Shown here: in pieces, positions 1 to 33,712 of the stretch
Layout: each line of letters starts with the position of its first letter
Numbering within the stretch: position 1 is the stretch's first letter
Translations under genes and position numbers: made by a program
IMG/VR virus record: IMGVR_UViG_3300031758_000297
Span: 1 to 33,712 of that record
Length of the DNA stretch: 33,712 nt
Direction: 5' to 3' (one strand)
From: a virus
Notes under the pieces: model-generated
The model's input: the letters and a program-made list of their open reading frames with translations, nothing else
Told to the model about the DNA's origin: nothing
Database searches by the model: none

Positions 1-617
1 CCTACACCCCCAACAAGGATATTGATGGGGATTACACGGTTGATATCACCTATGGACTGATGGCCGGATTAAACCCCAACCAGGCTTTGGTATTCGGACT
101 CCAAGCGCGCGGAGACCAATTAATTTCTCGCGACTTCCTCCGCCGTCAGATGCCTTGGGAAATCAACGTTACACAAGAAGAACAAAAAATTGAAATAGAA
201 AAACTGCGTGACTCTCTTGTTGCAGCAATAAGTGGATACGCGCAAGCTATCCCTTCACTTGCAACACAAGGACAAGATCCTGGTGAGATTCTTTCACGTA
301 TTGCAACAGTTATCGCTGGTAGACAAAAAGGTCAACCTATAGAGCAGGTAATCGCGGAAGCGTTTGCCCCTCAAGCGCCACCTTCTGCTGAGGTTGTACC
401 ACCTGGTATGGAACAACCCGTCCCCGGTTCCTCAGGTCAGGTTCCCTCTGGTGGTGCTTCAGGATTAAGTGCAATAACTGGTGGTCCACGTGGCGTGGTG
501 CCAGGACAAGTGGGACAAGGTGGTCGTCCACCAATACAAAGTTTGCTCGCCGGACTTACCGGTGGTGGCAAGCCGACACTATCTTCTAGTGTCTCAAGAA
601 TGGTCCCTGCGGGCTAA
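1..617 (+). CDS. Portal protein, C-terminal part (5' truncated by window edge)
   Basis: The reading frame is open from base 3 with no start codon, so the gene begins upstream of the window. The first visible residues (YTPNKDIDGDYTVDITYG) and the following stretch with GLNPNQAL and LISRDFLRRQ look like the end of the clip/stem region of an actinophage-type portal. It then runs into a helical segment and a Pro/Gly/Gln-rich tail from about 100 residues before the stop. Portals form the dodecameric DNA gate at the capsid vertex. The position directly upstream of small structural genes and the capsid module fits. An ATG at 60 is internal. The portal call is family resemblance by eye; a neighbouring head protein is the alternative. 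Confidence 0.6.
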   Translation, partial: YTPNKDIDGDYTVDITYGLMAGLNPNQALVFGLQARGDQLISRDFLRRQMPWEINVTQEEQKIEIEKLRDSLVAAISGYAQAIPSLATQGQDPGEILSRIATVIAGRQKGQPIEQVIAEAFAPQAPPSAEVVPPGMEQPVPGSSGQVPSGGASGLSAITGGPRGVVPGQVGQGGRPPIQSLLAGLTGGGKPTLSSSVSRMVPAG

Positions 618-631
618 GAAAAGGAAAAAAA

Positions 632-814
632 ATGAAGTCATTTAGTGGCGGAAAGAAGCCAGCAAACCAAGGGTCTGCTGGAAAAGCTTACGAACAACCA
701 GTTAAAAAATCTGGTGTTCCAAGTATTGCAAAACCAGGTATGTCAAAGACAATGTTCTCTGCACAACCATCTGGTACACGTGGTGGCAAAGCACCAAAAC
801 GCGCTGGTAAGTAA
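632..814 (+). CDS. Small basic hypothetical protein (60 aa)
   Basis: A 60-residue protein rich in Lys, Gly, Ser and Pro (opening MKSFSGGKKP, closing KAPKRAGK), with no hydrophobic core, cysteines or recognised domain. The ATG is preceded by an A-rich AAGGA-type ribosome site just after the portal stop. The gap to the portal is 14 bases, so it is almost certainly co-transcribed. A highly basic, disordered protein next to the portal could be a minor virion or DNA-binding component, but the sequence shows no function. The reverse-strand frames here have no ribosome sites and look like shadows. Confidence 0.6.
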   Translation: MKSFSGGKKPANQGSAGKAYEQPVKKSGVPSIAKPGMSKTMFSAQPSGTRGGKAPKRAGK

Positions 815-839
815 TAATTAAATTTAAGGACGTATAATA

Positions 840-1316
840 ATGGCAAGAGGTGGAATGAGACCAACAGCACCGCAAAACAATCCTATGAATGTTTCTGCGC
901 GTGGTGGTAATGGTCAAAGCGGTGACGCTACACAAGCAGCCAAATATGTCCCAGGTCTCCCTTATGGAGAAGGACAGGCTCTAATGCAAACGCAGCAAGC
1001 TTCTCCTTTGGCTGCGGCTCCGAGTATTGAACAATCAAGTATGCCTTCGGGCCTCGCATCAGCCGCAGCCTCACAATCAGTTGTACCAATGAATGCACCA
1101 ACCTCAATGCCAAATATTCCAGTTACTGACGGGGCTGATTTTGGACCAGGCGTAGGTATGGATGCTTTAGGTTTAGGCAGTCGCGATCAAGCAGCAGATG
1201 ATGCTTATGCAGCGCAAATTGCCGCTTATATGCCAGCTTTATTAACTATTGCAGCAAATCCTAATACATCAAACATGACACGTATGATTATTAGAAAACT
1301 CAGGGACCAAATTTGA
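840..1316 (+). CDS. Hypothetical structural-region protein (158 aa)
   Basis: A Met/Gln/Ala/Pro-rich, low-complexity protein opening MARGGMRPTAP. It has a KYVPGLPYGEG segment about 35 residues in, and a C-terminal helical patch (YAAQIAAYMPALLTIAAN) that ends in a basic tail. From memory, proteins with a QAAKY-PG-PYGEG motif occur directly after the portal gene in actinophages, with unknown function. AAGGA at about 826-830 provides a ribosome site. The stop overlaps the TTG start of the next gene (TTGA), indicating translational coupling to the giant protein. It may be a minor head protein or a chaperone for that product. Confidence 0.65.
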   Translation: MARGGMRPTAPQNNPMNVSARGGNGQSGDATQAAKYVPGLPYGEGQALMQTQQASPLAAAPSIEQSSMPSGLASAAASQSVVPMNAPTSMPNIPVTDGADFGPGVGMDALGLGSRDQAADDAYAAQIAAYMPALLTIAANPNTSNMTRMIIRKLRDQI

Positions 1317-4300
1317 TTGATTTAAACGAGCGTTTGGGTTTTAGCGAACGAATAACAAGGCTCGGTAAAAATCTTGGTGGAGCAGTTCTATCCCCTGCTA
1401 AACTTGTGTGGGACGTTGCTACAGCTCCTCTTAATGATGCCGAAGAGTTTAATGGTATTTCTAATACTTTAAAAACATCTGTTGGCAATTTTGTTAAATC
1501 TGTTGGTCGCCCAATTGGTAATTTACTGTCAGACATTGATGCTATAAATAGAACCTTTATTCGCGAACCTTTAGGTACAGCTTCTTTAGCTATCTGGGAA
1601 ATGCGTAATAATGATGTTGATTTTAGCGCAGCTTGGGAAAAGGCTTGGGAAGCAAGAAACGAAGTCTCACTTGGTCAATCACTTGCTGCTAACATTTTTA
1701 GTAATACCTTTACTCGTAGCGCTTTTGTTGATGAATCAAAAGGTGCTAACCTTTTTAATGAATTTGATATTTTTAACAAAGAAGAACGCGACAAAGTTTT
1801 TAAGCAATCAGCATTTGGTCGTATTGCTTCTGGTAGTTTTGATTTTACTGCACAACTTTTTGGTGACGTAACCCTTGTCGGTGGTAAAGTTGCTAAAGGT
1901 GTTCGTTTAGGCGAAGCAGGAATTAGTTCTCTTAAAAGATTTAAAACTCCAGAAGAATTACAAGTAGCAGTTTTTAGAGAAATTGATTTAGCTAAAGAAG
2001 CACAAGTTGCTTTACGTGATGGTGTTGAAGGTGTAGTTAATAAATACTCAACTCCTATTAAAAATTATCGTGATAATGGTATAGGATATGCATTATCAAC
2101 AGATTTTGTTAAATCATCAGATGATCCAGGAACTCTTGGATATTTACTGGGTACAGCCAAAACAGATGATGAAGTAGCGTTTACTATGCGCGCTGCTCTT
2201 GGTGATAAAACAGCACTTACAGAATTACAAAAATTACGTCCTTCTAACGCTGCAGCTATGAATAAAATGTTTGGTAATCTTAGCGAAGCTGATAAAAACG
2301 TAATAGCTCCTTTATTTGATCCACAAACTGGTAGAATATTAGATATTAACGAAAATCCAAAAGCTTTATCAGAAGCAGGATTTGAATATGATGATCTTTA
2401 CCAAAACAATGATTTCTTTAAAAAGTTTGTTGACACTTTTGAATCCCCATCTCAAAAAGGCGTTGGCACAACTGACAAAATGGTTACACGTACTTTTGGT
2501 ACGTCAGAGCGTTATAAAAGATTTGAAGATTTTATAGCCAAAGGTAGAGTAACTAAACTTCTTGGTAATCCAAAACCCGGTTCTTCTACAGTAGAATTTT
2601 TTCAACCAACCCGTTGGAATCGCGCATACGCGCGCGTAACTTGGGCTGCAGGTGAGAGACCAGCATACATTGCTAACATAAATAGCCCTGATTCATATCA
2701 AGAAATACTTGCATCAGTTAATCGTGCTCGTAAAGTTATTGGTAATCAAAAAGTTGATGCCGCAGGTAAAATGATTTATGAAGGCTTTAGTGCAGATGAT
2801 GCAAGTAGAATAATTAAAGAATATTCTGCTGCAACAACACCTGAACAACGTTCTATTGTTATTTTAAAACTTGAAGAAGAAGTTGTAAACAAAGTAGCAC
2901 AAAAACATGGAATATCTTCAGAGCGTGCTAAAGAAATTTTTGATGGTAATACTCGCGCTAAACAATCAGCTTTAGCATCTTTTAAAGAACGTGGTTATGG
3001 TTTAGATAAAAACGGAGACCTTATCAAGGTTCCTATATATGAATCACAAACAGCAAACCATATGCCTATTATGGATTTTGATGTTCTTGATAGAACAATT
3101 CAAAACAATTTATCTGTTCTTAAAGGTCCTTTGACTCTTAAGGATAGCGTTGTTGATCTTGCTGATGTTATGCAAGATTTGTTTAAAGTCGGTGTTTTGC
3201 TTCGTCTTGGTTACACCACACGTAACGCTGTTGATTCACAACTTCGTATTATGGCTGCTTATGGCCCAATGATTGCTTTAAAGAACATACCTAAAGGTAT
3301 AGGTAATTTCATTACTAACGCCTCAACTGTCCCTGGACGTTTAGTTGATAATATTAAAGTTTGGCGAGGTAAGGAAACAGTATCTTCTTATAGAAGTAGA
3401 ATTGATGTTGAAGCTAGACAACTTGGTAAACAAATTGGTGAAATTGAATCTAATATCAAAGCACTAGATGACAAAATTGCTAAAGTTGAAGCAGGTCCAG
3501 TAATCCCAGAGTTTCAAGCTGAAGGATACACTGTTGATGAATCACTTATTATTAAATTTGGTAATGATCAATCTGTTCAAAAAGTAATTGATAAACAAAA
3601 TGAAATATTTGTTAATAACCCTAGATTTTTAAAAGATGTTGATAAAGAATTTTATGATACTGTAGAATATCCAGTTTCTGATGAAATGAATGAAATCTTA
3701 TCATACACCAGAAGTAAAGCTCAAGAAGGTGTACTTAAGAAAAAGGGTTTGTTTCCATTAAAGGTTATTCTTGATGGATTAGAAGGCAGAGGACCACTTG
3801 GGCAAGTTGGTGGACCAGAATACATTGAAGCAATTATTAAACGTGGTCGTGCAGACTATGTAGATAAAGTTGATGATTTTGGAATTAATACCCAAGGTGT
3901 TGTTCAAGCAGAATTAAGTCCTGGTGGTTTTGGTAAAGGCGAATGGGAACAAATATCAATTACTGATGGTAGAAGTAAAACTCGCTACGTTAAAGTTGAT
4001 TGGTTTCCAAGCACTGCAAAAAAGAATGAATTTATTGAAGAAGCTAAAGAAAGATTTTATCGCGAATCCTACACTCCTGATGAATTAAGAGCAAGCCTTA
4101 AAGCTCAAGAAGAACAACACGCTGCTAAGTATTTACAAAACTGGGATCCTGATACTTCATTGTATTATGGTGAAAAACAAAACCTTACAACAGAACTTGA
4201 AAATCTTAGATTAAAATACAATAGTATTGTTGATGATATTGCAAAGATTGATGCACCAATCACAAAGAAAACTATTGGTCAAGAAGACATTATTATTCCA

Positions 4301-6670
4301 AGTCAATTTGGTGAAGCATATACTGCGCGTGGTTCTAGAGGTTTAGGTACAGAACTTAACGTAAGAGACGTTTCTAATGCCGGTACTTATGAATCACAGG
4401 TAACTGGTTATTCTTCAGCATTAATGAGAGATTTAGAATTTACTGGTCAAGCAACTATTACCCCTGACATGGTAAACTATTACGAAGAATTTGCAAGAGC
4501 TCATAATAACATATTAATGAATGACTCTACAACAAGGTATTTGTTAAGTAAATATAAGTTATCAAATGATTGGGACAAGGCCGCTAAACAAACAGAAAAC
4601 TGGTTAAGAAATGCGCCAGAAGGTAAGGCTGCTGCTAAAAGACTTAGTCCTTTATCTGTTAATAAAGATGCACCTGTTTCTTTAGGTTTAGCTTCTGATG
4701 ATATTGCTGAGTATATTCAGGTAATGGTTAATAATACTAAAAATCTTATTCCTGAAGGAACGTTTAAAGACGAACTTGTAGACAGAATTATTAAACGTAA
4801 AGTTTTTACACCAAATGAATTGCGTAAAATGTTTCCTGATACAAGTTCATTGTCACCAATAGTTGGTAGAAAACTTGAAGAAGATTACACTAGAAATATT
4901 GCTAAATCGTTTAACAAATGGATTAATCAAGCATTTAAAGTATTAGGCACAATACCTGAAGATAAATGGGCAAGACTTCCATTATACGATACCCTTTACA
5001 GAAATGATTTTACTCAAAGAGTAATGTTAAGTGAAGCTTTAAAAGGCGGAGCTTTAACTTCAGCTGAAATGGGCAGATTAATGAAAGCTGCTCACACCCA
5101 ATCTGTACGCGAAGTTAATAAAATTCTTTACACAGTTATTCGCAAGAGTAATCTTGGTGGTTTAACCTTTATCCGTATGATTTCACCATTTTTTGGTGCT
5201 CAAGAAAACGCTATAAAAACTTGGGCACGCTTAGTTGGTCGTAATCCAGTAATCTTAAACAGAGCACAACTTATTTGGACAGCACCTAACCGTGCAGGGT
5301 TTGTTACAGACAGAGATGGCGAACCTATTGAGCAAGAAGCATTAAGCTCTGATGGAACAATTTGGTTAGAAGTACCGCAATCATTGCAAAAACTTCCTGG
5401 TCTTAACTCATTAAATCAAATGGGTATACCTAAGAGATCTTTAGATATCGTTTTCGGTGGTGGTTTTGAACTACCTGTTGGTCCTTATGTAGCAATTCCG
5501 GCTTCTACCATTGTTAAAAAGAAACCAGAACTTGAAGAATCATTAAAATGGGCTTTACCTTTTGGTCCTGAGCGCAATGCTGTGATGGCTATGATTCCTA
5601 CTTGGATGAAACGTCAAATCGTTAAGACTCAAGGTCAAGATAGCCCAGAATTTGCTCGTATGTACCAACTAATTTGGACAACTGAGCAACATAAAGCACG
5701 CGAAAATGGCACACCATACAAAACTCCACAAGAGATTGAAAAAATGGTTAAAGCATTTTACAATATGCGTACTATTGCTAACTTAGTTCTTCCTTTCTCA
5801 CCACGTTTTGATTCACCATACCGTATGCACATGGATATGTGGCGTGAATACCAAAGAAAATTTGGTAAAGATGCTGATGAAATGTTCTTAAAAGATCATG
5901 AAGAATTCTTTGATCTAGCAATTAGCCTTTCACAAAATGTTGGTGGAGTTCAAGCATCTGTTGATGCTGTTTCTGCTACTAAAGCTAATAAGGAACTTGT
6001 TTCAACACTTTATGCAACTGAACCATCATTAATTGGTTTGATAGTAAATAACCCTACAGGTTATGATTTTTCTCAAGCAGCTTACGAATGGCAATATGCT
6101 ACACCAGTTACCCCTGGTTCTAAGCAAACATTTCGTGGTACTTCAGATCCTTTTGAGGTTCAAAGACGAAATGAAGCAACAAAGGGTTGGGTTAAATACA
6201 GACAGTTTATGTCTACCCAAGTTGAACCAGTTTTAATGGATCGTGGAATAAGCTCAATTCGTGATCGTAGGGCAAAAGATCTTGCAGCTATGCGTAATGA
6301 TTTTATTACTAAACTTGGTACAGAAAATGTTGCTTGGCGTGATGACTGGTTGGATACTGACGGATCTAAAACTGGTCGTGTAATTCGTGGTCTTCAAGCA
6401 ATTCTAAGTGATGAAAAGTTTATGCAAGTAAATGCAAATAATCCTACTTGGAAATCTGTTGCTTTGTATCTTCAATTAAGAGATCAAGTTGCTGATGAGT
6501 TATCACAACGTAGAGTTAAATCTTTAGGTGCTAAAGCTAATATAGGAATTGCTCAAGCATTTGATGCAGCAGTTGGACAATTAAAACAACAAGATATTGG
6601 ATTTAGTGATCTTTATGATAGATTTTTATCTAATGATCTTGTTTACGACAAATTTACAGTGGGTGAATAA
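1313..6670 (+). CDS. Giant virion protein, putative ejection/internal protein (1785 aa)
   Basis: By far the largest gene, starting at a TTG that overlaps the previous stop by 4 bases and ending with an ATGG overlap with the next gene. No enzymatic motif was recognised. Visible are many charged helical stretches (a coiled-coil-like part at roughly residues 700-730), a segment LLRLGYTTRNAVDSQLRI near residue 640, and a conserved-looking block near 1290-1330 (IRMISPFFGAQENAIKTWA). It is too poor in long heptads and hydrophobic segments to be an ordinary tape measure. Its place before a transglycosylase protein and a Gln-rich protein parallels the podovirus internal-core proteins (T7 gp14-gp16), so delivery with the DNA into the host is inferred. 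Other kinds of large head protein are possible. Confidence 0.55.
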   Translation: MIDLNERLGFSERITRLGKNLGGAVLSPAKLVWDVATAPLNDAEEFNGISNTLKTSVGNFVKSVGRPIGNLLSDIDAINRTFIREPLGTASLAIWEMRNNDVDFSAAWEKAWEARNEVSLGQSLAANIFSNTFTRSAFVDESKGANLFNEFDIFNKEERDKVFKQSAFGRIASGSFDFTAQLFGDVTLVGGKVAKGVRLGEAGISSLKRFKTPEELQVAVFREIDLAKEAQVALRDGVEGVVNKYSTPIKNYRDNGIGYALSTDFVKSSDDPGTLGYLLGTAKTDDEVAFTMRAALGDKTALTELQKLRPSNAAAMNKMFGNLSEADKNVIAPLFDPQTGRILDINENPKALSEAGFEYDDLYQNNDFFKKFVDTFESPSQKGVGTTDKMVTRTFGTSERYKRFEDFIAKGRVTKLLGNPKPGSSTVEFFQPTRWNRAYARVTWAAGERPAYIANINSPDSYQEILASVNRARKVIGNQKVDAAGKMIYEGFSADDASRIIKEYSAATTPEQRSIVILKLEEEVVNKVAQKHGISSERAKEIFDGNTRAKQSALASFKERGYGLDKNGDLIKVPIYESQTANHMPIMDFDVLDRTIQNNLSVLKGPLTLKDSVVDLADVMQDLFKVGVLLRLGYTTRNAVDSQLRIMAAYGPMIALKNIPKGIGNFITNASTVPGRLVDNIKVWRGKETVSSYRSRIDVEARQLGKQIGEIESNIKALDDKIAKVEAGPVIPEFQAEGYTVDESLIIKFGNDQSVQKVIDKQNEIFVNNPRFLKDVDKEFYDTVEYPVSDEMNEILSYTRSKAQEGVLKKKGLFPLKVILDGLEGRGPLGQVGGPEYIEAIIKRGRADYVDKVDDFGINTQGVVQAELSPGGFGKGEWEQISITDGRSKTRYVKVDWFPSTAKKNEFIEEAKERFYRESYTPDELRASLKAQEEQHAAKYLQNWDPDTSLYYGEKQNLTTELENLRLKYNSIVDDIAKIDAPITKKTIGQEDIIIPSQFGEAYTARGSRGLGTELNVRDVSNAGTYESQVTGYSSALMRDLEFTGQATITPDMVNYYEEFARAHNNILMNDSTTRYLLSKYKLSNDWDKAAKQTENWLRNAPEGKAAAKRLSPLSVNKDAPVSLGLASDDIAEYIQVMVNNTKNLIPEGTFKDELVDRIIKRKVFTPNELRKMFPDTSSLSPIVGRKLEEDYTRNIAKSFNKWINQAFKVLGTIPEDKWARLPLYDTLYRNDFTQRVMLSEALKGGALTSAEMGRLMKAAHTQSVREVNKILYTVIRKSNLGGLTFIRMISPFFGAQENAIKTWARLVGRNPVILNRAQLIWTAPNRAGFVTDRDGEPIEQEALSSDGTIWLEVPQSLQKLPGLNSLNQMGIPKRSLDIVFGGGFELPVGPYVAIPASTIVKKKPELEESLKWALPFGPERNAVMAMIPTWMKRQIVKTQGQDSPEFARMYQLIWTTEQHKARENGTPYKTPQEIEKMVKAFYNMRTIANLVLPFSPRFDSPYRMHMDMWREYQRKFGKDADEMFLKDHEEFFDLAISLSQNVGGVQASVDAVSATKANKELVSTLYATEPSLIGLIVNNPTGYDFSQAAYEWQYATPVTPGSKQTFRGTSDPFEVQRRNEATKGWVKYRQFMSTQVEPVLMDRGISSIRDRRAKDLAAMRNDFITKLGTENVAWRDDWLDTDGSKTGRVIRGLQAILSDEKFMQVNANNPTWKSVALYLQLRDQVADELSQRRVKSLGAKANIGIAQAFDAAVGQLKQQDIGFSDLYDRFLSNDLVYDKFTVGE

Positions 6671-8694
6671 TGGCTCAATATACTAGAGAAGAAATCGTTG
6701 GTATCTTGCGTGAAGCAGGTATACCAGAAAAAGATATTCCTATTATGGTTGCTATTGCTTTAGCAGAGTCTAGAGGCAATACTGATGCCATTGGTGACGA
6801 AAATCTTGTTAATGATAAATGGGATGAAAGCATTGGTTTATTTCAAATACGTAGTTTAAAAAACCCTAATGACCCAAGATTTAATAAAGCAGACAAACTA
6901 AGGATTAAAGATAAGTTATTTGATCCGGTTTACAATGCTAAAGTTGCTTACGAAATTAGCAAAAGAGGAAAGACTTGGAAAGACTGGACAACTTTTACCG
7001 AGGGAACCTACAAAGAATTTATGGATACCAGTCCTTCTCGTTCAAACATTAGACTAGCCGGTGGCGGCATAAAAGGAAGAAGTAAACCAATAGTTATGGC
7101 TGAAGAAACAGTAAATGTAACTGAAGAAAATAAAGATCAATTTTTAGTTCCAGCTGTGGTTGGACGAGGCGGTAGCGCACTTTTAATTCCTAAAGCAAAA
7201 AGAGAAGCTAATTCTAAACTAAGCAAAGAACGTAAAAAATTAGATGATTTAATTGAAGACTTTGAAAACATCACATCTACTGTAACTCAAGAGCAGATTG
7301 ACAAACAAACAAAAAAAGTTGAAGCTGCAGAAGCAGAAGTAATTGCTGTTGAAGAAAAAATACAAGAAGTAACAGGTAGAAAAGAAAAAGAAGCAAGTAA
7401 AGAAAAAGATCTTTCTAGAACTGATACTCAAATTTCTCGTATTGAAGAACAACTTAATCAAATAAGATCTACCGGTAAAATGCCAGTTGTCCCTGGTCAA
7501 AGAGGACCTTCTTCTCCTGCAAAAAAAGGATACGTTCAAGATCTTGAAGATAAACTTAGCGATTTAAGAAGAGAAAAACAAAACTTACTAATTGACGCAG
7601 ACGTTAAAGCTGTTGAAGATTTTGTACCCAAAACTCCTGCGTATGTAAATCCAAATCTAACAACTAATACTGATGGTTCCCCAAAACCAATAATTCCTAG
7701 AGGTATGGGTGAATCAGTTTATCTTGGTGATGTTGAAACATTTAAAGAGGTACCACTTCCTTCTCTTGGTCAGACAACTGAAACAAGAACAATGGCTGTT
7801 TCCGCTGGTACTAATGTGCCTCAAGATCTTGAAACACTTAAAAGAATGTGGTTCAATACTGATCCAAAAGCACAAGCTTTAGTTAAAAGATTTAAAGATC
7901 AATATGCTGCTAGAGGTTTAGTTGCAACTCAAAGAGACTGGGAATCAGCCTTAAATGACACAGCTGGTGTCAATATGGATAATCCTACTCAAACCCTTTG
8001 GCAAACTGTAGATAACATGATTTCCGGTGGTGCCGGTGGTACAGGAACTGGCCCTTCTGCTAAAGAACTTAAAAACAGAAAAGAAGCAATTAGGCTTATT
8101 GCAACCGAACTTGGTGTTGAACTTACTGATGGTCAAGTTAATTCACTTGGTTACGAATACGCAAATGGCAACATTGATGCAACAACTGTTAGATCACGCA
8201 TTGCCTCAACTGGTAACATTAACTTTGCTACTGGTGAAGCCGCTAAAACTATTGATGCATTAAAAGCATCTGCTGCTGCTTATGGTGTATCTTATGACCC
8301 TTCTTGGTACAACCAATCAGCTAGAGATATTCTTACAGGTAAAGTTGACAACGATACTGTAACTCAACAACTTAAAGAATTAGCTAAATCACGTTATCCT
8401 TCATTGGTTAAGCAAATTGATTCAGGACTTACTGTTAGACAAGTTGCTTCACCATATTTTCAATCTATGGCTAACATTCTTGAAGTTAACCCTAATGATA
8501 TTACTATGGAAGACCCTACAATTAAACAAGCATTTACTTCGCTTAATGTTGATGGTCAACCTTCAACTAAAGCTTTATGGCAATTTGAGCAAGAATTAAA
8601 ACAAGATCCTCGTTGGAGATTTACTAAGAACGCTCAAACTGACCTTATGGGAACGGCTCGTAAAGTCCTTCAAGACTTTGGATTGGTATCTTAA
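6670..8694 (+). CDS. Virion-associated lytic transglycosylase/lysozyme-like protein (674 aa)
   Basis: Residues about 1-115 form a lysozyme-like SLT domain. Glu33 in ALAESRGN fits the catalytic acid, followed by the SIGLFQI motif and a basic ending (KRGKTWKDW). This domain cleaves the glycan strands of peptidoglycan. Residues about 175-310 are a charged coiled coil, and the rest is helical with Gln- and Asp-rich stretches and no known domain. Having the hydrolase at the N-terminus of a long virion protein, just after a giant protein, resembles T7 gp16-type ejection proteins, which open the wall locally during infection. It overlaps the previous gene by one base (TAATGG) and the next gene likewise. 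Lysis from within seems to be done by the M23 enzyme at 22 kb. Confidence 0.75.
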   Translation: MAQYTREEIVGILREAGIPEKDIPIMVAIALAESRGNTDAIGDENLVNDKWDESIGLFQIRSLKNPNDPRFNKADKLRIKDKLFDPVYNAKVAYEISKRGKTWKDWTTFTEGTYKEFMDTSPSRSNIRLAGGGIKGRSKPIVMAEETVNVTEENKDQFLVPAVVGRGGSALLIPKAKREANSKLSKERKKLDDLIEDFENITSTVTQEQIDKQTKKVEAAEAEVIAVEEKIQEVTGRKEKEASKEKDLSRTDTQISRIEEQLNQIRSTGKMPVVPGQRGPSSPAKKGYVQDLEDKLSDLRREKQNLLIDADVKAVEDFVPKTPAYVNPNLTTNTDGSPKPIIPRGMGESVYLGDVETFKEVPLPSLGQTTETRTMAVSAGTNVPQDLETLKRMWFNTDPKAQALVKRFKDQYAARGLVATQRDWESALNDTAGVNMDNPTQTLWQTVDNMISGGAGGTGTGPSAKELKNRKEAIRLIATELGVELTDGQVNSLGYEYANGNIDATTVRSRIASTGNINFATGEAAKTIDALKASAAAYGVSYDPSWYNQSARDILTGKVDNDTVTQQLKELAKSRYPSLVKQIDSGLTVRQVASPYFQSMANILEVNPNDITMEDPTIKQAFTSLNVDGQPSTKALWQFEQELKQDPRWRFTKNAQTDLMGTARKVLQDFGLVS

Positions 8695-9779
8695 TGGCAA
8701 AGCCATCATCACCTTCTAAGACACAGCAAGCAGTTGCTGCTAATAAGGCTGCTCAACAAGCAAGAACTCAACGTGTTGCTGAGACTACTAAAAAACTTGA
8801 ACAACTTAAAAAGCCAACTGAATCTACTACTAAACCTACTACTACTACATCTACAACTTCTACTGGCCGCCCTACTGGTCCTGCTATTGCAACTGTATCT
8901 AATGAAGAAGCAGCAAGACGTGCAGCGCAAGAAGTTGAAAATGCTCGTATTCAAACACAAAGAACTGATTGGGTTGAATACACAACTCAAATGTTTAATA
9001 ACTATGGTCTCGGTACTCTTGCTCCTAAGATTACAGAATATGTTCAACAAGGTTTTAGTCCTGATACTGTAACTCTTAAACTTCAAGAAACACCGGAATA
9101 TAAACAACGTTTTGCTGGTAATGAATCACGCAGAAAATCAGGATTGTCTGTTCTTTCACCTAAAGAATATCTTGCAACAGAAGATGCCTATCGTCAAATT
9201 ATGAGATCAACTGGTTTACCTAAAGGTTTTTATGATTCACCGGATGATTTTAGTAAATTCATTGAATCAGATGTTTCCCCAACAGAACTTAAACAACGTG
9301 TTGATTTAGCACAAACTGCTATAGATAACGCTGATCCTTACTACACACGTACCCTTCAAGAAATGTACGGTCTATCTAACGGAGATATGATTGCTCAAGT
9401 TCTTGACCCACAACGTGCATTGCCATTTATTACTAAACAAGCACAAGCTGTTCAATTTGGTGCTGCTGCCGTTCGTCAAGGTTTACAAGTTGCAAAACCT
9501 GTTGCTGAACAATATGCAGGTATGGGCGTTACAGAGCAACAAGCAGAACAAGGTTTCCAAGCAGTTGCACAAATACTTCCAACAGCTGAAAGACTTGGTC
9601 AAATCTATGGACAAAATTATAATCAAGAACAAGCGTTATCTGAAGTCTTTGGTGGACCTATGAGTGCTGATGCAATTCAAAGACGTAGAAGACTTGTAGA
9701 AATGGAACAATCATCATTTGCTGGCCGTGCAGGTGTAGGTAGAAGTTCACTTGCACAAGGAACACAAGGCCAGATTTAA
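8694..9779 (+). CDS. Gln/Ala-rich virion protein, putative third ejection protein (361 aa)
   Basis: The first 70 residues are low-complexity (Ala, Gln, Lys, then Thr-rich with TTTTSTTSTG). The middle is helical and charged, and residues about 240-320 are Gln/Ala-rich (EQQAEQGFQAVAQ). The C-terminus ends in a Gly/Ser/Gln tail (GRAGVGRSSLAQGTQ). No catalytic motif was seen. The ATG overlaps the stop of the transglycosylase gene, and the pair with the giant protein gives a three-gene coupled unit. Small Ala/Gln-rich helical proteins accompany the larger internal-core proteins in podoviruses, which is the basis for the call. It is the last gene before a 119-base gap. Confidence 0.5.
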   Translation: MAKPSSPSKTQQAVAANKAAQQARTQRVAETTKKLEQLKKPTESTTKPTTTTSTTSTGRPTGPAIATVSNEEAARRAAQEVENARIQTQRTDWVEYTTQMFNNYGLGTLAPKITEYVQQGFSPDTVTLKLQETPEYKQRFAGNESRRKSGLSVLSPKEYLATEDAYRQIMRSTGLPKGFYDSPDDFSKFIESDVSPTELKQRVDLAQTAIDNADPYYTRTLQEMYGLSNGDMIAQVLDPQRALPFITKQAQAVQFGAAAVRQGLQVAKPVAEQYAGMGVTEQQAEQGFQAVAQILPTAERLGQIYGQNYNQEQALSEVFGGPMSADAIQRRRRLVEMEQSSFAGRAGVGRSSLAQGTQGQI

Positions 9780-9786
9780 AAACCTG

Positions 9787-9826
9787 CTAAGCGCACCGGC
9801 ACTTAGAAGCGTAACCGAAGACCGGT
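9787..9826 (+). promoter_or_regulatory. Possible pseudoknot in the capsid-operon leader
   Basis: In the 119-base gap before the scaffold gene, CTAAG (9787-9791) can pair with CTTAG (9802-9806). The loop carries ACCGG (9795-9799), which can pair with CCGGT (9822-9826). That is an H-type pseudoknot layout made of two 5-bp stems. Stems this short can arise by chance. The rest of the gap shows no T-run and no clear promoter. Confidence 0.25.
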
Positions 9827-9898
9827 AGTAATAGCCATCACAGATTCCCCTGTTTGTGTATGTGGATTACGACAACTTAATGAAAGGGAGTGGCTGCA

Positions 9899-10357
9899 AT
9901 GGCCAACCAATACGAATACGAAGACGAATACGAAGAGCAAGATAACGGCCCAGCCGAACTTCGCAAAGCACTAAAGAAAGCACAAAAAGAACGTGAAGCT
10001 ATTGAAGCTGAACTTTCTCAACTGCGTTCCGATATGCGTTCTCGTTCCGTCAAAGATGTATTGGCCTCAAAAGGTGTATCAGATAAACTAGCGAAACTTA
10101 TTCCTAGTGATGTGAACACACCTGAACAGATTGATGCTTGGTTAAGCGAATACAGTGATGTATTCGGTATTAAACAAGATGAGCCTGTTCAACCTGCCGT
10201 TGATGAAGAAACAATCAACGCTAATCAACGAATCAATAATGTTACTTCAACAGCACAAAACCCTTCAGGTGAGCAATCGCAACACCAAAAGGTTTTAGCT
10301 GCGAAAACAAAAGATGAACTTGATCAGCTGTTGTTTGGTCAATCACTCGGTAGATAA
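9899..10357 (+). CDS. Capsid scaffolding protein (152 aa)
   Basis: A short acidic, helical protein just upstream of the major capsid gene. The N-terminus is strongly Tyr/Glu/Asp-rich (YEYEDEYEEQD). A predicted coiled coil of about 40 residues follows (LRKALKKAQKEREAIEAELSQLRSD), then a Gln/Asn-rich linker and a short helical C-terminus ending DELDQLLFGQSLGR. This composition, size and position are typical of phage scaffolds, which guide procapsid assembly and then leave. ATG 9899 is preferred because the GGGAG at 9886-9890 lies 8 bases upstream. An in-frame GTG at 9890 would overlap that ribosome site. The capsid protein follows after 38 bases. Confidence 0.75.
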   Translation: MANQYEYEDEYEEQDNGPAELRKALKKAQKEREAIEAELSQLRSDMRSRSVKDVLASKGVSDKLAKLIPSDVNTPEQIDAWLSEYSDVFGIKQDEPVQPAVDEETINANQRINNVTSTAQNPSGEQSQHQKVLAAKTKDELDQLLFGQSLGR

Positions 10358-10395
10358 ACGCAACTACTATCAACCTTGAAAGAAGGTGAACTAAA

Positions 10396-11346
10396 TTGCC
10401 TACAGAAAATTATACTAGTACTAGCACCGCGTCCCTTGGAACTTCCTTGGTACAGACTGCTTATGACCGCTATGTAGAATTTGCTCTGCGTGCTATGCCA
10501 CTTATCCGCGATGTTGCTGATAAGCGCCCTGCACAACAGGCTATGCCAGGTTCATCTGTCGTATTCCAGTTATACACTGATTTATCGGCAGTAACCGGCA
10601 CTTTAACTGAAACTGTAGATCCAGATTCAGTAGCTTTAGGAAATACAAGCAACGTAACCGTAACTCTAAATGAATATGGAAACGCTGCAATCGCAACACG
10701 CAAATTAGAACTGTTCTCATTGTCTGATGTTGATCCAGCAATCGCTGACATCATCGCATTCAATATGGCAGATTCTATTGACAACTTTGCACAAACAGTG
10801 CTACGTCAAGGTTCAAACGTAATTTACTCAGGTGGTGGAACAACAACTACTGGTGTTACCGGTGGTTCTGTCATCACTTCAGCAAATATCCGTAGAGCTA
10901 TTGCTAAATTGCGTGCAAACAAAGCTGTTCCACGTGTTGGTGAATTGTACTGGGTTGGAATACATCCAGAAGTTTCACACGACTTACGTGCAGAAACAGG
11001 CGCAGGCGGATGGCGCGAAGCACACGTTTACAACGAATCAGGTGCTGGCAATCTATGGCCAGGATCAATCGGTGTATACGAAGGTGCAATGTTCGTAGAA
11101 TCACCACGTTTGTACAACGCTACAGACGGTGCTTCTGGAACTACACGCGTATTCCGTACACTAATTGCTGGTAAACAAGCACTTGCTGAAGCAGTTGCTG
11201 AAGAACCACACGTAGTTATCGGACCTGTTACCGATAAGTTAATGCGTTTCCGTCCAATCGGATGGTACGGCGTTCTTGGATTTGCTCGCTACCGCGAAGC
11301 ATCCTTGTTCCGCATTGAGTCAACCTCAAGCATCAACAACGTCTAA
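10396..11346 (+). CDS. Major capsid protein (316 aa)
   Basis: The protein has the size and character of an HK97-fold capsid subunit: a short disordered N-terminus (MPTENYTSTSTASLG), a helical arm (TAYDRYVEFALRAMPLIRDV), a beta-rich middle (VVFQLYTDLSAVTGTLTETV), and a closing domain with the WVGIHPE motif and a long P-domain-like helix. It most resembles the N4-gp56-like/actinophage capsid families, by eye. The start is TTG 10396, preceded by GAAGG at about 10382; no better ATG precedes conserved sequence. Scaffold upstream and a strong hairpin downstream support the role. The gene is richer in C-ending codons than its neighbours, as expected for a highly expressed gene. Confidence 0.85.
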   Translation: MPTENYTSTSTASLGTSLVQTAYDRYVEFALRAMPLIRDVADKRPAQQAMPGSSVVFQLYTDLSAVTGTLTETVDPDSVALGNTSNVTVTLNEYGNAAIATRKLELFSLSDVDPAIADIIAFNMADSIDNFAQTVLRQGSNVIYSGGGTTTTGVTGGSVITSANIRRAIAKLRANKAVPRVGELYWVGIHPEVSHDLRAETGAGGWREAHVYNESGAGNLWPGSIGVYEGAMFVESPRLYNATDGASGTTRVFRTLIAGKQALAEAVAEEPHVVIGPVTDKLMRFRPIGWYGVLGFARYREASLFRIESTSSINNV

Positions 11347-11359
11347 TTTAGGCGAAATT

Positions 11360-11396
11360 GTAGCCCCCATTGGAAACGGTGGGGGTTACACCTTTT
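11360..11396 (+). terminator. Hairpin after the capsid gene (attenuator or weak terminator)
   Basis: GTAGCCCCCA (11360-11369) pairs with TGGGGGTTAC (11380-11389) through ten positions, including one G-T. Two further wobble pairs and one G-C pair close a GAAA tetraloop at 11373-11376. Only CCTTTT follows at 11391-11396, so it is probably a partial terminator or RNA-stabilising hairpin that lowers read-through from capsid into the tail genes. Confidence 0.6.
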
Positions 11397-11406
11397 AAGG
11401 AGAACA

Positions 11407-11667
11407 ATGGCTTATTATTTTTTACCACCTACTGTTGAAGAAGGCCCTGCCGGTGGTGGAGCATTGTTTTACCGTTATAAGTTGACTAGGGCTAATAGTG
11501 TTTTACAGAGGACTGACGGGTCCTATTATAGTGTTCGTACCCCAAGCGTTGATGAAACACAATCCGCTTTGTATTACTATCCGGGTGGTCACAAGAATTT
11601 GATTTCTGATGCAGAACGTACAAGTTTAATCGCTGCCGGTTACGGCGCCAATATTATAGAGGAATAG
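11407..11667 (+). CDS. Hypothetical head/tail-region protein (86 aa)
   Basis: A small protein with many aromatic residues (MAYYFLPPTVEEGP, FYRYKLTRAN, ALYYYPGGHKN), probably beta-structured. It has no catalytic motif, signal peptide or membrane segment. A strong ribosome site (AAGGAG, 11397-11402) sits just after the post-capsid hairpin. The next gene starts with no gap. Short proteins in this place are often head-completion or decoration proteins in phages, but nothing in the sequence fixes that role. Confidence 0.65.
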   Translation: MAYYFLPPTVEEGPAGGGALFYRYKLTRANSVLQRTDGSYYSVRTPSVDETQSALYYYPGGHKNLISDAERTSLIAAGYGANIIEE

Positions 11668-12014
11668 ATGACACCAGGTAGATACAATATGAAAGTTTAT
11701 CAAGGGGCTACTTTTACCCTTAGACCACAGTGGAAAATTGATGGCACATATGTTAATGTGACCGGTTACACTGCTGCTATGAGTGTTAAGTATTCACCTA
11801 CTTCTGTTTCAACAATTATTTCTTTGACTTCTTCTAACGGTAAAATTACTGTTGGTACTACTGATGGTAAGTTTACTTTGAATCTTACTGCTGCTGAAAC
11901 CACAGCTTTGGCTGCTGGTAATTATGTTTATGATCTTGAAGTTACTGCCCCTGATTCTACTGTGACTCGTTTACTTGAAGGTGGCTTTACTGTTTACGAA
12001 GGGGTCACTTCTTA

Positions 12015-12015
<1 letters not shown>
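11668..12015 (+). CDS. Immunoglobulin-like/BppU-type small structural protein (115 aa)
   Basis: An all-beta protein opening [18 protein letters not shown] and continuing with alternating hydrophobic and Thr/Ser strands. It has the [20 protein letters not shown] signature seen in small Ig-like phage proteins and the N-terminal domains of BppU-type baseplate proteins. These usually attach fibres or decorate the tail. The stop codon overlaps the ATG of the collagen-like gene by one base, so the two are coupled. It may be the adaptor that docks the collagen-like fibre; that link is inferred from position. Confidence 0.6.
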
Positions 12016-12938
<923 letters not shown>

Positions 12939-12940
12939 TT

Positions 12941-13585
12941 ATGCCGAAACCAATGTATGTTTGGTCTGGTACACAGTGGGTGAGTGTTGCAACTGAGGTT
13001 GAGTCTTTGGCTGGTTTTGCTACTCAATCTTATGCTGACAATGTTCCTGGAACAAGATTAATTGTTCCTACTAGCGTTGCCGTTGGTTCAGGTTCAGGTT
13101 CTGTTAACACTAACGGAACTGTTACTTTCAGTGGTGCAAGCACAGTTGCTATTAATGGTGTATTCAGTTCTGCTTACGATAACTATAAAATTGTTCTTAA
13201 TACTGTTGGCTCTAGTGCTGCAAATATGTGGTTTCGTATGAGAAATAGTGGCACTGATGAAACTGGAAACAGTTATTATTCACAATTGGTTGCAGGAAAT
13301 AGCACAACAATTTCTGGTTCAAGGTCACAAGCAACTTATGGTTGGGCTGGACAAGTTAACGGCACACAATATGCTGGTTTTGAAGTAGCAATGTATAATC
13401 CTTTTAATACAAGAAATACTGTTTGGCATTCTATTAATACTGAAATTAGTGGTGGTGCTTCTGCTGTAAGATTTTATAATTTTACTGGCGCTTTGGCTAC
13501 AACTACTTCTTATAATTCTTTATTGTTGTATCCAGATAGCGTTAATATTACAGGTACTGTTTCTATCTACGGATTGAAGAACTAA
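12941..13585 (+). CDS. Tail fibre/receptor-binding protein, paralogue 1 (214 aa)
   Basis: A short N-terminal segment (MPKPMYVWSGTQWV, then FATQSYADN, typical of fibre trimerisation necks) is followed by the module shared by five genes in this window. The module contains PTSVAVGSGSGSV, a TFSGAS-T-AINGVFSSAYDNYKIVL stretch and a GTVSIYGLKN ending. The centre, rich in Ser, Asn and Gly, differs strongly from the paralogues. These features suggest a beta-structured trimeric tip that binds the host surface. It follows the collagen-like gene by two bases and is probably the next part of the same fibre system. Confidence 0.65.
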   Translation: MPKPMYVWSGTQWVSVATEVESLAGFATQSYADNVPGTRLIVPTSVAVGSGSGSVNTNGTVTFSGASTVAINGVFSSAYDNYKIVLNTVGSSAANMWFRMRNSGTDETGNSYYSQLVAGNSTTISGSRSQATYGWAGQVNGTQYAGFEVAMYNPFNTRNTVWHSINTEISGGASAVRFYNFTGALATTTSYNSLLLYPDSVNITGTVSIYGLKN

Positions 13586-13586
13586 A

Positions 13587-14570
13587 TTGACTAAACCACT
13601 TTATTTTTATAACGGTTCTACATTTGAACTCGTAGGACCAACAACACCACAATCACCAATCGCCTACCAAACAAGTGCACCAACAGCACCAGCAACAGGC
13701 GACCTGTGGATAGACTCCGACGGGGATGTTGACACATACAACCGTCAACTAACCAGATACTACTTCGTTGCAACAGCAGGACAAACTTCTATCACAGGCA
13801 TTGACGCAAACGGTTTAACCCTAGCCTATGTGGCTGGGTCTGAGGCTGTGTATGTGAATGGTGCTTTGCAGGTTCGTGGTCAGGATTACACTGCCACTAA
13901 CGGCACATCAGTTGTTATGTCAAGCGCTTTGGCTGTTAATGATGTTGTTGAAATTTTTGCTTATACTGCGTTCACTGTTGCTAATGCTTACACTAAGTCT
14001 GAGACTGATGGTGTGGCTGCTGCTGCGGCAGGGTTGCGTATGGTTGTACCAACATCAGTAGCGGTTGGTAGCGGTACTGGTTCTGTGGATGCTATTGGTA
14101 ACGTAACATTTAGTGGTGCATCTTCTGTAAGCCTTAATGGTTGTTTTACTAGCACATACGATAATTATAGAATATCTTTTGCAAATATGTCTAACACAGC
14201 AAGTGCTAATATTCAGTTAAGATTTCGTGTTTCTGGTGCTGATAATTCAACTTCTAATTATCGTTATGCTGGAAATCAAACTGGAACAGATGGAAGTTCT
14301 GGGATTTCTGGTGCTATTACTACATTTATTAGGATTGGTTATCACACAACAGGACAAAGAAACTTTATAACTGGTGTTGATGTAATTAATCCATTTTTAA
14401 CTATAAATACAGGTACTTGGAACTCTAACTTTGATGGTAGTGGTGCAAACTCTTATGCAACAATGACCACAGGTATGTTTAATGGAGATGTTTCTTTTGA
14501 CGGTTTTACTGTTTTTCCTGCCTCTGGTAATATTTCTGGCACTATTCGCGTTTACGGTTACAAGGACTAG
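13587..14570 (+). CDS. Tail fibre protein with extra N-terminal domains, paralogue 2 (327 aa)
   Basis: It starts at TTG 13587 one base after the previous stop. Residues about 1-50 carry a docking segment with DLWIDSDGD. Residues about 55-135 form a beta domain (FVATAGQTSITGID, VYVNGALQVRGQDYT) common in phage fibres, and residues about 130-150 a short neck (AYTKSETDGVAAAAAG). The remaining 175 residues are the shared VPTSVAVGSG...VYGYKD module. It is the longest of the family and may be the scaffold to which the shorter paralogues attach. Third-position base preference changes sharply near 13826 (A/C-ending before, T/G-ending after), which suggests the protein was assembled from parts of different origin. 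Confidence 0.7.
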   Translation: MTKPLYFYNGSTFELVGPTTPQSPIAYQTSAPTAPATGDLWIDSDGDVDTYNRQLTRYYFVATAGQTSITGIDANGLTLAYVAGSEAVYVNGALQVRGQDYTATNGTSVVMSSALAVNDVVEIFAYTAFTVANAYTKSETDGVAAAAAGLRMVVPTSVAVGSGTGSVDAIGNVTFSGASSVSLNGCFTSTYDNYRISFANMSNTASANIQLRFRVSGADNSTSNYRYAGNQTGTDGSSGISGAITTFIRIGYHTTGQRNFITGVDVINPFLTINTGTWNSNFDGSGANSYATMTTGMFNGDVSFDGFTVFPASGNISGTIRVYGYKD

Positions 14571-14579
14571 GGGAGAACA

Positions 14580-15152
14580 ATGACTAGGTCAAGACAAACC
14601 GCTGATTGGGGTTCACGTGCAGGGTTGGCTAAGATTGTGCCTTCTTCTGTTGCTGTGGGTTCAGGTACAGGTTCAGCAGATTCTTTAGGAACAATAACCT
14701 TTTCAGGTTGTTCAAGTCTTTCATTAAATGGTTGTTTTACATCTACCTACAATTATTATTCAATAATGTTTGTTGGTGATGGTTCTACAACTGCAGCAAA
14801 TTTACAATTTCGTTTGAGAGTTGCTGGTACTGATAACAGTACTGCAAGTTCTTACATTTCACAATCAGTTCAAGGAAACAGCACTACTGTTGCTGGTGTT
14901 AGGGAAACTACTAATTATGGTGTTCTTGGGCAAGTTGGTAGCGGAAACCCAAACGCTTTGGATATGAAACTTTATAAACCATTTTTGGCTGAAAAAACCG
15001 CAATACTAGCACAGATGCAACAGGCAGAAGATGTGTCACGTGTTCGCAATGTATCAGGTATTCATAATCAAAATACTTCTTATGATGGAATTACTTTTTT
15101 TCCAGGTACAGGAACTTTTTCTGGAAGAATGTCAGTTTACGGTTACAACTAA
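14580..15152 (+). CDS. Tail fibre/receptor-binding protein, paralogue 3 (190 aa)
   Basis: A short N-terminus (MTRSRQTADWGSRAGLAKI) leads directly into the shared module: VPSSVAVGSGTGSAD, SLNGCFTSTYNYYSI, RLRVAGTDNSTASSYISQ and a GRMSVYGYN ending. The centre (SVQGNSTTVAGVRETTNYG and KLYKPFLAEKTAILAQ) is its own. GGGGAGAACA at 14570-14579 provides the ribosome site. The leading AGLAKIVP segment is nearly the same as in the paralogue at 21171, so these two are probably the closest pair. The role as a host-binding tip is inferred from family and position. Confidence 0.65.
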   Translation: MTRSRQTADWGSRAGLAKIVPSSVAVGSGTGSADSLGTITFSGCSSLSLNGCFTSTYNYYSIMFVGDGSTTAANLQFRLRVAGTDNSTASSYISQSVQGNSTTVAGVRETTNYGVLGQVGSGNPNALDMKLYKPFLAEKTAILAQMQQAEDVSRVRNVSGIHNQNTSYDGITFFPGTGTFSGRMSVYGYN

Positions 15153-15167
15153 GAAAAGGAAATAACA

Positions 15168-15380
15168 ATGCCAAAAGAAGCAATAGATATAACCCCAGCA
15201 GGAAGCGCAGTACCAGTCTACCTAGAGAGTCCAACTGATGAAGAGTTGGCTGAACGTCAAGCAGAACACGAAGCAAACGAAGCAGCCAAGGCTGCACGAG
15301 AAGAAGTTCGCGAATCCGCTCTAGCAAAACTAGCAGCCTTAGGGTTAACAGAAGAAGAACTACAAACCCTATCAGTCTAA
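15168..15380 (+). CDS. Small acidic helical hypothetical protein (70 aa)
   Basis: An acidic, strongly helical protein. It has a short beta-like start (IDITPAGSAVPVYLESP) followed by about 45 residues of Glu/Ala-rich helix (EELAERQAEHEANEAAKAAREEV) and an ending LAALGLTEEELQTL. It is likely a coiled-coil oligomer, and small proteins of this type act as fibre-assembly chaperones in some phages. AAAAGGA precedes the ATG. The DNA is A-rich with A/C-ending codons, unlike the T/G-ending fibre genes before it. Confidence 0.6.
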   Translation: MPKEAIDITPAGSAVPVYLESPTDEELAERQAEHEANEAAKAAREEVRESALAKLAALGLTEEELQTLSV

Positions 15381-15396
15381 TTCATTAAGGGGACTA

Positions 15397-16467
15397 ATGA
15401 AAATAGCAGCATACACAATTGCATTAAATGAAGAAAAACACGTGATGCGTTGGCTTGAAGGAACAAGAGACGCAGATGTTCGTGTGGTAGTAGACACAGG
15501 TTCAACAGACAGAACAGTTGCTTTGCTACAAGCAGCACCAAACGTTATTGTTCACCAAGTGTCAATTAAACCTTTCAGGTTTGATGACGCAAGAAACGCA
15601 GCCTTAGCTTTGATCCCTGCTGATGTTGATGTTTGTTTATCACTTGATATGGATGAGATACCAGAGTTTAACTTCTTCCACACCGTTCGCGAAACCTGGG
15701 AACCCGACACTGGTCGTGGTTGGGTTTGGTGGGACACCGGTAACAAGTGGAGAAACAACAACAGGTTGCACGCACGTCACGGGTACAGGTGGATTAAACC
15801 CTGCCACGAAGTAACCTTCCGTTATGCTGAGGGTGAAGAGAAAACTTTAGAATACGATTTGACAGTGTTTCATAAACCTGATGACACTAAAGCAAGAACC
15901 TATTATTTACCGATGCTTGAAGCAGCAGTGCACGAAGACCCACGCGATGCACGAATGTGGGCCTACCTGACACGCGAATACTATTTTCATCGCAAGTGGG
16001 AAAAAGTTATTGAGTCTGCTTTTGCCACATTAAACGCTGGTGGTTGGTATGTTGAGCGTTCTGCTGTGTGTCGTGCTGCAGGTCAGGCTTCACAGGAACT
16101 TGGTAATAAAGATAACGCTTTACAATGGTTTCAAAGGGCAATCAAAGAGAACCCTAACGAGTTAGAACCTTGGTTTAGTTTTGCACAGTTCTCATACACT
16201 GTTGGCAACTGGCAGGGGTGCTGGGACGCTGCAAGTAAAGTTAATGAACTTGAACCACAAACCCACTACCTGAACGATAAGAGTGTTTGGGATTGGCGTT
16301 GCTACGATTTGTTATCAGTTTCCGGTTGGCAACTTGGTAAAAAAGATGAAGCATTAAAGTTTGCAAAGATGGCTGTTGAGGCTAACCCAACGGACGGGCG
16401 CTTACAGGATAACTTGAAGTGGTTGGAGGAAAACTATGTCGCTACACAGGCAGAGAACCCATCCTGA
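15397..16467 (+). CDS. Family 2-type glycosyltransferase with TPR-like repeats (356 aa)
   Basis: Residues 1-175 are a GT-A fold. ALNEEKHV at 9-16 and VDTGSTDRT at 32-40 form the nucleotide-sugar pocket, and LDMDE at 83-87 is the metal-binding DxD-type motif. Residues about 180-350 contain helix pairs typical of tetratricopeptide repeats (DNALQWFQRAIKENPNELEPW, DEALKFAKMAVEANP). The arrangement resembles SunS-like and clostridial-type protein glycosyltransferases. It should transfer a sugar from a nucleotide donor; the acceptor is unknown. Its place among fibre genes suggests glycosylation of virion proteins or of host surface sugars. A ribosome site AAGGGGAC precedes the ATG. The 3' end overlaps the next gene by 32 bases. 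Confidence 0.8.
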   Translation: MKIAAYTIALNEEKHVMRWLEGTRDADVRVVVDTGSTDRTVALLQAAPNVIVHQVSIKPFRFDDARNAALALIPADVDVCLSLDMDEIPEFNFFHTVRETWEPDTGRGWVWWDTGNKWRNNNRLHARHGYRWIKPCHEVTFRYAEGEEKTLEYDLTVFHKPDDTKARTYYLPMLEAAVHEDPRDARMWAYLTREYYFHRKWEKVIESAFATLNAGGWYVERSAVCRAAGQASQELGNKDNALQWFQRAIKENPNELEPWFSFAQFSYTVGNWQGCWDAASKVNELEPQTHYLNDKSVWDWRCYDLLSVSGWQLGKKDEALKFAKMAVEANPTDGRLQDNLKWLEENYVATQAENPS

Positions 16468-16756
16468 GTATGTTGAAGGATGTTTTGGTTGTAAGGCTTC
16501 CACGTTAGAGTTGCATCCTGGTGATGCAGCACATATGCGTGTTGTTCCCCGTAAGAAGTGGGACGCTGAACTTAACGCTTACGCTGATGCTAGGAAGCAG
16601 GGTATTCAACCTGCTGGCACAAGTATGAAAGCAGTTAAGGATGCTGTTACTGCTAGTGAAAATCTTGGTAAACCATATAACGGGGAGAAGATGGCCCCGG
16701 CTCATAGGCTTGCCAATAAGAAGGTAGCAAAAGCTATCTCTAAGTTAGGAATATAA
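16436..16756 (+). CDS. Hypothetical small protein with CxxC motif (106 aa)
   Basis: The ATG at 16436 lies inside the end of the glycosyltransferase gene, with a good GGAGGA ribosome site at 16425-16430, so a 32-base overlap is real. The N-terminus has HPEYVEGCFGCK, a possible half zinc site. The rest is basic and helical (KKWDAELNAYADARKQG, then MAPAHRLANKKVAKAI). Similar small proteins with unknown function are found near tail genes of actinophages, from memory. The basic C-terminus could bind DNA. The opposite-strand frame here is a shadow. Confidence 0.7.
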   Translation: MSLHRQRTHPEYVEGCFGCKASTLELHPGDAAHMRVVPRKKWDAELNAYADARKQGIQPAGTSMKAVKDAVTASENLGKPYNGEKMAPAHRLANKKVAKAISKLGI

Positions 16757-16758
16757 AT

Positions 16759-16923
16759 ATGTGTTACGAATGTGGATGTTACGGTGCTGTCAACCCTTAC
16801 GGTGTTGGCGGTTCCGCTGTGAATAATCCTGCTAAGGCATCTGGTAAAACTCCTGCCCGCAGACCTGAACCAAAGTATGTTGAAGTTGGAGAATACTCTA
16901 ACGAACCAAAGAAGAGCAAATAA
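16759..16923 (+). CDS. Very small Cys-containing protein (54 aa)
   Basis: ATG 16759 opens MCYECGCYGAVNPYGVGGSA. It has three cysteines in the first seven residues (C2, C5, C7) and a Lys/Pro/Glu-rich tail ending EPKKSK. The stop TAA shares a base with the ATG of the next gene. The cysteine cluster could bind a metal or form disulphides. It is below the usual 60-residue cut-off and easily missed, but codon use, spacing and start/stop coupling match its neighbours. Confidence 0.6.
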   Translation: MCYECGCYGAVNPYGVGGSAVNNPAKASGKTPARRPEPKYVEVGEYSNEPKKSK

Positions 16924-17057
16924 TGCCGTACAGTAAATATTCTAAGAAACAAAAAGGTTTAGCTGCAATGGCTGATCCACGTAAGAAGATTACTGGTGCT
17001 GATTTGAAGAAGGCTAAGAAAATGTCTTCTATGAAGAAAATGGGTAAGACTAAGTAA
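16923..17057 (+). CDS. Very small Lys-rich protein (44 aa)
   Basis: A 44-residue protein (MPYSKYSKKQKGLAAMADPR..., ending KKMGKTK) with more than a quarter lysine. The ATG overlaps the previous stop and the next gene begins one base after its stop, so it is embedded in a coupled series. It is too short for a domain call. Its charge suggests binding to nucleic acid or to acidic virion proteins; that is inference. It has the same Lys-rich style as the two genes that follow. Confidence 0.55.
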   Translation: MPYSKYSKKQKGLAAMADPRKKITGADLKKAKKMSSMKKMGKTK

Positions 17058-17058
17058 T

Positions 17059-17340
17059 ATGGCTAAATCTGCTGCTTGGCAACGTAAAGAAGGCAAGAAC
17101 CCTAAAGGTGGTTTAAACGCCAAAGGTCGTGCTTCATACAACAAGGCTACTGGTGGAAACCTAAAGCCCCCTGTTAAAGCAGCAGAGGCCAAAAAATCAC
17201 CTAAGTCTGCTGGTAGACGTAAGTCTTTCTGTGGGCGTATGTGTGGTATGAAGTCTAAACTGACTTCAGCTAAAACTGCACGTGATCCTAATTCACGTAT
17301 AAACAAATCACTAAGAGCTTGGGACTGTAACTGTAAATGA
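17059..17340 (+). CDS. Conserved Lys-rich phage protein, DUF6321-like (93 aa)
   Basis: The sequence opens MAKSAAWQRKEGKNPKGGLN, followed by KGRASYNKATGGNL. It has a middle FCGRMCGMKSKLTSAKTARDPNSRINKS block and ends in WDCNCK. This pattern matches a small protein widely conserved in phages that I recall as DUF6321 (number from memory). Cysteines at the FCGRMCG and WDCNC positions could hold a metal. The function is unknown; strong conservation of such a small basic protein suggests a virion or DNA-packaging role. Its last bases overlap the next start (ATGA). Confidence 0.75.
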   Translation: MAKSAAWQRKEGKNPKGGLNAKGRASYNKATGGNLKPPVKAAEAKKSPKSAGRRKSFCGRMCGMKSKLTSAKTARDPNSRINKSLRAWDCNCK

Positions 17341-17489
17341 AAAAAGTATGGGAAACAAAGAATCCTAAAAAGAAGTCAACAAAGTTAACACCGGCTAAGA
17401 AGGCTGCTGCTAAAGCACGTGCCAAAAAAGCTGGTCGTCCTTATCCTAATTTGATTGACAATATGGCTGTTGCTAGAAAGAAGAAATAA
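17337..17489 (+). CDS. Very small Lys/Ala-rich protein (50 aa)
   Basis: ATG 17337 overlaps the previous stop as ATGA, and its stop shares a base with the next ATG. The protein begins MKKVWETKNPKKKSTKLTPA, continues with an Ala/Lys helix (KKAAAKARAKKAGRPYP) and ends ARKKK. The Ala/Lys-rich stretch resembles histone H1-like tails and could condense DNA, but the protein is too short for a firm assignment. Coupling on both sides supports it as a real gene below the usual size cut-off. Confidence 0.55.
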   Translation: MKKVWETKNPKKKSTKLTPAKKAAAKARAKKAGRPYPNLIDNMAVARKKK

Positions 17490-17767
17490 TGACTTACGGT
17501 TTTGATGGCTCAACTTTGGTTGACGAATTAAACAGGCTTGCTAATGGTGGTGCGTCTTATCCTTCACGCACAGTTTATCTTGACCAGGCTGGTGCTGCAA
17601 ACAAATGGGCTGGCACAACCGGTTTAGAAATCCTTGGTGCGCTTAATCAGAAAGCACAAGCAGGACGTAGCCCTAAAGACTACAAAGGTTTAAACGCTGT
17701 ATGTAATGAACTTGCAGGAACATCTGGCCTTGAAGCCATTCCTGCTCTAAGAGAGGTTGCTTCCTAA
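17489..17767 (+). CDS. Conserved hypothetical phage protein (92 aa)
   Basis: A Gly/Ala/Asn-rich, probably helical protein starting MTYGFDGSTLVDELNRLANGG. It carries two similar halves, AANKWAGTTGLEILGALN and NELAGTSGLEAIPALR, suggesting an internal duplication of about 40 residues. The gene is coupled at both ends: ATG on the previous stop, stop on the next ATG. Similar proteins occur just before adaptor-type genes in aquatic phages, from memory. It may be a neck component, but no function can be read from the sequence. Confidence 0.65.
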   Translation: MTYGFDGSTLVDELNRLANGGASYPSRTVYLDQAGAANKWAGTTGLEILGALNQKAQAGRSPKDYKGLNAVCNELAGTSGLEAIPALREVAS

Positions 17768-18660
17768 TGCCATCATTTTCTGACCTTGTTGACGAAACAC
17801 TTATTGCCCTATCTGGGTACACTCAACGCCAAGACCAGTCAACTTATTTAACTGCTGCTATGACTGACACACAACTTACTATGACTGTGTCTGATGCTGC
17901 CACTTTATCTAAAGGCCTTGTTGAGGTTGGCGATGAACTTATGTGGGTTGAGTCTTTTGACCGTGCCACTAACGTTGCAACCATTGCACCTTACGGTCGT
18001 GGATTTAGATCCACACAAAAAGCTCCACATAATATTGGTGACAGAGTCACTATCTCCCCAAGTTTTCCTAAAGATGTTATCCGTAAACAATTGAACAACT
18101 CTGTCACTGGTGTGTTCCCTGACATTTTTGGTGTGTTCTACACAACATTTAATTTTATCTCAAGCCAAAACACTTATGAACTTCCTTCAGAAGCTGACGA
18201 GATCCTACAGGTTATGTGGCAAACAACAGGTCCAACACAAGAATGGTTGCCTGTCAGACAGTATTCTATTAACAAGAACGCCTATGTTGGTACTTTTAAT
18301 ACTGGTAAAACAATTAGTGTTTATGATGGTATTGTTCCTGGTCGTACTGTTCACGTGGTTTATTCACGTCAACCACAGGAAATGTATTTGTCATCAGATG
18401 ATTTTGAGGATGTAACCTATTTGCCTGCGTATGCTAAGGAACCTGTTGTGTTGGGTGCTGCGTACCGTGTTGCAGGTTATCTGGATGTTTCTCGTTTACC
18501 AGGTCAAACTGCTGAGGTTGACCAGATAGATCAGGCTTCACCTATTGGTTCTGGTGGAACTGTTACTAGGGCTTTGTTTCAACTTTATCAGCAAAGGCTT
18601 ACTGTTGCGTCTAAACGTCAGCAGGAAGATTTCCCAATTCGCGTAAGATATGGAAGGTAA
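17767..18660 (+). CDS. Head-tail adaptor/neck protein candidate (297 aa)
   Basis: The N-terminal helix (SFSDLVDETLIALSGY) is followed by a beta domain at about residues 30-95 (VGDELMWVESFD, VATIAPYGRGFRST) of a kind inserted in phage tail proteins. A C-terminal part has mixed strands (NFISSQNTYELPSEADEILQV) and a final long helix region (GTVTRALFQLYQQRLTVASKRQQ). This architecture resembles adaptor proteins that sit below the portal in short-tailed phages (T7 gp11-like role). The beta insert is shared in style with the fibre protein at 18664 (EELVNVTAAAGTTLTIVRGQDG). The adaptor call is inferred from domain order and the absence of long-tail genes. Confidence 0.5.
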   Translation: MPSFSDLVDETLIALSGYTQRQDQSTYLTAAMTDTQLTMTVSDAATLSKGLVEVGDELMWVESFDRATNVATIAPYGRGFRSTQKAPHNIGDRVTISPSFPKDVIRKQLNNSVTGVFPDIFGVFYTTFNFISSQNTYELPSEADEILQVMWQTTGPTQEWLPVRQYSINKNAYVGTFNTGKTISVYDGIVPGRTVHVVYSRQPQEMYLSSDDFEDVTYLPAYAKEPVVLGAAYRVAGYLDVSRLPGQTAEVDQIDQASPIGSGGTVTRALFQLYQQRLTVASKRQQEDFPIRVRYGR

Positions 18661-18663
18661 GTA

Positions 18664-19443
18664 ATGTCTGTTAATCGTTATTATTCGTCTACCGCTATTG
18701 ACACCACTTTAACTGGTGCTGTTGATGCTTCTGGTACTTCTATCACTGTTGCTTCTGTGTCAGGGTTTCCTGCCTCGTATCCTTATACTTTGGCTTTGAG
18801 TTATGACACTGCTGGTGAGGAACTTGTTAATGTTACGGCTGCTGCTGGTACCACGTTAACTATTGTTCGCGGTCAGGATGGTACTGCTGGTACTGCTCAC
18901 GATGCTGGTGCCCAGGTTAAGCACGTTGCTTCTGCACGTGATTACCGTGAACCACAAGAACACATTGCTGCTTCTTCTGCTGTGCACGGTGTTACTGGTT
19001 CTATTGTTGGTACAACTGATTCACAAACTTTAAGCAATAAGACTTTAACTACCCCAACTATTGGATCTTTTGTTAACGCAACACACGCTCACACTGCTGC
19101 TGCTAGTGGTGGAACATTAACTGCTGGTGCTGTCTATTATGGATTTAACGCTAACACAGGTAACTACACTTTAGCTTTAAGTGACCAAGGTAAAGTGTTA
19201 CCTTTTAGCACAACTTCTACAGGAACCATTACTATTCCTTTGAATAGTTCTGTGGCTTTCCCTACTGGTTCTGTTGTTAATTTTATTCAAACAGGTACTG
19301 GTCCTATTTTGATGACTGGTGCTTCAGGTGTAACTATTCAATCAGAGAACAGTAAATTAAAACTTAAAGCACAGTATGCTGTTGCTGGTGTTTTGAAAAC
19401 TGATACTGATACTTGGGTTGCTTTCGGTAACTTGGTGTCTTAA
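18664..19443 (+). CDS. Minor tail/fibre protein (259 aa)
   Basis: Residues about 10-85 form a beta domain with TTLTIVRGQDGTAGTAHDAGA, common in actinophage minor tail proteins. It is followed by a His-containing neck (YREPQEHIAASSAVHGVTG) and the DSQTLSNKTLTTPTIGSF motif typical of trimeric phage fibres. The last 120 residues are Thr/Ser-rich strands ending DTDTWVAFGNLVS. It is probably a trimeric spike or fibre shaft. Its stop overlaps the start of the glycine-rich adhesin gene, so the two may be parts of one appendage. Confidence 0.7.
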   Translation: MSVNRYYSSTAIDTTLTGAVDASGTSITVASVSGFPASYPYTLALSYDTAGEELVNVTAAAGTTLTIVRGQDGTAGTAHDAGAQVKHVASARDYREPQEHIAASSAVHGVTGSIVGTTDSQTLSNKTLTTPTIGSFVNATHAHTAAASGGTLTAGAVYYGFNANTGNYTLALSDQGKVLPFSTTSTGTITIPLNSSVAFPTGSVVNFIQTGTGPILMTGASGVTIQSENSKLKLKAQYAVAGVLKTDTDTWVAFGNLVS

Positions 19444-20246
19444 TGATTATTCTTGGTTCTCAAGGTTCAGCAGGTTTTGAAGCAACTGGTGGCACTATCA
19501 CCACTTATTCTTCTGGTGGTGTTGATTACAAGGTTCATTCTTTTACATCTACAGGTGACACAACTTTTAGTGTGCTTTCTGGTGGTGATTGTGATTACCT
19601 TATTGTTGCCGGTGGTGGTGGTGGCGGAGGTGGTCCTAGTGATTCAGGTGGCGGCGGCGGTGGCGCAGGTGGTTTTCTTACTGGTTCTTTAAATAATATT
19701 GCTGCAGGTTCTTACACTATTACTGTTGGTCCTGGTGGTAGCGGTGGTAATACTTCTAACGCTCAAGCAACAAATGGTGGTAATTCTTCAGGACTTGGTT
19801 TTACTGCTACCGGTGGTGGTGGTGGTGACAGGGTTAACCAAACTGGTAACAGTGGTGGTTCCGGTGGTGCCGGTAATGGTACAGGAACAAGTGGTCAAGG
19901 TAATAATGCTGGACCAACCAGAGGTCAAGACCAAGGTGGTTCTGGTGGTGGCGGTGCCGGTGGTGCTGGTTCTGTTGGTTCTGCTGGTGTTGGTTTAACT
20001 AATTCTTTGCGTACTGGTTCTGCTGTTACTTATGCTGGTGGTGGTGCTGGTGGTAACGGTTTTGCTTCTCCTGCTGGTGGTGGTGTTGGTGCTGCTGCTG
20101 TTACAAGTGGTGGTGCACAACAGGGTGGTTCTGCATCTGCTAATACCGGTGGTGGTGGCGGTGGTGCTTTGAACGATGTTGAAGGAAGCGGTCAAGGCGG
20201 TAGTGGTGGTTCAGGAATTGTTGTTATCAGATATAGAACAAACTAA
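19443..20246 (+). CDS. Glycine-rich adhesin-like tail protein (267 aa)
   Basis: After a beta start (VDYKVHSFTSTGDTTFSVLSGG) comes CDYLIVAGGGGGGGGPSD and about 190 residues with repeated runs of Gly separated by Ser, Asn, Thr and Ala. A hydrophobic closing strand SGIVVIRYRTN ends the protein. This is the glycine-rich phage tail domain. In T-even-type gp38 adhesins, similar Gly runs pack as polyglycine-II helices that present variable loops. Host binding is therefore likely, by analogy. It overlaps the previous fibre gene. No cysteine pair or enzyme motif was seen. Confidence 0.75.
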   Translation: MIILGSQGSAGFEATGGTITTYSSGGVDYKVHSFTSTGDTTFSVLSGGDCDYLIVAGGGGGGGGPSDSGGGGGGAGGFLTGSLNNIAAGSYTITVGPGGSGGNTSNAQATNGGNSSGLGFTATGGGGGDRVNQTGNSGGSGGAGNGTGTSGQGNNAGPTRGQDQGGSGGGGAGGAGSVGSAGVGLTNSLRTGSAVTYAGGGAGGNGFASPAGGGVGAAAVTSGGAQQGGSASANTGGGGGGALNDVEGSGQGGSGGSGIVVIRYRTN

Positions 20247-20257
20247 AGGAAAAAAAT

Positions 20258-20587
20258 ATGTCAAGTACTTATAAAGTCTTAGCGCAATCAGCGCCAAGCG
20301 CAACAACAAACACAGACGTTTACACTGTTGGATCAGGTAAGTCAGCTGTGGTTTCTACTATCACGGTGTGTAACCGTTCGGCTTCTGCTGCCACGTATCG
20401 TATTGCGATTCGTGTTGCTGGTGCAACGTTGGCTAATGAGGATTATATTGCTTTTGGTGCTACTTGTCCGGCTAACGATATGATTGCTTTGACTCTTGGT
20501 TTGACTTTGGCTGCAACAGATGTTGTTACTGTGTATGCTTCTTCTGCTGATTTGAGTTTTGGTTTGTTTGGCAGTGAGGTTGCTTAG
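20258..20587 (+). CDS. Small beta-sandwich tail protein (109 aa)
   Basis: An all-beta protein with alternating strands (TDVYTVGSGKSAVVSTITVCNRS, ATYRIAIRVAG, NDMIALTLGLTLAATDVVTVYASS) and a small C-terminal extension (FGLFGSEVA). Very similar small proteins are frequent next to fibre genes of aquatic phages, from memory, but their function is not established. AAAGGAAAAAA precedes the ATG. The stop overlaps the GTG start of the next fibre paralogue, so expression is coupled. It may be a fibre-attachment or decoration subunit. Confidence 0.65.
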   Translation: MSSTYKVLAQSAPSATTNTDVYTVGSGKSAVVSTITVCNRSASAATYRIAIRVAGATLANEDYIAFGATCPANDMIALTLGLTLAATDVVTVYASSADLSFGLFGSEVA

Positions 20588-21168
20588 TGGCTATTAATCG
20601 TCTTAATCCTGATTATCCGGATGCTGGGATAGTTCAACTTATGCCGTCTTCGGTTGCGGTTGGTTCTGGTTCTTCTACTGTTAATGGTAATGGTCAAGTA
20701 TCTTTTAGTGCTAGTTCTAGTGTGTCTTTAAATGATATTTTTAGTTCAACTTACACAAATTACAAAATACTAATAGATACAGATTCAACGGAAGCAGATA
20801 CTGCTTTAACTATGCGTATGAGGGTTTCAGGTGCAGATAATTCTTCTAATAATTATCGTTGGGCTTCTGGATATAAAGACACAGGTGCTGGAGCAATTGC
20901 AGGACAAAGTGGTTCAGGTTTAACAAGTTCTTTTAGAGTTATGGCGCATTCCTCTAGTGGTAGAAGTTTTAGCTCTTTAGATTTTTTTAATCCTTTTACA
21001 GCAGAAGAAACAGGTTATGTAGGTAATTATTTTCAAATTGCTTCAAGTGGTTTTGCACAATTTGTTGGTGGTAATATGTCTGTAACAACTTCTTACACAG
21101 GTTTTACTTTAATTACATTGGCTGGAACTATGACTGGTTCAGTTTCCGTCTACGGGTATAGGAATTAA
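20587..21168 (+). CDS. Tail fibre/receptor-binding protein, paralogue 4 (193 aa)
   Basis: The GTG start lies in the stop of the preceding gene (TAGTGG). A short N-terminus (AINRLNPDYPDAGIVQL) leads to the shared module with PSSVAVGSGSSTVNGNG, SVSLNDIFSSTYTNYKI and MRVSGADNSSNNYRWA, ending TGSVSVYGYRN. The centre (KDTGAGAIAGQSGSGL, FFNPFTAEETGYV) is distinct from the others. The module is the same as in the three genes at 13-15 kb, although 5 kb of unrelated genes lie between. A receptor-binding tip is the likely role. Confidence 0.65.
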   Translation: MAINRLNPDYPDAGIVQLMPSSVAVGSGSSTVNGNGQVSFSASSSVSLNDIFSSTYTNYKILIDTDSTEADTALTMRMRVSGADNSSNNYRWASGYKDTGAGAIAGQSGSGLTSSFRVMAHSSSGRSFSSLDFFNPFTAEETGYVGNYFQIASSGFAQFVGGNMSVTTSYTGFTLITLAGTMTGSVSVYGYRN

Positions 21169-21170
21169 TT

Positions 21171-21752
21171 ATGGCTATTGGTAGAATAAACGCAACACTG
21201 TCCGGTGTGCAACCTGGTGGGTTGGCTAAGATTGTTCCAACGTCTGTGGCTGTTGGGTCTGGGTCTGGGTCTGTTGACGCTAACGGAAACGTAAGTTTTA
21301 GTGGTGTATCAAGTATTAGTTTGAATGATGCATTTAGTGCAACGTATAGAAATTATCGCATTGTATTAAATCATACAAACAGTAGTGAAGCAGGAATTTT
21401 AATGAGATTAAGAGTATCAGGTTCAGATAACTCTTCAGCAAATTATGGACGTGTAAGGTTTAATAATAGAGCAGGTTCAAGTGGTTCTACTGGTGGAAAT
21501 ACTGAAACCTCTTGGTTAGTTAATAGTGGTTCTAATGCTAGAAAAGGAAACAGTGTTATAGATGTTTCTGATACTTTTACAACTGAAAATGCTTCATATG
21601 TTAGTTTAGGAAGTAGTAATAACGGAACTAACACTTATGGTGATTTTTGTGCAGGAAATATGTCTGTAACAACTTCATATACAGGTTTTACTTTTTTTCC
21701 AGAAGCCACTTCTACAATCACAGGTTCACTTTCAATTTATGGTTACAACTAA
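21171..21752 (+). CDS. Tail fibre/receptor-binding protein, paralogue 5 (193 aa)
   Basis: It begins MAIGRINATLSGVQPGGLAK, then the shared PTSVAVGSGSGSVDANGNV, SISLNDAFSATYRNYRI and RLRVSGSDNSSANYG motifs, and ends in GSLSIYGYN. It follows paralogue 4 after two bases and shares its length exactly, which points to tandem duplication. The centre has Ser/Asn/Gly-rich loops (NNRAGSSGSTGGNTETS) different from paralogue 4. The pattern of conserved flanks with a diverged core fits trimeric tips that evolve new receptor specificity. Confidence 0.65.
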   Translation: MAIGRINATLSGVQPGGLAKIVPTSVAVGSGSGSVDANGNVSFSGVSSISLNDAFSATYRNYRIVLNHTNSSEAGILMRLRVSGSDNSSANYGRVRFNNRAGSSGSTGGNTETSWLVNSGSNARKGNSVIDVSDTFTTENASYVSLGSSNNGTNTYGDFCAGNMSVTTSYTGFTFFPEATSTITGSLSIYGYN

Positions 21753-21762
21753 GGAGAAACAA

Positions 21763-22014
21763 ATGACACTACAAGTAACAAAAAACATAATAACACGCTC
21801 ACTAGCACTATTCATATCTTTTGCTTTACCATCCGTAGGCGTAGGAGCATTCGCTGGTGTAGAACCAGTCAAAGCAGCAGCAATCGCCGGTGGCCTAGCC
21901 ATCGCAGGTGTAGTAACAGATTTGGCCAGAGAGTTCCTAAAAGACGGAGACCTCACATTGGCAGAAGTTGATGAAGTGTTTAAAAAAGCATCAAAAGGTA
22001 AAGGTGGCAAATAA
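21763..22014 (+). CDS. Small membrane protein, holin candidate (83 aa)
   Basis: The chosen ATG 21763 has AAGGAG at 21751-21756; an in-frame ATG at 21739 lies within the previous gene and is rejected. Residues about 10-32 (ITRSLALFISFALPSVGVGAF) and about 35-55 (PVKAAAIAGGLAIAGVVTDL) are hydrophobic, giving two probable membrane segments. They are followed by a charged tail (REFLKDGDLTLAEVDEVFKK, ending KGKGGK). The topology and its position directly before the endolysin fit a holin, but similar proteins also form tail-associated channels. The DNA is rich in A/C-ending codons compared with the fibre genes upstream. Confidence 0.55.
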   Translation: MTLQVTKNIITRSLALFISFALPSVGVGAFAGVEPVKAAAIAGGLAIAGVVTDLAREFLKDGDLTLAEVDEVFKKASKGKGGK

Positions 22015-22416
22015 TTGGCCTCACCAATCGCTAACGGAAAAATAACCACACCATACGGCAAAGCCGGTAAGATGTGGAAGTCAGGAAAACACACTGGTGT
22101 GGACTATGCTGTGCCAACTGGTACAGATATTCTTGCAGCCTGTGATGGGACAGTACAAGGTAACAACTGGGGGAAAGCCTACGGCAAACAAGTAATTGTT
22201 AAAGCCAATATTAACGGTAAAGACCTTTGGATGATATATGCTCACTGTTCGGAAACTTTTGTTAAACCTGGAGCCAAGGTTAAAAAAGGTCAACATATTG
22301 CTGAATCTGGGAATACTGGTAACTCAAGTGGTCCTCATCTTCATTTTGAAGTAAGAGACGGTGCACGCTGGTCAGCATCTAAGGACGTTGACCCTAAAGA
22401 CGTTTTAGCGGTTTAA
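22015..22416 (+). CDS. M23-family peptidase, endolysin (133 aa)
   Basis: A compact LytM/M23 metallopeptidase. H26 and D30 (HTGVD) and H108-x-H110 (HLHFE) match the zinc ligands and catalytic site, with H77 in YAHCS as the further conserved His. The family cleaves peptide cross-links in peptidoglycan. There is no signal peptide and no cell-wall-binding domain; at 133 residues it is essentially only the catalytic domain, so release probably needs a holin. TTG 22015 directly follows the TAA of the membrane-protein gene (TAATTG). The location between membrane-protein genes supports an endolysin over a virion enzyme. Confidence 0.85.
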   Translation: MASPIANGKITTPYGKAGKMWKSGKHTGVDYAVPTGTDILAACDGTVQGNNWGKAYGKQVIVKANINGKDLWMIYAHCSETFVKPGAKVKKGQHIAESGNTGNSSGPHLHFEVRDGARWSASKDVDPKDVLAV

Positions 22417-23397
22417 TTGTTTAGACACTTCTCTAGCGTTTTCGCTATAGTTGTGTTAACAATTTTTGTGGCACAACCATCTTACTCTGATGATGTAACA
22501 ATTAACTTAGATAACATTACCCCTTTTGTGGATGTGCCGGTTACTGTCACTGAACCTGTTGATGCAACAATTCAAACAACTACTGGCACACCACAAACTA
22601 ATCCTGGGTTCATTGATTCTTGGATTGAACTATGGCAAGGTGCTATCAAACTTGCTGCTAATGATGATGGTGCACATAGTGCAACCAATGTTTTAGCTTC
22701 TATTATCACTATGCCTTTAGTGGCTGGTGAATATTTTATTCGTGCAACTTCTTTTGCTTATGCTTGTTGTGTTCAGTTCCCTACTGGGTCTTATTTGTTG
22801 TCTACCAATTTATTAGTAAATACGCCAAGCCCATCACCGACAGTGACAGAACAGACACCAGAGCCAAGCCCTTCGCCAACTGAAAGTCTGACACCTACTC
22901 CAAGCCCATCTGAGACTTCAAGTGTGCAACCATCTCTTGAGCCTTCTCCGACTCCTTCAGAGACTCAGTCACAACCAGAGAGTCTTCCCGATCAAGATAA
23001 TTCTCCAGTGGTTCAACCGTTTCCAGAGATTTTGCCAGACGAGCTAGTTGTAGAACCTCAAGAATCTGTGGTTCCAGTTGAGCCAGACGTTTCAGAGCTA
23101 CCTGTTGAGGACTTAACATTTATTGACGACCTTTCAGTTGTTGACGAAGTTGTACAAATTCCAGAATATTTTGTACAAGATGATTCATTAAGTTTGCCAG
23201 AGTCAGTCCAACAAATATTTGAATCCATAAGTTCTGCATTAGAGTCCATTCCTGGTGGCGAGCAAGTTCTTGCTGCCGCCCAATTTGTTAATAATCTTGG
23301 TTCCGAGTTCACACCTGAGGAACGCCGTGAGGCGCAGCAGGTAGTTCTTGGTGCAATTATCGTATCACAACTAGCAAACCCTAGGAGGGTTAAATGA
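22417..23397 (+). CDS. Secreted Pro/Ser/Thr-rich protein of the lysis region (326 aa)
   Basis: It starts at TTG 22417, straight after the endolysin stop. A signal peptide is clear (FSSVFAIVVLTIFVAQPSYS, then DD). Residues about 28-135 form a beta domain containing WIELW and NDDGAHSATNVLASIITMPL, resembling secreted pre-peptidase C-terminal-type domains. Residues about 138-195 are PSPSPT-type repeats, typical wall-spanning linkers. The next 70 residues are very acidic (VEPDVSELPVEDLTFIDDLS). A C-terminal helix pair includes EERREAQQVVLGAIIVSQLA and ends in basic NPRRVK. The product should be exported and stand in or through the wall. A role in lysis or superinfection exclusion is inference. 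Confidence 0.65.
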   Translation: MFRHFSSVFAIVVLTIFVAQPSYSDDVTINLDNITPFVDVPVTVTEPVDATIQTTTGTPQTNPGFIDSWIELWQGAIKLAANDDGAHSATNVLASIITMPLVAGEYFIRATSFAYACCVQFPTGSYLLSTNLLVNTPSPSPTVTEQTPEPSPSPTESLTPTPSPSETSSVQPSLEPSPTPSETQSQPESLPDQDNSPVVQPFPEILPDELVVEPQESVVPVEPDVSELPVEDLTFIDDLSVVDEVVQIPEYFVQDDSLSLPESVQQIFESISSALESIPGGEQVLAAAQFVNNLGSEFTPEERREAQQVVLGAIIVSQLANPRRVK

Positions 23398-23591
23398 AAC
23401 GTGTCTTGTCCTTTCTTGGACGACACTTCCGTGCCTGGTTCGCAGAGTCCTTTACACTTGTAGGTCTGCTTATCGCTTGGATTGTGCTTCCACCCGGTGA
23501 TACCCGAGGTGTTGTTGGTGTTGCCATTGTTTTTGCTTTTCTTTTCTGGACCTTATCTGAGGTCACGTTTGAGGATGAGGACAAAAAGTAA
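23394..23591 (+). CDS. Small two-helix membrane protein (65 aa)
   Basis: The ATG overlaps the previous stop (ATGA). A basic start (MKRVLSFLGRHFRAWF) precedes a first membrane segment (FTLVGLLIAWIVLPP). A short turn (GDTRG) leads to a second segment (VVGVAIVFAFLFWTLSE) and an acidic tail EDEDKK. The two-helix hairpin with charged ends is typical of class II holins. Because two other small membrane proteins lie nearby, it is unclear which one is the holin; an antiholin role is equally possible. The gene is coupled to both neighbours. Confidence 0.6.
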   Translation: MKRVLSFLGRHFRAWFAESFTLVGLLIAWIVLPPGDTRGVVGVAIVFAFLFWTLSEVTFEDEDKK

Positions 23592-23815
23592 TGGTTTTGG
23601 AGAATGCAGCTATGTTTGCCACCGCTCTTGCAGGTGTAGTAATTGTTGTGTCTGCTTTGGCTTGGGTGTTTAAAAACTGGTTAAAAAATTATTTGCAGGA
23701 ATTGAAACCTAATGGTGGATCATCTATGGCTGATTCTATTAAACGTATTGAGCAACGCATTGACTATTTGACTGAACAAATGATGGACCATCTGAAGGGA
23801 CATAATGGCAACTGA
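23591..23815 (+). CDS. Small membrane protein with C-terminal coiled coil (74 aa)
   Basis: Residues about 8-28 (FATALAGVVIVVSALAWVF) form one membrane segment. After a basic turn and a flexible GGSS stretch, a helix with heptad pattern (IKRIEQRIDYLTEQMMDHL) ends the protein. This plan, one membrane helix plus a coiled coil, is seen in XhlA-type lysis accessory proteins and in some spanin-like or holin-like proteins (there the order can be reversed). The ATG overlaps the previous stop, and its 3' end overlaps the next gene by 11 bases. It probably belongs to the lysis set. Confidence 0.55.
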   Translation: MVLENAAMFATALAGVVIVVSALAWVFKNWLKNYLQELKPNGGSSMADSIKRIEQRIDYLTEQMMDHLKGHNGN

Positions 23816-25721
23816 GAGCATTACCGAACCGATTGTTAACCCTATTGGGCTTGCAGGTTCTTCAGCACAACTTTACACAAACACAAGCAACATTTACGAT
23901 GTTGCAATAGGTGGACAACCCTTCCTATTGGCAGCATCTGACAGGTTTCCTTACCAAAGACAAACAGCTACTTATCGTAAGCAACAGTTTGATAACACTA
24001 AAGAAGTTGGTGAGCAATCTTTTGAGGGTTGGTGGTTGAGAAGCCAGTCTTCTTTTCATCTTGGTACTGGTATCAATTATCTTGACCCTTATCTTTCTGA
24101 GAATGTTCAGTACCGTTTTAATGATTCTGCTGGTGTTGATGTTTGGACACCTGGCCAGGTCAGTATGCTCCCTGATACAACAAATGTTTTTACCTTATCT
24201 GACAATATTAATATGTTTGGTGCTATTGATTCATTAGACCAAGACTGTGTGTTTGTTTCAGATGATGCTGTTCTTACACGCATCCCTGCCAGTGGCACTG
24301 GTGCAACAACTATTGCTTATGGTGGTTCAGGTTCTGACATAACTTCCCTTGCACAAGACGGTTTAAATTATTATGCAGCAAATGCAACAAATATTTATCG
24401 TGGTGCTTTAACAGGTACCGGTGCAACAGGCACAGCATATTACCCAACTAATAACACAAAGGTTGTTATAGCCTATGTAAAGCAACGTATTGTTGCTGGT
24501 ATTGGTGAAAAGATTTACGAAATAACACAAACACGTGGTGGCACTAACCCTGACGCTTCAGATGCCAGGTACACACATCCTGATACTGGTTGGACTTGGT
24601 CTTCAATTGTTGAAGGACCTCAAGCAGTTTATGCCTCAGGTTATCGTGGTAACAATTCATCTATTTTTAAATTTACTTTATCCAGTGTTGGTGTTATGCC
24701 AACATTAACTAATGCTGTTACTGCAGCAGATTTTCCTGATGATGAACACGTTACTTCTCTTGGTGTTTATCTTGGAACATATATGATGATTGGTACCAAT
24801 AAAGGTATCCGTGTTGGTATCCTTGATGCTAACGGTGACATCAGTTATGGTCCTTTAACTTACGAAAAATCTGATGCTTCACACACAACATCTTTTGCTT
24901 TTGAGGACAGGTTTGCTTACGCAACTGTAACCAACAATATTGATGGTAAGTCTGGTTTGATTCGTATTGATTTGTCACAAGAAGTTGAACCTGGTCGTTA
25001 TGCTTATGCTAAAGATTTATCATCAGGTGTTACAGGTAATTGTCGTGCTGTTGCTTTCATTGGTGACACAGGCCGTGCAGCGTTTGCTGTTGCAGGTTCA
25101 GGTGTTTACTTTGAACATCCCACAAATAAAACCCCAACAGGTTTCTTGGACACAGGTTTCATCAGGTATGCAACTATTGAGAAGAAATATTTTAAGTTAA
25201 TCAAACCAAGGTTTGACACACCAATGTTTGGTTCTTGTACTATTTTGACAAAAGAAATAGATGGTGATGTTAACTCAATCATTACGATTGCAAATAGCAC
25301 ACCTGCTTTGAACACTGATCTTGCAACAAATGTTGCACAACCTCAAGAGGAACTTGCTTTCAGGTTTATTTTTAACCGTGACGCAACTGACATAACTAAA
25401 GGTCCAGTGTTTGATGGATACCAAACTAAATCTCTTCCTGCTGTTAACCGTGCACGACAATTAACTATTCCTTTGGTTAATTACGATTTTGAAACAGACC
25501 GTTACGGTGTTCAAAATGGTTATGAAGGTCGTGCGTTTGTTAGGTTACAAGAATTAGAAAACCTTGAAGCTGCAGGTGACACTGTGGTGATTCAAGATTT
25601 CACTACTGGTGAGCAGGTTACTGGTTTGATTGAGCAGTTAAGTTTTGAACGTACCACCCCAGCTGACCGTAGGTATTCTGGTTTCGGTGGTATCGTGTAC
25701 GTTTCTGTAAGAACAGTTTAA
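23805..25721 (+). CDS. Large tail protein, nozzle/tail-tubular B-like candidate (638 aa)
   Basis: An almost entirely beta protein. The first 110 residues carry YPYQ/QRQTATYRKQQFDN-like strands and GWWLRSQSSFHLGTGI. From about 110 to 430 there are repeated blade-like units (DCVFVSDDAVLTRIP, GLNYYAANATNIYRG, QRIVAGIGEKIYEITQ, YMMIGTNKGIRVGILD), suggesting a beta-propeller. The last 200 residues form further sandwiches ending GFGGIVYVSVRTV. Podovirus nozzle proteins of T7 gp12 type contain a beta-propeller, which supports the call; a minor tail hub of a long-tailed phage is the alternative. It is the last gene before the long intergenic region. Confidence 0.55.
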   Translation: MATESITEPIVNPIGLAGSSAQLYTNTSNIYDVAIGGQPFLLAASDRFPYQRQTATYRKQQFDNTKEVGEQSFEGWWLRSQSSFHLGTGINYLDPYLSENVQYRFNDSAGVDVWTPGQVSMLPDTTNVFTLSDNINMFGAIDSLDQDCVFVSDDAVLTRIPASGTGATTIAYGGSGSDITSLAQDGLNYYAANATNIYRGALTGTGATGTAYYPTNNTKVVIAYVKQRIVAGIGEKIYEITQTRGGTNPDASDARYTHPDTGWTWSSIVEGPQAVYASGYRGNNSSIFKFTLSSVGVMPTLTNAVTAADFPDDEHVTSLGVYLGTYMMIGTNKGIRVGILDANGDISYGPLTYEKSDASHTTSFAFEDRFAYATVTNNIDGKSGLIRIDLSQEVEPGRYAYAKDLSSGVTGNCRAVAFIGDTGRAAFAVAGSGVYFEHPTNKTPTGFLDTGFIRYATIEKKYFKLIKPRFDTPMFGSCTILTKEIDGDVNSIITIANSTPALNTDLATNVAQPQEELAFRFIFNRDATDITKGPVFDGYQTKSLPAVNRARQLTIPLVNYDFETDRYGVQNGYEGRAFVRLQELENLEAAGDTVVIQDFTTGEQVTGLIEQLSFERTTPADRRYSGFGGIVYVSVRTV

Positions 25722-25725
25722 GACC

Positions 25726-25768
25726 CTTAAATGGGGGGTAGACACGCCGTGTTTTAGCCCCTTTTAAG
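25726..25768 (+). terminator. Long imperfect hairpin after the last late gene
   Basis: CTTAAATGGGG (25726-25736) pairs with CCCCTTTTAAG (25758-25768) at ten of eleven positions. An inner hairpin is possible between ACACG (25742-25746) and CGTGT (25748-25752), though its loop is only one base unless the ends open. It sits five bases after the stop of the tail gene. It can pair in both directions and may end transcripts or protect their 3' ends. Confidence 0.55.
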
Positions 25769-25815
25769 CCAAAATTAGCCCCTATTAGGTGCTGAGGGTA
25801 CAACTATGTATCCCC

Positions 25816-25845
25816 GCCCCTTTTAGGGGCTTATTTTTGTTTTTT
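25816..25845 (+). terminator. Rho-independent terminator
   Basis: A perfect 6-bp GC-rich stem, GCCCCT (25816-25821) with AGGGGC (25825-25830), has a TTT loop and is followed by TTATTTTTGTTTTT (25831-25844). This is the clearest terminator in the window and separates the late structural genes from the replication genes. Confidence 0.85.
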
Positions 25846-25873
25846 AGGTACATTGATTTTTTACTGTATTTAC

Positions 25874-25944
25874 TACTCGGAACCGCCCAAAGCGGTTCCT
25901 CGTTAACGGGTCGCTCGCACATACTCACCGGCTCGCTCCGAGTA
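25874..25944 (+). other. Nested inverted repeats, possible structured RNA or origin element
   Basis: TACTCGGA (25874-25881) is the perfect inverted repeat of TCCGAGTA (25937-25944). Inside lies a perfect 8-bp hairpin, GGAACCGC (25879-25886) with GCGGTTCC (25892-25899) and a CCAAA loop. The two stems share GGA at 25879-25881, so they either compete or stack with a shortened outer stem. The enclosed 25900-25936 is GC-richer than its surroundings and contains two CGCTCG-like copies. No long T-run follows, so it is not a simple terminator. Confidence 0.5.
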
Positions 25945-25965
25945 TAATCTTAATAAAATTATAAT
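25943..25965 (+). promoter_or_regulatory. Possible -10 boxes upstream of the replication genes
   Basis: Two TATAAT hexamers, at 25943-25948 and 25960-25965, lie in an AT-rich stretch between the strong terminator and the first replication gene. No good TTGACA-type -35 box was found 16-18 bases upstream of either, so the call is tentative. Any promoter for the replication run would have to be in about this place. Confidence 0.35.
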
Positions 25966-25972
25966 AGCAAAC

Positions 25973-25991
25973 GACACGCTTTTGGCGTGTC
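25973..25991 (+). other. Hairpin near the first replication gene
   Basis: GACACGC (25973-25979) pairs with GCGTGTC (25985-25991) with loop TTTTG. The same GACACGC word begins the inner hairpin at 25741. It covers a possible GTG start at 25987, which makes that start unlikely, and would lie in the 5' leader of a transcript begun at the TATAAT boxes. Confidence 0.5.
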
Positions 25992-26028
25992 TTCAAACGA
26001 ATTACAAACTTGTGATATTGTGACTGGT

Positions 26029-26208
26029 ATGGAAACACAAATTGGACACAGAAGTTTCAGCTCTTTCACATCTTGGATGAGATGTGGTAAAGCTTGGGAA
26101 CTTGAAAGAAAGATACAAGCACCACAATCACCTGCTTGGTATTTTGTTGGTGGTTCTGCTTTTCACGAAGCAGTAGAAAAATACTTGCGAGACAATGAAA
26201 CACATTGA
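26029..26208 (+). CDS. PD-(D/E)XK nuclease (RecB/Cas4-like), N-terminal part of a split gene
   Basis: From ATG 26029 (an in-frame GTG at 25987 lies in a hairpin) the 59 residues METQIGHRSFSSFTSWMRCGKAW... to DNETH contain only the first part of an AddB/Cas4-type exonuclease. The H/E motif GSAFHEAVE supplies His46 and Glu50, and the Cys19 (MRCG) is placed like the first Fe-S ligand. The metal-binding Asp and D-x-K are missing here but present in the same frame at 26398-27081. Neither candidate start has a clear ribosome site. The 3' end overlaps the inserted zinc-ribbon gene by 14 bases. It could be a working half-enzyme or a broken gene. Confidence 0.65.
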   Translation: METQIGHRSFSSFTSWMRCGKAWELERKIQAPQSPAWYFVGGSAFHEAVEKYLRDNETH

Positions 26209-26401
26209 TGAACTGCAGCCAACCGGCCCACAGTTCAATCTCAGAGGTATACCCACGCATGTTTGTTTATGTGGATCAAAAGTCTGGGATGTTAAATGTA
26301 TGTTTGAAGAAAACGAAATCTCAATGTATTTTCTGGATATGCACTGTGCGTCATGTGGTAGTCCAGCAACTGCACCGACTCCAGAATTGGATTGTGAATG
26401 A
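26195..26401 (+). CDS. Small zinc-ribbon protein inside the split nuclease gene (68 aa)
   Basis: ATG 26195 opens MKHIDELQPTGPQFNLRGIP, followed by CxC (C24, C26) and CxxC (C51, C54), four likely zinc ligands. MYFLDMHCASCGSPATAPTP follows. From memory, small proteins with this GPQFNLRGIP/CxCGS/CASCGS pattern occur as free genes in actinophages, function unknown. The frame differs from the nuclease (+1). Its start lies in the N-terminal nuclease part, and its stop overlaps the ATG of the C-terminal part (ATGA), so all three are coupled. It seems to be a complete gene inserted into another gene. Confidence 0.7.
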   Translation: MKHIDELQPTGPQFNLRGIPTHVCLCGSKVWDVKCMFEENEISMYFLDMHCASCGSPATAPTPELDCE

Positions 26402-27081
26402 CTAAACAAATAGCAGAGAAGTATTGGCAAGAAACATTTCAAAAACTTATTGATGCCGAAGTTGTTAAAACAGATACCATTCCCTCAGAGTGGCGTGCTG
26501 GTGGTCGTGCAACTAAGGCATATCCTAATAAAGAAAATGACATCTGGTGGTCTGACAATGGACCAAAGATGGTTGATAATTTTATTCAATGGTGGCACAA
26601 TTCTAAATGGTCTATCTATTATGGTAAAAGCAACACACCACATATTGAAGCCGAATACAATGTAAAGTTTGGTAACGTACCAGTTAAAGCATTTGTTGAT
26701 TTAATTGCTGTAACACCAGATGGTGAACTTGTTGTAGTTGATTACAAAGCTGGTGCTTACATGCCGGACTACAATATGCAACTTGGTTTATACGCTTGCT
26801 GTATGGAAATAACAGAAGGCATAAGACCAAACAAAGGATTCTTCTATAATGCTCGGCAGGGTATCATGGAAGATGCAGGTGACTTGTCACGTTGGACAAT
26901 ACCGGTGTTTACCGAATTGTTTAGACAATTTGAGAAAGCACTTGAGCTAGAAATTTTTTTGCCAAATATTGGTATGACTTGTAAGTCATGTTCAGTGGCA
27001 AAATACTGCTATGCTTCTGGTGGGGAGTTAGCAGATAAGTATGACCCACTTGCATCTATAGATCAAGGAGAAACAAAATGA
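26398..27081 (+). CDS. PD-(D/E)XK nuclease (RecB/Cas4-like), C-terminal part (227 aa)
   Basis: It carries the remaining catalytic motifs of the nuclease: Asp101 (AFVDLIAV), Asp115-Tyr116-Lys117 (VVDYKAG) and Gln128/Tyr132 (MQLGLYA). C195-x2-C198-x5-C204 near the end matches the last three ligands of the Cas4/AddB-type Fe-S cluster. WRAGGRATKAYPNKE near the start is typical of actinophage members. The H/E motif and the first Cys lie on the separate 26029-26208 polypeptide in the same frame. Related enzymes digest DNA ends in recombination or replication. ATG overlaps the zinc-ribbon stop; AAGGAG near its end serves the next gene. Confidence 0.75.
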   Translation: MTKQIAEKYWQETFQKLIDAEVVKTDTIPSEWRAGGRATKAYPNKENDIWWSDNGPKMVDNFIQWWHNSKWSIYYGKSNTPHIEAEYNVKFGNVPVKAFVDLIAVTPDGELVVVDYKAGAYMPDYNMQLGLYACCMEITEGIRPNKGFFYNARQGIMEDAGDLSRWTIPVFTELFRQFEKALELEIFLPNIGMTCKSCSVAKYCYASGGELADKYDPLASIDQGETK

Positions 27082-27452
27082 GTGCAGACACACCAGGAGT
27101 GAAGACGCAACTTAACTTCAAAACCTCACAAGGTACATTAGTTAACGTTTATCTTTATTCATATGACGAAGATGAAATCAGAACAGCATTAGGAGCAATC
27201 GCTAATGTTACACCTGATATTAACGCAGTTGAAACACTATACAACGCACAAGGTGCTTTGAGAGAAGCACTTAACGCTACACCTATTGAACAACCAAGAA
27301 TGCAATCAACATCAAATGATGGTGCAAAGGCTTGTAAACACGGTGGAATGACATTCCGTACTGGTCAAAGTGCTAAGGGACCTTGGAAAGGTTACTTTTG
27401 TCCTTCTCCAAAGGGCACCGTAGATCAATGCGAACCTCAATTTATCCGTTAA
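27078..27452 (+). CDS. Putative ssDNA-binding or zinc-binding replication accessory protein (124 aa)
   Basis: Residues 1-35 form strands (KTQLNFKTSQGTLVNVYLYSYD), residues 35-70 a helix pair (IRTALGAIANVTPD, ALREALNATPI). The C-terminal 40 residues have C86, H88, C108 and C118 in CKHGGMTFRTG and YFCPSPKG-DQCEP, a likely zinc site. The gene overlaps the nuclease stop (ATGA) and has a strong AAGGAG ribosome site at 27065-27070. In actinophages, proteins of this plan sit beside the Cas4-like nuclease and have been called SSB-like; that is recollection, and the OB fold is not evident to me. Confidence 0.5.
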   Translation: MSADTPGVKTQLNFKTSQGTLVNVYLYSYDEDEIRTALGAIANVTPDINAVETLYNAQGALREALNATPIEQPRMQSTSNDGAKACKHGGMTFRTGQSAKGPWKGYFCPSPKGTVDQCEPQFIR

Positions 27453-27481
27453 TACAAGAACAATAAGAGAAGGGAGTAACT

Positions 27482-28321
27482 TTGTTAACAATCAAACAGG
27501 CGGCTGTCCGTCATTTGGATGAACCACAGTTGCTCCCTGATCTTTTTCCTTCGTTAAAACAAGAAGGTATTAGATTTAGACGTGGACAAGTAACAATGAT
27601 TGCTGGTCAACCTAACTCTGGTAAATCTTTACTTGCACTTTTTTATGGCATCAAAGCCAACGTTCCAACACTTTATATTTCAGCAGACACAGATGCCTAT
27701 ACCACATCTATTCGTGCTGCAGCTGTTATCACAGGGCATATGGCCTCAAGTATTGAAGAATCACTTAAGAATGACGGTGCTGATTTTTATACCAAAGAAT
27801 TAGCATCACTTAAAAAGATTGAATTTTGTTTTGACCCTTCCCCTACATTGGATGATGTTGATTTAATGGTTAAGGCTTATGGTGAGAAGTATGGCGAATG
27901 GCCTCACCTAATTATTATTGACAACCTCATGAACGTTAGTGCTTTGCACGATAATGAGTGGACTGGTATGCGTGACATTATGAAAGCCTGTCATCACATT
28001 GCTCGCGAGACTGACTCAGCAATTTTTATTTTACATCACACATCAGAAGCAGAGGGTGATCCTTTGTTTCCACCATCAAGACGTGCTATACAAGGTAAAG
28101 TTTCACAACTGCCTGAGATGATTTTGACTGTTGCAATGGAAACCGAGCAATCAGAATTTCGTATTGCTTGTGTTAAAAATAGGTTTGCTAAACACTCTGC
28201 TATGGGCGATAGGTGGATAGCATTAAAGGTAGATGCAAGTCGTATGAAACTGTCCGATGAAGGACTAATTGATAAAGCTAAAAGATATAACGGAGTCATG
28301 AGTGGTCAGACACAACTTTAA
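27482..28321 (+). CDS. RecA/DnaB-type P-loop ATPase (279 aa)
   Basis: Walker A GQPNSGKS at residues 42-49 and Walker B LIIID with Asp147 are clear, followed by the FILHHT sensor strand. Two further regions, RRAIQGKVSQLPEMILTV and the CVKNRFAKHSAMGDRWIAL stretch, match the RecA-like core of replicative helicases and RepA/KaiC-type ATPases. The N-terminal domain of a full DnaB helicase is missing. With the resolvase and primase genes it probably acts as the phage helicase or recombination ATPase. It starts at TTG 27482 with AGAAGGGAG at 27467-27475. Confidence 0.75.
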   Translation: MLTIKQAAVRHLDEPQLLPDLFPSLKQEGIRFRRGQVTMIAGQPNSGKSLLALFYGIKANVPTLYISADTDAYTTSIRAAAVITGHMASSIEESLKNDGADFYTKELASLKKIEFCFDPSPTLDDVDLMVKAYGEKYGEWPHLIIIDNLMNVSALHDNEWTGMRDIMKACHHIARETDSAIFILHHTSEAEGDPLFPPSRRAIQGKVSQLPEMILTVAMETEQSEFRIACVKNRFAKHSAMGDRWIALKVDASRMKLSDEGLIDKAKRYNGVMSGQTQL

Positions 28322-28335
28322 GAGAAGAGTAAGCA

Positions 28336-28689
28336 ATGTCGGCTAAAAATAAAGCCAAAGGTTCTAAGTTTGAAACAGATGTAATGAAATGGTTACGCTC
28401 TAAAGGCTACACAGCTGAACGTTTACGTCAGGCTGGTGCAAAAGATGAGGGTGATCTTGTTGTTTATGTTGCAGGTACACCATATCTGTTTGAATGTAAG
28501 GCAACGAAGAAATTTGATTTGCCACAATTCTGGCGTGAGCTACAAGCAGAAGTAGTTAACTATGCTGAGGCTAGAGGAATAACTGTTGGTCCTATTGGTT
28601 ACGTTGTTGTTAAGAGACGCAACGGTGGTATTGAAGATGCTTGGGTTATTCAATCACTGGATCAGTGGAGTAAACAATATAAGCCGTGA
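28336..28689 (+). CDS. Hjc-like Holliday junction resolvase (117 aa)
   Basis: A small PD-(D/E)XK nuclease of the archaeal Hjc type: N-terminal basic KNKAKGSKFETDV with Glu13, then Asp40 in KDEGDLVV, and E53-x-K55 in LFECKATK. This family cuts four-way DNA junctions formed in recombination and replication; the length (117 aa) fits. It is placed between the ATPase and the methyltransferase, 14 bases after the former and overlapping the latter by 4 bases (GTGA). Restriction-type nucleases share the same fold, so substrate specificity is inferred from family resemblance. Confidence 0.75.
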   Translation: MSAKNKAKGSKFETDVMKWLRSKGYTAERLRQAGAKDEGDLVVYVAGTPYLFECKATKKFDLPQFWRELQAEVVNYAEARGITVGPIGYVVVKRRNGGIEDAWVIQSLDQWSKQYKP

Positions 28690-29330
28690 GACCTAAACTA
28701 TTAGATTTATTTTGTGGTGCTGGTGGAGCCAGTATGGGGTATCATCGCGCTGGTTTTGATGTAATCGGTGTAGATGTTAAAAGACAAAAACGTTATCCTT
28801 TTGAGTTTATCCAAGCAGATGCCAGAGATGTTCTTCGTGACCACGATTTTACAAAGTCTTTTGATGCTATCCACGCTTCACCTCCTTGTCAAATGTTTTC
28901 TAATGCAAGTAATTTAGCTAAAGGGCAAGACAATTATGTTTCCAAAGTTAATATGATTCCTTTAACTAGAGAAGGTTTAATGATGACTGCTCGCCCTTGG
29001 ATCATTGAGAATGTTCCAGGAGCACCATTAGAAAACCCAATAACATTATGTGGTTCATATTTTAAGATAGGTGTTAGAAGACACAGGCTGTTTGAATCTG
29101 GTGAATTTACCATTAAAGGGGTAGAGTGTGACCATAAATCTCAACCTAAAATAGTTGGTGTTTATGGAAAGCTTAGAGATAAGATTCCTGGCGGCGGCAA
29201 AACTGCTGACAGTATTGAAGAAGCAAGAGAAGCAATGGGCATTGATTGGATGATCTGGACAGAGATCGTTGAAGCAATACCACCTGTTTACACAGAGTAT
29301 TTAGGAAAGCAACTGATTGAGGTAGTATGA
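28686..29330 (+). CDS. DNA cytosine-C5 methyltransferase, short form (214 aa)
   Basis: The GTG start overlaps the resolvase stop (GTGA). Motif I DLFCGAGG (residues 7-14) binds S-adenosylmethionine. Motif IV SPPCQ contains the catalytic Cys68. ENVP (108-111), RRHRLFE (131-137) and the C-terminal AIPPVYTEYLG give motifs VI, VIII and X. The region between VIII and X, where the target-recognition domain lies, is only about 65 residues, so the enzyme is well below the usual 330 aa or more. Short phage forms are known. It probably protects phage DNA from host restriction; no matching endonuclease is visible nearby. Confidence 0.85.
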   Translation: MRPKLLDLFCGAGGASMGYHRAGFDVIGVDVKRQKRYPFEFIQADARDVLRDHDFTKSFDAIHASPPCQMFSNASNLAKGQDNYVSKVNMIPLTREGLMMTARPWIIENVPGAPLENPITLCGSYFKIGVRRHRLFESGEFTIKGVECDHKSQPKIVGVYGKLRDKIPGGGKTADSIEEAREAMGIDWMIWTEIVEAIPPVYTEYLGKQLIEVV

Positions 29331-29689
29331 CCGGTAATCATGATATGGTTATGGTACTCAATCATTACGGAACTAAATGTAGTGACGGAAGAAGTTGGCA
29401 AAGCATACGTTGTGTTTTGCACAAAGATACACACGCTTCAGCTTCAATAAGTCCAGATAGAGAAATGTATTTTTGTTTTGTCTGTGACTTTGAAGGAAAT
29501 GTGTATCAGTTAATAATGGAAAAAGAAGGGTTGGATTACCAAGATGCTATCAACAGAGCAGAAATTATCACTAACGGAAACCGCAAAGCGGTATCATCAA
29601 ACTTTAAGCAACGAGGCAGTCTATTACCTCAAATCAAGGGGTATAGACCAAAAGGTCGCAGATACATTCCTGCTCGGTACAGTGACTGA
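29327..29689 (+). CDS. DnaG-like primase, zinc-binding part (120 aa)
   Basis: C29, H32, C50 and C53 (IRCVLH ... FCFVC) form the CHC2-type zinc finger of primases, followed by DFEGNVYQLIMEKEGLDYQDAINRA, which is typical of that domain. The last about 35 residues (KAVSSNFKQRG...) do not look like primase; the expected sequence continues in the +1 frame from about 29576. The ORF overlaps the Toprim ORF by 146 bases. It overlaps the methyltransferase stop (ATGA). Alternatively the two are joined by a +1 frameshift or separated by a mutation. Confidence 0.7.
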   Translation: MTGNHDMVMVLNHYGTKCSDGRSWQSIRCVLHKDTHASASISPDREMYFCFVCDFEGNVYQLIMEKEGLDYQDAINRAEIITNGNRKAVSSNFKQRGSLLPQIKGYRPKGRRYIPARYSD

Positions 29690-30176
29690 TCCGGTTGCTG
29701 GCCATGAACATGGCACAGGTTGCTTATCTATTCCATACATCACTGGCTCTGGTGTTGTTGGTATTAAGTTTCGTAAGATTGATGGAACTAATCCAAAATA
29801 TATATGGCCTACTGGGCAAAAGATTGGTATGTTTAACGTTGAAGATCTTAAAATAGATACCGACACTATAGCCATTTGTGAGGGAGAGATTGATACAATG
29901 GTTTTGTCAGGGTTATGTGGTATACCAGCTGTTGGTGTTGCTGGGGTCACACAATGGAGAGAATGGTTTCCTATGATGCTTGAAGGATACAAGCGCATAT
30001 TTATTTTTGCAGACAACGACCTCAAAGAAGATGGTCGCAATCCCGGTATGGAACTTGCTAAAAGAATTAAAGAAGATCTACGTAATGCAATAGTTGTTAA
30101 TCTTCCTGAAAACAAAGATGTTAATGATGTGTATTTAAGTGAAGGTCCTGATTGGTTTAAGGAGAAGATCGCATGA
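29544..30176 (+). CDS. DnaG-like primase, Toprim part (210 aa)
   Basis: AYYLKSRGI-like sequence (residues about 24-34) starts the part that resembles DnaG. EGEID (113-117) and ADND (156-159) are the acidic Toprim motifs that bind the metals for primer synthesis. The protein lacks a zinc finger, which lies in the overlapping ORF at 29327. ATG 29544 is the first possible start, with only a weak GAAGG about 12 bases upstream. Removing one base near 29576 would fuse both parts as AEIITN-ETAKRYH. A hairpin (ACCGC/GCGGT, loop AAA) sits at 29580-29592. The end overlaps the next gene (ATGA). Confidence 0.75.
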   Translation: MLSTEQKLSLTETAKRYHQTLSNEAVYYLKSRGIDQKVADTFLLGTVTDPVAGHEHGTGCLSIPYITGSGVVGIKFRKIDGTNPKYIWPTGQKIGMFNVEDLKIDTDTIAICEGEIDTMVLSGLCGIPAVGVAGVTQWREWFPMMLEGYKRIFIFADNDLKEDGRNPGMELAKRIKEDLRNAIVVNLPENKDVNDVYLSEGPDWFKEKIA

Positions 30177-30706
30177 CAACAATCATTGGTATTCAAAAAC
30201 CAGACCATTGTTTACTTGTAGCAGACTCACGTACCACAGACGAGGGTGGTCGTGCTTACTCTCATCCAACAGTTGCAAAGATAACTAAACGTGGCAAGTT
30301 TATTATTGCTGGTTCAGGATTAACACAGCCATGCGACATCGTGCAACATATGTGGAAGCCACCATCACCACCGGCACACGCTTACAAAGATTTATATCAT
30401 TACATGATTGAATCAGTTGTGCCATCAATACGTGTGGCATTAACAGTTAATGGTTATCAACCAGATAAAGATTCAACCGAGCAAGACTTTGTTTTTCTTA
30501 TTGCTATTAAAGGAACTATATTTGAATTAGATGAAACACTTTCAGTATTAATGCGAGATGATGGGATCTATGGTGTTGGGTCTGGAGCTCCTTACGCCAT
30601 CGGTGCTCTTCATGCTGGGGCTACATGGAGGCAAGCCATGCAGATAGCGGTGAAAAACAACGTGTTCACCGCTCCCCCTTTCATTACGCATAAGCAGTCC
30701 AAATGA
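30173..30706 (+). CDS. Proteasome beta/HslV-like N-terminal-nucleophile hydrolase (177 aa)
   Basis: After removal of Met1 the chain begins TTIIGIQK. The nucleophile Thr1 is followed at the expected place by Asp17 in ADSRTT and by Lys35 (HslV and proteasomes have Lys33), then the IIAGSG strand. The C-terminal part has GIYGVGSGAPYAIGALHAG with the conserved Gly-Ser-Gly, then a helix. The length, 177 aa, equals HslV (about 175). No propeptide is present, as in HslV. A threonine protease, probably a ring complex, is expected; no unfoldase gene is seen. The gene overlaps both neighbours by 4 bases. Other Ntn hydrolases are the alternative. Confidence 0.75.
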   Translation: MTTIIGIQKPDHCLLVADSRTTDEGGRAYSHPTVAKITKRGKFIIAGSGLTQPCDIVQHMWKPPSPPAHAYKDLYHYMIESVVPSIRVALTVNGYQPDKDSTEQDFVFLIAIKGTIFELDETLSVLMRDDGIYGVGSGAPYAIGALHAGATWRQAMQIAVKNNVFTAPPFITHKQSK

Positions 30707-30909
30707 TTCAAGCCTTTGTTGGTGGACCATTTGACGGAGATGAAATAACAGAAGATATGGAAGGGATAGATGAAGTACAAATTTATCTACTCAACGAAAG
30801 GTCGGAAAAGATTTCGGTCTACGTATACTCGCAAGATGACGAAACAGGAAACTATATCTATGACGGAGAGTTTGCTCCCGAAGAACTGGAAGAGGAAGAA
30901 GATGAATAA
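30703..30909 (+). CDS. Small acidic GPFDG-family phage protein (68 aa)
   Basis: MIQAFVGGPFDGDEI is a start motif seen in many small phage proteins of unknown function. Beta strands follow (VQIYLLNERSEKISVYVYSQD), then the tail is an acidic run (APEELEEEEDE). The gene overlaps the stop of the hydrolase (ATGA) and itself overlaps the next start. A strongly acidic tail could mimic DNA, as in some anti-restriction proteins, but that is speculation. Confidence 0.65.
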   Translation: MIQAFVGGPFDGDEITEDMEGIDEVQIYLLNERSEKISVYVYSQDDETGNYIYDGEFAPEELEEEEDE

Positions 30910-31297
30910 TGACACAAGTGGAATGGGAACAAGTCCTAATGCTTCTAATGAAGCAGGGATTCAAGATAGTAACGCACAACAGATTAACGGAAACAATAAC
31001 CGTAAAGCTCCCACACGCTTCTTCTACGAACACCCAGCAGTTAAAGATCACGGAAGTGGCATAGCTTTAAATGATTTAACATCCTTTATGGAATCGTTTA
31101 ACGATTATGTAATGAGTCGTATCAAAGGTGTTGGTGCTGACCAGTATATGAAATCAACAGGGCAACTATTTGAAACATTTACTGTTCAGGAAACGGTTGA
31201 TGAGTTGCTCGCAGAACTTGCTGACACTATTGCTTACACAAATTTTATTGCTATCAAAGTGATAGCACTATCAAATGCAATTAAGGACAAACAATGA
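30902..31297 (+). CDS. MazG-like nucleotide pyrophosphohydrolase candidate (131 aa)
   Basis: ATG 30902 is preferred (GAAGAGGAAG precedes it); an in-frame ATG at 30770 would lie deep in the previous gene, with N-terminal residues that read as a shadow. The first 35 residues are Asn/Ser-rich and disordered. The C-terminal half is helical with QLFETFTVQETVDELLAELADTIAYTNF, which resembles the EExxE-ExxD helices of phage MazG-like proteins (QxFET-x-ELxEELAD). The metal-binding acids are only partly present, so the call is weak. Coupled to the phosphoesterase gene (ATGA). Confidence 0.45.
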   Translation: MNNDTSGMGTSPNASNEAGIQDSNAQQINGNNNRKAPTRFFYEHPAVKDHGSGIALNDLTSFMESFNDYVMSRIKGVGADQYMKSTGQLFETFTVQETVDELLAELADTIAYTNFIAIKVIALSNAIKDKQ

Positions 31298-32049
31298 AAC
31301 GCATAGTAGTGCTATCGGATATGCAAATACCTTTGCATGACAAGAAAGCAATAAAGGCTGTAGTGAGGTTTGTTAAAGATTATGAACCGGATGAACTTTT
31401 TTGTGTGGGTGATGAAGCTGATTGCTTAGCACCAGCACGCTGGTCTAAAGGATATGCTGCAGAACACAGCAACTTACAAAGAGACCTTGATGAAACCACA
31501 CGCATTATGGGTGAGTTTCGTGAAGCATTAGGAGACTATCCTTTTCATCTTATGAGATCAAATCACGGAGATCGCATACAGAGATACATAGAACGAGATG
31601 CACCAGCACTCGCAACATTAAGAGACTTGAAGTATGAAAAATTATTAGGCTATCGTGATTTAGAAATTACTTATCACAATAAACTTTGGAACTTTGCTCC
31701 AGGTTGGGTAATGGGTCACGGTGATGAAGGACCAACCAGTAGATATTCTGGTGGCACAGCAATGTCACTGGCTAAAAAGATTGGTATGAGTGTCGTTTGC
31801 GGCCATACGCATAAGCTCGGATACCTACACGAAAATAAATCTTTCAATGGGAAGTATGTTTCAAGTCTTTATGGTTTTGAAGTTGGAAATATGATGGACT
31901 TAAAGCAAGCGACCTACCTTAAGGGAGGAAGCGCCAATTGGCAAACAGCTTTTGGTTTGCTGTATATACACAATGGCAAAGTAACACCAGTACCAGTACC
32001 AATAATGAATAACTCATTCGTAGTAGAAGGAAAAGTATACAAATGGTAG
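31294..32049 (+). CDS. Calcineurin-like metallophosphoesterase (251 aa)
   Basis: Metal-binding motifs are in order: Asp9 in LSDMQIPLHD, GDEAD (39-43), SNHGDR (about 89-94), MGHGD (about 146) and CGHTH (about 168-172). In the usual D-x-H the second ligand is Gln11, as I recall for other phage members; it may weaken one metal site. The family includes nucleases and phosphatases; here, next to MazG-like and sigma-like genes, a role in nucleic-acid or nucleotide metabolism is plausible. The gene is coupled to both neighbours by 4- and 7-base overlaps. Confidence 0.75.
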   Translation: MKRIVVLSDMQIPLHDKKAIKAVVRFVKDYEPDELFCVGDEADCLAPARWSKGYAAEHSNLQRDLDETTRIMGEFREALGDYPFHLMRSNHGDRIQRYIERDAPALATLRDLKYEKLLGYRDLEITYHNKLWNFAPGWVMGHGDEGPTSRYSGGTAMSLAKKIGMSVVCGHTHKLGYLHENKSFNGKYVSSLYGFEVGNMMDLKQATYLKGGSANWQTAFGLLYIHNGKVTPVPVPIMNNSFVVEGKVYKW

Positions 32050-32669
32050 AAGAAGACAAGTGGATTAAAGATGTAGCAGATATAGCACAAACTGTTGCCT
32101 ACACAATTACACGAAACTACAAGGGTTATGCAGAAGTAGATGACGTTAAACAAGAGTTACTTGAATGGTCACTCAAGCGTGCAGATAAAATACAAGAGTG
32201 GCTATCAGAAGATCTAAGTAAACAAGAGTATCGCCTTGGTATTAAGCGTTTAGCTAAAACATTTAATCGTATGGCTGATAGATATTGTCGTAAAGAGAAA
32301 GCCAAGAAACTTGGTTACTATGTACACGATGAAGCATTTTATTCAACATCATTGGTTGAAGAATTATTACCAATGGCATTTAGTAATGAATTGATAACAA
32401 AAGATCCAGCAAGTGAGTTTGTTTCTAATGGTGGGGGAGACCCTGCTACAGCAGGATCATTTCTAGCATCAATGTATGACATGCGTATTGCTACCAAAAA
32501 GCTAACCATAGAATTATACGAGATCCTTCGTATGCGCTATGAAGATGGCATGAACTTAGCAACCATTGGTGAGATTTTAAATCTTTCCGAATCAACCATA
32601 AGTCGTAAAGTTAATACTGCTGTTAGACAGATCAGTAAAGAACTTGGTGGCGAATCACCTTGGAATTAA
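32043..32669 (+). CDS. Sigma-70-family-like transcription factor (208 aa)
   Basis: The N-terminal helices (residues about 10-50, VAYTITRNYKGYAEVDDVKQELLE) resemble sigma region 2, with DDVKQE at the usual place of the core-binding motif. The middle is variable and acidic. Residues about 160-205 (ILRMRYEDGMNLATIGEILNLSESTISRKVNTAVRQI) are a clear region-4 helix-turn-helix for -35 recognition. It is the last replication-type gene but one, and could redirect host RNA polymerase to the late promoters. A plain DNA-binding protein without core binding is the alternative. Confidence 0.65.
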   Translation: MVEEDKWIKDVADIAQTVAYTITRNYKGYAEVDDVKQELLEWSLKRADKIQEWLSEDLSKQEYRLGIKRLAKTFNRMADRYCRKEKAKKLGYYVHDEAFYSTSLVEELLPMAFSNELITKDPASEFVSNGGGDPATAGSFLASMYDMRIATKKLTIELYEILRMRYEDGMNLATIGEILNLSESTISRKVNTAVRQISKELGGESPWN

Positions 32670-33346
32670 CGCAAAACATTACATCACTGAGGAACATACA
32701 TAAAAATAAAGATGTGTATGTGCTTGGTTCAGGTGCAACCCTAAACTTTATTGACCCAAAATTTTTTCACAAAAAGATAACCGTATGTGTTAATGATGTT
32801 GGTGAAGTATACTTACCTACCACAAAATATATTGTGACCAAGTATCATCCTGAAGCAAAAAAGTTTGCACAACAGATGCCTGATGTTAATGTTGTTGTTA
32901 GTCGTGGCAGTCTTGGTGGGGAGTACACATCAGCCTTACCAGCGTTAAAAAACTTGTATACTTTTAGTCATAATATGAATAAGGATGCTTCAACAAGTGT
33001 GACAACTGATTGGCCAGTAGAAGATGACAGTTTGTATGTGTCTTGGTCAAGTATCACCTCGGCTATGCATTTCGCTGCGTATTTGGGTGCTAAGAATATT
33101 ATTATGGTTGCCCACGATTGTGGTGAACTTGATGATAAAGGTTGGGTTAGTGGTTATCCTGTTGAAAGTTGGGATAAAACTAAAATTGAGGAAGCCAAGG
33201 AACGAAACAGAAAGTTTGAGATACAATCAATAGCAGTTAAAGGTAAACTTAAACAGTTGTATGGTTGTAACATTTATAGTCTTAACCCTTTCATTAACTA
33301 CAATCTTGAGGGTGTCAAATATCGTAGTTACAACGAAATTAATTAA
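32660..33346 (+). CDS. MptE/DUF115-like protein, possible sugar or pterin enzyme (228 aa)
   Basis: TTG 32660 lies 10 bases inside the sigma-like gene, with GGTGG upstream; no better ATG precedes the conserved part. KDVYVLGSGATLNFID, followed by TVCVNDVGE and YIVTKYHP, is a Rossmann-like start seen in 6-hydroxymethylpterin diphosphokinase MptE-like and DUF115 proteins, often linked to glycan genes. HFAAYLGAKNIIMVAHDC is the second conserved strand-helix. The end is shared with the stop of a convergent glycosyltransferase gene (4-base overlap). The exact reaction cannot be told. Confidence 0.55.
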   Translation: MELTQNITSLRNIHKNKDVYVLGSGATLNFIDPKFFHKKITVCVNDVGEVYLPTTKYIVTKYHPEAKKFAQQMPDVNVVVSRGSLGGEYTSALPALKNLYTFSHNMNKDASTSVTTDWPVEDDSLYVSWSSITSAMHFAAYLGAKNIIMVAHDCGELDDKGWVSGYPVESWDKTKIEEAKERNRKFEIQSIAVKGKLKQLYGCNIYSLNPFINYNLEGVKYRSYNEIN

Positions 33347-33712
33347 GCTTTTTTAATAACATCTTTCCACTTCTCAAAGAAGTAATCTTCGTCAGCTTCA
33401 GTAAGTTTTACTAACTCTGGGTTGTCTCTGGTTAATTCATTGCCATGAATATGTCTAACCATTGCTGGTACATGAGCCACACCACCTGCTCTACGTGCTT
33501 GAATATCAAGATCTCTGTCACCATACCACCAACGATACTTTTCATCTGGTCTAACATCTGAAGCTAAATCTAACACCCAACAATAACCACACACGTGACC
33601 TTCAAATGGGAAAGGATAACCCAATGGCGCTTCAACTGATGCCATTGCGTTAGCAATTTTATTTAATGGATCACCAGCAATGCGAACATCATCATTAAGA
33701 ACAGCAACATAA
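33343..33712 (-). CDS. Glycosyltransferase-like protein, C-terminal part (5' end beyond window)
   Basis: The only convincing - strand gene. Its frame is open to the window edge (visible start YVAVLNDDVRIAG), so the ATG at 33645 is internal. LNDDV resembles the DxD-type metal site of GT-A transferases. FPFEGHVCGYCWVLDL, then YRWWYGDRDLDIQARRAGG and VRHIHGNELTRDN, fits the acceptor side of family 2-type enzymes. It converges on the MptE-like gene with overlapping stop codons. Together with the enzyme at 15397 it points to sugar transfer being important to this phage. Confidence 0.7.
   Translation of the reverse strand, partial: YVAVLNDDVRIAGDPLNKIANAMASVEAPLGYPFPFEGHVCGYCWVLDLASDVRPDEKYRWWYGDRDLDIQARRAGGVAHVPAMVRHIHGNELTRDNPELVKLTEADEDYFFEKWKDVIKKA

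Follow-up and report, generated by a model that had tools for sequence, protein, structure and literature searches.

Two phage genes that probably encode the subunits of a split Cas4-like nuclease, with an optional zinc-ribbon-like gene at their junction

Several phage enzymes are known to be encoded by genes-in-pieces, for example NrdA of Aeh1, the large subunit of the T4 topoisomerase and the DNA polymerase gp43A/43B of Aeromonas phage 25 (PMC2988022). In the Cas4 nucleases, the metal ligands are His62, Asp99 and Glu113, and one N-terminal and three C-terminal cysteines bind an Fe-S cluster (PMC4176176, PMC3466216), while in DUF3799 there is a precedent for Zn rather than Fe-S on the four cysteines (PMC3466216). 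Single-gene Cas4-like (pfam12705) exonucleases are found in actinophages, such as gp71 of Hookmount and gp75 of Ruotula in mycobacteriophages and gp36 of Propionibacterium phage Moyashi, and a Mycobacterium/Propionibacterium phage clade has been described (PMC5704561). Here we describe a locus in a stretch of viral DNA of 33,712 nucleotides (IMG/VR record IMGVR_UViG_3300031758_000297; hereafter the window) where two genes, N and C, flank a small gene, Z. We consider it likely, with good confidence, that N and C encode the subunits of a heterodimeric Cas4/AddB-like (pfam12705) PD-(D/E)XK DNA nuclease that derives from a split ancestral gene, and that Z is dispensable for it.

The coordinates of the three genes and the 14-nt and ATGA overlaps between them, as given in an earlier note on this DNA, were exact on re-reading (Table 1), and it was confirmed that the H/E motif and one cysteine are on the 59-aa ORF and the other motifs on the 227-aa ORF. 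The N sequence carries GGSAFHEAVE in addition to C19, and its stop codon is directly followed by a second TGA. C carries D101, D115-Y-K117, Q128...Y132 and C195-x2-C198-x5-C204. The codons of N and C are separated by six in-frame stops, and the ribosome-binding sites are weak at all three starts in the window. N and C are in the same frame in the window, as the earlier note said, but this does not hold as a rule: in the relatives with no insert C is at +1 (32/32), and the shared frame is an accident of the insert length. The translational coupling, which had been taken as an argument against decay, is present but is weak evidence alone; the following gene (27078) shows identical coupling to C, so coupling is the norm in this operon and no proof of function.

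Table 1. Features of the nuclease locus, numbered from the first letter of the window
Feature	Position	Strand	Remarks
N gene	26029..26208	+	ATG 26029, TGA 26206-26208; 59 aa; first helices of the predicted nuclease
N residue C19	26083-26085	+	N-terminal cluster Cys (putative)
N residue H46	26164-26166	+	GGxxxH motif
N residue E50	26176-26178	+	
N/Z overlap	26195..26208	+	14 nt, ATGAAACACATTGA; place of the C start in no-insert relatives
Z gene	26195..26401	+	ATG 26195, TGA 26399-26401; 68 aa; CxC...CxxC zinc-ribbon-like; optional gene at the junction
Z/C overlap	26398..26401	+	ATGA start-stop
C gene	26398..27081	+	ATG 26398, TGA 27079-27081; 227 aa; remainder of the predicted nuclease
Next gene, L5 gp49-like	27078..27452	+	Phage_gp49 2.5e-8; coupled to C via ATGA, same operon

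The module around the nuclease includes a DnaB-like gene (27482) and a RusA-like resolvase gene (28336), a context that suggests that the nuclease would act in recombination or DNA end processing. Upstream, between the structural and replication modules, positions 25860-26020 of the window hold GC-rich inverted repeats (AACCGC...GCGGTT, GACACGC-TTTT-GGCGTGTC), which are well conserved in three relatives (L004, L005 and L007), have no Rfam match and are possibly a promoter or a regulatory element before N. Inside the gp49-like gene, DNA identity to L005 and L007 falls to ~70% at 27300-27360, with flanks at 85% or above, and this suggests another recombination or fast-evolving patch.

At the level of sequence profiles, N and C were confirmed as complementary parts of one PD-(D/E)XK/Cas4-like (pfam12705) domain. 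N matched phrog_69 (exonuclease; 6.9e-12), phrog_1870 (2.3e-7) and, weakly, positions 3-50 of PDDEXK_1; the matches of C were to phrog_1870 (4e-37), PDDEXK_1 (8.6e-10, positions 83-246) and Cas_Cas4 (6.6e-5). Against a PDDEXK_1 cut-off of 22 bits, C of the window alone scored 39.4 bits, versus 56.7 bits for N+C of the nearest relative, L005, over positions 3-246 of 247. When N was added to C the phrog_1870 score rose from 129 to 158 bits. A phmmer search of the PDB with C alone gave nothing useful; a profile search of the PDB matched AdnA/B and Cas4-family chains.

Structure prediction is consistent with this division. C alone was modelled with pLDDT 84 and pTM 0.77 and was a poor match to Cas4-family structures (best TMq 0.44; rmsd to CtACE1 9.4 Å). 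AlphaFold was also run on the N-linker-C read-through of the window as a single chain, with an alignment that held no natural single-gene rows, and gave pLDDT ~88 for N, ~36 for the disordered linker and ~87 for C (pTM 0.74). With N present, the Foldseek TMt rose from 0.34-0.35 to 0.59 (best chain) for MaACE1 and from 0.28-0.29 to 0.46 for CtACE1, the rmsd to Cas4 8d3q fell from 12.7 to 5.4 Å, and matches at E<=0.001 increased from 8 to 17; against SSO0001 the N+C model had a TMt of 0.42-0.43 at 5.1 Å. The model, of one read-through chain and not of two chains, supports docking of N on C. Partial function of C without N is possible, because C alone gives a fairly confident model. In N+C we thus find what characterizes the Cas4 family: a whole-domain profile match, the catalytic residues, four cluster cysteines and fold similarity, the last with moderate scores.

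Relatives were gathered from IMG/VR, with C, N and Z as queries, and from phage records. Both halves were present in 171 loci, which represent 116 distinct N..C regions, 109 of them split and seven single-gene. The earlier note had proposed searching for unsplit homologues and for other phages with the same insertion, and both were found. The single-gene regions are all distant homologues (L088, L182, L183, mycobacteriophages Hookmount and Ruotula and two Cutibacterium/Propionibacterium phages); the undivided form is present in mycobacteriophages and Pahexavirus, and the two polypeptides correspond to one ancestral domain. The same N-Z-C arrangement occurs in four other contigs from different metagenomes (L001-L004). 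Among the split regions, N and C overlap directly in 32, Z only lies between them in 22, Z with other sequence in 54 and another ORF in one (L065). The nearest relative of the window, L005, has no insert and a C that is 93% identical, and the split persists among relatives with C identity as low as ~33%. It is also found in LanE43AprF5 (OX376641; L101; PMC10202952), a cultured phage of Planktophila, which are abundant freshwater bacteria, with N at 2766-2942, C at 2926-3534, a 17-nt overlap and no insert; for C, the sister record OX376640 yielded the same match. In scans of bacterial genomes no relative was found, hence no link to a host or a prophage.

In the 32 regions with no insert, C has its own start codon within N, at 8, 14, 17 or 23 nt from the end of that gene, as in the junction AATGAGTAA with its 8-nt overlap. 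The window differs by a clean insertion of ~200 nt, with flanks continuous in L005 and L007. Across the split regions N and C may overlap or lie up to about 650 nt apart, in every frame relation, and ribosome bypassing was rejected on these grounds. An RNA element or intron was likewise rejected as the insert: there was no Rfam match, and the no-insert relatives are still split, so splicing is no explanation. Further small ORFs are present at the junction in several lineages, mostly with overlapping starts and stops, and the commonest of these begins MGRKHAKIISRDAF. A small ORF beginning MGRKHAKIISRDAFMQSFVEAEV recurs between Z and C in the group that has Z with other sequence (L034 2319-2519, L055 1613-1813, L036 859-1047 and others) and had no significant family match.

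Both halves are under purifying selection, with dN/dS of 0.016-0.145 for N and 0.034-0.197 for C, and are not decaying. In N, no change at C19, G41, G42, H46 or E50 was seen in any of 110 distinct sequences, and E84, D101, D115, K117, Q128 and Y132 of C are kept in 109/109 readable sequences; the loss of catalytic residues for which the relatives were to be checked was not seen. C195, C198 and C204 are kept in 107-108/110, and the others are sequences cut off by a contig end, or L048. In L048 (2806-3348) the C frame stops early and the three C-terminal cysteines are lost, which is either a sequencing error or a broken copy. The claim that the active-site residues and the cysteine ligands are divided between two polypeptides is therefore supported by motifs kept in 107-110 of 110 sequences.

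The split looks older than the inserts. In a tree of C, which was a quick tree with long branches and an uncertain root, the window groups with the no-insert L005 and the insert state changes at least five times. A single origin of the split, with all split rows held together, was not rejected (AU p 0.49), and a single origin of the insert, with all insert rows held together, was (p 6e-54). On these sequence comparisons, the N|C split is ancient and has been conserved, and is not the recent event that the earlier note had offered as an alternative; inserts have been gained or lost several times, with Z and other small genes arriving at the junction and leaving it again.

Z itself was described earlier as a zinc ribbon, and this holds for two cysteine knuckles, C24xC26 and C51xxC54, invariant in 12 relatives; the first is CxC and not CxxC. 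Searches of Pfam and PHROG gave no significant match for Z, and the zinc-ribbon family is assigned by pattern only. Relatives of Z with 57-62% identity are present in five loci (L096-L100) where neither N nor C was matched, and Z is thus also an independent phage gene.

Could the insertion of Z have split a nuclease gene that was intact before, with the product of Z now bridging the halves, as the earlier note suggested? Z is positioned right between the two halves, shows coupling to each of them, accompanies the junction in 76/109 distinct split regions and is under purifying selection (dN/dS 0.04-0.06). However, 32 distinct regions are split with no insert, the nearest kin (L005) and LanE43AprF5 included, so Z did not split the gene, and the insert-bearing loci are not one clade. 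Z is missing from the junction in L005-L008 and other no-insert relatives; it was not detectable anywhere in five no-insert records of 38-41 kb, the cultured phage has it ~5 kb from the nuclease, and in L065 the junction holds a different gene. Between the window and L003, DNA identity is 73-90% in Z and mostly 90-100% on both sides, and dS is 1.09 in Z versus 0.20 in N and 0.11 in C, a divergence that fits exchange of Z as a cassette. Both the splitting by Z and the bridge are thus disfavoured; we regard this explanation as very unlikely and already largely refuted, and the most fitting view of Z is that of an optional passenger in the operon, selected in its own right, rather than of a bridge. 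The overlap of N with a C in the +1 frame in every no-insert region would also be expected if programmed +1 ribosomal frameshifting fused N to C in those phages, the insert-bearing phages being derived and truly two-chain. Yet 32/32 have a start codon in the C frame, at a distance of 8-23 nt from the end of N; in six regions (L039, L072, L074, L076, L082, L083) the C frame opens exactly at this codon, and in L024, L045, L068, L076, L082 and L180 the codon follows a strong ribosome-binding site. The junctions differ (AATGAGTAA, GATGCTTAA, AACGATTGA) and share no conserved slippery site, such a shift is unusable in the 77 insert-bearing regions, and the constant +1 is explained by one inherited frame. 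Frameshifting is therefore unlikely.

Recent disruption, in the form of a pseudogene nuclease or a chimeric contig, might be suspected from the six stops between N and C and from the size of N, which at 59 aa would not be called a nuclease alone. It is extremely improbable given that independent assemblies (L001-L004) have the same arrangement, which disfavours a chimera in particular, and that the ligands are retained, dN/dS is well below 1 for both halves and the split is found down to ~33% C identity; the earlier view that this is not simple decay is upheld. Alternatively, C alone may be a working nuclease and N a small protein in its own right, regulatory or DNA-binding, in which the old motif is kept for another reason. 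C has the Asp, Asp-x-Lys, Gln/Tyr and three of the cysteines and models well alone, and cysteine mutants of Pcal_0546 stayed active (PMC4176176). Against this, the Cys, the GGxxxH motif and the E that N keeps in 110/110 are exactly those of the single-gene family, the Cas4 fold match of C is poor without N, the H80A mutant of SSO1391 is inactive (PMC4176176), H80 corresponding to H46 on our reading of the motif, and single cysteine mutants of Sso0001 were insoluble (PMC3466216). We consider a C-only nuclease quite improbable.

It seems most likely, then, that N and C form the two-subunit nuclease proposed above. A break after the GGxxxH helix would have separated the ancestral single gene into two parts, probably in one event, in the ancestor of a large group of phages, the cultured freshwater Planktophila phage among them. 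From then on N and C would have existed as two cistrons, translationally coupled and either overlapping or adjacent, and their chains would assemble after translation. N would give the His metal ligand (H46) and the first cluster cysteine (C19); the Asp, the Asp-x-Lys, the Gln/Tyr and the remaining three cysteines would come from C, so that the metal site and the four-cysteine cluster would each be complete only with both chains. By motif, the putative equivalents of the Cas4 ligands are H46 and C19 on N and D101, D115, K117, C195, C198 and C204 on C, and the four cysteines could, by analogy with DUF3799, bind Zn instead of Fe-S. The junction would tolerate whole small coupled genes, Z being one of these and not required. 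With middling confidence, we further suggest a conserved class of phage nucleases that have the metal site and the Fe-S (or Zn) cluster across two chains, a ~60-residue obligatory activator and a junction that is a landing site for exchangeable small genes.

If true, this would be a naturally split enzyme of an unusual kind, in which unlike chains share a cofactor site: a small nuclease domain stably split through its active site across a large phage group, and testable in a cultured phage. In annotation, N is easily missed or labelled hypothetical. The locus also indicates that gene junctions in phage operons can turn into insertion sites with no loss of function. No description of this split nuclease was found in the limited set of literature searched.

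Among the described systems, the actinophage exonucleases resemble N+C: they share the domain, the motifs and the cysteine pattern and lie near DnaB, in Moyashi also near a Holliday-junction resolvase, but they are one polypeptide whereas the nuclease here is encoded by two genes. Cas4 (SSO0001, Pcal_0546) and the AddB and AdnA domains share the RecB-like His-Asp-Asp/Glu-Lys-Gln/Tyr site and the pattern of one N-terminal and three C-terminal cysteines, although they are single-chain domains and distant in sequence (about 11-21% in structural matches), and their CRISPR adaptation or helicase-linked roles are not implied for N and C. The closest solved structures by Foldseek are of the Cas4 family ACE1 (9iab, 9iac), also a single chain, and associated with Argonaute according to the PDB title. 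The genes-in-pieces enzymes likewise consist of two polypeptides that reassemble, as the read-through model suggests for N and C. In gp43A/43B the split may have been there before a gene entered it, as at the N/C junction (PMC2988022). The inserts in the genes-in-pieces are homing endonucleases, whereas the occupants of the N/C junction are small genes with no endonuclease profile matches, and 32 regions have no occupant; unlike in those cases, the two halves overlap directly in many relatives.

Follow-up and report, generated by a model that had tools for sequence, protein, structure and literature searches.

A proteasome-like N-terminal threonine hydrolase gene in a phage related to the Streptomyces Beephvirinae

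The stretch of viral DNA analysed here, called the window below (33,712 nucleotides; IMG/VR record IMGVR_UViG_3300031758_000297), has a G+C content of 0.40 and carries a gene for a small proteasome-like protein within a replication and regulation module. This module comprises genes for a Cas4-like exonuclease, a DnaB-like helicase, a resolvase, a C5-methyltransferase and a primase, followed by the peptidase gene, a metallophosphoesterase and a sigma-like factor. The start codon of the peptidase gene overlaps the stop codon of the upstream TOPRIM primase frame in the tetranucleotide ATGA (30173-30176). The genes and regions concerned are:

3-1316, plus strand: terminal part of the portal gene, with the two ORFs that follow; the site of the gene in phages of the sister clade, vacant here
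26398-32669, plus strand: replication/regulation module containing the peptidase gene; largely the same gene set is present in Streptomyces phage Immanuel3
29544-30176, plus strand: TOPRIM primase fragment, directly upstream of the peptidase gene (phrog_849, phrog_47, Toprim_3)
30173-30706, plus strand: proteasome-like (group I, HslV/BPH-type) N-terminal threonine hydrolase, 177 aa, ATG start

The primase is divided between two overlapping plus-strand frames, one with the zinc-finger part (29327-29689) and one with the TOPRIM part (29544-30176); genes 58 and 57 of Immanuel3 overlap in a similar manner, and a programmed frameshift is possible. A terminator-like stem (GCCCC-TTTTA-GGGGC) with a T-rich tail lies at 25816-25830 on the plus strand, between the gene of a 638-aa protein and the replication module, and tRNA and Rfam scans across the window gave no matches. 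Elsewhere, five plus-strand ORFs in 12941-15152 and 20587-21752 share a 'VAVGSG(S/T)GS' start region and an end of the 'IYGYxN' type, and are apparently paralogous tail proteins. The ORF at 12015-12938 is collagen-like, and that at 22417-23397 (plus strand) has a hydrophobic N-terminus and, over a long stretch, is rich in Pro, Ser, Thr and Glu.

Judged by its sequence, the phage is related to the Streptomyces Beephvirinae: its major capsid protein shares 53-55% identity with those of this group, and matches to the 638-aa protein encoded at 23805 are limited to Streptomyces phages and two ct2KA10 records. These matches, together with the Immanuel3-like replication genes, make an actinobacterial host probable, as the earlier note on this DNA had supposed. 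In the case of the bacteria themselves, PrcB was matched in 89 of 198 sampled Actinomycetota genomes, and more than half of the sample, including the listed small genomes (1.3-1.8 Mb), gave no such match. Our search found no useful literature on proteasomes of freshwater actinophages or Nanopelagicales.

The likeness of the ORF at 30173-30706 to proteins of the proteasome/HslV type goes far beyond chance. Its product matches the PHROG 1040 'peptidase HslV family' profile over residues 1-175 (E 1.6e-28) and, as had been pointed out, equals HslV in length, with 176 aa in the mature form versus 175 aa in E. coli HslV (chain 1e94_A). As a single sequence it stays below threshold in the Pfam scan (Proteasome, 18.3 vs 22.4 bits), and in the NCBIfam scan it reaches 17.6 and 17.0 bits with the HslV equivalogs, whose cut-offs are 137 and 157.75; the archaeal beta model scores 22.3 bits against 17.6 for HslV, all of these values being far under the cut-offs. 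The AlphaFold2 model of the monomer, built from a 36-member alignment (pLDDT 91.7, pTM 0.88), shows a proteasome beta-type Ntn fold with both of the helix pairs that group I demands, with helices at 68-72 and 74-92 and a C-terminal strand at 170-176 that is followed by no helix. The best solved matches to this model are BPH (Z 17.2), HslV (Z 16.7) and the archaeal 20S beta subunit (Z 16.5), with Anbu also among them (range Z 16.2-17.2) and PrcB of Mtb at Z 15.7. Since the rows of BPH, HslV, Anbu and 20S beta (Z 15.5-17.2 over about 160 residues) are largely tied within about 1.5 Z, the fold alone does not decide the subfamily. Model residue 2 pairs with Thr1 in most of the best-matching chains, and the closest viral models belong to phage proteins, of which the first carries an HslV annotation. 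A structure prediction was among the checks suggested in the earlier note, and its proposal of a proteasome/HslV-type Ntn threonine hydrolase is borne out by the PHROG 1040 match, the confidence of the model and the Z scores of 16-17. The gene is maintained by purifying selection, with dN/dS values of 0.035-0.175 between the window copy and its close relatives, where computable.

Residues of the active site were tallied in 159 viral copies obtained from two viral-contig searches. Thr1 after the Met, Asp17, the Lys at mature position 35 and the G-S-G motif are all found where they had been predicted, and the catalytic triad is intact. The corresponding codons, together with the pore-loop equivalent, are:

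30176-30178, plus strand: Thr1 nucleophile, directly 3' of the start codon; invariant in 159/159
30224-30226, plus strand: Asp17 of the catalytic triad (residue 18 with Met); 159/159
30278-30280, plus strand: Lys33 equivalent (residue 36 with Met, mature position 35), from the alignment with PrcB and HslV; 159/159
30317-30319, plus strand: Gly47 equivalent of the oxyanion hole (residue 49); 159/159
30449-30487, plus strand: acidic pore-loop equivalent NGYQPDKDSTEQD (residues 93-105), in the place of the BPH acidic loop
30578-30586, plus strand: G-S-G motif with the Ser129 equivalent (full-length residues 136-138); Ser in 129 copies, Thr in 30
30659-30661, plus strand: Asn163 at the position equivalent to Asp166; Asn in 80, Asp in 62, Ser in 15 and Thr in 2 of the 159 copies

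The Met at +1, Thr2 and both Gly residues of G-[S/T]-G are invariant as well, whereas the Ser169 equivalent is Thr, with Ser in one copy. The set that characterizes group I (Thr1/Ser1, Asp17, Lys33 and the oxyanion Gly47) is thus present in all 159 copies. The equivalent of the second-shell Asp166, on the other hand, is substituted in 97 of them, with Asn in the window, a feature that the earlier note did not mention; in yeast beta5, the D166N change strongly reduces activity but does not abolish the reaction with inhibitors (PMC4792962). In every tallied copy a Met stands directly before Thr1, and between Thr1 and the upstream in-frame stop there are 1-20 codons, mostly six or fewer (160 copies), which leaves nearly all of them without space for a real propeptide. 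The stretch equivalent to residues 92-106 is 15-19 residues long and has a net charge of -2 to -5 throughout the tallied copies.

Proteins of this kind are already known, both as PHROG 1040 and, in Fuchs 2021 (PMC8665760), as group I of the proteasome-like proteins. In that study, Fuchs, Alva and Lupas described proteasome-like proteins in phages and named PPH as the first true viral member, and they reported finding no AAH gene in phages specific for Actinobacteria (PMC8665760). In addition, HslV genes without HslU have been described in a Salmonella jumbo phage (PMC7823757). When a profile of 36 relatives of the window protein was searched against the PDB, BPH ranked first (45 and 34 bits, E 7e-11), ahead of HslV (about 28-32 bits, E about 1e-6) and the archaeal beta subunit (26 bits), and no bacterial PrcB was reported at E 0.01. 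In a maximum-likelihood tree of 34 proteins, which includes several long branches and has little resolution in its deeper part, the window clade groups with the ct2KA10-type clade (96/97), and both the AAH clade (100/99) and the PrcB clade (100/99) exclude this pair. The two BPH rows pair together (100/99) apart from the window clade, in a weakly resolved deep part of the tree, and the protein L252, from a related phage, falls inside the AAH clade on a long branch. By this tree, the family appears as a clade found only in phages and separate from AAH, PrcB and HslV, and the profile ranking suggests BPH and HslV, rather than 20S beta, as its nearest known relatives. The opposite placement, closer to 20S beta than to HslV, which the earlier note had favored, is not sustained by either result.

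Comparison with the individual systems suggests a mode of working most like that of BPH (5OVS/5OVT/5OVU; PMC5777263), although membership in BPH, AAH, PPH or HslV is not established. BPH is the top match by fold and by profile and shares Thr1/Asp17/Lys33, the lack of a propeptide, an acidic pore loop and the lack of a known unfoldase (PMC5777263), but identity is 21-25% in structural alignments, the phage protein does not join the BPH pair in the tree, and it has Asn at the Asp166 position. HslV (ClpQ) is similar in fold, length, G-S-G motif and catalytic triad; against this, the equivalog scores are far too low (17.0-17.6 vs 137-157.75 bits), the acidic loop contrasts with the short and basic pore described for HslV (PMC5777263), and no HslU/Clp-type gene was detected with the relatives. 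The proteins of PHROG 1040 and those annotated as phage 'ATP-dependent protease subunit' or 'protease' (phAPEC8, DSL-LC01, Cassita, Hum25) have the same fold and active site at 26-30% identity, yet the window clade forms a separate, well-supported branch (96/97). AAH and PPH (PMC8665760) are likewise group I, phage-encoded and propeptide-free, but the window protein is outside the AAH clade, and PPH is about 140 aa long versus 177 aa and lacks helix H2, which is present in the window model. As for PrcB, which has the same Thr1, Asp17, Lys33 and G-S-G, it differs from the window protein in having a propeptide and an alpha partner, and it belongs to another clade and was missed by the profile.

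The gene occupies different places in different phages. Among the window relatives it follows the TOPRIM gene in 29 cases, stands between the primase zinc-finger and TOPRIM genes in 32, follows DnaB in 6 and lies near sigma and lysin genes in 13, while in the ct2KA10-type sister clade it is directly 3' of the portal gene (75 loci). On a FastTree tree these five positions are explained by 6 changes, and with midpoint rooting the portal-adjacent place looks ancestral. A peptidase match was found in 14 of 32 records searched, each time as a single copy. The slot after TOPRIM may also hold another protein, namely an AAH-type one in L252 (3098-3616) and L253 (3336-3854), whose records (G003 and G004) belong to the capsid clade of the window, and a DSL-LC01-like one in L254 (record G006). 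An unrelated actinophage fragment, L010, carries a copy that is 77% identical to the window peptidase and adjoins a ribonucleotide reductase gene whose product shares 76% identity with its DSL-LC01 counterpart. Unless the L010 contig is misassembled, this copy and its neighbours indicate that the gene has moved into another kind of actinophage. These data are best explained by a gene that is a mobile accessory of actinophages, bound neither to one genome place nor to one phage type. The complete Streptomyces phage Immanuel3, which has a related capsid and portal-to-capsid module, yielded no homologue with either profile, and its similarly placed 168-aa gene was unrelated by eye. There was no match either in three of the eight longest capsid-clade records, a weak absence given that their completeness is uncertain. 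Regarding a host-encoded relative, a pattern scan of genome contigs gave none, and among 396 Actinomycetota genomes the family profile gave 2 matches at E 1e-6, an absence that is also weak because few candidates were scored; the two are a Streptomyces AAH carrier and a 45-residue partial match. AAH-type genes annotated as 'hypothetical protein' occur on Streptomyces and rhizobial plasmids (L248, 2501-3043; L249, 3001-3546).

HslV assembles as a double hexamer and BPH as a double heptamer. We propose that the window gene encodes an active, BPH-like peptidase chamber that works independently of an unfoldase and is kept as a mobile accessory of actinophages, a reading to which we give an even chance. 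It builds on what is established here: the predicted fold, the invariant catalytic core, the lack of room for a propeptide, the charge of the loop, the clade, the position changes and the transfer. The Met would be removed by the host methionine aminopeptidase, exposing Thr1, and since this alone would suffice, no propeptide processing would be necessary. As in BPH, the subunits would probably build a small, closed double ring whose pore loop is acidic and in which unfolded or peptide substrates would be degraded without a dedicated unfoldase; the purpose may be the turnover of host or misfolded proteins, or the disposal of a host factor. Three considerations stand against this proposal. BPH was inactive on the standard substrates tried (PMC5777263); the Asn at the Asp166 position may weaken the enzyme, given the effect of the same change in yeast beta5; and proteasome-like folds can be non-proteolytic, as in connectase.

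The place directly after the portal gene is the usual one of the head maturation protease, and it is there that the sister-clade gene stands, in what appears to be its ancestral position. In this regard, the protein might process virion proteins during assembly, such as those of the head, the portal or the adjacent protein of about 1700 aa, all the more as the scanned window proteins included no other recognisable head protease. We consider this unlikely, because in the window clade the gene lies in the replication module or by the lysis genes, because Immanuel3 lacks a detected homologue in spite of its related capsid and portal-to-capsid module, and because the enzyme is present in a phage of another type (L010); the records of the capsid clade without a match add weakly to this. 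Moreover, in Microbacterium phage Cassita the homologue lies next to a capsid maturation protease that is distinct from it.

HslV, the nearest well-known relative, depends on HslU. No alpha subunit or unfoldase was identified within the window, in agreement with what had been noticed previously, and PF07724 (HslU/Clp-type AAA+) was matched in none of the 26 related records. PF00004 matches in related records are weak and fall in frames of 260-280 aa, and that of G036 was traced to a DnaB-like helicase; as the frames look like this helicase, we rejected them as a phage unfoldase. Any partner would consequently be the host's, and the chamber could use a host AAA+ unfoldase of the ClpX, ClpC or Mpa type, redirecting host proteolysis to substrates chosen by the phage. 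A pair of ATPase and VWA genes, CobS-like and CobT-like, the latter resembling genes of Gordonia phages, is indeed found upstream of the L010 copy (1178-6406). Nevertheless, the pore loop is acidic like that of the unfoldase-free BPH, unlike the short basic loop of HslV, and the family spans phages whose hosts may not have one unfoldase in common, so that we regard a host partner as quite unlikely and retain the unfoldase-independent chamber.

A specific ligase or amidase, that is, a non-degradative Ntn enzyme on a proteasome-like fold, is improbable in our view. The replacement of Asp166 in most copies would be compatible with it, and connectase proves that the fold can act as a ligase (PMC8665760). 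However, connectase lacks helices H1-H2 and carries a two-helix insert (PMC8665760), while in the window model both helix pairs are present and the insert is missing, and the core triad is that of the proteasome. Finally, that the protein replaces, joins or poisons the host 20S proteasome, as the earlier note considered, or a host AAH-type complex, seems highly improbable even for a probably actinobacterial host in a phylum where PrcB is common, because its divergent clade is separate from PrcB and AAH, it is propeptide-free whereas bacterial 20S assembly makes use of the propeptide (PMC8665760), more than half of the genomes gave no PrcB match, and the strong constraint on catalytic residues would be unneeded by a pure poison.

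Three findings go beyond the known group I proteins: relatives of Streptomyces phages have a separate clade, two records from their capsid clade encode an AAH-type protein, and the gene changes its position. The separate clade comprises well over 100 viral loci, mostly in or beside genome modules of Beephvirinae-related phages. Beyond the unfoldase-independent chamber proposed for the window, a wider reading is conceivable, though tentative: actinophages would share such a mobile chamber, and different lineages (this clade, the AAH type and the DSL-LC01 type) would swap in one operon slot, with the gene moving among head, replication and lysis regions and into unrelated phages, as a portable means of takeover or counter-defence by degradation of host proteins. 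Small, propeptide-free and unfoldase-free, this subunit offers a convenient subject for learning how viruses use a proteasome-like enzyme.
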